From Vandiemenella viatica (taxonomy: Eukaryota; Arthropoda; Insecta; Orthoptera; Morabidae): a stretch of DNA of 64,000 nucleotides. The stretch is from the NCBI GenBank assembly GCA_031002005.1, contig CM061920.1:50694610-50758609 (forward strand), written 5' to 3'. The notes under the pieces were generated by a model. That model did no database searches. It was not told the DNA's origin and saw nothing but the letters and a program-made list of their open reading frames with translations. Both the position numbers and the translations under genes were made by a program. This document shows positions 1 to 64,000 of this stretch, piece after piece (position 1 is the stretch's first letter; the number at the start of each line of letters is the position of its first letter).

Positions 1-278
1 TTAAAAAAAAAAAAACAATATCTCGAAAATGGTGAGACTTTTACCAAAATAAAATTTTGTCATATAGTAGGAAACATGGCTGAATATTTCTTCAGATGAC
101 TTCCGATAACTTGTTGAGTCAATGCCACGTCGGGTTGCTGAACCTCGCTGGCCAAAAGAGTTTCCGTACTATGTTAGATGGTGTTCAGTGAGTTTTGGCA
201 CTTTAGTGTATTTTTGGAGAAAGCGAGCTTAGGGGATATGTGCATCTACCATCTTGGTTTAAACTACATTCCTACATA
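1..278. other. Upstream flank, no gene seen
   Basis: AT-rich sequence with no convincing coding potential or repeat structure, ending at the TA target dinucleotide (277-278) of the Tc1-like element that follows. Confidence 0.6.
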
Positions 279-1700
279 CACTCCTGGAAATTGAAATAAG
301 AACACCGTGAATTCATTGTCCCAGGAATGGGAAACTTTATATACACATTCCTGGGGTCAGATACAACACATGATCACACAGACAGAACCATAGGCACATA
401 GACACAGGCAACAGAGCATGCACAATTTCGGCACTAGTACCGTGTATATCCTCCTTTCGCAGCAATGCAGGCTGCAATTCTCCCATGGAGACGATCGTAG
501 AGGTGCTGGATGTAGTCCTGTGGAACGGCATGCCAAGCCATTTCCACCTGGCGCCTCAGCTGGACCAGCATTCGTGCTGGACGTGCAGACCGAGTGAGAC
601 GACGTTTCATCCAGTCCCAAACATGCTTAATGGGGGACAGATCCGGAGATCTCGCTGGCCAGGGTAGTTGACTTACACCTTCTAGAGCACGTTGGGTGGC
701 ACGGGATACATGTGGACGTGCATTGTCCTGTTGGAACAGCATGTTCCCTTGCCGGTCTAGGAATGGTAGAACGATGGGTTCAATGACGGTTTGAATGTAC
801 CGTGCACTGTTCAGTGTCCCCTCGACGATCACCAGAGGTGTACGGCCAGTGTAGGAGATCGCTCCTCACACCATCATGCCGGGTGTTGGCCCTGTGTGCC
901 TCGGTCAATTGCAGTCCTGATTGTGGCGCTCACCTGCACGGCGCCAAACACGCATGAGACCATCATTGGCACCAAGGCAGAAGCGACTCTCATCACTGAA
1001 GACGACACGTCTCTATTCGTCCCTCCATACACGCCTGTCGCGACACCACTGGAGGCGTGCTGCACGATGTTGGGGCGTGAGCGGAAGACGACCTAACGGT
1101 GCGCGGGACCGTAGCCCAGCTTCATGGAGACGGTTGCGAATGGTCCTCTCTGATACTCCAGGAGCAACAGTGTCCCTAATTTGCCGGGAAGTGGCGGTGC
1201 GGTCCCCTACGGCACTGCGTAGTATGCGACGGTCTTGGCGTGCGTCCGTGCGTCGCTGCTGTCCGGACCCAGGTAGACGGGCACGTGCACCTTCCGCCGA
1301 CCACTGGCGACAACATCCATGTACTGTGGAGACCTCGCGCCCCACATGTTGAGCAATTCGGCGGTACGTCCACCCGGCCTCCCGCATGCCCAGTATACGC
1401 CCTCGCTCAGAGTCCGTCAACTGCACATACGGTTCACGTACACGCTGTCGCGACATGCTACCGGTGTTAAAGACTGAGATGGAGCTCCGTATGCCACGGC
1501 AAACTGGCTGACACTGACTGCGGCGGTGCCCAACCGCTGCGCAGCTAGCGCCCTTCGACGGCCAACACTGCTGTTCCTGGTGTGTCCGCTGTGCCGTGCA
1601 TTTGATCATTGCTTGTACAGCCCTCTCGTAGTGTCCGGAGCAAGTATGGTGGGTCTTACACACCGGCGTCAATGTGTTCTTATTTCAATTTCCAGGAGTG
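279..1700 (-). mobile_element. Tc1-like DNA transposon, full length but inactivated
   Basis: A complete Tc1-type element. Its ends are 27-bp perfect terminal inverted repeats (279-305 and 1674-1700, beginning CACTCCTGGAAATTG), and it is bordered by the TA duplication expected for this superfamily (277-278 and 1701-1702). The transposase gene lies on the minus strand in one continuous frame. Intact inverted repeats beside a coding region full of nonsense codons suggest an element that could only be moved by another copy's transposase, or one that died after insertion. I recall the same family as abundant in grasshopper genomes; this is recollection, not a search result. Confidence 0.93.
434..1456 (-). 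pseudogene. Tc1-like transposase pseudogene (three stops, catalytic E to K)
   Basis: Tc1-family transposases cut and paste DNA at TA sites. Read from the ATG at 1456, a single 341-codon frame runs to 434. The N-terminal half is a paired-like helix-turn-helix region (LTDSERGRILGMREAGWTYR, then RTIRNRLHEAGLRSR). The DDE core shows VVFSDES (first Asp), FQQDNARPH (second Asp) and SPDLSPIKHVWD. The third catalytic residue, normally Glu in SPIEHVW, is Lys here (codon 626-628). I count 32 residues between the second Asp and this position. In-frame stops lie at 1013-1015, 905-907 and 866-868. I see no frameshift. The three stops and the E-to-K change all look like C-to-T or G-to-A decay. Confidence 0.9.
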
Positions 1701-1702
1701 TA

Positions 1703-2213
1703 TTTTACAAACTGGTTTAACTTAATAACTTGATAAAACAAAGTTGATTCATACTACACATCCTAAAATACGAGAGTAGGTCATTACGATTTATTTAATT
1801 TCATGCTGTTGCGATGGAATTTTCTCAAGTTAACTAGGCCTTCTGTACCTCGCCATGAAAAATTCAGTCATTTTTTTGCTGGTAGATATCCGTAATGTTC
1901 ACGCCGAAGCCTGTGATGCTACTGGCTACAAGGTCATCTATCAAATAGATGACAGTGTACCACAAAGCCATTAAGAAATTAATTCTGTATTGGCCATGTC
2001 CGATTTCAAACTAAACATGTGTTCCACAGAATAATCACGGTACGGTGAAAATCAATCTTGTTGATCTTTACATAGTGAAATAAGTGAAGGATAACCATTA
2101 AAATAATGGTGGTCCTGAGCAACGTGCTACGTGTTTAACCACTGGAATAGTGATAGTTCTGGGTAGTTACGCTAGGATGAGTAAATTCAGATACTTAAAA
2201 TGAGGATATTATA
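1703..2213. other. Intergenic, nothing recognised
   Basis: AT-rich sequence between two Tc1-like elements. No open frame, repeat ends or RNA structure could be supported. Confidence 0.5.
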
Positions 2214-3160
2214 CACTATTTGATCAAAAGTATACGGACGCCTATATGAAACTGCACTCAGAATTTACCCGAGTCATGTTCCCTATTATTAAACATTAAT
2301 ATGCAGTGTATCCACCCTCTACTGGGGAGAGTTTCAGTGAGGCGTCTGAATGACTGTGGAGGACTGGCAACCCAAGCGCTTCCTCAACATCTGAAACCAG
2401 AGAAGATAGTAATGTTGGACGCCTGGAGCGAAGTGCAGATTCTAAAGCATTCAAAATGTATTCAGGTCAGGACTTGGGACAGATCATTCATTTTCAGGAC
2501 TGTTTTTGTTCCCAAATCTTTGCCTCACAAATGCAGGATGTATTTTTATGCTGATACAAACAACCATCGTCTGCTAACTGGTCCTCTACTGTACGGAGTA
2601 CACAATGGTTTAAAGTTTTCTTAAACGCAATAAGTGGACCACACCCTAACAAAGATAAACACCCCCATCTCCTCCGTACTTTGCTGTTGGCTCTACGTAT
2701 GATGGCAGGTAATGTTCTGCAAACCCAAACCCCTCGATCGGATTGACACAGAGTATAGCGGGATTCATCATTCCAGATAATTGTTTCACGTCATCCTCTG
2801 CCCATTGGCGTCCTCTGTACTCCACCTGAAGCGTCGCTTATCACTGAGTGCAGTAATGTTTGGCTTATGAACAGCAGCTCGACTCCCGACACACAGTCGT
2901 TGTGCTAGCTGGACTGCTGGTAGAACTCTGGAACTCACGAGTGAGTCCTTGCGATTATTTTACAACCACCTTCCGTAGTGTTTGACGATCCCTGTTCGTC
3001 ATTAAATGAGATCTGCCTGGTGTTGGTTTAGTTGTGGTTGTTCCTTCTCGTTTCCATTTCAAAATCACGTCACCAATAGTCGAAAAGCGCACCCTTAGAA
3101 GGGTTTATGTACCCCTGGCGGATTTGTTACTCAGAAGACATCGAACGACTATTTCACGTT
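2214..3160 (-). mobile_element. Decayed Tc1-like transposon relic (second family)
   Basis: The left end reads CACTATTTGATCAAAAGTA and follows a TA dinucleotide, matching the end of a different Tc1-like family that I recall from grasshoppers. Reverse-strand translation gives scrambled pieces of a DDE transposase: a WNDE-like stretch around 2770-2820 and a probable helix-turn-helix part around 2950-3120. Stops and frame changes are frequent. The right terminal repeat cannot be recognised, so the boundary is approximate. Clearly older than the neighbouring element at 279-1700. Confidence 0.6.
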
Positions 3161-3540
3161 CCAAACAGTAAGATCTGTTGACTGTCCCATTCTGCTGTTA
3201 CAGATTCTCTGCTGACGACACAATACTCCACGCTTCCTTTCCTACTGGCGGGCCCGCCTGTCATTACGTCTAGAATCAGATTCCGCATTACATAAGGCTG
3301 TCCTGTTATTTTGGATCCAACAGAGTATGTTCTACACTTATCGAAACTATTTATTAGCAAAATTCGATTAAAAGTTTGGCGACTGGTGTTGAAAATTTGC
3401 GATCGGAATGAAAAAATCTCTCTGCACACATCTGGGGCCAAAAGAATTATTGAGGAGTGGCGACGAGGGAAACCATTGGAATTCGTGAATCTTTGGATCA
3501 TGTCAAGAGGTGTGATCGTAGGTTTTCCCGGCGAATCTGA

Positions 3541-4024
3541 TGCTTGAAGGTCTCTCAGGCATGCAGCCGGATCAGTTGATCGTAGTTCAACGAATTTTCG
3601 ACGCCGTAACGTGCCACATCTCACTTTTGGGACTGTGTATACAAGGAAGCCATTAAGATCCTGCTGCGGAATAACTTGGTCAACAAAGACAATGGGTTCC
3701 AAGTTTTGAAGCCAGTGCTAAAGCGACACGGCAAACAGCAGAGCCAAGGCACCTGGTGTGACGAAGGTGGCATGCAGATCACTGCTCGACGCGTCGGAGC
3801 CTACCACCCCCATCACAGCTATCGGAGCGCCACTGCGGGAGTGGAGGGGAGGATCAAAGGGTATAAATACTGTCCCTGCAGGTCCGGCCCGGCAGTCGCG
3901 TCCTGGACTGCGCTCCTCACGGCGGTCAGCAGACGCAACCTGAATATGATGGCACGTTACGTCGTCAAAATTCGTTGAACTACGATCAATTGATCCGGCT
4001 GCGTGCCCGAGAAATCCTCAAGCA
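3541..4024. repeat. Inverted-repeat block with 75-bp arms
   Basis: 3541-3616 is the imperfect reverse complement of 3950-4024. The right arm contains TTGAACTACGATCAATTGAT and the left arm its complement with few mismatches. The arms are separated by a 333-bp spacer of moderate GC content that includes GTATAAATAC. The outer boundaries and class are unclear: it may be a foldback element, two head-to-head copies of a dispersed repeat, or part of an LTR or LINE 5' region. A 182-codon minus-strand frame (3154-3702) overlaps the left arm and has no recognisable domain. Confidence 0.6.
3862..3900 (+). promoter_or_regulatory. Candidate TATA/Inr core promoter
   Basis: TATAAATA starts at 3862 and an arthropod Inr-like GCAGTC has its A at 3894, 32 bp downstream, which is the usual spacing. 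It lies 512 bp upstream of the transporter ATG at 4406 and on the same strand. However, it sits inside the inverted-repeat block 3541-4024, so it may be the promoter of a repeat rather than of the transporter gene. Upstream ATGs in the intervening sequence would need to be bypassed or spliced out. Confidence 0.3.
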
Positions 4025-4339
4025 TATGAAGAGGTGTTTAGGGGAAGTTACTCTTCATCTTCCTTACAGTCCATTATCTAAACAGTGGTGCAGATGAATA
4101 TTTTTGCGAATTCGCTGCTTCTTCTTATTTCTGACGCTATGTGCAAGTTGTGTAGGATAACAGCTACTACATCTTTGAATTTAATACTCTAGCCGACCTA
4201 ATAAAGCCGTAAAGCTGCAGTTAACGAACAAGACATGCTGCCCTGCTTCTATCATATTTGGCGCCGTACTTTAACGCTTTTTGGTATAACATTTATGCAT
4301 CCCACAGTATTTTAACAGGACATAGTATAGTCATATTTC

Positions 4340-4405
4340 TTGAGCGTTGTGCCTGACACCGTGTTGACGCTTTGGCAGGTGTGGTGGGGGTAGTGCCATG
4401 CCATC
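4340..4405 (+). other. Probable 3' splice site and 5' leader before the start codon
   Basis: GCTTTGGCAG ending at 4378 looks like an acceptor for an exon carrying the start codon, which implies an upstream non-coding exon. An ATG at 4398 opens a short out-of-frame upstream reading frame that overlaps the main start at 4406. The main ATG has the better context (ATCATGGCG). The position of the upstream exon cannot be decided from the window. Confidence 0.4.
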
Positions 4406-4576
4406 ATGGCGAACACGGCTCACCTGGTGAGGCGACAGAGCTCTCAGAACCTCAACCCTCAGCGGTCGCTGGAGATGAAGGAGATGCGAGGCCGCCTCGT
4501 GGTGGAGAACGGCGGCGCCACCGGCAGCTACGGAGCCACCAACATCGCCTTCGACGACTCCAGCCCCGGCGCCAAG
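4406..4576 (+). CDS. SLC6 transporter exon 1 (residues 1-57)
   Basis: Encodes the cytosolic N-terminus, starting [14 protein letters not shown] and ending SSPGAK. It is polar and Ser/Arg-rich with no membrane segment. The donor is AAG|GTACAC after a complete codon (phase 0). The GC content contrasts sharply with the flanking intron. Confidence 0.88.
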
Positions 4577-7500
4577 GTACACCAACAATACAAAGTAGTT
4601 AAACCATTAAAAATGCACCCGCAAATCTGTAAGATAATTACACTCCAAGAATCATAACTGATATCTGAATGTTATATCACCTTCTGCATTAGCGAATCCC
4701 ACTCCTTGGACTCGAGGCAAACCCATGTAGGTAAGCGCGTTGCAGACAGGCCAGAAATACCCAAACCCAGAATTTTGACTACATGACACACTCAACCAAA
4801 CTGTATGAATGTGAACCCGAAGACACTACTAAAATCAGTGAATTCTGCAATGAGAAAGAATTTATTGGTCCCTTAGCATCACATATAGTACAAAGTGAAA
4901 ATGATGTTGGAAGTCAAAATATGTGTACGCAGACAGACACACGCTCAAACATTATATCCAGTTTTACACTACATCTAACAGCAAGATACAAGTTTTAAAC
5001 AGACAAAAACATATTATAATTACAAATATATAAGAAAGTACAAATAAATAAATGTGTATATAATAAGTAATTTATTTATACAGTTTCTCATTATTTACAT
5101 TTATTATAGACACTATGATTTAAGACTAACATTTTTTTTGCAAATACTCATCAACACTATAGAAACAGTGGTAGAGCAAGTACTCCTTCAGTGCTGAAAT
5201 TAATTCAATATTTCCTCTTACTGACTTGACCTTTTGTGATAGATTACTAAACAAACTGATTCCCAAATGAAGTGGTCCTTTCTAAAAGAGGCCAATATTT
5301 GTTTGTAATTTATGTGAATCTAGTGTGTCATTTATTATGTGTGTGCACATCATTGTTTGTTTGTAGTGTGTATCCAAAAGCGTCCATAGTTTTTAGTATC
5401 TCAGATTCTCGAGACGTGGGGAGAAAAATTATAAACTCAAATATCAGATTGTTCGTTGAGAAGTTGAACGTTAAATCCGAAGTTTGGAACGTCGTAGCGT
5501 CTTCATACGGACAAAGCATAGCTTTTCCAGGGGTGAGGGTCAGTTTTAAGCACCGTAAAATTCCCGCCAGGGGCCGCGATATGCCCCAGTGATCTCGCGC
5601 GCCTTGACCAGCTGAAAGACTGATCCAAGCGGGTTACTAGCTGTGGAACTTTCGAACGAAGTCAAACATGTCAACCGACCTTCAGTTTCTACTCTTAATC
5701 CAGAAAGTTTCAGCTCCGATCAACCTGCTCGTAAAAACACTCTTGCGCGATCAAATTACTGTACGATGCTAGCTGGAAGTTTGACTTGCAGTTGAGCTCT
5801 CACATTTGTTGTGAAGTCAGTAGTTCTCTGCACGCAATCACGTGACAAGGAACAAAACAGGGGAAGAGGCGCATGTGACGTGTACCAGTGCAGTCAGGAG
5901 AACTTTTAAGATTTGTCATTTCCCACTCCACTACTCGACGAAAACGATTTTCTTGTGTCTGTTTTCCTTAAGTGTTATGAGTAAATCGTGTAACGTTTAC
6001 TTTTGGGGAAAGTAAATTCTGGATCATACTGTTTCATCAATAACAAAATTATCAAGTTTGAATATCAAAATAATAATTAATTTTCAGCTAACCACATGAA
6101 ATATAATTGGAATTATTAGGAGAACTGAAAAGTGGGTGTACAAGTTATTACAATTGATCATTATGAAATTATGCAAACATGAAGTTTGTTTTTCTGATAT
6201 AAACAATTACATATCATTGAATGTTTTAAAGTCAAACAGTTAGATCAATATCTCAGGGTAAATTTATTGGGTGGAACGATAGCATTAGTTCCCATCGTGA
6301 TCGTAGATTTTACCGTTGTTCACGGGCACGTCAGCACCCAGGCACGAACAGCGCCACATGGGATCGTCCAGCTTTCTAGTCCGCCGCAGCGTGGTGGCAG
6401 TGTCTCCAGGCCCCGGCTCGCCCAGTGCTCAGACCTCAGCGAAGGTCACTAGTGGCTGTATCAGATGAGGATCCCAACCAGAGTGTGTCTTCGTCCGTTT
6501 TTCAGCTCCAAGCAAGACTCTGTACATCTCGCAATGCGATGTCTCGTCCGGCTCTTGGCGAATTACAGCACTCCGCGCCAAAGTACCAGCAATTCATTGG
6601 CTCCCAGAACAAACAAGAAAAAGCACCAACACGTCAATAAATTTAGGCGGCTTCTCTATTGGCTGGATCGTCTCCCACCACTCTCAGAAAGTGTTTCTTT
6701 ACTTAGAAACGGCACTAAGGTACATTTTCGCTCGCCGGCACCAGTTTTCGGAGGGTCTTTTCCGAAACGTGCGAAAATAGATGGCCTTGGTTATTAATGG
6801 TGGCTATAAATACCCTTAATGTCCAAGTTGGGTAGAACGTTTTCAGTCCCCCACGGTGCGTGTAAATCTGGACGCTTTTGTTCCGTCATGTATCTGTTCG
6901 CTTGGCGTGCCGCACCGTCAACATTCACACATACCGTGGGAACACTTGGTGCCTAATAATACTGTACTTTTTTAATTCATTACAATCTCAAGCGCTGAAA
7001 ACTAAATATGCCTTTAATAAGTGCGATGGCTATAGTTGTAAGTTTATTTTTGTTTTTTTTTGTCTTCATGTCTTAAGCTCGGTGTTTGTTGACAGGTGTG
7101 CAAGCAGGACCACTCTGATGACGGGAAGCCGTCGTTCCGGCCTGAGCCAGGGGAGGACGAGCGGGAGTCCTGGGACAGCAAGCTGACCTTCCTGCTGGCC
7201 ACTGTGGGCTACGCGGTGGGGCTGGGCAACGTGTGGCGCTTCCCCTACCTCGCGCAGAAGAACGGAGGAGGTCAGCCCCACTCACCCGCCCACTGCTGTC
7301 TCTCGTGTTTCACGTTGTGCTGACGCATTTCCTCTTTTAGGTTCGACACCGTGCTCTACGGAGTAGGCAGAATACCAAAGCGACGCACATCGTTAGGTAC
7401 AATTTCATGAGCTGTCTAGTTCGAAATATTGCCACCGCTTCTTCTCCTAGAAAATAGAAGGTATTTTTCTCGCTCTACTGATAGCATTCAATCGCAGATC

Positions 7501-8916
7501 TTGTACACCTTTCTTTATTATTGTATCAGTTAAGTAAAATGTAGTCGATTGGTGTCAAATTTGTTTCTTTCATCTAATCGCTTTATCTAAATAATCAAGT
7601 CGCTTGGAGAATTCCTACCAGCCCCTGCAGTTCTTTGTCATTTTACTTGTTATGGCATTGCCGTTTCCTTGTCTGCGACTAAAACGCCCGTGTACTCCAG
7701 TAAAATAAAGAATATCTCTGTTGACTGTTCTATGCTATTAATGGTCTCTGTGCAGCGATTTTGATATGTAGACTTTTAGTACAGTCCTTGTTTTGTAAAG
7801 AGGCTTACTTGTTTGGTAATTTTGCAGTAGTTAATTCCGTACCGATTAAAGTAATGTCTGCTTCCTAAACTTGGATCAACTTTCGTCTTAGTATTGTGGT
7901 ATCGTTTTGGAACATAATGCTTGGTCTTTGGTCCTGTATGACATGCTTCTTGAAGTAGGCAGATTAGTAATTCATTTACATTGCCCTTTAGTCTGAGCCA
8001 TTTTGCGATTTCAGATTAAAGTTTTGTAGTTTCTAACATTGATGAAGTCCATAGCATCAATCTGAGACACTTCGATACTCTTCGGTGCAGTAATAAGTTT
8101 CATATTATGGGAGGCAGAGGAAGATCACAAAACATGTCAGCATGGCTTCCCATCATTTTGGACCTACAGACGTGCACAGAAGACGAGCTAGATTTGTTTG
8201 TGGGAATTACCGCACTACCCAGTCAGTAACCTGTAAGACAAGGGAGCTGGAGTGGGAGTAATTGAAAGACAGTAGGATTGAGAAGAGATTCATGAGAGTG
8301 TACATGGGGTACGTTGGTGATGGGGCTTGGAAAGTATTGGTTCGAGAATTGAGTACTGCATGAATGGGAAAAGATGACAATGAGCACAAGCTGGCATTCG
8401 ATTTCAGGAATAAGGGAGCAGGAAAATTTGCTTTTGTGGGTAAGGTTGTCAGGGATTGAAGTAAATTACCAAGGGGAAGTTATGAATAAAACGCTGAAGG
8501 TATTCAAAATTCCTAAATGGCAAAAGCATATGGATGGGAGAATTAACACTCAAATTATATAAAATTATGATAATGATAAGAGGTAAAGATATGACAAAGG
8601 AATCTGCCACCGGAGCATGCACTTCATCGCTATTAAAATTCGATTCAGTTCAATCCGAGCAGAAAGCCTTGGGGCCTAACAGCAACCAAGTCTTCGGAAG
8701 GTACGTCCTGATTATGTCAGTCATGAAAACTGATTGGTAACGCCAATCATCTTCGCCAGAAACGTCACTCGTCCCCACAGCACATTCAGTTGAGCACGCT
8801 GTCACGCAGTTCGTGTCTGAAGAGGAGGACATTTTATTAGTAGTAGCTGCAGTTTTTATGGTTCGGAAAACAAGTAGGAAGAAAAGATTTTTCACTCGGC
8901 CGAGTTTCAATAGCCG

Positions 8917-8974
<58 letters not shown>

Positions 8975-11900
8975 AGAGGGATTTTAATAAAGTCATAAAT
9001 TTAGAAGATGTAGACTACTTAAATTTTGAGTACATGTGTGATGCCGAATTCATTAATTTCTTACGGTAGTTCGAAATGTTGAATTTTGTAGCTCCGGAAA
9101 TTGTCAAAAAGGACAAAGGCCGAATGCCTACAGGGATATCGACGCTTCACCACTACCGGCGGCGGATCGGTATCCTTTGATCTAGACAGCCTTCATTCGG
9201 GCTGAGGTCAAAGCCGACGCCCCTTCCCTACAGGCCAGCTGCAGCACTGATTGTAAAACTACAAATACTGCATATCTCCTTATCGGAATCAAGTGAAACT
9301 ACCAATGCTTTCATTCAGAGCCATTGAAAATACCAGTACTATCACTGTCCACTCACTACTGCGGCTCTGCTTCTGGCGACCTCGCTCACGACTTGCCTGG
9401 GCAGCGTATAGTGAAATCGTGCACCTGTGATTTCCCTTCAGTCAATAGCCCCTTCCTACCTCCATCTGAAACTCACAAAAAAGACCAGAAGGATCTCAAA
9501 ATTAATATATTAAAACAGATATTCAGAGGTAAATTTTCACCACTTAACTTTTTAATGCACAGTTCCTTTTTTTATACAACTCACCGACCGTTGCAATAAT
9601 AAATGTCTCTCAGAAGATTCCACAACAACAGAATTTTTTCTAGATAACTACTTCTTCTAAAACATTGCATTTCTGTTACATTCAGAAATCAAGATTCTTG
9701 AATATATCTATAATCTTCGCTTATTTGCATATATCTTGCAGAACGATTACTGTGACGCGTCTATTATTAATTTAAAAATCCCTAAGAATCACTGAATACG
9801 TTGCAGACTAGTCAATACCTCACCCCAGGACGCACAAGATCGGCTTTCATGGAAGACGAAGTCCAGTAAAGCAGACTCTAGTATATGCTAAGAAGAAGAA
9901 GATTGAATATGTTGCACAACGATCAATAATTCACAAGTTCTCTTCTGAAACACGTAGTAACCTATTAACTGCTTCTAACCTGAGCAGATCAATCGATAAC
10001 TTTCTCTAATCAGCGGAATATTGGTACAGTATTCAGCTTCTCTGATTCTGAGTAGCGTCTCGATATATTCGCTTCCCTAATTCACTAATAACCTCTTTGG
10101 GACACGGTACTGTCAATTCGCCTAACATGGGGGGACTATTGGAAAGTACTCAGTTACGGAAAAAAAACGGCGACAGATCATAACTTACTCCCAATTAATT
10201 TCTTAAAATTCAGACTCAGATAATTCAGCCAGCAGTCCAAAAGGATCGCTCCCTCACTTTTCTCTTGTTTGTCAAAATGTCTATTTCCTATTCAATTTTT
10301 TGAAGCGTCTCTAAGCTGCGGTTCTCGCACGGAGCACCTACTGTATACACCAATAATTTCCCCTAGCTGTAAAACTGGCATTGTGCCATGCGCGCAGACC
10401 TTTAAACTTACCGTACTTCTTGTAAAAGCCCAAGAAACATCATATGGTGCAGTTATGTTTCGGCGTTTTATCAGAAAGCCGAGAAAAAATATTCGCGTTT
10501 AATGTGTGACGGGTTGTTTGTAGACTATTGCCATGACGCCGTAAGAACCCACTTCGGCCGTCTTCCAGGACACGACTGCTCTGCAACGGGTTGTGTTCGG
10601 TCTGATATAGCCTGCCTGTCTGTTAAGAGACTGCATCCAGCACACGCTTGGACAGCAATGCAGTGATGCAGAAACGAGTGGCACGTGATCTGAAGTTTGA
10701 GGCCACTGTCTGTGTTTATACTGTTGGGGCGTTTGGCGATAACATCGACTCCTTTATCCATTCCGTCAACACTGTCCTCCTCTCCAAAGCAGCCTCGTGT
10801 TTTCAAAGTCGATGGCACGACTGGTCGTGGGTAGTAGCTGTCAGTGGCCGACTTCTCTTTCTTGCTGGATTTTTATTAGGAAATAACATTTGCACGCACC
10901 TTAGCCGGCGCGGACGTTGGCACGGAGAGTAACGATCATAGAGTAACTTTATTTCATTTTCAAATAGCATTTATTAACCCGAAGAATAACACCTAAATGT
11001 TATATAAGAAGTTTCCATTTTTTCTGTTGTCACCAGTCTTTCGACTGCTTCGATACAATCTCCCATCCCTTCCTATCCTGTGCTAACCTCTTCACCTCAA
11101 CATATCCCTTACAACCCAAGTACTCAATTATCTGCTTCATATATTCTAATCTCTGTCTTCCTCTACAGTTCTTACCTTCCACTGTTCCCTCCATAAACAA
11201 ATTAACCAATCCTACATGTCTCAAAATATGACCTACCATTCTATCTCCCCTTTATGTAAGCCTCTTCCACAATCTTCTCTTCTCAAAACTCGTTCATTAC
11301 GTACTTTATGTGTCCACTTAATTTTCAACATCCTTCTATAGCACCACGTTTCAAATGCTCAATTTTCTTTCTTTCTGGTATTCCTAAAGTCCATGTTTCG
11401 CTAACATAAAGTGCTGTACTCCTCACATAAAGTTTTAAGTAGTTCTTTCAAATCCTAGATCAATATTTGAAATTAAAAGATTTCTCTTTTTCATGAAAGC
11501 CCTATCTGCTATTCTGCTTTTAACATCTTTCCTGCTTCGGCCGTTAGTGGTAATTTTACTTCTCAAGCAGCTCAATTCGTTTAGTTCTTCTATCGCATTC
11601 GATCACAATTTTTTGTATAATCTACTACTATTGGTATAATTTCTGCAAAATTTCATCACTTTTGTCATGATTTGATATATACTTAGTTAAAACTCTTTTT
11701 CAGTGTTCATGCCATTTAGTAACGTTTCAGTATCCTCAGCCTGTTATGCTTACAAAACAATGTCTTCAGGAAATCGTAGCATACTGATTTTTTCTCCTTG
11801 AAGTTATGCCACATTCCAATTTTTCTTTCCCTTCTTTTAATTCTTGAATATTAATGTGGATAGACTGCATTATTGTACCACACTCTCTACTTTTATTATA

Positions 11901-14900
11901 GCCATTTGATTCTTATATAGTTTATGAAGTATCTTCTATCTCGATATTTTGATCTGATTTCTTTAAAATTTTGAACATCTTGTCCCATCCAAAATCATCA
12001 AAAGCTTTTTCTAAATAAACAAACGCCATAAAGGTACCTTTGTTTTTCTTGATCCACCCTTCAAGTATTAATCTTAAAGTCAGAATTGCTTCCTTTGCAC
12101 CACGGTTTTTCCCTAAACCCCAACTGATCTTCACCTACTATCTCTTCTACTACCCTTTTCATATTTCTATACATTATTCTGGTCAGTAATTCTGAAGAAT
12201 GTGATATTAGACTTACAGTGCGATAATTATCACTTTTTTTAAAAATTTTACTATTTATAAAATCAGTTGGAATCTCTCCTGTTTTATAAAATTTTGATAT
12301 CTGATTCAATAATCATTGGTTTCCTTCTAGTCCTAGGAATTTAAGAAGTTCTGCAGGAATCTCATAAATTACAACTGATTTATTTGATTCTAATACATTC
12401 AAAGCTCCATAAAACTCTCTCCTCAATACGGAATCTCCTAAGTCATCAATGTCGACGTCACCTTCCTTTTCCGTTTCGCTGTTGTTCATCATAGAGTTTC
12501 TCAACGTTTTCCTTCCGTCTGTTAGCTCTACGTTCTGAGCTTAAAAGAGGTTTCCCATCGGCAGCTTTAACGTTTATAGATCTTCATTTCTCCGAAATTC
12601 TGTTTGATGTTCCTGTATGCCACACCTACTTTGCCTACGACCATTTCCTTTTCTTCTTCCTCACTGTATTATTGGAGCCACTTTTCTTTTGCTTTATTGC
12701 ATTTTGTGTTTATTTGATTTCTAAATTGTCAGTATTGCTGTCTTCCTGTTTCATCCTGAACATAATTATGCTTTCTCCTGTGTTCCATGAGCTCCAAAAT
12801 TTCTTCTGTGAGCCAAGGTTTTCGGGCGGTTTGTTCCCTAAAGCCTAATATTTCTTTCCAAGCTTTCATTAGTTCTCTCTTCAAAGCATTTCATTCGTCC
12901 ACAGTTTAGCTCCTTTTAGAGTTACTTCTTAGACCCACTTCTACCATTTCTGCAAAAATTTTACTTCATGTTAGATTGTTTCATTTTATTCAATTCGTCT
13001 GTTCTGTTTGTATTGCTTCTTTATTCTCTCGAATTTCAGCCTGCACTTCATAATTATCAGATTATGGTCGGAGTCTATGTCTTCTCCTTAGTGTGCTTTA
13101 CAGTCTAGAAACCGAATCCTGAATCTCTGTTTGACTCTGTAATCTAGCCTGTATCCCCTGGATGTTTCCATATGTATATACTTCTTGCATGATTCTTAAA
13201 CAGTGTGTTTGCCACAACTAGCTTATATCTTTCACAAAATTCTAACAACCTACTTCCTCGCTCATTTATTTCTCCTAGACCAAAACTTCCTCCAATATTC
13301 CCATCTTTTCCTTCTTCCACTGTCGCATTCCAATGACCCATCATTATTAGATTTTCCTTACCCTTCACATGTTGGATTAATTCTTCGATTTCAGAATATA
13401 CTTTCTCTATTTCTTCATCTTCTTCCTGTGGCGTTGTGTACACTTATACTAACGTGGTTGGGGGAGGGGGGCCCTTAGTTTCTAACTTCATCAAAATAAT
13501 CCTATCACTAAACTGTTCATAATAACTCATCCGTTTCCCTATTCTCTTGTTCATTACAAACCCTACACCAGTAACTCCATTGACAGCTTTTTTGTTTATT
13601 ATTTTGTGCTCCCCAGACCAAAAATCGTGTGCATCTTTCCACTAAATCTGAGTAATCCGAACGAAATTACAGGAGGATTCGATTACATGTCGTCGGGATA
13701 CCTTTAGGGTCTTTAATGAAGTGGCTTCCTGTTGCATTCTGTATCCTCATGCCGTAGATCATTTTTGATTCATTCGCCTTTAGGAGCCGTTTCCAGCCCC
13801 AAGGGGAAGAGGATGCTCTGGACAACTCCCTGCTCTTCCGTCCTCCTTTAGGAGGTCGTTGGCAAGCAGTGGGTGACGACTTATACCGAGAATCTTTCAG
13901 TCACCAGAACCTCGTCGGTGCAAACGTGAAGAGGTTGAAGTTAGGTTGGAAGAAGCTAATATAGTCTCTAACAAACCATTACCCACCTCCTTTTTTATGT
14001 CTGCTTCTTTATTTCGTGTGGCTCAAGTTACATTGGTTGTATCTTTGACGGACAGTACGATCTATAGCCAGGATTGCCAAAATTCCTTATTTCATCGTGA
14101 CCAGAATATGAGTCAATTCACAATAATGTCGAATCTGGTGAAAATACGATAACCATTCTGCAATCAATGGATCAACATATTGAGCATTTAATCTGCAATG
14201 TAATTCTTCATATCTTTGTTTAATTACACGGAACTGTGAACTAGTTCTCGAGTATTTTTGCATACAACTTCTGAACTAATCCGTACGGTAACATTAAATA
14301 ATGTGCACCCTTGAAGTAATATAAAAGCCCAACGGTACTTCTCATTTTCTGATCTAATAGCTGTTGACTAAAAGCTTAGAGAACGCATTGTGAGTGCTGA
14401 AGGAATTACGTGGACGTTATTTACTGTGCTTCTTCGCAAACATCAGTAATTGTATACAAAAATATATATTTTACGTTTTTAGGATGCTTAATGACAACTA
14501 ATTGCATCACAGATAGGGTTTTATTATATTAAAAAAATCCATTTTGTTGTTACTATGGACATACATTGAATTCCAGTGCGTAAATACTGAGATTTACTGC
14601 ATCTTTGAAGGAAAATGCAACACACAACCGTATTTAGAACAAGAAAAAGCGCCACATGCGATCTTTGAGCGCATCAGACAGTAATTTTCTCTCTTTTCAA
14701 CAGCATACCAATTGATAATTTCTCTTCTTATGTGCAATAAAAATACAACCAGTCCCTCTTAGACAATTTCTGGCTCCCTGATTCCACAGATGCTGGCTTA
14801 TTAATAAAAATGTATTTTTTTCTTGGGAGGGTGGGGAGGACGCCGGTTCGAATCCCTTTCCGGGCATCCAGATTTGGGTTTTCCATGGTTTCCCCAAATC

Positions 14901-17900
14901 ACTCCAGGTGAATACCAGGATGCTGTCTTCAAACGTCCATGACCAAATTCCTTCCAGCTCCTTGACCCCAGTTCCATCCCGTCTCTAATGACCTCGTCGT
15001 CGACGAGGCGTAAAGCCATAAGCAAAAAAAAATTCTTTTACTTTTGGAATTATTAATCATATTAACAACAAGTTACTACTTCAACAAATAAAATAATAAA
15101 TTTCCCAAATCACTCCAGGCAAATGCCGAGATGCTTCCTTCAAAAAAGGCCATGGGCGAATTCCTTCCCATTCCTTGCCCCCCATCCTTTCCCGTCTCTA
15201 AATGACCTCGCTGTTATAGAGACGTTAATCAGATAAAAAAAAATATATAATAATAAATAATTTCGGAAGTCCCTAAGTTGAAAATCCTTTGTCAAAGTAT
15301 ACTTTCGACTGTACAGGCGCCTTCCTGATCCCGTACTTCGTGATGCTCGCCGTGGAAGGCATCCCCATCTTCTACCTGGAGCTGGCGATCGGCCAGAGGC
15401 TGCGCAAAGGCGCCATCGGCGTCTGGAGCCAGGTGTCCCCCAAACTGGCCGGCATCGGCATCAGCAGCGCAGTCGTCTCCTTCAACGTCGCGCTCTACTA
15501 CAACACCATCATCGCCTGGTGCCTCTTCTACTTCGCCCAGGTAAGCACGCGCTCTACTACAACACCATCATCACCTGGTGCCTCTTCTACTTCACCCAGG
15601 TAAGCAAGCGCACTACTACAACACCATCATCACCTGGTGCCTCTTCTACTTCGCCCAGGTAAGCACGCGCTCTACTACAACAACCATCATCACCTGGTGC
15701 CTCTTCTACTTCGCCCAGGTAAGCAAGCGCACTACTACAACAACCATCATCACCTGGTGCCTCTTCTACTTCACCCAGGTAAGCAAGCGCACTACTACAA
15801 CAACCATCATCACCTGGTGCCTCTTCTACTTCGCCCAGGTAAGCAAGCGCACTACTACAACAACCATCATCGCCTGGTGCCTCTCCTACTTCGCCCAGGT
15901 AAGCACGCGCTCTACTACAACAACCATCATCACCTGGTGCCTCTTCTACTTCACCCAGGTAAGCAAGCGCACTACTACAACAACCATCATCGCCTGGTGC
16001 CTCTCCTACTTCGCCCAGGTAAGCACGCGCTCTACTACAACAACCATCATCGCCTGGTGCCTCTCCTACTTCGCCCAGGTAAGCAAGCGCACTACTACAA
16101 CAACCATCATCACCTGGTGCCTCTTCTACTTCACCCAGGTAAGCAAGCGCACTACTACAACAACCATCATCACCTGGTGCCTCTTCTACTTCGCCCAGGT
16201 AAGCAAGCGCACTACTACAACAACCATCATCGCCTGGTGCCTCTCCTACTTCGCCCAGGTAAGCACGCGCTCTACTACAACAACCATCATCACCTGGTGC
16301 CTCTTCTACTTCACCCAGGTAAGCAAGCGCACTACTACAACAACCATCATCACCTGGTGCCTCTTCTACTTCGCCCAGGTAAGCAAGCGCACTACTACAA
16401 CAACCATCATCGCCTGGTGCCTCTTCTACTTCACCCAGGTAAGCAAGCGCACTACTACAACAACCATCATCGCCTGGTGCCTCTCCTACTTTGCCCAGGT
16501 AACCACGTGCTCTACTACAACAACCATCATCGCCTGGTGCCTCTTCTACTTCGCCCAGGTATGGTCGCGCTCTACTACAACACCATCATCGCCTGGTGCC
16601 TCTTCTACTTCGCCCAGGTATGGTCGCGCTCTACTACAACACCATCATCGCCTGGTGCCTCTTCTACTTCGCCCAGGTATGGTCGCGCTCTACTACAACA
16701 CCATCATCGCCTGGTGCCTCTTCTACTTCGCCCAGGTATGGTCGCGCTCTACTACAACACCATCATCGCCTGGTGCCTCTTCTACTTCGCGCAGGTATGG
16801 TTACTGTGTACTGTAATCTGCCCCAGTACTGTCGTTACTTCTCAAATGGTAATTAACCTGAATGTTGGATTAGTCCCTCCATCGGAGGCACATTAGGTTT
16901 GTATGCAGTGGTAATTCGTTTCTCGTGTGTGCATAAGTGGGGTTGAATGATGTAGATGACTGATGTCTGTTGCTTAGTATTGTATACTATTTGTGTTGTA
17001 TACCTGAAGAAGAAGGAAGGGATAGGGTGAAGCCCAGTGCCAGACCATCCATATGTAAGACCAGAAATTTTTCGTCTTATCAAGCTAGGATGGCAAGCCT
17101 TTGATAGGCATTCCATTATCCTCAAATCGATTATGCACACAAATCTACATCAAATAGTTTACAACCTGTGTAATATGACTATACTGACTTACGGCTGTGA
17201 GACCAGGACACAAACGAATTTGTGAAAGGAAAAAGTAGAACACAACTGTGAACAATGGAAGGGTCAATGTTAGGAGTAACTAGAAAAGACAAGAAGCGAG
17301 CAACCGACATTTGGTCAGTCACAAGGGTCACAACCATCTAGGAGAAGACAGCTTGAAGTGGCAGTGGGCCGGCCATATTGCTCGGATGAAAGACGAAAGA
17401 TGGACAAAAACAGTGTTGGAGTGCAGCCCAAGAGATCATCAGAGAACAATAGGAAGACCTATGGGACAAGGACATACGCAGGGTTGTTGGAGTTAACTAC
17501 AAAGGATCGCCCAAGATTGTTCGACCTGGAGAAGACTGATTAAGCTCTATTTGAACTCATAACTATAAGAGGCCACGTCATTTAATGATTGAACTGACTG
17601 ATGGTGATGATGATCAACTTATGTGAGCTATACAACAATAATTACTTCTATTTTGTTGGAGCTTAACAACTTGCAATATAGGATTATAAGAGGATTAAAG
17701 TATGTAAACAAGCTACTATGGGGCTAGGCGGTGCAGTGCACCGGGGTCCCTACGCTGAGGGGGCCCCCAAGCAGCATACCTCCGGGGGTCCCCAAGCGCA
17801 GTTCAGAGGGCTCACGGGCCTTCACGGCAAATTGGTGACCTTTTTTTTATCTCAACCGTCGTTTAATGGGGGCCCCTGAGACACAGGGAGCCCCCTCACT

Positions 17901-20900
17901 GGCTCACTAGTCAGGGGCCCCCAGCCTCAGCTCAGGGAGCCCCTACCAGCAACACAAAACAAAAAAAGGTCACCCATCTGGCCTGAGAGCCCAAAATCAT
18001 TTTTTTGCACCAGGGCCCTTGTTGACCTAGCTACGCCACTGTGTAAACTGTTTTGTAGAAAATGAGACAGCGTTTTAAAACGGAGAGTTTTTTTCATATA
18101 TTTTTCTTTTATTCTTTTACATCTCGATAACCACGGCTACTAATTTCGGACGGGACTTCCGTGAACTCCTATGAAGGAGTTGTTGTCAATCCAGATCACC
18201 ATCGCCGGAAAGAGCATGGAAGTCGCTGAAACGCCCGTTTAGCGTTGTGTCGCACGTATCGGATTTGTCTCTGCAAACAAAATGATTTATGGATTTGGAA
18301 AAAGAGTTAAACAACATAAATTTTCAGTATATTTATATGAAATAACTGAATCAGTCGCATTTATCTTGGAATATGGAGAAATTTCCAAACAAAATGATGA
18401 TTAAAAAAAAGCTTATATATCATCATACATGTCAATTTGTTAAATACTGTGTTAACCCCAAAACTTGAGTTTAAAATTGCAGAGCTTTGTGTTCCTCACT
18501 TGACTTAAATCTTCAAGAATGTTGCTGACATTTCTACCGTATATGCAATGAGCTGTACTTTACATGGTCGATAACAAACAACTCACATAATTATGTAAAT
18601 AACAGATTGTTGCGAACAATTTTTAAGGTACACAACTAGACAATTTTCCTGATTACTTCTTGTAAAACGAATAGAATCTTTCATGCGTGGGAAAATTGTT
18701 ACTTCCTGGACAAGAAGCGATAGAAGAAAGTGTGATATAGATGCCAGCAAGTTATTAAGGTCAATCGAAGTGACGGATTGTTCTATGAGTTACGATAACA
18801 TTTCACGACCAACACATGTTGTCTATTTAAACAGATAAAATGAAATTTTTATCATTCAATTACGTTACTCTATATAGTTAGTATTTACATTTCATCGACG
18901 ACGAGCTCATTAGAGTCAGGCGAGGGTTTCGGAGGAGGAACGGGAAGGAAATCGCAGATGGTCTTTCTTTATAAGGAACCATTATGGAAAAGCTGCAAAA
19001 CCGAATTCTGTTTGGTTTCATAATTGGCGGATTATTATCACGGCGGAAAATGACAAACGTTCACTGCATTGAACCAGTGCCAGGCTGTCGCCTCTGCTTA
19101 CGCCGGTCACAAGCGGAGGGCGCTTCTGTGCTTTATTCAGTCCGCCTCACAAGCAAAAGCAAGGTCTGCTATTTCCGAAGAGAGTCTGTCAGTATACAGC
19201 TACTACGTTGTGGAGAGTGACGGAAGTACACTTTACTTAAAAGGGGTGAGCGAACAATACTCAACAGTCAAATCGGAAGTTTGTAAACTAAAATTTTGTC
19301 AGACGAGAAAGAAAATATTTTCAGCATAGAGAGTATTAAGTGATCTTAAAACTTAATTACCATGTCCATAGCGCAGTCTCACTTAAATAATTGTTTGTTG
19401 TTTTGCAGAGTTTCCAGTCGGAGCTGCCCTGGGCCAACTGTCCTGTCAAGTACCTGGAGAACGGCTCCTACACGCCAGAGCCCGAGTGCGTAGTAAGTAC
19501 TCTATATCACGCAACACTTCAGCCAATTCATATTCTTCTCTGACGCTTCAAACAAATTATTTCAAGTACTGGGAACTACAAATGTTCTCCGTGGTTTTAA
19601 AATCTAGTATTCATCATACTAATACGCAATATTGGAAAACATATTTACAAAACACAGAGGAACAGAGGTAACAATGAATAGACTTGCTAAATGTACAGTC
19701 TCTCTGTTAAACTCAACAAGGGCACCAAATCTTATGGACATACAGCGACTTCAACTACATTACTGGCAAAAGTTGGAGCCGAGACATACAAACGCGCGTA
19801 AATTTCGACAGAAAAAAAAAAAAAACAAATCGAGTGGCATCAGACACGATGTGTTCAAGATAACGTTCCAAGTGTTCATCGATGAGTCACCAGAGGGGCA
19901 TGATTTAACTGAAAAATCAGATGTAGTGTGTTTTCTCTTACCCGCCTCATCACCCTAAAAATACCTTTTTGTTGCAGTGATTTCTGGAAGGGAACGGGAC
20001 TGTAAGGGATTTCTTCATACATTAGTATTTGTCAGCCATTTTCAATCAAGGCCTGTTAGAGTCGAAAGTACTAATCATCATGATTCTCTAAAGATGTAGG
20101 GCCTAAAGGTAGTCAGTTAAAATTAGTAGATTTTCTGTCGACTGCAGTAACCTTATGAGCTTCTATACATCTTTCATAGTGGTTTGCAAAGCAATCATTT
20201 AAACTTTCTGCAAGAAATACAATATTCAAATTATCAACAGTTGTTACAAATATTTTACATTTTACAGAGTTATGTCGGAAACTAAGCCTTCTTGGTAATA
20301 TATTTCTTTATTACTTCCTACCAATAAAATTTAGTAAGAAAAAACATAATAAAAAGAGTAAAATTTGGTTTTAAGAACACTTTGCGTTTTTAGGTGACTT
20401 GATTCCATTTCAAGGATGCGTGGTTGTGTTCATAGTTTAATAATTGTTCGTATCTATCAATGACGACGTTTGGACAAATTTCATATTTTAGTTCCACTTT
20501 TATAACTTCTCGCTTTGCAGTTATTATGGTAACGACAGATATCGTTTCTGACCAACATTTCAGCAGCTAAATATTCAGCATAATTCATCTCAGTGATTTT
20601 TTCTACAAACAAGCATATAAGATAAATGCATATTACTTGAAACCTTTAAAATGTTCTAAGAACCTCTTGCTGTACATTGAATGGAAGATGACATCATGTT
20701 ATGCAACAGGATTAACACGGGAGAGAGTACTGTGAACAGCTACAGGGGATGTTGACAAGATATTAAGTTGGGAGCTCAGCTTGGAATGAAGATAAATTCA
20801 AAACGAGCGAGTTTATTAGGCCCACTGATAGAAATTAAAGTAAAGGAGGAGTTTCTTGTTGAGGGTTTAAAATGTAAAAGTCATTAGTGCAGAGAATTCA

Positions 20901-23900
20901 AGATCCTGCATTTACTGGAGAGGGATGTTAGAGAATTGATGCGCAAAGCCTTGAATGGATCATTGCTTTACTACAATTGGATGATAAGGGGCCTCTCATA
21001 ATAGGTATCAAATACAGAAGTTTGAGGTGGTACAGTACAAAGAAGGAAAGCTAGATTTGTTTGTGAAAATGGCTTTAACGCCACAAACGGGTATGATGGA
21101 AAAAAACTCGATATGTAAGTTCTTTGATTCCAGTTCCACGTTAAATTGTAGGTACATCCACGATAGAGACAGAACGCGTGGTAAATCGAAAAATGTCGTT
21201 TGGTTTCCTTGCCAATATTGTCATAAGTACGGTTCGGATCTTTCTAAATCATATTTTATTCCTGCCTTCTTTCCGAATTGAAATGCTGAATTAAACACTG
21301 ATTAAACGTTTCTGAATGGATTTGAATTATTTTATATAGCACTAATTCATACTATTGTCCTTTTAGTCATATTACGATAACATTTATGGTCATATGGTGA
21401 CATTAAGAGGAAAAAACTGGTAATATTTCAATAGAACCGGGAATTCACTAGAAGTTATAGATGAGAAGAAATTAAGATAATTGTTCACAGAACTTTACTA
21501 CTATTACACATTGGAGTAAAAAACAAAACTAATTGTAACTGAATTGGCCAGAATTAAGGTAATACATTATTGTCACTCTCTATAATGTTCTGCCCGCCTT
21601 TTAATCTCGACAATGCAGCAGCAGCATGCCTGTGTCGATCCGCGTCAATCAATGTCTCATTGTCACCAATAATTTTGAAAATAATCCTGTCATCGTCAAA
21701 TCTGCATTGAATCAGTGAGTACCGCCACGCTGAAAACAAATTCTGAAACTGCGAAGTTAAGAGTTACGTAAAGGAATTTGGAGTGGAGTATTTTAGTGCA
21801 GACGAAAGAGTACTTTTATCTAAATTGTATGAAATTAAAGTGACTTCAACAAAACCATTTAAAATTTAATATCCCAATGGTGGAGTTAATGCGCGGAAGC
21901 AAATAATGCTGTCTACATGAAAGCGACACTACCAGATAAAATAAATTAAGAATAATTGAGCATATTTTGATGTAAAGTAAAATTAAATGTTTGGTCACAT
22001 TTTGTTATTTTTAGGTCACACATACCCGTCTTTAAGGTCATATTTGCATGCATATTCCTCTATTTTTTTGGTCATAAAGATCCGAATCCCAGTATAAGCA
22101 TTTATCTTTTACACTAGCGGATGATTACTGCCTGACAATGTGATTGTCCCCACAGAGGAGCACCCCCACGCAGTACTTCTGGTACCGGACGACTCTGATG
22201 GTGTCGGAGGACATCAACACACCAGAGGTGTTCAACTGGAAGATAGCGCTTGCCCTGGTCATCGCCTGGCTGCTCGTCTATATGTGCATGATCAAGGGCA
22301 TCGCCTCCTCGGGCAAGGTACAACACACATATTCTATAAGCGTTCATTGAAAAAAAAAAAAAAAAAACCTTCGTATTTATCCAGATCTCAAAACATATTT
22401 AAAATTTTAGTCAAGCAGATAACAAAGAATACTCACGTTAATGCTGAAGTTCCGGTGCTCGTTATTACTCTACCCTCTGCCCAATTTTTCCAAAATAGTC
22501 AGCACGAAAAATTATACAACTTATTTACACGTATTTTCTTAAGAGAAGGAGTAAACATTGTTATACTTAGTCCATGTTAGAAGCAAACAGAAGAATCGAA
22601 TAACTTGTCAGACCATGGGGCAAAGTGTCACGGCCCAGGCATTCCAATTCCCTTGCCTCCACGTAATCCACTTGTCAGCAGGCTGGTGAGCCGTTCTAAA
22701 CGTTTAATTCTAAAGATAAAATCATTTGAATTCCGGTAATCGACTTCTTAGTGAAAAAACACTACCAATTGGGAAATTTACCAAAGCATGTATGCATATG
22801 AGGTGACTGGAAGTTTCTCCATTTATGTAAAAGTAGTGCTACATTCCCTCCTGTCGTCCAGACAACGTTAATGGCCTCTACACCAAATTCAGATTGAAAG
22901 TATCAAAGCACGCTAATTAATGCTGAAGTTTTGAATTAATCTTCGCTGCTCTTAAAACATCTGGAGATAAAGTATCATAACAACAGCAGCTCCGTTTTAG
23001 AATTGTAGCTTCTTGCGGTATGAATAATCCTCTGCTCTTCAAGTTCCCGTTGTACTGGCGATGAAAACTCACCTGTAGTTTACGTAACTTTAATATGGAG
23101 AGACGTAACTATGTTTATTTCTTGAAAATATAAAACAGTTCTTGGTGTTCTATTACGAATTTGCTCAAATAACTCTCATTCTTGTTTCGGAACCACAATG
23201 ATCTGAAACTTAACTTACAGCTGTGAATACCAATTAGTACTAAATGTTCCGAAAACATGACCAAGAATTGTCAAAACATTTGATGCAAAAATATAAATTA
23301 AATTTGGCTTAGGTTAGATACACTAAAAGAATAAGCCTTTGTCCTAATTGGAATGCAACCTTGTTTAGTATTTTTTTTATGGCTTTACCTCTTGACATCG
23401 ATTTCATTAGAGGCGGGAAAGAGCGGGAAGGCATTCGGCCATAGGGCCTTTTTAAAGGAACCTTGCCGGCATTTGGTGAAACCCTGAATGGCCGGATCAG
23501 GATTCGATCGCGCATCCTCCCGAATGCGAGGCCAGAGCTCTTGTTCACTAATGACTCCGCCTGCGAGGATGTGCATGGTATTCATTCATCGCTTCCGCCT
23601 TATAATGCTTATGTCTCAGATACTGTAGATAAATAACAATTTTTAATAGATTTTTAATGCCAAAATTTCCTTCGTAAAACGTTGGTACATGTAGCATGTA
23701 CGATTTGTTGGTAACTGTAAGGCCGGGCGCACATTGACGCGCAGTCGGCGCAGCGCAGCACAGTTTCTGTGTCTCTATGTTTTGGGGCGGAACAGCGCGT
23801 ATTGAGACGCAGAGCAGGGCAGCGCAGTACTGCGCCGCACGTGGCCTGCGCCACGTTGTGATTACGACACAGAAACTGTGCCACGCAGCTCACTCGTGCC

Positions 23901-24176
23901 GGTTTTTGCCGTAACACTTCTTGCGTTATTTATAATCTTGCTTTACTTATAATCATTTTCAACTATGGAATAAAAAAAATTGATTAATCTGGTGCGTAAC
24001 CAACCTGCGATTCACAATATCAGTTATAAAAAACACATAAAAATTAAATTTAAACAAGAGATTTGGACAATGAGCCCAAAAAGTGGCGAGTAAATTCAGC
24101 ATTTATTTATCATACAACTATCCATTTACAATTTTCTTTTCTTTTTTTGAATTCATTTTTAATAAAACTTCGAAAA

Positions 24177-24232
<56 letters not shown>

Positions 24233-27200
24233 TATTATCACATTATTTGTTTTCTTATTATTTGTACTACATCATTCAATAGTGTCCCCGAGAAACACTT
24301 AATTTGTTGACACTGCTTTTTTAATTTCAAGTGTTTATGTTCTGTTATATAGTTTTCTTAAAAATATAATATGAAATAAAAAGGGAAACATTCTTATAAA
24401 TGTGATGTACCGTCAAACGCTAAATAATTAAATAACCACGAAAATGCAGCGAGATTTTCTTCAGTTCTAATAGATATTTGAGTTTTGTCGAGAAAATAAC
24501 AGGTTACATTATGCCGTGAATCTCCGCTCGAGTGAGCCGGAAATTATCTTTTGAAAATTCTCTTGTCACTGCAAAAGCCAGATGAGAGTTTCTTCTTTTC
24601 ATATACTCACTTTTGCATAGTTTTATCTAACTCAGCTTCTGTTAAAGTAATAACAATTTTCCAAGCTCGGCATCCCAATCTGATTCAGAAATCAAAAATC
24701 GAGTTTTTGCATCGACATGTTTTTGGTTACGCTTTATTGTCGGTTTTTCGCACAACACAATGCTTTGTAAAATGCCGCACGAAACTGCGCTCTAATATGA
24801 GCGAGTAACTGCCAGTCTGTGCTGCCCTGCCCTGCTCTGCGTTGCCACTACTGCGCCACGCAGCTCAATGTGCGCCCCGGGTAAATGTTTCAAGCTAAAT
24901 TTGGAACATTCCTGGTATTTTAAATGTCCATAACCAATGTTCACGTCGTCAGCACCAGGTCCAAGCCAGTACGTTCAGCCTCAGCTTCATAGAGATTTCA
25001 AACACAGCGAGTGAGGCACGAGTTACGACAATCGGCTTCAAGTCTGACATCAGTTTTTGATAATACTGAGAGAGAGAAATATGCCAGTGTATTTACCAAC
25101 AAATCCTACGAACGGTAAAACTGGGCTTGTATGAACTAACACGTGATCTGTAATTTTGTTAGACAACATGCAATCTTATGTGGGTTCTTATTGTTTTGCA
25201 GGTCGTTTATGTGACGGCAACTTTCCCATACATAGTGCTCATTATATTTTTCTTCCGCGGAGTGACCTTAAAAGGGATGTCGGATGGCCTCAGACACTTG
25301 TTCACTCCCAAGGTAAGTGACGGTACTTTGTGCAAATAACAACAAACTTACAATATAGATCAACACATAGAAAAAGAAATGGACATCCTTTTGAGATTTT
25401 TACTTCTGTCTTGTCTTTGAAAATTATAAATTCTTTAGCCATAAATACATTTTACTCTTCGAAGCGAGTGTATCTAGCAGATTTGATATCATTGTGTTAT
25501 TGATATAAATTAGCATGAAATAAGAATAAATTGTTAAAACATATATTTCATTCAATGTACAGAATAACACTATGGGCAACTGACCAATAAATGATTTTGA
25601 AACCATTACACCTGCAGGTTATGTATTAAAGCTAAATTACTAGGGCCATAATATCTTTAAGATTGTTACACTGTCTCATACTTCACTTTATTTCAACAGG
25701 CTTATCGGGTAGTCAAATACACAATCCAAGTGATAATAAACGGACACTAAACGTTACTTCATAATCTCTGAAAGTTGATAAAAGTAGCTACCTAATTAGA
25801 TGTTTAATACAGAAGTTCTCTCTAACAAATGGCGGGGTAACGAAAATATTTCTTTATTGAAGATCGGCAAGTACGCCGCCATCTTGTAAATGGGACAGGA
25901 GATAAGACTAGACATTTTCGATTGCATCAAGCTGGGTTGGGAAACTTACGGGAAGCTTTCTACTGCCCCCAGATCAATATGTCTTCAAAATCTGAAGAAA
26001 ATAGTTTAAGAGGCAGGAAAGTACTGGAGGCCAGGGATGGGAAGGAATTCAGCTGTGGCCTTTCAAAGTAACCATCCCGTACGGGGATTCGGACCCGCAT
26101 CCTCCCGAAAGCAAGAGCAGAGCATTAACGCTCATCTACGACACTCGGGAAAGAGCATTGAATTCTTTCCGTGCAGCCATATGGTTGCGAGACATTGAGT
26201 CAATTTACGAGAAATTTCACGGGAAAGGAAAAGAAAAAAGCAACCGACATCTCGGAGAAACAGCCACCTTGAAACGGCAGTAATGTTTCCCGAAGAAAAG
26301 ATAGCCAAAAATAGAATTGTGTTGGGGTGGAATCCAAGAGATCGTCAAAGACTAAGAGGATGGGAAAAGGCTGGAGATAGCTGGCAATTACACGATTGAA
26401 TTGGCTGATAGGGGTTAATTCAGTCGTAGGTAGAGCTAATTCATAGGTCAAATCTTGAAAAATTTTAATGCCCAAACAAAGGAGGAAGCGTACAAAACTC
26501 TCGCGCGTCCACGTTTGGACTACAGGTGCGCCGTTTCCTAGGGGCGTGTTTGACAGTATAGAGAAAGTACAGAGAACAGCCGCTCGACTTGTGACTGCTT
26601 GCTACAGTCTTTATGACAGAGACACAGAATTGATTCGTAGATTGGGCCGGGGTACTCTGATAGGCAAAATATGTAGATTTCGTTTGAACTTATTGGTAAA
26701 CAAGCGGACACACATTTTCATTTCCGAATGCGATGAAATACTTTATTCACCAACCTATTTGTGCCGCAATGACAGGAATGATAAGATTAGAGAAATAAGA
26801 TGCCGCACTGATGCTTAGGCCTATATGAATTCTTTCTTTCCTTGTGCTTTTCGGGGTTGGAATGCACGGAGTAGAGCACCCTCTGCCACCCACAAATTGG
26901 TGAATTTCAGAGTACATATGTGGATGTAGAATATAAACTGCTTCCAATGAAAATTTTTTGTGTGCTATGAAGCTAATTATCGTTAGAAGAAACTTTAATA
27001 CAATTATATAATATTTAAGCTAGCGGAATATAATAACGTAATAATTACTTCTCGTTAATATTACCATAGACTGGCGAAACGCAATTATTAAAATTACCAA
27101 CAGCTTTTTAAATTATACATAGTATGAGCGAAAATGTCGAGTGTACTCCCGTTACGTACAGGATATGAAGAAAGCACAAAAGGGGCAGCATTTATCCTAA

Positions 27201-28620
27201 CTGGTTGTTTCAAGATATCAGGGTTGACACGGGACAGGTGTTATGGTGGAGGGAAACGTGTGCCATAGAAAATTAAATAGTATTGAAAATTGTGTTCACG
27301 TTTAGAAATTTGTGATGGTTTGTGTTTCAGTGGTGGACTCTGCTGGACCCCGTGGTATGGCTGGAGGCGGGCACTCAGATCTTCTTCTCTCTGGGGTTGG
27401 CTTTTGGGGGCCTCATAGCCTTCTCCTCGTACAACCCGGTAAATAACAACTGCTCTCGGGACGCAATCATGGTCTCGCTTACCAACTGTTTTACTTCCAT
27501 GTTTGCTGGAATTGTGGTCTTCTCTATTATTGGTGAGGGACAAATCATATACACAATATTTACATCTATAATGTTTACTTATGTCTAACTGATATAGTTC
27601 TATTTCAGCAATTTCAAAACTATAGGAGTCAGTAATAAAATGAATATCATTGATACCAGAATCGTGGTTGGTTTCAGCGAGTCAGACAGATATGTGTGTG
27701 GCTAAGTTTTCCAAATTCTGACGCCGTTTATCAAACGATGAATATAACGTAATGCTTAGTATTTCTTTGGTGCATTTTCTGCTTCATGACAGAAATTACT
27801 ATCGAGAAAGTTCTTTATTTCTGATACATGGAGTACAGTGATATTTAACCTTCGAGAAGAAACTTACGTCGTTTAAAAAAAAAAGAAAGGGTTGTTAGCT
27901 TTATCATCTGTTAAAATTGCTCTTAGGGAGGCTAATATATGAGATATTAATATTACCGATCATGTTACCAGTAAGAATAAAATTAGAAAAAGTTCTTTTA
28001 CATAATTTTAAAACATACATTTGTAGTAGCCTACAATTTTCTTTTTTTTCTATCATCACTATCTACACTAGTTTGATGTAATCATCCATACCTTTCTATC
28101 TTGAACTAACCTCTTCATCCTAACATACCCCTTACAACATACATCATCAATTATCTGCATCATATATTGTAATCTTTGTCTTCCACTACAGTTCTTTCCT
28201 GCGACTGTTCCCTCCACTAACAAATTAACCAATTCTGCATCTCTCAAAATGTGACCTACCATTCCGTATCTTCTTTCTGTGAGACTCTACCATAAGCTTG
28301 TTTACTCACCAACCATTTCCAAAACACGTTCATTTCGTACTTTATCTGTCCATTTAAATTTCAGCATTCTTCTGTAGCATCACATTTCAAATGCTTCAGT
28401 TTTCCTTTTTGCTGGTATTCCTAAGATCCAAGCTTCGCTACCATAAAGTGCTGTGCTCCACACATGTAGTTTAAAAAGTTCTTTCTGAGTCATAAATCAA
28501 TATTTGAAACTAAAAGATTTCTCTTTTTCATGACTACTTTTTTCGTTAGTGCCATTCTGATCCTAATCACTTCAGGCTAAAGCCAGGATGCTTCCTTCAA
28601 AAGGCCATGGCTGCGTTTCC

Positions 28621-28678
<58 letters not shown>

Positions 28679-31600
28679 AGCAAACTACTCTGCTTTTAGC
28701 ATCATTCCTGCTTTGGCTGTAATTTTAGCACCTAAGCATCATTATTCATTTACTTCTTCTATCTCATCCGATCCTATTTTTATATTTAATCCACTATTTC
28801 TGTTATAATTTCTACTTCATTTCATCACTTTTGTCTTGCTTTGATTTAGTCCAAAATCTTCCTTCAGTATTTTATTCATAACATTCAGTAACTTCTTAAT
28901 ATCCTCAATCTCTTAAAAAGACAGTGTCAACAGCAAATCGTTGCATACTGATTCTTTTCTTGATGAGCATTTGTGTCACATTTAAATTTTTCTTTTATTT
29001 CCTTTATTGATTCCTCTATATACAAATTGAATAGTAACCTTGTCTCACGTCCTTTTTAACTGATGCATATCTCTCACGATTCTCTACTATTATTATAGCC
29101 ACTTGATTCTTATGTTGTTTATAAAGTACCTTCTTAAACCATTTTCAAGTATAAAAGCTTTACTTAATCCAATCAGTTAATTTTATTTGTCATGTGAGTA
29201 ATTTAGAAATTTTGTTACTCCTATATAGTTCCACATAGGCCTACATATGATCAAAATAGTGCTAAAATAATAAATTCGCGGTTAGTTACAGGAAATGTTA
29301 ATTTTTAATTAATTTAATTACAATGAATCATATACCAGATGTGACTTTCTGTACTCACGTATTCCGCATGCACGAATTTTAAATTTAAATCCCCTCCGTG
29401 CAGTTTCTCTGCACACCTTCTTTAGCCTTTTATGAATTATTATTAGAAATTATCACAAATTTTCTCTTTAATAGATATAACAAAACAAAATTTGCAGTCT
29501 AAATTTTGATTACATGGAAAACCAGCATGACAAATCGAATCTTCTTTAATTGCATGTTGTAATAAATTTGGTTAGAAAAGATGTGGGTTGTTATAGAAAC
29601 AATTATTATGTGTAAGCACTGGAAATATTTAAATATTAGATACATATTTTGAAGGTAACAAACCGCAAACTGCAGGAATAAAAAACAAAATGAAATAGAC
29701 CACTGTGACAGCAATAATGTTCTGTACATGCTTTATGAGTATTTTGCTGTCTATAAGTCATAATATTCATTCCAGAATCCAATGTTTAGACAAAAATCAT
29801 TAACAGAATTAGCTAATACTTGCAAATTTTCAGGTTATCAAATCATAAAAATTAGAACAACAATAAATATTCATTAATGATAACGTTGTTATCTATAATT
29901 AGTTATATAATTTACAATTTTATTTGTGATGGAGTGCATGCTATGGTGTGGACTTTACCTACAATCATATTTTCGATTTTGTCTTGTCTGGATCTAGTGT
30001 TTAATGGAATCCGAGCCATAGACTATGTGTAAAGAGCAATAGATTAACATTTTGCACGATATTACCAAAATTTAAATGATACATGTAGTAAAATTTTAAA
30101 TATGGCCAATACATTTCACGTAAACATCCTGTATTATTTTATTGTGCAATATGCAGTGTCTTAGGTCCGTTCCATTCCATTCGCTCGTTTTTTGTCGCTA
30201 TGTAATTTTATTCTGTCCTTCTAGCCTCTCAGTACCGAAATTAATTTGACGAAATTTTGTTGTTTAATTTCTTTCCAGATTTGCATGTAATTTTTCTGAA
30301 TAATCGCTTTTCTGTAATTAAATGATTTGTTTCATCTATGACTACCGTATTTTGGAATGTGTATATCTCATGACTTCTCACTAATGTGGTTTTATTTGCT
30401 GTGTTTACTAGTTAATAAATTTTGTGATTTGTATGTATTTTTGACTCTTTAGTTATTTCCCCCGATATTTATTTAATTGTCTAACAATTGAGCGCATCTG
30501 GAAACATAAAGGGTGTTGTCAGTATTCACTTTTATATCCGAAATCAATTTTTTGCAAATATGGTCGAACTGATAGAACAGCGTTATTAGATCAGCAGTGT
30601 GCTTTGCGCGTTGACTTACCTGATAGTGTGTTCCTACAGGATTCAAGGCGACCATGATCTATGAGCGGTGTCTGGAGGAGAGAGACGCAATGATATCCGC
30701 GGCGCCCAACGACACGACGCCCGCTGGCCTGCCCGAGTGCGACCTCGAGAAGGAACTGGACAACGTGAGTCTCACATCTGCTAGAGATCAGAATTAAACC
30801 CATGAGCTAATCACAGAAATAACGAACTTTACTGCTGATTATTAATTCTGAAAGTCAATGTTTGTTAACATAGTCTCAATTTTTCAGATTTTCACCATAT
30901 TTCTGGAAGTAGTTCCAAAATACACTTATTGTGTTAGGCGTCAAGAGAAAATTAAACTCATTTAAAAGCGGAAATAAAAATAACTAAGAAAAAGCGATTC
31001 CGATATTTTCATATGATTTATACGAGCTTTTCAATATGTCAATATTTATAGTATCGATGGACAAAACATTCACTGAATTTTTCTCATGCAAAGCATCGTA
31101 AGAACAATTATATTGAGCAATTTAGTGTGTACATCTTTTCTTTATATATATATATAAAACAGATTCAAAACATATATTATAAAATTACCAAGGTTTACGC
31201 ATTCTTAATTGTGATTCAATTTAAAAAAATTTCTGTAAATCGTAACGAACACCTACAAGTTCTGTAATAAAATAGGATATCGCCTACAAGTAAACACACA
31301 AAACACAATTGTCAGCTACATTGCCTTTGACGTGTCGTTTACGGTGTTACGAATCATAAAATATTCTCCTCCTGGGATCCTGTTCAGATGCGTTTAAAAT
31401 TCTATGAAGTCCTCATAAACAACCCATTTTTAAACAATAAGAAAAAAATCATTTTATTAGTCAGGTAGTTAAAAAGTTGTGTTTGCATTTTTTACAGACG
31501 TAAATAAAATAATATAAACTTTGGTGTTCTCCTGTAGATTTATCGTTATCTGTTCGCTTGACAAATCGATCTGTTTGTACGCTCTATAATCAACACTGCT

Positions 31601-34600
31601 AACTAAATATATTCTATTAAATAAATTGGTAGTTGCAAGTAATCTATTTATAATTACTTTTCGATATATCGAATAAAATACATTGATACATATGGCTGTT
31701 TTAGAGTTCAAAGGTATACCGAATCAGTTTGCTGCATCGTATTATAAATATCGATTTTCCTTATGCATCGATGTATGTCAAATACTCTACCTCACTCTAT
31801 ATTACACATCATAGTTTTCTGATAACGTTGGATATAACAAAACATCAATCTTGTTGATGTTTTCTTCTTTTTGTGTGGGTCCTGATTCTTCATTCATACA
31901 ATTTACTGTGTATGTTATGAGAGCTGCAAAATTTATTTTCCTTGGTGTTACAGTCGGCATCCGGGACCGGTCTGGCGTTCATTATCTTCACAGAAGCCAT
32001 CAACCAGTTCCCGGGAGCGCAGTTCTGGTCTATTCTCTTCTTCCTGATGCTCTTTACGTTGGGTATCGACTCCCAGTTCGGGACGCTCGAAGGAGTCGTC
32101 ACCTCCATCGTCGACATGAAGCTGTTCCCCAACCTGCGCAAGGAGATCCTGACAGGTACATAAAACCCCCGTCCCGAGCACACAACAGTGACTCCAGTCT
32201 CCACGTCTCTTCAGCCGACCGCTCTTATCGTTGCAGGAGTCATCTGTCTTGTGTGCTGCGTCATCTCCATGGCTTTCGCTCACGGTGCTGGAAGCTACAT
32301 CTTCATTCTGTTTGACAACTTCAGTGGGAACTTCCCTTTGTTAATTATCGCATTCTTCGAATGCATCGGCGTGTCTTACGTGTACGGGCTAAAAAGGTAA
32401 GACGAATAAGAATGTTTTATATCTATAGTATATATATCCCATGTAAAATTGTAAGGAACTTAAACCATCTAAAACTCAAGCAGAAAGATTGATTTATTCT
32501 TTTCAAACGTTGATACGTTTCTTCAACTTTTTTTATTTTGTGAAAACATGTTACAATCCCTCATAAAGTACGACTTGCAATAATTGAATAATTATCCTTG
32601 CGTTAAACAAAAATAAGGCTTATGAAATAAAGCATAACAAGGTAATTCCTTTTGTTAATCCTTTAACTTTTTAATATTTATTAGTCTACTCATTTATCTT
32701 TTATTCATCTTATTTTATTTATGGCGTTCTGATTTATACAGTATAATGATGATTGTTTTCTTAGTTTTTTTCTGTCAATTGGTGAAGGTTATGTATTATT
32801 TTTTGTATTCTAGTCCCCTGTTTAACATGGCCAAACAACTTAGTTCCACATTTCAAAGTCTCTATTCAGTCGTGGCTGGCTCGAGCGTCTATACTTGTGA
32901 ATGAACTCTAGGTGGAAGTTTACTGAGTTTCGAGATTTTCATAAACTGCTTCTAATCCTCTTGCAATCTTGATCTTGGTCTCTTGCATCTGGTGGGCCAT
33001 CAATATGATCATACTAAATACGTCAGGAACTTGGTACCACCCCATTGTAACATTGGAGAACTTAGAGTAAGGAAGTCTAATACTTGTGAAATTACTAGCT
33101 GAATTCTACCCTTTACATGAATTAATGATGGCTAAGTAATGAATAACCTGTTTATTGTGACACTTGATTGCACATATTACAGACGTAGGACATCCCCTAT
33201 AGTGTCTATGAAATGATAGGTTATTGGATCATGACTGAGTGATTAATAATGTCGTACCCTGTTCACTGCTTACCGGTGCTCAAGGCCATGTTCCCCTAGC
33301 CTCTCTCCTCTCTGCACAGCCACTTCCCTTCCTACCTCTCCGAGCTGACAGCTGTGTGCAGGTAGACGAGAGGAAATTTCCCCTGCGCATGTAGGAGTGA
33401 GGAGAGCAAATTGACCTTGGGCTGCCTCTGTTAATGAATAGGCAATAACTGTCTGATAGAGTGGCAGATGCTACTGACGGTATCCTGATGCAAGGCCCTG
33501 GCTGAAGTTTTTCTGATGGTGGCTTGATTCTAAACTATGCTACAAGAATCGGTCCTAACTGTTAGCTACCTCATAATGACTGTTCGAGAACTTTCAGCTG
33601 AATGAGACAGAATACTACCGTATACGCTGCGACCTGTCGCCACCTCGGTTCACGTCATTGATGATGATTCAATCCAGTATAAGTGATTCTGGTACCAACA
33701 ACTCGTGCTGAGTCGTCACTGGCGACAGCCCAGACCTCGTACCAAATTGAACTGAATAAAATCAAAATCTAACATTTGCTTAAATATTATACTTGTCCTT
33801 AATAGAAACCTAGAGCCTGAAATGATCCTTGACATTTCTGCTGTAAGGTACATCTTCAGTTCTTAAATTTTCATTTGTAACTTGGTTTTTCCTGTCTTTT
33901 TCACAGCCGAAGTGTCAAATGCAACATAAATTACCGAAAAATCTGATTAACCTAGAATCCAAAAGGGGAAATCATTTTAACAAACCAAACATCGGCAAAT
34001 GTAGACCTGTAGGGTCCGCAGACAGACATATTATTTTATTTATCCATTATATGTGTACTAAATAGTTCATTCTGTGGACCTTATAAGAAAGCATTAACTT
34101 GCTTTTACTTTTCAACATTTTCCAATTATCATACCCTACTACTAATTAATCATGGTACAATTTTGTGTAAACAACCACAACAATTTCAAGAATTATCATC
34201 ACTACGTAATAGCTCATGAGAATTGAATTTCCATACAGGAATGATTTAATAATCGGTAGGGGCATATACTTCCGATGCTCAAAACCCACTCCACCGACAT
34301 CAGCTACTCCGCTAGGTGATTCATAAAACATTCTTAGTCATCCGGAATATTTAATTGTATGCAGAGAACTAATTAACGATGCTTATTAATTTATTTTCTC
34401 AGTATGATGTACCGCAAGATAGGAAGGTATGGAGGATTGCATCAAGACAGCAAAACAATGATATATTTCTGTCCCAGAACCTCCAGTGAGCTATGTACTG
34501 TTTCATTCGGTCATCCTCTGCTACGTAGTCAAGTAGCAGTGATGGATCCAGGGGGGGGGGGAGGGTCTAGAGGACTCAAGCCTCCCCCTCCAAAAGTATT

Positions 34601-35335
34601 TAGGTCCACCACCGACATCATATTTTTTTTTAGATTTGGAGACTTTTTTTAGCTCAATTGATCTTTTAAAGGCTGCATGACTATAAAGGCTACACTTACC
34701 CGACTCAAGCGCTCCCCAAAATCCCCCCCCCACCAAACGAAATCCGCCCAAGCCCCCCCCCCCCACCCACCAAATGAAATCCGCTCAAGCCTCCCCACAA
34801 ACCAAAATCCGCTCAAGCCTCCCCACAAACCAAAATCCGCTCAAGCCCCTCCCCCCCCACCCAAAAAAACCAAAATCCTGGATCCACCACTGTCCAGTAT
34901 TGTATGGTCAAGTGTTCCTATAGACCCCAAAGATACAGTTATCATTCACTCACTGCCACCTTAATCGACTGCAGGTAGATTTCATACAATTGGAGGAAGA
35001 TAAGATAACATCATAATCCTCAGAACAGAAATAATTCATCCATATCTTCTTATCCTAAGGAAGAATAGCGTATACCGATCACCTGTTTCTGAAGTGTTCC
35101 AATGTTAATGGTATGCATACAGAACATGATTTCAAAAAAATATATTTTTTTTAATCCTGATGTAGCAGTTGCTCTCAATACATAGGAGGAAAGATCGCAT
35201 GTTTTAGCTAATGACGCCCAAAACTATCATTACACTTCGCACAAACTTGTTATGCCTCTCAACAATGTAGTCTGCCTATTAGCTTTCACCACAGTAACGC
35301 CTAACACATACACAGCCGTCACTGTAGGAACATTG

Positions 35336-35379
<44 letters not shown>

Positions 35380-38300
35380 ACTGGGGAAAAAAAAAACAGT
35401 GGACAGTGTTCACTAGCTCTTTACAGTCTGAGGCATTGGTGATTTCTGGTCAGTGGATGTCGACGCAATGCCATGGGTGCCACCAGTAAAACTCAGCAGA
35501 CAGAGATGAACCATCAACGTAGACATGTCCACACCCATTGCGGTTCTCTATTGTGGATGAAACTGTTCTGTCAGTTACAGACATGCGGACAAGATGGCGG
35601 TCATCCCGCGCTTTGATCCCGTCGTGACCTGCTCTTGTCTCTTGACTGGTTCCACACACGTATAACTGTCGCACAACAGGGCACAATGACATGGTACGAC
35701 AAATCTGTTTCTCCGATGCCAGTCTTTCTGCCACGTTCGAACACACTGACATGCCACGAATAGATTCAGGAACAGCAAATGTTATCGCCTTCCCTTTACT
35801 GGGTCCCGTTCCAACCAAATGCATTTGTGCGATTGTGAGGAGTGCCATCTGTTCCAGCCTGACTTTTCCTATCACTTATTACTCTCAGTAAGGTCACCTC
35901 TTTCACATTCACTAGCCCTGCTCACCTGCCTGTATGCACACTTCCTCCAAATTTTAAGAATTAATTTCATCCTATTTTTCCTGTCTTGTCACTAAGAATG
36001 TCCCCTCATTCTTTGCATTCAGTACTGTGCCTTTTTTTTCCTAAACACCAGACGTGAACTTCCTCTCTGGAATGTTAAATAATCTTTTTCTTTTAGTGTA
36101 GCGTATTTTGTAAGGCTCTTACTGTCGACAACCCACTCTTTTCAAACAATTTTGAATTAAAGTCTGTACTTTATTTCTTATTGCTTGTACTAATATTCCA
36201 AATTAAGCAGTTTTCATGGTTACAAGTCCTGTCTGATCTTCTGCATCCCTGGAAGATGAGCTGTATTGCTTTCTGCCAGTTTGGTCTGGCCAACGCTTTG
36301 GATGTCTTTGTCGCGCTCATTGTCCTACTTATACGCGAATGACGATTTTTTTCCAGATTATCTTCATGTTGCCGAATGAATTGGAGGGATTGTTGGCAGT
36401 ATATGGAGGACAACCTTTTTTAAACATTTAATTGCTCTAGAGGGGAGAAAATAGATACTTTTCCCAACCATCATATTGGCAGTACTCTTCTATATACACA
36501 CATTACGAAATCAGTTATTCTTCTACAGGCCTCTGCTATGATGGTGCGTGTTTCAGCAATATAAAGAAACAATTAGAATACTAAAGACTGTAGGCACCGA
36601 AGTTTCCAATGTTCCCTTGCAGTATGATTCTTCTAGATGAAATTCAGCTTTGATATGGAATCTGCTGGGTTAAATATTCTTGATCGTATAGCCTCTTTCT
36701 TACCTCAGAGCTTTGGTGAGGAAAGTGTTTGACCTGCTGATGATGTATGCCCTGCAGGTTTGCTGACGACATCGAGCTGATGACGGGCAAGCGGCCGGGG
36801 CTGTACTGGCTGCTGTGCTGGAAGTACTTGTCGCCACTTGCCATGATCTCCATCCTGGTCGCCAGCTTTGTGGAGATAGCCGTGGAGGGCAGTGGCTACC
36901 CCGCCTGGGTGCCGTCTAAAGGCATCACAGAGAGGCACTCCTGGCCGCTGTGGGCGCTCTTCCTCATCGCGTTCCTCATACTTGTCTCCGTACTCTGGAT
37001 TCCCGTTGTCGCCGTGTGCAGGTATGGAACGAGAGAAAAGATTCTCAACATATATTTGTTAAGAGCGCTTTGTGGGTAGCGATTTGTATGCCATCATTTC
37101 ACCGCAATGTATCATCCAGTATTCATTGAAACGTAATTAAAGGTTCTTTCATTTGCTCAAAAAATTATTTGCACTCAACAATAGGTGTTGAAACAACCAT
37201 CTCGAATTATTTCTAAAGCAAAAATCTTAGGGATTATTCTTAAACAATACACCTCATAATGTTCTATGTTTATTTATTTATTTAGCTTGTGGCCATTGCA
37301 CAAAAATAATACAATTTGACATTAAATTACAATTAAAATTCAAAATTAACATGGTGTAGCCAATCTAAAGCTTCATTTGAAATGTTTATAAAATCTATCA
37401 GTGATCCCCTGAATGCTCGAAGTGGGCAGTCAAATGTCACGTGACGGATGGTTTGTTTTTCCTCACCACAGTCGCATCTCGGTGAATCTCTCATTCCCCA
37501 TGTATACAAAGATGAAGCAGATCTTCCATGACCAGTCCTAACTCTGTTAAGAGCTACCCAGGTCTTGTGAGGAAGGTCGAGTCCCTTTAGTGCCTGTTGA
37601 CTGTCGAACAGGGAGTGCCATTCTGGTGGGGCTGAGGCTATCCACTCCAATTTCCAAGCTTCTTTCCCATTAAAATTATCAGATATAATCTGTTTTACAG
37701 TTTTTACACTTGGATTTCTCGATTTAAGTCTCACAAACATATTATCCATGTTGTCATGGATGGGCAGATCCAAGTTATCACAGATCTTATTATACTGGGC
37801 AATTAGGAGATTGTGTCGTCTTATTGTAGGCGGTTCGATGTTGCACAAAACAGGTAGCCAGTACAGTGGAGTGGACTTTATACATCCGCTAATTATCCGC
37901 ATTGTCTGGTTTATAACTGTGTCGATCTTTTTGACGTGGGCGCTATTTATCCAAACAGATGAGCAGTACTCAGCTGCAGAATATACAAGGCTCAGTGCTG
38001 ATGTGCGGAGTGTAGAGGCGGATGCTCCCCAGGAGGTGCCAGTTAACTTCTGCAGAATATTATTCCTGGTTCTTAGTTTTGCTGCAAGGTTGTTTAGATG
38101 TTTATTGTACGACAAGGTGCGATCCATTACGACTCCCAAATACTTGGGGAAGGGGTTGTGTCGGATGGGAGTGCCATCAAGAAGAACGTCAAGTGAGAGA
38201 TTCGCCACCCGATTGTTAAGATGGAAGACACTAGTTTCCGTCTTGCTGGAACTGGGTACGAGACGCCATTTCCGAAAATAGTTGCTCAGGGTTTTGAGGT

Positions 38301-41300
38301 CTGCTGTTAAACTATTTTCAATTTGCGGAATGTTATCAGATTGTTGTACTACTGCCAGATCGTTGGCATAAGAGAACTTTCTGGATTCTGTTTGAGGAAT
38401 GTCAGAAATATAAACATTAAAAAGAAGTGGGGCAAGAACTGAGCCTTGAGGCAGACCATTATTCACTCTTCTTACTTTGCTTATCTTATTGTCTGAAACA
38501 ACCTGGAATGTTCGGTTAGCTAGCATGGTATTGATCAGACAAGTGATTTTTTTACACTTCAAAATGTTCAGCAGTTTATATACCAGGCCCTCTCGCCACA
38601 CTGTATCATAGGCTGCGGTAAGGTCAACAAATACAGCACCTGTCTTCAATCGTCTCTCGAATCCTGCTTCTATGTGAGTTGCCAATGCCAGGACCTGATC
38701 CTCGCAGTTTCTTGCTAATCTAAAACCTGCCTGTTCAACTGGGAGGTTTGCGAAAATAATTGGACTGATTCTATTGTAGATGATCCTTTCAAATAACTTG
38801 TAAGTAGTACTTAGCAGTGAAATAGGTCTAAAATTCTCTGGAACTTCAGGGCTTTTTCCAGGCTTCAGAATGGCTATGATCTTTGCCCGTTTAAATTCTG
38901 CAGGAATGACACTTGTCTGTAGTATGTTAGTGAAGAAGCGGGCCAACCATTTTTTGGTATGTTTTCCACAGTGTGTAAGGAACTCTGGGTGAACTTCGTC
39001 AAAACCTGGAGCCTTCCCATTCTTCATTTGTTTGTTGGCCCTTGCCACCTCTATATCGGTGACAGGGGATGAGAGGTTTGTAGGGGCAGAGTACAATCGT
39101 TTTAGATGGAACAATAGTTTTTTCACTTTCCGAGTATGATCTTTATCGGCGCTCATTCTAGACATGTTGGCAAGTCGACTTGCTATTTGGTCTGGAGTAA
39201 CCTGATGCTTTGCTTGAGGGTTATGTGGGGTTCCACCTAGCTTTTTAAGGAGGCTCCATGCTTTCCGGCTGGACTTCTTGAAATTCAAGGTTTGCACCGT
39301 ATCATTCCATTTGCGTTTTCGGGCACTGTCCAGGCTCTGCAGCAGGTCGTCGGCTGCTTCTGTACGTCCGTTTTGTTGGAAATCATCATATAGCATTTCG
39401 CATGTTTCGTTCCAACACGGGATATATTCTTTTCTAAAGCCTCTAGGAATAGACTTTTTAGCTGTCGCTATGGTTACTCTGACAAATCTATTATAATTTT
39501 TTATTAATGGAGGTATCCATCTTAGGTTTTTATCCAGGTTACCGGCAAATTCTTCCCACTTTGCTTTCCCAAAGTTCCATCTAGGTAAAGGAGAGGATAT
39601 AATTATGGGAATTGTTAGGCCAACTTCTAGCAAGACTGGTCAGTGTTGACTATTTGGAAAGGCTTGTAGGACTCGTCTTGTAGTTGGTAAAGGGTGGCTT
39701 TGATCGTCACGTGAAACAAAACATAGATCTGGGTTGGTTTCGGTGTTCCATCTTCCCGATTTAAAAGTACCCGTGTCTTTCAGGTTAAAAACTAAGTTCA
39801 TGTTATTTGCTGCCGCCCATTCCTCTAGCCTGATTCCATCCTGGTTGTTTTCTGTGTACTTCCAATCTGTATGGTGGCTGTTGAAATCGCCAATATACAT
39901 TACAGGATGTCGAGACTCTGGTAGAACTTCACTCGGCCATGAAACGGAAGGGGGTTTATACACATTAATAATTTTAATGTTGTTCACCACCGTGGTAATA
40001 ATGTGGATGTTATTTTCGCTGCATGCTGAGACGAGGTAGGCATTGGTAACAGTATTTCGCACATATGTTGCGCATCCATAATTTTGATGATGAGTAGCAC
40101 CTAAAATTTTGTAGCCTTGTACTTTCCCTCTCAGACTCAGCTGCAAATCATCCTTGGTGTGGGTTTCTTGAACGCAGGCTATATCGACGTTGTGGTCAAG
40201 TAATAACTTTGAAAGGCAATCGCTTTTTGATTGGCTTATTCCTTCCATGTTAAGTTGGCAAACCCTTAGTGAAGGTCCAAGGGTTCTTGCCTTTTGGTTC
40301 TGATAAGAACCGTTAGGTGACATGAGGATTACTGTGCTCTGGTTGCCAGGAGATCCTGTAGGATTGTCTGGCAGGCCGACTGTGTAGACTATTTAGCCGT
40401 GCAAGCACGTTGCCCAGGGTGTACCACGAGGAGGCTAATGTGATGGAACTGCAATACAGTGTGGCATTGAAAAGAAGTGGAGCAGTTGCCACTGCCCAAC
40501 CTGAAAATGAGCCAAGCATTGATTTGTGTACCGAACCCCTAACTTCTGACCTACTAGTGTCAATAGAGTATGGAACCCTAAATGTGTGCGACTCGACTCA
40601 CGCTTGCTGCACACCATTAATTTATTTAAATTGTAAGCCAATTCCTTTACTTCTTTGATACATGCCCTCATTACTCTCGCTGATATGTGAGGGATTTTCG
40701 ACCCTTTTCCTTCTACTGGCCTTGCCTAGTTGAGTTTGTTGTTAAAAGTTATGCCAATGTATTTGGATTTCAAATTTTCAGTCAGCAGTTCTTTACCCAC
40801 CTTATAATCACAATCAAATTTTAGTTTTTTTTATCTATTGTAATGCTTTTTGCGTCTCTCGCCGTTGATTTGATTGTAATTATAATTATGAATAACTCAG
40901 TTCTTTAGATCCAAAATATATCGTTTATTTTATATCTTCGGATCTACTAGGAATTACAATGGAATTGGTTATTCTCAGAAGATGCAGGTTTCGTTTTTAG
41001 GCAATGATTTTCTCGAGCATTCAATCTACGAGTCTACTCTGGTAACTATCATCTCACAAGTCCTAATCTCCATAGCAACTTACAACTCATTTCTTTTTCT
41101 TTCTAAGAGTATATATATTATTAATTTCTATCTACTCTCAGAAATCAAAAATGTAATTTTCTCATAAAAATATTTCTGTTCTGTTACACTATGTACCTAA
41201 TAAGCTTACCCTTCTTTGCTTTATCTTAATCCCATGTTGGGGTTTAAGGGTTTGGGAGAGACTATACTAGCCTTTTCCAACCAAATGTCAACCTCTCCTT

Positions 41301-44300
41301 CACGTGGTGCACCCTGTTTGCACGGACGAGGCTCTGGCGACTGAATGATTCCTGGTATAAGGAGTCACCTACTGCTTGTCAAAGGCCTCCGAAAGGAGGG
41401 CGGAAGAGCGGGGAGTGGTCCTAGGGCATCCTCTTACCCTTGGGGCTGGAAACGGCCCCTAAAGGCGGATGAATCAGAAATGATCAACGGCATGGGGGTG
41501 CAGAAGGCAACGGGAAACCACTGCATTAAAGACCCAAAGGGTATCCCGAGGACATGTAATCCTCACAAATTACATATATCATGACGGCTTCTTCCTGGGT
41601 AAAATATTCCAGAGGTAAAATAGTCCCCCAGTCGGATCTCCGGTTGTGGACTGCTCAGGGGGGAAGTCATCAGAATGAATACAAACATTTTACGAGTCAG
41701 AGTGTGGAATCTCAGAAGTCTGAATAGGGCAGGTAGGTTAGAAAACCTAAAAAGGGAGATAGAATGACTCAAGTTAGATGTTGTTGGGATTAGTGAGATT
41801 GAAATGGAAGGACGCACAGGATTTCTGGCTTGGGGAACACAGGATAATTAGCACACAAGCTGTCAATGGAGTCACATGGTGTATGATTTGTAATGAATAA
41901 GAGAGTAGGGAAACGGATGAGTTATTATGAACAATTTAGTGACAGGATGAGGTTAGAAACTAAACCCGTCCCAATCACGTTACTACCAGTGTATATGCCA
42001 ACATCACAGGAATATGACGAAGAAATAGAGAAAATGAACACCGAAATTGAAGAATTAATCCAATATGTGAGGGAGGAAAATCTAATAATCATAGGTGATT
42101 GGAATGTGATAGTGGGAGAAGGAAAAGAGGGGAATACTGTAGGAAGTTTTGGTCTAGAAGAAAGAAATGAGCGAGGAAGCAGGTTGTTATAATTTTGTGA
42201 AAGATATAAGCAGTGGCGAACACATTGTTTAAGAACCATGTAAGACGGATATACACCTGGAAACGTCCTGGGGATACAGGCAGATACCAGCTAGATTATA
42301 TCATGGTCAAACAAATATTCAGGAATCAAGTTCTAGACTGAAAGCGTACCTAGGAGCTGACATAGACTCTGACCATCATGTGATAGTGATGAAGTGCAGG
42401 ATGAAATTGAAAGGAAGCAGCATAAGCAGAGCAGACTGGAAGTGAATAAAAAGAAACAAAATATTACCACAGAAAAGTTTACAAAAATGGTAGACTTAGG
42501 TCGAAGATGTAATTCTGAAAGGAGCTCAACCAAGGACTAATGGAATGCATTAAAGGCCGAAATAATGAAATCTGGTAAAGAAACATTAGGCTTTAGGGAA
42601 CAAACTGCCCTGAAAACTTTGTATCACAGAAGACATTTTGGAGCTAATGGATTAGAGGAGAAGGTACAAAAATGTTCAGCTTGAAGCAAGAAGAGAGCAA
42701 TACAGGCAATTTAGAAATCAAATAAACAGAAAATGCAAAAAAGCAAAAGAAAAATGGCTACAAGAAAAGAGTGAAGAAGTAGAAAAGGAAATGATCGTAG
42801 GTAAAGTAGATGTTGCATATAGGAAGATCAAACAGAATTTTGGAGACATGAAGAAAAGAGGTGTGAACATTAAAGCTGCCGATGGGAAACCTCTTTTAAG
42901 CTCAGATGATAGAGCTAACCGATGGAAGGAATAAATTGAGAAACTGTATGACGGGGATGACTTGAACAATAGTATAATGGAAAAGGAAGGCGATGTCGAC
43001 ATGGATGACTTAGGAGATCCTGTTTTGAGGACAGAATTTAATAAATCTCTGAATGACTTGAAAGCAAAGAAGGCAGTTGGAATTGATGAGATCCCTGCAG
43101 AACTTCTTAAATCCCTAGAAGAGGAAGGAATCGAAAGATTATTCAAGCTGATATCCAAAAGTTATGAAACAGGAGAAATTCTAACTGATTTTATTAAAAA
43201 TATCATCTTCACACTTCCAAAGAAAGCACAAGCCGACAAATGTGAGGAATTATTGCACCATTAGTCTAACATCACATGCTTCAAAATTACTGACCACAAT
43301 AATATACAGAAGAATGGAAAGGATAGTAGAAGACATAGTAGGTGAAGATCAGTTTGGGTTTAGGAAAAATCGCGGTACAAGGGAAGCAATTCTGGCTTTA
43401 AGATTAATACTCGAAGTGCGGATCAAGAAAAATAATGATACTTTTATGGCATTTGTTGATTTAGAAAAAGCTTTTGATAATGTTAGGTGGGACAAGATGT
43501 TAAAATTTTTAAAGAAGTCAGGTCTAATGTATCGAGATAGAAGAATACTGTATAAACTATATAAGAATCAAGTGGCTGTAATAAAAGTAGAGAATCATGA
43601 GAGACAAGCATCAGTTAAAAAGGGTGTGAGACAAGGTTGTAATATTCAACTTGTATGTAGAGGACACAATAAAGGAAGTAAAAGAAAAATTTCCATCTGG
43701 CATAAGTGTTCAGGGAGAAAAAATTAGTTTGCTACGATTTGCTGATGACATTGTCTTGTTAGGAGAAAGGGCTGAGGACATTGAGAAATTACTGAATGGC
43801 ATGAACAAAATACTGATGAAAGATTTTGGACTGAATATAAATCAAAGGAAGACTAAAGTGATGAAATGTAGCAGAAATGATACCAATACTAGTAGATTAA
43901 ATATAAAAATAGGATCGGATGCAATTGGAGAAGTAAGTGAATTCTGTTACTTAGGAAGCAACAGATGGCCGAAGCAAGAATGATGTTAAAAGCAGAATAG
44001 CACAAGCAAAAAGAGCCTTCATGAAAAGGAGAATCTTTTAGTTTCAAATATTAATCTAGGAATTAGAAAAAAACTTTTTAAAACTCTATTTGTGGAGCAC
44101 AACACTTTACGGTAGTGAAACATGGACTTTAGGAATACCGGAAAGAAGGAAAATTGAAGCATTTGAAATGTGGTGTTACAGAAGAATGCTGAAAATTAAG
44201 TGGACAGACAAAGTAAGAAATGAAAGAGTTTTGGAAATGATGGGTGAGGAAAGAAGTTTGTGGAAGAAGATTACAGAAAGAAGAGACAGGCTGGTAGGTC

Positions 44301-47300
44301 ATATTTTGAGACATGGTGGATTAGTTAATTTGCTGGTGGAGGGAACAGTCCAAGGTAAGAACTGTAGATGAAGACAGAGACTAGAATATATGAAGCAGAT
44401 AATTGAAGACATGGGTTTTAGGGGATATGTAGTGATGAAGATGTTAGCACAAGATAGGAAGGGTTGGAGGATTTCATCAAACCAGTCAAAACACTGATGA
44501 CAGCAGAAAAAAAAAAGAAAGAAAAATCCCATGTTGATCTACTAGGCTAAATATCCTGCCCTAGATCACCCTGCAGCTGCTTAAATTCTTCTACCATCTT
44601 GATCCTATTATATTTTCATTCGCAAACAATCTAACTTTTGATAGTAAACCATCAACACAATCATTCATTAGAATAATGAGTAGCGATGGTCCCGATACAC
44701 TACCCTGTGGCACTCCCATTTTCACTTCCACTTCTTTTGATACCCCATTTCCTACCCAAACTTTTTTCATTCTATCTTTTATGATCTCTTCTACCCAGCA
44801 AATCATCCATTCCAATAATTTTTACTTTATTTACCACCATTGTTGCTCACTCTGTCAAATGTCTTAGAAAGATCTAGTGATGCACTATCCATTTGGCTTC
44901 CCTTGTCCATTTCATCTGAAATATTTGCAAATAGCCTACTAACTGAGATTTGTATGAATATCCTTCCCCAAAACTATTTTGTCGACTTGAAAACCACTAA
45001 CATTCCTCACACAACTTTGGTGAGGGGATGGAGACAGATGATCAAAGGGATTTTAGTTCCACGATGGGAAAAAATAGAAATGCTAAACAATTAGATTAAG
45101 CTGCTTAAACAATAACTGATTAAGAAAGAACTAAGAAGGCAAAAGAATCATAAATATCACAAAGCCAGTAACAATAGTGTTAGTGGAAAACAGTAGAACT
45201 GCAATGAACAAAATAATTGAATTTGCAAAACTTAGTGGAGATACATGAAACCACAAGCAATTATGGGAGTAGTCTCTTTGTTAAAAGAGGTTTTCCCTGT
45301 TGGTTGTAGAGGAGAAACTGGTAGAGGGGTATTCATACTGGCTAGCAAAGACTAATACACTTCACACTGAGTGTGGCTGGTAAGTGGTAACGCTCTGACT
45401 TAGCATTTGGGAGGTCTCTGGTTCAAATCCCCATCCAGGTATCCAGATTTTGTTTCCTCAAATCACTTCAGGCGAATGCCGGGATGCTTTCTTTAAAAGG
45501 CCGTGACTGGATTCTGTACCACTGAATGCTCCCATCCTTTCCCACCTCTAATGACAGTTCGCTGGTGTTTATAGATCATGATAATGAATAATTTGGAGGA
45601 AGATTTCAGTGGTAAGAAAAAATAAAAAAAAATACTCAGGATGTAGGCTGCTTACTGTAGTGGAAGAATGAATTATGAAGATGAAATTCGTGGGGAGAAA
45701 CTAAATTCATGCTCAGTCCAGAAATGAGAGTAGAATGATCAATATTGGCAGGATTAAAATTGCCAAGTGTCCCCTGGAAAGGAAATAAGATTAGTAACAC
45801 AAGGGAACAGAAATTTGCAAATACCTTAATAAGGGAAGGAGGCTTTACACAAGGGGACAAAACATGTTGGATATCTTCCTAATAAAGCTGGATCATCAAC
45901 TTGTCGGGTGTTGAGTAACAGAACGAATAAATCATCATGAAACACTTGTAGAACACCTGCTGTTCGCTAGGGTATGGCTAAAGCAAATGTTCCAACTATT
46001 AATGAAGCAATAATTAACTGCATGCCTTCTGGTACCTACAATCTTTTATAACATAGCCACCACACAATTTACACACCATCAAATGTGAAAGGGAAATTAA
46101 AATGAGTTCACGGTACACAATTTCAAAGTCATAAGATATTTATTTTCTTCCAAAAGTCTCTCCTTTACAAAGTTTAGTACCAGATTTCAATAAAGTAATC
46201 AGACTTCTTCTCCATCAAAGATCTTCAGGTAACGTGCACTCACACGAGAGGACAAACTCTCATCCAGCCCCCTAACTTAGATGAAAGTATGACTGCATCA
46301 TTATTGACACATGCTACCACTACGTGGAACCATTTGCTCAGTAAGGCACACACAAGCCTACCCCATTCAAATATGCTTGTAGACTAATTGAGAAACCAGT
46401 ATCTCTGCTGTAGAAAACACTCTTGGGATTCTAGCCGCGTCAAATAAAAGTCGACTGGCGACGTTTCGAGAGCTGGCACTGCTCCCATTGTCAAGCCCTG
46501 CTTAACTAACTAAAACTGCCTAGCGGTAGTCTCTATATAGGGCTACCGGACGGGAGAGGAGGGGAACTCGCGCGGAGGGCGGGTCTGCTTGGTGACGTCA
46601 TGTTCCTGTTGTTGTTATGCCCAAATATGGTCCGCTCCCGTGTGTTTCGTAATTGTCTAATAACTGGCCTCCATGTTTGACTTATCGGGATCAAGGACTT
46701 AACATAAGTCAAACATGGAGGCCAGTTATTAGACAATTACGAAACACACGGGAGCGGACCATATTTGGGCATAACAACAACAGGAACATGACGTCACCAA
46801 GCAGACCCGCCCTCCGCGCGAGTTCCCCTTCTCTCCCGTCCGGTAGCCCTATATAGAGACTACCGCTAGGCAGTTTTAGTTAGTTAAGCAGGGCTTGACA
46901 ATGGGAGCAGTGCCGGCTCTTGAAACGTCGCCAGTCGACTTTTATTTGACGCGGCTAGAATCCCGAGAGTGTTTTCTACAGTGCTGCCGCCGCGAAAACG
47001 TTCGCAGTTATTTATCAGTATCTCTGCTCTTTGCACCCTGAACTCGTTAACCTTGTAACATCAGCAAAAAACTTCACAAATTAATATTTTGAAAAGTATT
47101 TAATAGTTTAAATTGTAATTAATATATGAGATTCCTGATTTCCTATTCTATCTATTTCAATTTAGTTTGTTCCTCAAAGAGGTTTCTATGAAATTAATCT
47201 TAAGTTCTGTTACATCATCAATCAGGTGGCTTCTTAACAATTACCACAAACCATTTAAAAAATCTCATTACTCTCTTAGATACTTTAAACATTCTATGAG

Positions 47301-49852
47301 AACCAATATATATTTTCAGCCCTCTAAATTTGAACTATCTTCTGATATAAATTTCTTGTTTTTACCTCTTTTAGTTTAAACTTTTATTTTTTTTCCTAAG
47401 TTAAAAATGGTACTTAAGCTTTGCCTAATTGCTTGATTTTATATTCAAAATATGTTAGAACGTGCTAACTATAACTGTCGATAAAAGATGATCTGAAACT
47501 TTACGTGTTCATTAGTTATTTAAACTTTTAGGTTTTAGACCTCACTGACCACTTACAATCATAAACAAATCAAATTATCTCTCAAACAAAATTTTTCCAG
47601 GTATGATAAATTCACTTTAAAATGCTTCTTATAGTGTGTTTTAATAGTAGAAAATGAATGCAAGAAAATCCTTTAAAGTTGAAAAACTAGTTGAAATTTC
47701 TGTCTTCTGCACAAACAAATGAAATTGAACTATGAAGTATGTAACTACTGGGAATAGCTAGTAGGAATACTTTTGGTCAGTTTATAGATATGTTAAACAC
47801 TTCTGATGGGTATTAGAGGATTCTGAAAACCAATGGTCAAAATTGAGGAGGTATCGTTATAAAAAGGCACAGTTTTCGACATTTGAAGAGATATTTGAGT
47901 GAACATTTTAGCAAATGGAAGGGTGCCACAAATACAGTGGAGTCAAAGTGCGAAGAGTTCAATTAGATAGTAAAAAAGGGTGAAGAAATATTTATTCCAA
48001 AACAGAAAATAAAGAGAGATATGGAACCTACATACTATAATAGGGAGGTGAGGTGGTAAAATTGTGGCAGAGTTAAGAGACAGCCACGCAGTAGGGAATA
48101 CTTGAAACTACTAACCAAGGAATTAATAATAGCAAATAATGTGGCTAAAGATGGGTGTATGAAGAATATTATTGGTGTAGGGGGACCACTGATGGATGCA
48201 TTTAGAAATTTCTATTGCAATGTTCAAAAACTGAGGGGAAGAGAGGGTGTTTATACAGTTATGGATAAGGGTGGAGAAGAAGTTACTGAGGATTTGGAAA
48301 ATGCAGGGATTTTAAGTTACTCATTTAGTGATACCATTAGGGACAATGATTCAGGAATGGGAGCTTGTAAATTGGAGAACTAGCTTGTCCATACAATTAG
48401 AAATGAGCAGACTGAAAATTTTTAAATTGATCCTGAGGATATCAAGATAGAACTAAGAATGCTAAAAAGCATAAAGGGGCTGACACAGATAATTTTACTA
48501 CAGATGTGAAATTTTAACATATCTTGGAACACTATCTAATGTGAGTCTGGATATTTACTGCTTACCGAAGGATTGGAATAGTAGTCTGAAGGGTGACAAA
48601 TGAGGTTGAAATCTACTGGCCAATCATTTTGACATCATTGATAGTTAAATTAATGGAGAGAAAAGTCTGTGAGGAGTGTAAGTGGTTTTCAAATAGACAG
48701 CATGACAATAGGCAAGAATGTTAATACAATTCTCAGTTGGTGGACTATGTGCAAGATATTTCAGATGAAGTGGACAAGGGAGGCCAAGTTGATAGTATAG
48801 CACTATGTCTTTCAAAGGCTTATGACAGAGCGAGCCATAAAATGGTGTGAAATTCAGTAAAAATTATTGGAGTTGAAGATAAGGTGATTTTCTGTGTAGA
48901 AAATTCTTAAAAGGTAGGAAACACAATGTCAGGGTAGAAATGCAGTATCAATAGAGGTGGAAGTTAAAGGTAGTAGTGTATTGGGAACATTGCTATTCAT
49001 TATTCTAATGAATGATGGTTTACAATTAGGCGTTAGGTTGTTTGCAGACGATTTAACGTTGATTAGGATAAAAATGATAGAAGACCATGAACAGCTGCAG
49101 GATTATCTGGAGATTCTGCGTTGGTCGAAATGGTATGAAGATAAATGCAAAGATGAGTAAGCTAATTAGGTACAGAGATAAAAACTAAAGATTGATAGTG
49201 ATTATAGGGTGGGGAAAGAATTGCTTGTTGAAGACCTGAAATGTAAATACCTTTGAATAACATTTGATTCTTGCTCTGGGCTGAGTGACAGAATTTGACT
49301 ATACATAACTCTGATTTTAAGTATATATCTAAGGTGACAATCAGCTAAGTGGTTTTGAAGTTATGGTAAGGTAAGTAAAAACTATTGATGTTTGTAACAG
49401 ATTATGATTTCTGGTTCTACTGTAATGTGATCACACAATCCTCAGGATACAAGTCAGATCTTATGGTTTTAAAATGTGAAAACATCACCAAAATCTGTTC
49501 AGTATTTCATGCATGATGCCAAAACAAAACAGATACAGCCTCATTACAGATTAGTGCAATGATATAATTGTGCAAATTATGAATAAAACTTTTGTTCAGT
49601 GGAAAATATATGTTAATACACTGATACTACCTGAATTTATGGAGTATTTGTTACAGGGCTTTTGGCATTGTAATCATCGAGGATAATGACAAGGCGTGGT
49701 TTCCAGCAGAAGAGCTGCGAGAGTTCCACGGCATCATGCCTCATCAACCCAGTGCCGCAGAGAAAGTTCTATTCTGTATACACGAGGATGGCAGTGAGGG
49801 TCTCTGTTGTCCCACTCGGGCCGCCTCCTATGACAGTGATGAAGAACCGTAA
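4406..49852 (+). CDS. Sodium-dependent SLC6 transporter, SLC6A15/A17-like neutral amino-acid type (12 coding exons)
   Basis: A plasma-membrane Na+-coupled symporter of the neurotransmitter/amino-acid (SLC6) family. Joined exons: 4406-4576, 7096-7270, 15317-15540, 19409-19492, 22156-22317, 25202-25312, 27331-27532, 30640-30764, 31954-32155, 32237-32396, 36758-37021, 49657-49852; 691 residues. Twelve membrane segments fit the LeuT fold. TM1 has [14 protein letters not shown] (N102 and R105 match the sodium-site Asn and gate Arg), TM2 has Glu137 and the GQR motif (141-143), TM3 has the substrate-site Tyr177, TM7 has N361/S365, and TM8 has the Asp457-Ser458 sodium-2 pair. EL2 has a Cys201-Cys217 pair and an NGS sequon at N208; EL4 has NDT at N400. 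The closest family by eye is SLC6A15/A17/A18 (insect NTT73-type), which transports branched-chain and other neutral amino acids. Substrate is inferred. Length is near the ~730 residues of vertebrate relatives. Confidence 0.95.
4577..7095. other. Intron 1 (2519 bp)
   Basis: AT-rich from 4600 to 5250. 6250-6860 is more balanced and contains inverted CCAAT-like sequences and TATAAATA at 6805, but no coding exon could be supported. No transposon ends were recognised. It ends TTGACAG at 7095. Confidence 0.75.
7096..7270 (+). CDS. SLC6 transporter exon 2 (residues 58-116, TM1)
   Basis: Starts with a Val codon directly after GACAG. It encodes an acidic juxtamembrane stretch ([11 protein letters not shown]) and then TM1 with the family signature [11 protein letters not shown] and the QKNGGG loop. 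The last G is the first base of a split Gly codon (phase 1), completed by exon 3. The donor is GGAG|GTCAGC. Confidence 0.95.
8095..8590 (+). repeat. Dispersed repeat, also present near 55976-56170
   Basis: The segment around 8368-8560 (ACAAGCTGGCATTCGATTTC, then AAATTACCAAGGGGAAGT) aligns by eye with 55976-56170 (ACAAGCCAACACTCAATTTC, AAATTACCAAGGGAAGTA). This shows two old copies of one family in the same orientation. The family is unknown, possibly a LINE 3' region. The left boundary is approximate. Confidence 0.5.
8917..8972 (+). repeat. Poly(A) tract, 56 nt
   Basis: Uninterrupted A homopolymer following AATAGCCG. It could be the tail of a retroposed sequence upstream (about 8590-8916), whose identity I do not recognise. 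Confidence 0.9.
11018..13950 (-). mobile_element. Non-LTR retrotransposon (EN-RT LINE), near full length, decayed
   Basis: A minus-strand copy of the family also found on the plus strand at 41285-44515; the conceptual proteins and 5' ends match. Fragments in order of the element: endonuclease (13443-13144, [20 protein letters not shown], with the usual GDWN now GHWN), linker (12504-12313, [14 protein letters not shown]), reverse transcriptase fingers (12309-11922, including [17 protein letters not shown]) and the C-terminal tail (11239-11030, [14 protein letters not shown]). Many stops and frameshifts show it cannot make a protein. The clade is RTE-like by its endonuclease/RT style, but I am not certain. 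Confidence 0.85.
14820..15040 (+). mobile_element. tRNA-derived SINE copy
   Basis: Contains a pol III B-box-like GGTTCGAATCC (14843-14853), then the body seen in other copies here: TCCAGATTTGGGTTTTCC, AAATCACTCCAGGTGAATAC, and a TCTAATGACCTCGTCG stretch before an A-rich end. It lies in intron 2, just upstream of exon 3. Confidence 0.7.
15105..15236 (+). mobile_element. Truncated SINE copy (same family)
   Basis: Repeats the 3' half of the SINE at 14820: AAATCACTCCAGGCAAATGC, ATGCTTCCTTC, TCTAAATGACCTCGC and an A-rich end. The tRNA-like head is missing. It sits 80 bp before exon 3. Confidence 0.65.
15317..15540 (+). CDS. SLC6 transporter exon 3 (residues 116-190, TM2-TM3)
   Basis: Completes Gly116, then encodes TM2 ([20 protein letters not shown]), the [12 protein letters not shown] loop and TM3, ending [15 protein letters not shown]. 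The donor CAG|GTAAGC at 15541 is phase 0. Its last 51 nt are the source of the tandem array that follows. Only this first donor keeps the frame: using the next one runs into TAA at 15601-15603. Confidence 0.95.
15541..16794 (+). repeat. Minisatellite built from an exon 3'-end plus its splice donor (21 units)
   Basis: Twenty-one head-to-tail units follow the exon 3 donor: two of 59 bp (15541, 15600), fifteen of 60 bp (15659-16558) and four of 59 bp (16559-16794). Each unit is a donor hexamer plus spacer, then a copy of the TM3-coding end of exon 3 (from GCGCTCTACTAC to TTCGCCCAG). The 60-bp form has one extra A (CAACAACC instead of CAACACC). Donors are GTAAGC in all upstream units, GTAACC at 16499, and GTATGG in the last four and in the unique intron after 16794. 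Variant units alternate GTAAGCACGCGCTCT and GTAAGCAAGCGCACT. Units differ by very few bases, so the expansion is recent or homogenised. Confidence 0.98.
17030..17625 (+). mobile_element. RTE-like LINE 3' fragment
   Basis: Frameshifted C-terminal reverse-transcriptase tail: [14 protein letters not shown], then [12 protein letters not shown] (typical LTYGCETW), then [20 protein letters not shown]. It ends in a short GATGATGATGAT run at about 17600-17615, the kind of 3' tail known from RTE-type LINEs. 5' truncated, as is usual for LINE copies. Confidence 0.75.
17711..18041. mobile_element. hAT-like MITE, GC-rich interior
   Basis: A 331-bp element whose right end, GACCTAGCTACGCCACTG, is the partial inverse of the left end (CTATGGGGCTAGG). 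It is flanked by a 7-of-8 direct repeat, TGTAAACA (17703-17710) and TGTAAACT (18042-18049), the target size of hAT transposons. The interior has several GGGGGCCCC blocks in both orientations. No coding capacity. Confidence 0.65.
19409..19492 (+). CDS. SLC6 transporter exon 4 (residues 191-218, EL2)
   Basis: Encodes [15 protein letters not shown] and the rest of extracellular loop 2, with Cys201, Cys217 and the glycosylation sequon NGS. Both ends are phase 0. The donor is GTA|GTAAGT. Confidence 0.93.
19493..22155. other. Intron 4 (2663 bp)
   Basis: AT-rich. A decayed LINE piece lies at 20720-20900. 19500-20700 and 21300-22130 hold nothing I can identify. It ends TTGTCCCCACAG. Confidence 0.75.
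20720..20900 (+). mobile_element. LINE reverse-transcriptase relic
   Basis: Degenerate copy of a thumb-region motif. Conceptual translation resembles [17 protein letters not shown], then [13 protein letters not shown] in shifted frames, as in other LINE relics here (49190-49270). Short and broken. Confidence 0.4.
22156..22317 (+). CDS. SLC6 transporter exon 5 (residues 219-272, TM4)
   Basis: Encodes the end of EL2 ([20 protein letters not shown]) and TM4 ([19 protein letters not shown]), ending KGIASSGK, a strongly conserved SLC6 loop. Phase 0 at both ends. The acceptor is CCCCACAG and the donor AAG|GTACAA. Confidence 0.95.
23395..23590 (-). mobile_element. tRNA-derived SINE, minus strand
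   Basis: The reverse complement shows a tRNA-like head ending in GATCGAATCC (B box), then GGGTTTCACCAAATGCC, AAGGTTCCTTT and TCTAATGAAATCGATG. The order is the same as in the SINE at 26010-26150. Confidence 0.65.
23721..24881. mobile_element. PIF/Harbinger-like non-autonomous element
   Basis: The left end GGCCGGGCGCACATTGA matches the inverse of the right end (TCAATGTGCGCCCCGGG) at most positions. It is flanked by the 3-bp duplication TAA (23718-23720 and 24882-24884), the TWA target type of PIF/Harbinger transposons. The GC-rich ends contain further internal palindromes, for example CAGTTTCTGTGTC near 23762 and its inverse near 23868. The middle is AT-rich, with no transposase frame. Confidence 0.65.
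24179..24229. repeat. (TA)n microsatellite
   Basis: About 25 uninterrupted TA dinucleotides within the AT-rich core of the Harbinger-like element. Confidence 0.95.
25202..25312 (+). CDS. SLC6 transporter exon 6 (residues 273-309, TM5)
   Basis: Encodes [20 protein letters not shown] (TM5) and the loop [17 protein letters not shown]. Phase 0 at both ends. Acceptor TGTTTTGCAG, donor AAG|GTAAGT. Confidence 0.95.
26010..26150 (-). mobile_element. tRNA-derived SINE, minus strand
   Basis: The reverse complement has a tRNA-like head with the B box GGGTCCGAATCCCC, followed by GGTTACTTTGAAAGGCC and AATTCCTTCCCATCC, the common SINE body in this window. Confidence 0.65.
26205..26425 (+). mobile_element. 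RTE-like LINE 3' fragment (second copy)
   Basis: Parallels 17290-17550: AGCAACCGACAT, then TTGAAACGGCAGT, then GAATCCAAGAGATCGTCAAAG. Frames are broken. Confidence 0.55.
26455..26945 (+). mobile_element. LINE 3' end with C-terminal RT coding remnant
   Basis: A 116-codon open frame (26468-26818) contains [20 protein letters not shown] and [12 protein letters not shown], the region after the reverse transcriptase of Jockey/CR1-type LINEs, and ends [11 protein letters not shown]. It continues into a 3' non-coding stretch (about 26819-26945). 5' truncated. Confidence 0.7.
27331..27532 (+). CDS. SLC6 transporter exon 7 (residues 310-377, TM6-TM7)
   Basis: Encodes [20 protein letters not shown], the unwound TM6 core [16 protein letters not shown] and TM7 ([17 protein letters not shown]). 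N361 and S365 occupy the positions of the chloride-site Asn/Ser of monoamine transporters. It ends on the first base of a split Gly codon (phase 1); donor ATTG|GTGAGG. Confidence 0.95.
28045..29165 (-). mobile_element. LINE 3' relic, same family as 11018-13950
   Basis: Minus-strand frame 28262-28068 reads [20 protein letters not shown], matching the tails at 11239-11030 and 44290-44370. Further RT pieces follow to about 29165. It is split by a SINE insertion at about 28556-28676. Heavily mutated. Confidence 0.75.
28556..28676 (+). mobile_element. 5'-truncated SINE with 53-nt A tail, nested in a LINE relic
   Basis: CTTCAGGCTAAAGCCAGGAT, then CTTCCTTCAAAAGGCCATGG, then an A homopolymer at 28624-28676. 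The LINE sequence resumes on both sides, so this is a younger nested insertion. Plus orientation, opposite to its host. Confidence 0.65.
30640..30764 (+). CDS. SLC6 transporter exon 8 (residues 377-418, EL4)
   Basis: Completes Gly377 and encodes [17 protein letters not shown] and the large extracellular loop 4 with sequon NDT (N400), ending CDLEKELDN. From memory, this loop is shorter than in vertebrate SLC6A15/A17. Phase 0 end; donor AAC|GTGAGT. Confidence 0.93.
30765..31953. other. Intron 8 (1189 bp)
   Basis: AT-rich, with no transposon or RNA gene recognised. It ends TTGGTGTTACAG. Confidence 0.85.
31954..32155 (+). CDS. SLC6 transporter exon 9 (residues 419-486, TM8)
   Basis: Encodes [20 protein letters not shown], then TM8 ([19 protein letters not shown]) with the Asp457-Ser458 pair typical of the sodium-2 site, and [12 protein letters not shown]. 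Ends phase 1; donor ACAG|GTACAT. Confidence 0.95.
32156..32236. other. Intron 9 (81 bp)
   Basis: The only short intron of the gene. GTACAT donor, acceptor ATCGTTGCAG. Reading through gives an immediate stop (TAA at 32161-32163), so it must be removed. Confidence 0.9.
32237..32396 (+). CDS. SLC6 transporter exon 10 (residues 486-538, TM9-TM10)
   Basis: Encodes [20 protein letters not shown] (TM9 and loop), then [20 protein letters not shown] (TM10) and SYVYGLK. Ends with AG of a split Arg codon (phase 2); donor AAAAG|GTAAGA. Confidence 0.95.
34537..34892. mobile_element. hAT-like MITE with homopolymer-rich interior
   Basis: A 356-bp element with ends CAGTGATGGATCCAGG and, inverted, CCTGGATCCACCACTG. 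It is flanked by similar 8-bp sites, TCAAGTAG (34529-34536) and TCCAGTAT (34893-34900), 6 of 8 identical. The interior has runs of G and C and short tandem copies (AATCCGCTCAAGC) at 34770-34850. No coding capacity. Confidence 0.7.
35336..35378 (+). repeat. Poly(A) tract, 43 nt
   Basis: A homopolymer, followed by CACTGGGG and a short second A run. No clear retroposon body precedes it. Confidence 0.9.
35440..35880 (-). pseudogene. Probable Tc1-type transposase N-terminal fragment
   Basis: A 141-codon minus-strand frame (35875-35450) includes [19 protein letters not shown], resembling the second helix-turn-helix region of Tc1-like transposases (RDDR.LVR...RT.S). No DDE core follows and no terminal repeats are seen, so this is a fragment. 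The family assignment is tentative. Confidence 0.4.
36758..37021 (+). CDS. SLC6 transporter exon 11 (residues 539-626, TM11-TM12)
   Basis: Encodes [19 protein letters not shown]11 ([18 protein letters not shown]), an outer loop and TM12 ([17 protein letters not shown]), ending IPVVAVC. Ends with AG of a split Arg codon (phase 2); donor GCAG|GTATGG. If not spliced, translation runs 18 codons past the donor to TAG at 37077-37079. Confidence 0.95.
37262..40330 (-). mobile_element. Jockey/I-type LINE, nearly intact ORF2
   Basis: Minus-strand non-LTR retrotransposon with APE endonuclease and reverse transcriptase in one frame, ending in a TAAA-repeat 3' tail (about 37269-37284). No ORF1/gag was recognised upstream, so the copy is probably 5' truncated near 40330. 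It is the best preserved mobile element in the window and therefore probably a fairly recent insertion into intron 11. Confidence 0.88.
37333..40323 (-). pseudogene. LINE endonuclease-reverse transcriptase, one stop and a dead RT site
   Basis: A single frame of 996 codons. The N-terminal 227 codons are an APE-type endonuclease ([29 protein letters not shown]). It is interrupted by TGA at 39640-39642, whose context (NSQH stop PVLLEVGL) fits a former CGA Arg. The 766 codons after the next Met (39633) contain RT motifs [52 protein letters not shown] and the C-terminal [19 protein letters not shown] cysteine region. The catalytic box reads [10 protein letters not shown] where YADD is expected: AAC at 38362-38364 replaces the first Asp. 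It would be inactive even with stop suppression. Confidence 0.9.
40430..40830 (-). mobile_element. LINE RT relic
   Basis: Minus-strand pieces such as [10 protein letters not shown] and LKSKYIGI resemble the post-catalytic region of Jockey/CR1-like LINEs (compare 49190-49270). Broken and short. Confidence 0.4.
41285..44515 (+). mobile_element. Non-LTR retrotransposon (EN-RT LINE), plus copy
   Basis: A near full-length copy of the family at 11018-13950. Pieces: endonuclease (41893-42192: [29 protein letters not shown]), a coiled linker (42640-42960), RT fingers/palm (42962-43727: [61 protein letters not shown]), the catalytic [17 protein letters not shown] (43651-43983, YADD-type box intact), and the tail (44090-44371: [34 protein letters not shown]). 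A stretch after RQGC is missing (about 43640), and several frameshifts and stops break the frame. It ends in an A-rich tail at 44504-44520. Confidence 0.88.
44530..45110 (-). mobile_element. Jockey/CR1-like LINE RT relic
   Basis: Minus-strand frame 44815-44591 reads [20 protein letters not shown] and [12 protein letters not shown], i.e. PQGSVLGP and a destroyed FADD box. The upstream part continues to about 45110 with stops. Confidence 0.65.
45372..45605 (+). mobile_element. tRNA-derived SINE, full-length-looking
   Basis: The head TGGTAAGTGGTAACGCTCTG resembles a pol III A box and GGTTCAAATCC (45420-45430) a B box. The body continues with TCCAGATTTTG, AAATCACTTCAGGCGAATGC and TCTAATGACAGTTCGC. 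Confidence 0.7.
46397..47028. mobile_element. Palindromic foldback insertion with 13-bp target duplication
   Basis: Arms 46408-46685 and 46704-46981 are reverse complements with only about four mismatches in 278 bp, around an 18-bp spacer (46686-46703). CAGTATCTCTGCT occurs immediately left (46397-46409) and right (47016-47028), a target-site duplication that proves a single insertion. The right side has 34 extra bp (46982-47015) beyond the arm. Each arm contains CTATATAGG and a segment with GAAACGTCGCC preceded by a small stem. The variable-length duplication and inverted terminal copies fit a Penelope-like element reduced to two tail-to-tail LTR-like ends, but no Penelope RT is present. The 66-codon frames in the arms are not supported as proteins. 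Confidence 0.9.
47800..49330 (+). mobile_element. Jockey/CR1-like LINE relic
   Basis: Plus-strand pieces in RT order: a linker region (48102-48383, [16 protein letters not shown] and [19 protein letters not shown]), then [20 protein letters not shown] and [13 protein letters not shown] (48957-49160), then KCKDE and a [21 protein letters not shown] end to about 49270. Many stops. It is an old copy ending about 330 bp before exon 12. Confidence 0.75.
49657..49852 (+). CDS. SLC6 transporter exon 12 (residues 627-691, C-terminus)
   Basis: Completes Arg627 and encodes [20 protein letters not shown], a cytosolic tail with two adjacent Cys and an acidic end SYDSDEEP, then TAA at 49850-49852. Acceptor TTTGTTACAG. 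The FP.EEL.EFHG segment supports SLC6A15/A17 kinship. Confidence 0.93.
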
Positions 49853-50180
49853 AAACTACTCCTTGCTTCTTACAGAAACCATATATTTTGTTCCATTGCT
49901 CCTTCATTCTCCAATATGTTAAGCAATATCTTCTGTACAAAAAGTAACTGAAAATATTTTTGTTTGCATTGTTCTAGTGTTTCTGCAATATCTAGCTAAT
50001 GTGGCATCCGAAATCAGATAGGTCAAGCGTGCCCCAGTTTCTTGTCCTGTCGATATTTATAGTTTTATTTCTTATTTCATTAACTGATGGTATTTTATAA
50101 AAGGCGCTTTACCAGAAAGAAAGCCTTCAGTTAATAGCTATAAATGTGCAAGCTCAATAAATCCCTCTGTAAAGTAACAC
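49853..50180 (+). terminator. Proximal 3' UTR with poly(A) signal
   Basis: AATAAA at 50156-50161, about 300 nt after the stop, followed by a T-rich stretch near 50205-50230. A plausible cleavage site lies near 50180. Later AATAAA motifs, including 59712-59717 with a GT-rich sequence after it, could give longer transcripts. Confidence 0.5.
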
Positions 50181-53100
50181 ATTCTTTCAAAAGATGCAGA
50201 CTTCATCTCTTTTTATTATTATTTCTGTTGACTTTTAATTGACAAAATGTTTCTTGAGATATTTTATGTTTGCTTGCATGAAAGAGTTTTTTTTTTAATT
50301 CTTTCGAACAGTGATGAAAGTGCAGAACAATGTACACATACATAATTTATCAACTTACAAAAACACTTAGCTAAGTGTAATTTACAGGTGTAACAAATAA
50401 CTTAATTAGTAGTTTAAGCCATTATCATGGTTTCCTTGTTTATCTTTTAATAATTACTTTTAAGGACCATAGCACCAGCTAATAAGAAGCTGGTTGTTCT
50501 ATTTGTTTTTCTCTAATGCATTTCTTTTTCTTGCACAACACCATATGCTAATTTATTTATTTGATTTAATCTAGTTATCACATTAACTACTTGTTCCACA
50601 TTAATAATAATGATATTCTTCTCCCTCTTTCAAAGACACTCTTTCACCAATGTTATCTTATCTAACACACTCTAGAAGTCATCTTAATTTTGAAGATAAG
50701 TATTTTCTGAACACAGTATTTGGCTCTTTCTATTTCCTTTCCACTACTGATTCATGGCTCTAATTATCTGCATGTCAATGAGCCTTCCATTTATTAAATG
50801 ACTTATTTACAGTTTTTATATTTTGATCACAAAGACTTGATTACTTATATAAAAATACATACCCTACTTTTTTTCACAATAATGTATTAAGTTGACTTTG
50901 CAAATGTTATAAGATTCCCGTATCATGCAAGTATTTCTTTCCAGCTGCAATAAGACATTACAGTTTTATAAGTACATTAAGCGTATTTACTAGAAAGGTC
51001 AGACAGAAGAGTTGATAGTTGTTTGTTATTTATTCATTTCCCATTTCATCAATTATATTTGATATGTGTTGCATACTGCAATTTTCTTAAAATTGTACTA
51101 GCATGTTAGATGAAGGAAAAACTAACCTTTTTTAAAGGAATTTAAAGTTACCTATCCTAGTAAATTTAATTTTATAATTACCCCAAATATCAGAGTTCTT
51201 TCCATTCTTGACGAATATCTAAAATAATGTTTTACATAATAATGAATTCAATAATCTGGGGGAAGAAAACTTTCTTTTATTTTTGTCAAGAATTGTGGCT
51301 TTCTGGAAGGGATGAGCAATGCTCATTAATTCAGTAATAACTTAAAGCACTTACACTTCTCTTATGCCCAGAGCTTATGCTATGCACAAGATCTAACTGG
51401 CTGGTTGTGAAAGAAAACTGCAAGAATCTAGTAGACAAGAATAGTATTAACATATCCAGATATATCATTACTCATTGTGGCCTAATCACTCATTACATAA
51501 TATCTACAGCATATCAAAAACTGATTCCTGAACCATTTTAAAATACTTAAAACAATACATTTTTTGACCTACAACCATTTCTCTTAAGTACTTGTATTTT
51601 TATCATGTTTCAGTGTTCCTGGATCATACAAGATCCTATTATTTTTGTAATACATATCTTCCAATGGAATTTAGATATTGTTAAGGCCATTCATATGGGT
51701 GGCAAAGACGATTTTTACTTGAGAGAGAAGTCAGGGAAAACATATTATTTTACACAAACTGAAAAGTATATAGGTTCAAATTGATTAACTAAAAAAGACA
51801 ATAAGGTATAACTAATGAGACAGTGGTGAAGCCTTAAGTTACATTTTCAGTCCATCTACCAGAACTGAAGAAAGAGTGTAATAACAATTTGGCATATTTC
51901 TTTACAAATTTAGGCTTAGTGTCTCACATATTTCAATCTAGAGGCTAGAAAATCCTCTCAGACAGCAAATACCAGTATTTCATATCAGAATTATAGAAAA
52001 AATACATATGCTAAGCAAATTAGCCCCTTGATTTCCCGTCGTAATCAAGATGTACCTTATTTTTTATGTCTTGATTTATTTTTTTATTTTAAGTCTTAAA
52101 CATATGAATTATATAACACCAAAAGTATCGTAAGAGTATTTTAAGAAAATCAAGTAAAAGTGTGGTGTCATTAGAACCACATATGGGTGGAAAACATATC
52201 TGGAAAATGCAGCATTTTATTTTAGGCATCTCAAGGATAGCAGATACTGTCTGTCGTCTTCCAATTCATTGGTGTCTTAACAGAAAAAAAAAAAAATCTT
52301 TCCATTCTCTTAGCTTTGAGTGGTGAAAGCAGATTTGATATTCTTTCTTCCCTTTGTCAGAGTATTAATCATTAACTGGCAATAAAAGAAAAGAACAAAA
52401 CTGCTACTCATAATACTTATTAGTGATGTGTTTCTTTAGCTGACAGAATTAAAAAAATTAATGATATGTTACTGATTATTCCTTGCAAATACCATTTTAT
52501 ATGAAAGGTTATTCTTTAAATTTATAGCTTTTCTAATATATTATGTAATTATTTTGCAAATTAAAGAATGTCGAAATCTGTGATAGCAAATCTTGTCACA
52601 TAGAATGAAAGAAAAATCTGATTATAGTTAAGTATTATTTAAGGTGATTTATTAACAGGCCATGGAATTATAATTAATTTGTATTTATCTTAAATCCCAG
52701 TGCAAAATAAGTGCAAATGTAGTAATAGCTGTAAATATAAAAAATGAAGTGATACACATTCTAGCAATATACTGTAATATGGATATTGATGTTAATTAAG
52801 TAAGACAACTTCTAAATTAAATAGAAAAATGCATAATTGTGGCCATGATGTCTTCAAAACTGTGGCTGCAATTGGTCTTTTGTGAAAAAAGATGTAGATT
52901 GTTCTGTGGAATCGGCCGATTAGTAACATTGTGTTGGTAGATAGTTGTATAAAATATAAGTAACTGTGATTATCTCAGATAACTGGAGAGTAATACTCAG
53001 TCATCAAAAGCAAAAAAATGTGTGAGATTTCTATAGGTCTTGTCCAGTAGATGATATTTCCCGCTCTGAGACTGAAAACTAGTTAAGAATTTCTTGCAGA

Positions 53101-53561
53101 AATGTTTTGTTGAAACAATTCTAACAAAGTGATTAAGTAAAAATAAGCACAAACTAAAGTATGGAGTAGATATAAAGTGAATAATTTGAGAACAGTTACA
53201 ATTAAAGATAATGTATTCTTAGGGCATGCTATATAAATTTCTGATTTAAATGAGTGAAATAGCTTGTAGCATAATGAAAATAGGCACCAACAATTGCCAG
53301 ATTTGATTGTTTGGCATTATGTGAATATTTGTGTAGACATCAGGCTGCTACATTACCATAGCATTCATTGTGTGGTTGCTTCAACTCTGGCAAGTGTTGG
53401 TGCGATACAGCACGTCCTTGTTAGCTGTACCTATGTCTGTATTTTGACTTTGTGTGCATATATATAAGTTTGGAAATGTTTGGTAAAAATGTTCAGTTGT
53501 GGTTAAAGATAATTTTTAATTGATTTGTGATTACTATTGCCCACACTTATTTTCATCAAAT
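50181..53561. other. AT-rich 3' flank, nothing recognised
   Basis: Long AT-rich stretch without coding frames, transposon ends or RNA genes that I can support. It may include an extended 3' UTR of the transporter. Confidence 0.6.
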
Positions 53562-53836
53562 CAAGGATGTAGCCAGGGTGGGATAGGTGGGGGCGCTTGC
53601 CCCACCTCGGCTCCCTCCCTCAAGTGGTTGAGCGAAAATATATGAAATAAAAATTCCCACTTTTAGTATAAAAAAAAAATATATATACAAAATCTAGCCA
53701 ATATCCTTGCAGACTTGTGCTTAAACAAGTTAAATGAGTATTTAATTTTTTTTAAGTGGAAGCATTTTCAACAAGTATTTTTTTATTAATTTCCTGTTTT
53801 TACCCCACACTGGAGCTAATCCTGGCTACACCCTTG
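53562..53836. mobile_element. hAT-like MITE (275 bp)
   Basis: The left end CAAGGATGTAGCCAGG and the right end, inverted, CAAGGGTGTAGCCAGG match at 15 of 16 positions. The interior has a CCCCACC/GGTGGGGGC patch like the other MITEs here. The 8-bp flanks match only weakly. Confidence 0.65.
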
Positions 53837-54649
53837 GATTAAAGTGCTGTCACAATTACATGTGAGCCAATAGTGTATCAATGGATTTGTGTTTTGGCTT
53901 TGTTACTGCAGGTTCATTGATTCTTAAATCAAATTTCTGAAGTCTTTGAGGAAAGTGGCTTGTTGTATCCAAACAAGCTGCAGTGCATAGAATAACTTAC
54001 AAAGGAAAGCAGTAAACACAAATAATAGGTCTGCCTTAGACTGTAGTTATTAATAACCTTATAAGGTAACTAAGTGCATACTAATTATATCTGCATACTG
54101 CAGAAACATTGTGCTATGTTTCCAAAACTTATATCCCTGATGGGTTTAATGAGAAAAGTAAGCAGTTGGTAAATCTTACAGTTGAACATATCATGCCATT
54201 CAAAAATCTTGACTAAACTTCTACCTTGTTTTGTTTTACTTATATAACAATATTCAGCATGTGCATACCCACCACACTTTTCCATGTCTTGATCCTGTCC
54301 AACATGGCTAATGGGCTACCCAAAATATTGCCTTCATATTTGATAATTTCTGGATTTATACTTCTTCTTGATTTTGCCGTAAAGAATGTTCTTTATAACC
54401 ATAATCAATACCTTAAAATAATGTATCTAGAATTTTTCCCTCTGAAAGCATTATACATTTATAAACAGCTGAATCAGCTATATCAATTATTAATCATGTC
54501 CAGTTCAAGACAACAACTTAGTACAGTAAGTTAATAGCATTGCGAATAATCATTTCTCAACCATCAGTTAAACTTTTGTGCCTGAGAATTCATGATACTG
54601 TACAGTAATCTGGTGTTTATAACACAATGGAGCATATAACCTAGTGGCA
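53837..54649. other. AT-rich flank, nothing recognised
   Basis: No feature supported. A 102-codon frame at 54226-54534 is hydrophobic by base composition and has no family resemblance. Confidence 0.55.
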
Positions 54650-55080
54650 ATTTCCCTACACACCTTTTGTGTTAAGCAAATATTTTAAATTCTTTCAATG
54701 TTTGAGGGAACAGTTCAGCAGATTCCTCTATTATATCCATGATGTGGGCTCCATACTAATCCACCATACTCAAGCAATAGTCTAATCAAGGTTTTGTAAC
54801 ACAATGTCCTAATATTTTTGGTACATTCTCCCAATACCATTTCCAAGAGATCCACATTTCTCTACCACCTAGTCAGTGTTTTCTGTCCAATTGAGTTTTA
54901 TTATAGAATGATATACCAAGATATTTTCACTTCATGTCTTCAACAAGCCATTACTATTGTCATGATATTCTTCGTATGGTTCTTCCACTATTGTCATCTA
55001 CAGACTCTCTGTTGGTGGCATTAATTGATTACTGGTACCAATTTATCCTGTTCTATGACCATTCCTAGTACTGCCAGAGT
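54650..55080 (-). mobile_element. LINE C-terminal relic
   Basis: The minus strand gives pieces such as YGGLVWSPHHGYNRGI and TVPSNIERI, resembling the LEYGSVVWSPH region after the RT of Jockey/I-type LINEs, with many stops and shifts. Confidence 0.5.
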
Positions 55081-55975
55081 GAGAACAAGTTATTTCTTCA
55101 TTAATTTACAGTCACAAAATTCACTTTCCGAAAGAAAATTGCTGCCACTTGTTTAATATAAATAGGAATACCAACAATAAACATTAATTGCAGGCTGGTT
55201 TTGAATAATGTTCAAACTAAATACTGTTCAGTCACTTTGTTTAATGAACCAAATGCTCTTTGTAAATGTCTTCCGGTACCAGGATTACATTCTGCCATAG
55301 CACTAATTTGAAAAAAAGGACTTTGAATTTAAAATATTACAGATTATCTCCGAAAACTAAAAGCATGCACTGTTTTTACAACATTCTTTCAATAACGTAC
55401 TCAGCAAAATTTTGTTTATAAAATTGTGATACTGTAGTAGTAAATGTACTACCCTATGAAAATGATGAAGTCCCAGTAACGGCTAAATAAAAGTTTGTTA
55501 ATCGTTGCCTTCTAAAATGATCCACTAACTCCTGTCTACCCCTCCCCCACCCCCCCACACACATCTGTACTGTACCTAAGCTGCCCACGGAATGCCCGAC
55601 AAGGCCACCTGCTTGCTCTGATTTATAGTTCTGGTCCAACCAATGGAAATTTTCATGCATGGTGCCATGTGCAAAGCTTCTTGACTTAGACAAAGTTTAC
55701 TGATTATACAAAACTTGCTCTTGTCCTCTTTGCATTTTAGTATAATGTATATCAATTAATTTTAACAATTTTTCTTGAATTCCTACTTCTTTGTGAGTAA
55801 TTAATAGTTTATGTTGGGCTTTTTAATTTATGTTCTCTTTCCGTCTATGCCAAAAATATCTATTCTCTTGTAAAACTTTAGTATTCAGAAAATTACTTTT
55901 CTCTCCTAGTTTTGTTTATCGTACTACATAATTACCATAAAAATCATAACATTGTATATGATACCAGACAGGGAT

Positions 55976-56170
55976 GAGATTACCATGGTCACAAGCCAAC
56001 ACTCAATTTCAGGCATAAGGAATTGGGGAAATTTCCTTTGTCGATATGGGATTCAGTGATTCAAATAAATTACCAAGGGAAGTATTGAATATCTTACCAA
56101 AAACATTGAAAGAATTTTAATCAAATTCCTAACTGCAAAAGTAGATGGGTGGGGAAATTACTCCCAAATA
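55976..56170 (+). repeat. Second copy of the dispersed repeat at 8095-8590
   Basis: Shares AAATTACCAAGGG, AAAACATTGAAAG and GATGGGTGGG-like blocks in the same order as 8368-8560. Confidence 0.45.
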
Positions 56171-59100
56171 ATTTAAAAAAAAAATATATTAGTAAGAAAA
56201 TAGTTGTGTATGGAAGCTGCTTCTGGAGCATGTAAACTGTCACATTTAAATTAATTAACTTGTTGTTATTCTGACAGTGAGTTAGGTTGGGCTTGGGCAT
56301 AACACTGAAATCATTTCCATAGCAAGTACCCAATGGTGCCAAAATATATTGCCACACCAGTATGACCTGACTAAGTTTGAAATGATAGTTTCAGGCTTAA
56401 GTCACATGGGACAATAAGTTTTGTGATTCAAAATTTAGCAATATAAGTTTTTTATACTTAGATATCTGATAATAACTGCTGATACACTGTACTGTATTAA
56501 TCATGTATTCATCATCTCTGGAATGAAAATATTAATAGTGTAAAAGCTTTTGTCCATAAATGATGACAGTAACAATGTTTCTGCTCTACTGTTTATGCAT
56601 TTTGTCCATTTTCAGAGAGATAGCATATAATTCAACAATGCCTTTGATGTATTTCCTGTTGCCAGTATCAAATTGCAATCTTACATTTTTGAGTACAACT
56701 AACAACCTACTCATCTGCAGAAATGAGGAAACATGGATATTGTGCATGTAGGTATGTACCTAGTCAGAAAGAAAAATTATTTTGAGACTTTTTATCTATT
56801 TTCTTGCCTAAATGTCGATACTGTGTGACAATACAACAAATTTAATCTCTTCTAATTTTATCACTAACTGTTTGATATTTAATAACTTGTTCAAATTCAT
56901 ACTGAAAATACATGAAAATGTTATATGTTTATGGATAATATTGTAATGTTGTTCAATTTAAAGTTTTATGAGTGTACACAAATAAATATGACTGTTTTAT
57001 GATGATGTGATAGTGTTACAAAACACTATGACAATAATTTTAATGCAAAAGTGAGTAAATATAAGATGTTGCACATTAGCTTATTTCTATTAGAACATAA
57101 CACTTCCTTTTATAATTGACCTAGATAAGCTATTTTGTATTTTAATGTTTATTTCTTCAGAATTAGTATAAAAATTTTATAATGACTCTGGTGACAATAA
57201 TTCTACATCGAGCATAAACATATTTACATTGTTCAAATTTTGTATTTATACTTTACAGGATATTTACTTGAAGTAAATATTGTCAGTTGAATTGTATTTT
57301 TTTGTCTTGTGGGTTGTATGTTGGCATGTGCAAACTAATGTATATATCGAAAATGCTCCAGTTTGAGAACTTAGTTTTTAATTTTTACTGCTAGTGAAAT
57401 GGAAATGTTTCATAACTTGGTTATGCAAATTTTTCCTCTTGAAACTTAACCCATTTAAGTCTGCAATTTGTCTGCCAATTTGTCCCTGAATATAAAGCAG
57501 GAATATTTTCCATTCATATATTTTATATTTAGCAATAAAGTGTTGAACACTAAAGGTGTTTCTAGCCAATATATGTATTTTGTATGGCTTTAAGAGTTTA
57601 GCCTGCTCTGACGCTAATCTAAATTACTGACAATAATTTCTGTGACGCCTGATGAAACTGTGTCTGATTTTATTCTATGATCATCACAGCTGGTAACTTT
57701 AGATCAGTACTCTAGATGGATAATTGTAGAAGCTGACAATTTATATATAACATAAAATTTTAATTGTGAAGTCAGTTTTACAGATTTGTATTTCAGTATT
57801 AATATTTGGAAACTAGACAAATAAAACTAATCAAAATAGTTTGTACAGACATTTCAATTATTAATGTAAAAATTTCAATTTACATTTTCATCTTCAGTTG
57901 AACACTTATAATTCTGAATCAGAATAATTTTAGTATGAGGTATTTTATTTTACATTCAGTCATAATTTTACATAATCTATTCTGATTAAACTTCATTAAA
58001 TTCATGCGTAATAAATGAAACATTTATGAGCAGCTTGTGAGTTTTAAATTTGCTATGTATACGCAGCATACAGTGCCTAGTATACTGGTCCTGGTTGTTT
58101 GTGATACAAGCTATTGAAGCAGTTTTAGCTATTTATTATATTTTTGTAACTGTGTAAGAATGCACTGAGCATGGCTTGCCATATCAAATTAAGTGCTGTA
58201 TTATGAGTAATTAACTTTTATAACTGCAGTCAATACTGTCATTCATATTCAATCAAAATTATGTTAAAAACTATTCTTGGACATGTCATTAACCTATCTT
58301 GCTTCCTTCATGGTATTTAATAGCACCTGTTTATATGTTGAACTCCAAGAAATTACCTTATGATATAACTTTTTGTGCTTTTGGTGCATATTGCAGTATA
58401 TTTAATGTCCATTGACATATTTGTTGCACCTTTTCTTTTGTAAAAAATTGCACCTTCCATTTTTTTTCTTCCTATATCACAAAAGAAAAACCTGTTTTTC
58501 TTTTTTTTCAAATTTATTTAAAACCTTGGTAAATTATTGTGCCAAAAAATGAAAACAGAATTGTCATTGAACTATGTTTTCTCCATAGGAATCACTAGAT
58601 TTATAAAATGTTAACAACAGAGAGATGTGTAGTTCTTTCTCAAGCTATACACCTATGTTTAATTAAGAGAATAAAAAATCAGAGCTTTGTATTAAAAATA
58701 AATGTCATTGCAGGATACCTTTTATATTATTTCTTTAAAACATTTGTTTGCAATATAATATTGTTGAAATTCTGTGTAAATGTGATTTTTTGTTTGTTTG
58801 TTATAATAAACATTATGATTTTCCGTAATTAATTTCAACATTACAGCTGTCCATCTTCTTCAGTATATAAGACTACACTGTAATCCTGTTATATATATTG
58901 AAATTAATATTTTAATTGTGTTTCTTCTCAAATAAGATCGTTCTGGCAATATTCTTGTAATTACAGACAACTTAATTTCACTGAACACATATGGGTGAGA
59001 TTCCTCATAATATTAACTAGCATATTTAGTTCCATAATTTTCAACTGATTTAAATGCTTTTCATGTATGTCTGATTTCTTACATCCTGATAATGCAACTA

Positions 59101-60745
59101 AACCACAGGACTATTCTGCTTAGTTTATAATCATAACAATGAATGAAAGTAAACTTATTTAGCTTGTTCCATAGCATACAACGAAATCTGCAGAACAGAA
59201 AAATAAGCTCAATAAAAAAAGATTTAAATAGCAAAATGTAGTGTTTACAACAGCTGTAGGAAAGGTTTAAACCAGTAACTAAGTCAAAATGTTCAGTAAA
59301 ATTAATGTCCTATAATAACCAATCACAGTTCGAAATAAATTGTTGTTAACAAAAGATGGTGTTCGCAATATTCTCTGTATGGTTAAAACTAACATGTTGA
59401 CTGATGAGAATTGAAAAATAAACATAGAAGACATAGAAGCACAAAAATTTATGTTAGAATAGCATTTTCTTTTAACAGTTGACACCAAATGAATAATCTT
59501 TTGTAAAACATAGAATCATTATATAAAAGAAAAAGCAAACTTTCTGCACATATTTTGTTTCTATAATACTTTCAATAGTACATTTTTTTTGTTATTTATA
59601 CTGCGATGTCAAAATACCCTGTTGTAAAATACTACTTAAATGGAAGAATGTACTTCTGACACAGGTGTGTTACAGTCACAAGTGTAAATAGTTCATCTGT
59701 GTTGTTTGTTGAATAAATGTAAGTAATTAACTGTTCTTTGCCTTTGTAATTTCTCTCTCTTGTTATGATCATTTCTAATCACATGTGGTCCTCCTGTTAT
59801 TATAGGATTTTAATACAAATTTAATTTTTATCTCACTCAGTGCATGATACTTCACAGAGTGGGTCAAATGTCCTTGGTAAACTATCAGTGTATTATTAAA
59901 AGTCTTCCATTTTGGGTAATTTGAATTTATGATGTCTTTCATATTCTGACAGCATCTTGGTTACATTTATAATTTTTTTTTTAATGTCTAATGCCTTGTC
60001 AGTGTAATTAAAGGTAGAAAACTGCTGGGGGCAGGAATTGGAAGGAATTCACCCATGGTATTTTGAAAGAACCATTCAGGTTAAGCCCTTCTTCAAGAAA
60101 ATAGAAACATATGGCGTAAGTTAAGTGGGCACCCACTGACGGCACCGCTGCATGAATGATGGTTTTGACCAGTTTATGATGGGTTTGTTTCCTTAGAATA
60201 AAAATATAGGTACTTTTGAACCCAATGATTGTTCCAATTAGAATATTGAAACAATAAAAATGCTGTTAGGAAATCAAAATAAGAAAAGATTTTGTTACAT
60301 TCTTTATAAACTTTTATCCGGAGGGACTTAATTTACTTGAATTCAGCTATGCAAATGATCACTATAGGATGAAATCTATTTTCAGCATTGCACTGTAGAT
60401 TGGTGAAATCATCTATTCAAAAGCATCATCTTTTCCATAATGTCTCTAATTAATTACCATGGTTTGTAACGTATCTATGAATCAGGAACAAAATTTTATA
60501 ACTATATGTGTGGAACACACACTGTAGGGTAGCAAAACACTGTTGAAACAGAGCTTGTTGTTGCAATATTAAAATTTATAGCTGTTTCACAGAGTTTATT
60601 AAGTTTCTGAAATTATTTGGTTGCCACCCAAGCCTTTCTATCCACTCATGAAAGGAATTATTGAGTGAAAAGCCTAAGAGCAAAGCATACTGGGATTTAT
60701 TGAACTGTTAATATAAAATATTTCGGAACTTCTTAAATTGAAAAT
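56171..60745. other. AT-rich flank; candidate distal poly(A) site at 59712
   Basis: No genes recognised. At 59712-59717 AATAAA is followed by TGTTCTTTGCCTTTG (59732-59746), a good GT-rich downstream element. A minus-strand SINE-like remnant is visible at 60019-60105 (GGAAGGAATTCACCCATGG). Confidence 0.5.
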
Positions 60746-60751
60746 ATATGA

Positions 60752-61860
60752 GGGCAGTTTTTTTTTTTCAACCTCCGATAGGCCATTAATAAAAGACAAA
60801 TAGACATGGAAAAAAATATTTTATTACCAACTGTTATGTACACTGTTACTTTTCAACATAGTCACCTTGAAGATTAAGGCATTTGTCATTTGTGTGGACA
60901 AGCTATTCACAAAATGTTGCCGCCAATGACTTTAAATGAGTCATCACATTGTCTTGAAGCTCCTCATTGGTTCAGAACCACTGTCCTCCTAGCCACTTCT
61001 TCAGTTTAGCAAAAAGATGAAAGTCACTTGGTGCTAGGTTGGGTCTGTATGGTGGGTGATCAAAAATCTCCCATTGAACTTGTTCAAGAAGTCACTGGGT
61101 GACACCAGCACTGTGAGGGCAAGCATTGTCGTAAAGCAGAACAATGCCAGAAGTCAGCATGCCTCTTCTTTTGTTCTGAATGGACCTCTGTAAACGTTTT
61201 AAAGTTTCACAGTAAGCAGCTGCATTAATCGTGGTCCCCGGCAGCATAAACTCCACAAGGAATACACCTTTTTGGTCTCAAAACACGGTTGTTGAAGGTA
61301 TCTTTGAATTTTTTTGGTTTGTTCGGGGAATTTGTGTGCATCAATTGTTGGGATTGTTGTTTCGTTTCATCTCACATCTCATCTCCAGTTCCAATTGATT
61401 TCAAAAAATCTTCTCTATCTGCATGATAATGGTCAAGGAACTTCAAAGCTGATGCCATTCGGTGAGTTTTGTAGTTGTTGGTCAAATTTTAGGGACCCAG
61501 GGAGCACACATATTTTTTTTTTAGCGTAAATTGTCTGTTACAATAGAGTACAGACGAGATCTTAACACTTCTGGAAATTTAATTGATAAATCACTTATCG
61601 TGAACTTGTGGTTTTCTCTTATCACTTTGTCAACTCATTGAACAATATCATCTGTAGCGACAGATTCGCATCCTTGACCTCCTTCATCGTGCACATCAGT
61701 TTGGCCTTCTTTAAATTAAGCCCTTTCCATACACTTGGCTCATTCTTCAATGGATTTCTGCTGCACCGTTTCCTTCTACTTGCAGAAACTGAATAACGCT
61801 TCTTAACCCGCACTTGGCAGGAGAATTGATCAATTCTGTGACTACAGCTTGGCACAGAAT
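60752..61860 (-). pseudogene. Mariner transposase relic
   Basis: Minus-strand remnants in order: SVIQFLQVEG near 61790, DDIVQ and HKFTISDLSIKFPEV near 61570-61650, GDEM followed by a stop where GDETW is expected (about 61390), MPGTTINAAAYCETLKRL-like near 61210, LLYDNACPHSAG near 61140, and YRPNLAPSDFHLFAKLKKWL near 61000. The DD34D Asp residues are mostly readable, but stops and frameshifts destroy the frame. The left end GAGGGCAGTTTTTT may be the terminal repeat; the right end is not clear. Confidence 0.8.
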
Positions 61861-62309
61861 GAAGTCACAAATGCAGCAAAAACAGAGAGTGTGGTAGGGG
61901 ATGTTATATACCTATTATATTACCTAAACTATTCAACAGGTTAGAAATTACATACAATGAATATACCAGATAACTTTCAATAGTAAAGCACTTTTCATCT
62001 CAGAACATAACCTTGTTATAAGTTCATTTTCTGGCTAAAACCAATTAGAAGGGGCAAGTCTCATATAATTGTATAATAAGGGACTTTTATAATAATTTTC
62101 TTAGCAAGAAAGCACTTTTTAAATCAATTCTAAAACATTTTTTTTTAAAAGACATAATACTCAAATAAGGTTGTTTTTCAGTCATGATGAATTTTGTTGC
62201 ATTCATTTCCACTAAGAAAGCAGAGAGTGACAATCACTTTAAGGTAGTTTTTGTGTGCTTTTAAAATTTATATAAGGAGATATTTCAAATCAAAATAATT
62301 CAATCTTTT

Positions 62310-62346
<37 letters not shown>

Positions 62347-64000
62347 AAAGATAAAAGTATGCTTAAATGAAAGAGAAACATTCAGTCAATAACAAACATA
62401 TAACAGTTGAGAGGGAACTTGATGTTTAAAGTAATAAAAACGAAGTTTTAGTGTTGACATGTTGTAGCATCACCATGTCTGACATTTAGAAGTGAATAGC
62501 TCTTAAACAAGAATAATGATGAGAAAAGTTGTCATGACCAAAAAGATTCAGAATAAATTAAACTATAACATAGTAAAAGTTCAGGAAAATCCGAGTAAAA
62601 TTAGCATTCCACAGGAGTGGGGGCTTTTTCTAATTCACTAAAGAATAGTGTTTCCCCGTGGGAATACACTGGTGTTCCACGGCGATCCAGCAGTAGATAA
62701 GCCTAGCCTGTAAAAAGCCGATCAGCGCAAGCAGTCAGGGATAGTTTCCAAACAGTTTTTCAAGCAGGCTGTCGAGATGAGAAGAGCTACGTGATGGGGC
62801 AGCGAACTACGAGGCTGTGAACTTTCTAATAGTGGTGAAAATGGAAACTTAGAAAATTTCAAGTTGTTATAAACTTTACATTGACGATCAGGACAGTGGA
62901 CTATGATGCTATTCCGGGTTGCCATGGGATGATCATTTGAAATTTGGGGGAATTTTCTGAAAGATTTTCCATCAGTGTGTGTGAGTGACATCAACCTGCA
63001 ATCTAATTCAAGGAGACAATAGTTTCGATGCCTTATCTTTCTGGTACCTCAACTTGTAGTACGTAAAATTCAAGAATATAAAATTTGTTTACGCAAGAAC
63101 TGTTTTACTCCATAAACCTTTATCTCTTGGGTAATTACGGGGCATTGGCGACCGTATAACAGAACCTGTGCTAGCATACTTTAAAGGTACCAACCATCAC
63201 GATCAAGTTAATGCGAATGTTGCATAACCCCCAATGCACGTTATGTTATTACTGGGAGATGTGCAATCATCTACTGTGCACACTGCTCACCTGCCACTCA
63301 TAAGTCACAGGTTTCTCCTCAGTCATTCTTTATAACTAATGTACTATCACTCATTAATACACTTGTCAAATTTATCCTTCTTTGTTCATAAGCAATGTCT
63401 CCAATTCTCACCATTGGTGAAATTACTTTAAGCAAATCTTACTTTTGAGGAAACTTAATTTTTCGCCCTAGCACCATAAAATCACTATTCTTTTCCAAGT
63501 CCTAAACCTAAAGTCCTGCATTCTCAAAGTTCTTTAAGTTTTCCATGTTATAAGTCACTTTCAACAGTCACTGAAATACACCATCACCATAACCAAGCAT
63601 TGTCACTCTGCAAATGCAGCAATCGAAAAGCTTGAAACAGAGTGAAGTGAGTAACTGATTGTCATCACACAAGAACCCTATTTATACTTTTACCCATTGT
63701 TGGATCATTAATTTCATAATCTTTTAAAACTATTTCAAATTTTTAATCTAGGTAGCCATGATTACTTTAAAACTTTTTCATTGTTAAGATAATCCCAAAA
63801 TATAGTTGATTTCCCTCAATGTTTACACTTCATTTTGTAAGAAATATTTGTCCTATCACAGATTTGTAAGAAATATTTATCTTGGTCAGCTTCCACGAAA
63901 CAAATGAAAATCTTACTATAGTTGTTTCATTCTTCTTTTTACTATAAATTCTTGTATAGACTGATTCATGATACATTAAATTTTACTTTAATAACATTTC
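61861..64000. other. AT-rich flank, nothing recognised
   Basis: No gene, RNA or transposon ends supported. 62600-63000 is less AT-rich but has no convincing exon. Confidence 0.5.
62311..62341 (+). repeat. Poly(A) tract, 31 nt
   Basis: A homopolymer after CAATCTTTTC. No body identified. Confidence 0.9.

What the first reader, a model, noticed from the sequence alone, without database searches (positions are those of the whole stretch)
15490..16794. Tandem amplification of an exon end together with its 5' splice site
The last 51 nt of a conserved transporter exon (TM3) plus the donor are repeated 21 times head to tail inside the next intron. Coding-derived minisatellites exist, but one whose unit is an exon/intron junction, giving 22 near-identical CAG|GT sites in 1.3 kb, is unusual. 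The gene must choose donor 1, because using donor 2 reads into TAA at 15601-15603.
Basis: seen in the sequence. Interest (0 to 1): 0.85.

Follow-up and report, generated by a model that had tools for sequence, protein, structure and literature searches.

The report
Splice-site minisatellite in an insect transporter
In what looks like an insect amino-acid transporter gene, the end of one exon together with its splice signal has been copied 21 more times in a row inside the next intron, giving a natural case of 22 competing splice sites that is unusual in form but belongs to an already known kind of repeat.

Summary
A 59-60 bp unit (exon end plus donor) runs head to tail over 15490-16797, giving 22 CAG|GT sites, in intron 3 of an apparently intact SLC6 (B0AT/XTRP3-type) transporter: ten exons joined at donor 1 stay open and match Pfam SNF 1-520 of 524. 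No second copy was found in the 3.72 Gb genome. 63 of 120 listed relatives appear to share the intron; none showed a second copy. Flanks fit a tandem duplication with GT microhomology; GTATGG donors (D18-D22) look older, GTAAGC donors (D1-D16) derived and stronger. Donor 2 shifts the frame; donors 3-22 read that TAA. Each unit also ends in a pyrimidine-rich tract plus AG, so AG|GT might act as acceptor and donor, and nested splicing would restore the exact junction; acceptor quality depends on the background model. Closest known: the human 6-16/IFI6 splice-donor minisatellite, AGGT tandem-duplication introns, recursive splice sites. No RNA data were available; splicing is inferred.

The parts
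7096..7270 (+). SLC6 gene, first exon located here (called exon 2; no exon 1 was found), to TM1; acceptor placement ambiguous by 12 nt
   Evidence: Pfam SNF profile 1-38; splice sites read from sequence
15317..15540 (+). Exon 3 (224 nt, GAFLIPYF...CLFYFAQ), ends phase 0 at CAG|GTA; its last 54 nt are the source of the repeat
   Evidence: Pfam SNF 37-110; PDB B0AT1 and XTRP3
15490..16797 (+). Minisatellite: exon 3 end plus 21 further copies of exon end + 5' splice site, 59-60 bp units
   Evidence: TRF, unit table
15541..15546 (+). Donor 1 (CAG|GTAAGC), the only one of 22 that keeps the frame into exon 4 without a stop
15600..16444 (+). Donors 2-16, all CAG|GTAAGC (8 of 9 positions complementary to U1), first bases 15600 to 16439
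16499..16504 (+). Donor 17, CAG|GTAACC (7 of 9)
16559..16800 (+). Donors 18-22, CAG|GTATGG (7 of 9), the inferred ancestral type; donor 22 at 16795 runs into the unrepeated intron (GTATGGTTACTG)
15719..15958 (+). Four-unit block identical to 16079-16318 (higher-order repeat)
   Evidence: unit comparison
16079..16318 (+). Second copy of the four-unit block
   Evidence: unit comparison
15541..19408 (+). Intron 3 (3868 nt) holding the array in its first third
19409..19492 (+). Exon 4 (SFQSELPWANCP...), acceptor TTTTGCAG
   Evidence: motif search
22156..37078 (+). Exons 5-11 of the same gene (22156-22317, 25202-25312, 27331-27532, 30640-30764, 31954-32155, 32237-32396, 36758-about 37078; end of exon 11 not determined)
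   Evidence: Pfam SNF hits; joined frame open

Best explanation
This is an intronic minisatellite born from an exon end. A short segment that crossed the exon 3/intron 3 boundary (54 nt of exon plus GTATG) was tandemly duplicated at a 2-nt GT microhomology and then amplified by further unequal exchange or slippage to 21 extra copies. The productive mRNA joins donor 1 to exon 4, and the array leaves with intron 3. The gene tolerates 21 decoy donors for two reasons (both inferred): exon definition favours the exon's own donor, and the unit is splice-neutral, since each copy ends in a pyrimidine-rich tract plus AG|GT, so splicing between any two copies only shortens the array and a wrong first choice can be undone by a second splice back to the same AG. 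Shown from sequence: anatomy, duplication junction, reading frames. Inferred: donor use, exon definition, rescue.
For: Array and donors. The distal flank GTATGGTTACTG matches the start of the distal units (GTATGGTCGCG), and the exon flank AACGTCGCG shares GT with it. The gene looks intact when donor 1 is used: 10 exons joined, 0 stops in frame; 572 aa of it match SNF 1-520 of 524, E 1.1e-184, best solved relatives XTRP3/SIT1 and B0AT1. Donors 2-22 shift the frame or read TAA. Copies carry changes that would replace exon residues (Ala to Thr, Phe to Ser), so they do not look coding. The intron position looks old: 63 of 120 listed relatives read Val (GTN) at the same point, and none of the 63 shows a second copy, 36 of them with enough read-through to do so. 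Nested removal restores the exact junction for 21 of 21 donors by sequence.
Against: No RNA evidence of any kind was available. Donor strength does not single out donor 1: D1-D16 are identical in -3..+6. Predicted RNA structure does not either: every donor, the real one included, sits in a hairpin. In the literature seen, SRSF1 favours the intron-proximal of two donors and hnRNP A1 the intron-distal one (PMC5585400, passages); the first would point away from D1, the second towards it. The unit's acceptor features are mixed: no yUnAy branch motif at a usable distance (two of the gene's ten real acceptors, exons 3 and 10, also lack a well-placed one), T content 0.375 against 0.31-0.69, and an acceptor score that is exceptional or only good according to the background used.
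Confidence: 0.62

Rival explanations
1. Ratchet array: the copies are used as recursive splice sites. Splicing runs in 59-60 nt steps or multiples (donor i to AG j), each step regenerating a donor, and all routes end in the same mRNA.
For: Each junction juxtaposes an acceptor-like tract (pyrimidine fraction 0.76-0.82 against 0.53-0.71 in the gene's 10 acceptors) and a donor. By a recalled matrix with AT-rich background all 22 array AGs score above all 10 real acceptors, and 0 of 175 other AGGT sites on the + strand (and 0.7% of 3557 AG) reach the score of the first copy. Of the gene's 9 exon ends only exon 3's both ends in AG and scores in the acceptor range. A donor lies 59-60 nt further on, like the short recursive-splicing exons of about 50 nt in Drosophila (PMC8605326, passages).
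Against: With a uniform background the score beats only 7 of 10 real acceptors, and 11 of 175 (+) and 11 of 182 (-) AGGT sites and 562 of 7350 AG sites reach it. No yUnAy at a usable distance, low T. Recursive sites in flies are said to be restricted to very long introns (PMC6110457, passages); this intron is 3.9 kb. A 59-60 nt intron is near the lower size limit (recalled).
Confidence: 0.17
2. Regulatory decoy array: 21 unproductive donors divert a share of transcripts to nonsense-mediated decay (or hold U1), so copy number tunes transporter output.
For: Donors 2-16 equal donor 1 in U1 complementarity. Donors 3-22 give a stop after 20 residues and donor 2 a frameshift. In human 6-16/IFI6 two downstream repeat units are said to serve as donors (PMC4526556, passages).
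Against: No expression or population data; no second copy seen in the listed relatives; copies turn over like an unconstrained minisatellite with a duplicated four-unit block.
Confidence: 0.12
3. Assembly artefact: the copies were created or multiplied during assembly or polishing.
For: Copy number rests on one assembly; no reads or second haplotype were available, and the sequencing method is unknown.
Against: 13 distinct unit types in an ordered pattern, a distinct distal type and a clean microhomology junction. The contig is 389 Mb, as expected of a long-read assembly, which would span 1.3 kb.
Confidence: 0.05

Closest known systems
Splice-donor minisatellite of the human interferon-induced gene 6-16 (IFI6/G1P3), Turri, Cuin and Porter 1995 (paper not held; title seen as a reference-list entry; use of two downstream repeat units as donors stated in PMC4526556, passage)
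   Same: A minisatellite at an exon/intron boundary supplies multiple splice donors, so the same exon can end at several repeat units.
   Different: There the unit is short (12 bp, recalled) and downstream units are said to be used in mRNA. Here the unit is 59-60 bp and includes 54 nt of conserved coding exon, downstream use would break the protein, and use is untested. Not a human gene.
Intron gain by tandem duplication of an AGGT segment (Rogers model; reviewed in PMC3443670, passages; potato RdRp case PMC4974935, abstract and introduction)
   Same: Tandem copies of a segment holding AG|GT make each unit a GT...AG stretch that could be removed without changing the protein. The potato duplication also crosses an exon/intron boundary.
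   Different: No new intron position arises: the intron seems to have been there already. The boundary is the donor side (potato: acceptor side), and the segment was amplified to 22.
Fission-yeast introns made of 24-nt tandem repeats (SPOG_01682, SOCG_00815; PMC3629103, passages)
   Same: Head-to-tail units with a proto-splice site; an intron composed of tandem repeats.
   Different: 24-nt units with AGGC, few copies (up to four per PMC4974935), counted as newly gained introns.
Recursive splice sites or ratchet points of Drosophila (PMC6110457 and PMC8605326, passages)
   Same: Juxtaposed acceptor and donor around AG|GT, with a further donor about 50-60 nt downstream.
   Different: Repeated 22 times from a coding exon, in a 3.9 kb intron, weak branch signal, no RNA evidence.

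Membership tests
Splice-donor minisatellite (6-16/IFI6 kind) | Tandem repeat at an exon/intron boundary, each unit carrying a donor | tested here: met
   22 of 22 CAG|GTA donors at unit boundaries
Splice-donor minisatellite (6-16/IFI6 kind) | More than one unit used as donor in mRNA | not testable with these tools
   No RNA data
Splice-donor minisatellite (6-16/IFI6 kind) | Copy-number polymorphism | not testable with these tools
   One assembly only; no second contig with the array found
AGGT tandem-duplication intron gain | Duplicated segment contains AGGT | tested here: met
   22 of 22 copies
AGGT tandem-duplication intron gain | A new intron position absent from relatives | tested here: not met
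   63 of 120 listed relatives read GTN at this point, as expected of an intron there; inferred from translated open frames, not from spliced transcripts
AGGT tandem-duplication intron gain | Transcripts spliced between copies | not testable with these tools
   No RNA data; the product would look like a shorter array
Recursive splice site (ratchet point) | Strong juxtaposed 3' and 5' splice motifs at AG|GT | tested here: inconclusive
   D1-D16 strong, D17-D22 weaker; acceptor score depends on background used; branch motif weak
Recursive splice site (ratchet point) | Lies in a very long intron | tested here: not met
   Intron 3 is 3868 nt
Recursive splice site (ratchet point) | Downstream donor defining a short cryptic exon | tested here: met
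   Next donor 59 or 60 nt downstream for donors 1-21; donor 22 has none in the array
SLC6 (SNF, PF00209) transporter gene | Full-length SNF domain in an open spliced frame | tested here: met
   SNF 1-520 of 524, 615.5 bits, in a conceptual join of ten exons whose borders I chose from sequence

The most novel reading that the evidence does not exclude
A natural ratchet array: 22 AG|GT sites in a row let the spliceosome remove intron 3 by any of a very large number of nested 60-nt-multiple routes that all give the same mRNA, so the repeat is self-erasing at the RNA level and copy number can drift without harm. Such splicing would be nearly invisible in short-read RNA data because its product is simply an array with fewer copies.
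Probability: 0.15. Interest if true: 0.8.

Novelty: new variant of a known kind. Interest (0 to 1): 0.45.

Why it matters
Donor choice between duplicated identical 5' splice sites has been studied mainly in built constructs (recalled). Here nature has built a graded series: 16 identical strong donors followed by 6 weaker ones, about 60 nt apart, next to a conserved coding exon. It allows a direct test of whether distance to the exon, donor strength or acceptor-like context decides, and of whether exon-derived tandem repeats are tolerated in introns because they are splice-neutral.

Tried and rejected
Stop-codon reason for donor 1: rejected as stated, since the TAA lies in donor 2's own intron side. 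Donor strength as the selector: rejected, D1-D16 identical. RNA structure hiding the decoys: rejected as a selector. Each donor forms a hairpin of -7.6 to -10.9 kcal/mol, (A/G)CCUGG with CCAGGU (one base different in the last copy), the true donor included, and modelled accessibility of D1 is within the range of D2-D17. D18-D22 are less accessible than D1 in all three settings, but only at 120 nt do they stand apart from D2-D17; at 70 and 200 nt they overlap with some of those. CTACTAC as a branch site: dropped; the unit has no yUnAy motif at a usable distance, only TCAT/TCAC 26-29 nt upstream. Array as a coding protein repeat: rejected. The 423-codon frame through it is what stop-free 60-nt units give, and none of the 7993 candidates scored reached E 0.001. 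A copy elsewhere in the genome: none found (that tool skips very common words and gives lower bounds). Paralogous SLC6 exons: in the 17 other loci TRF lists only short arrays of 50 bp or less, none an exon-end array (not every exon end in those loci was located; the seven minus-strand loci were printed on the wrong strand and redone). No Rfam family at gathering score in 14000-19600 and no tRNA found in the window. A genome-wide search for other CAGGTAAG arrays did not complete (14 attempts), so whether this genome holds more such arrays is unknown.

Full report
What is there. The array at 15490-16797 is real: period 60, 21.9 copies, 95% matches, score 2161, against 142 for the next repeat in the window. 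It carries 22 CAG|GTA sites with first intron bases from 15541 to 16795; of the 21 added units 15 are 60 nt and 6 are 59 nt. 13 of 60 columns vary and 13 unit types exist among 21. AG|GT is intact in all 22.

The gene. Pfam SNF hits on the + strand run from about 7.1 kb to 37.1 kb; exon 4 was found by a motif search. The stretch 10.0-16.8 kb was not scanned with Pfam apart from exon 3, but the profile runs on from position 38 to 37 across it. Exon borders were chosen by me from the sequence and the family alignment, the exon numbers are mine, no exon 1 was located and the end of exon 11 is open. Joining these ten exons with donor 1 gives one open frame (0 stops; 25 and 8 in the other two frames). 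572 aa of it cover SNF 1-520 of 524 at 615.5 bits, with XTRP3/SIT1 and B0AT1 as best solved relatives. So the gene looks functional, and donor 1 is the coding-compatible donor. The window lies in a 3.72 Gb assembly. That the host is an insect is my inference from genome size, the transporter type and repeats; no name was given.

Consequences of each donor. Donor 2 keeps 59 extra nt, a frameshift with no stop inside the insert or in exon 4. Donors 3-22 keep 118-1254 nt and meet TAA after 20 residues, including donors 19 and 22 whose insert length is a multiple of three.

Origin. The sequence after the last copy, GTATGGTTACTG, is the unrepeated intron, and the last four units start GTATGGTCGCG. 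The exon reads AACGTCGCG at the matching place. The junction GTATG-GT-CGCG is what a tandem duplication with a shared GT gives, the unit being 54 exon nt plus GTATG. Three of the four distal units (those before donors 19, 20 and 21) are identical to the exon over these 54 nt and the last differs by one base. I infer that the GTATGG type is the older one and the GTAAGC type that now covers donors 1-16 is derived, with changes at +4, +6 and +7 that raise U1 complementarity from 7 to 8 of 9 and the duplex from -8.0 to -11.0 kcal/mol. A 1-nt insertion marks units 4-18 (unit n being the one that ends at donor n), and a four-unit block is duplicated (15719-15958 equals 16079-16318), signs of ordinary minisatellite turnover. 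The copies carry changes that would alter exon residues, so they do not look constrained for coding. The genome search found 21 matches, all inside this one array.

Relatives. Of 120 listed homologues (230 found, best 120 listed), 63 read Val (GTN) exactly where exon 3 ends here, 38 read Ser as in genes without an intron at this point, 1 has Ala, 1 Cys, 1 ends before, and 16 lack the motif. These are translated open frames, so an intron at that point is inferred. Of the 63, 36 have at least 18 residues of read-through, and none shows a second copy by the motifs searched, which suit this unit's sequence and could miss a diverged one. The intron therefore looks old and the array new in this lineage. 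In 17 other SLC6-like loci of the same genome TRF lists only arrays of 50 bp or less and none at an exon end that I could see.

How splicing could cope. Donor strength does not single out donor 1. Predicted RNA folding does not either: each donor pairs with an upstream (A/G)CCUGG, the true donor too. Two inferred aids remain. First, exon definition pairs the exon 3 acceptor with the nearest donor (recalled principle). Second, the unit is splice-neutral: the end of exon 3 (TGCCTCTTCTACTTCGCCCAG) also looks like an acceptor, so every boundary is AG|GT with a pyrimidine-rich tract. By a recalled matrix and AT-rich background the copies score 5.2-5.7 against 0.1-4.6 for the gene's ten acceptors, and 0 of 175 other AGGT sites on the + strand reach the score of the first copy. 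With a uniform background the first copy scores 3.24, three of ten real acceptors score higher, and 11 of 175 plus 11 of 182 AGGT sites reach it. T content is 0.375 (real acceptors 0.31-0.69). No yUnAy branch motif lies at a usable distance, though exons 3 and 10 lack a well-placed one too. So acceptor activity is possible, not demonstrated. If it occurs, any splice from donor i to AG j leaves a shorter array, and a transcript first joined at donor k can be corrected by donor 1 to AG k; by sequence this restores the exact exon 3-4 junction for 21 of 21 donors.

What is known. Human 6-16/IFI6 has a minisatellite that provides multiple splice donors (Turri 1995; paper not held; title in reference lists), and PMC4526556 states that two downstream repeat units serve as donors (passage). 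Tandem duplication of AGGT segments is an accepted route of intron gain (PMC3443670, passages; PMC4974935, abstract and introduction), with fission-yeast introns that consist of tandem repeats (PMC3629103, passages). Drosophila recursive sites are AG|GT with flanking motifs (PMC6110457 and PMC8605326, passages). In the listings of searches I saw no array built from a coding exon end with this many donors; most subscription papers are not held, so this is weak evidence of absence.

Verdict. A true and rather extreme case of a known kind: a splice-donor minisatellite whose unit is a coding exon end. Its value is as a natural test of donor choice and of splice-neutral repeats, which needs full-length RNA.

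Noticed in passing
15514-15542 and the same place in each copy: The end of exon 3 can fold into a hairpin, (A/G)CCUGG with CCAG|GU, that pairs the donor; it is present in the true exon and in the copies (one base different in the last copy).
   Followed up: partly
434-1684 (-): Broken Tc1/mariner-like transposase (HTH_Tnp_Tc3_2 and DDE_3 in two separate frames).
   Followed up: partly
37333-40392 (-): Non-LTR retrotransposon remnant with reverse transcriptase and endonuclease in two adjoining open frames, just after the last transporter exon found.
   Followed up: partly
41887-44371 (+): Second, different retrotransposon remnant with reverse transcriptase split over several frames.
   Followed up: partly
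14840-15245 (+): Two similar segments with A-rich tails sharing 'ccaaatcactccagg' just upstream of exon 3, SINE-like by eye.
   Followed up: no
17725-18040: G+C-rich stretch with repeated runs of G and C inside intron 3, seen by eye.
   Followed up: no
34723-34847: C-rich tandem repeat of about 28-37 bp units.
   Followed up: no
L009, L013, L015, L025 (contigs C7, C7729, C8, C4537): Four contigs have almost the same length, 388,957,591 to 388,957,675 bases, as if very long chromosomes had been cut into equal pieces on deposit.
   Followed up: no
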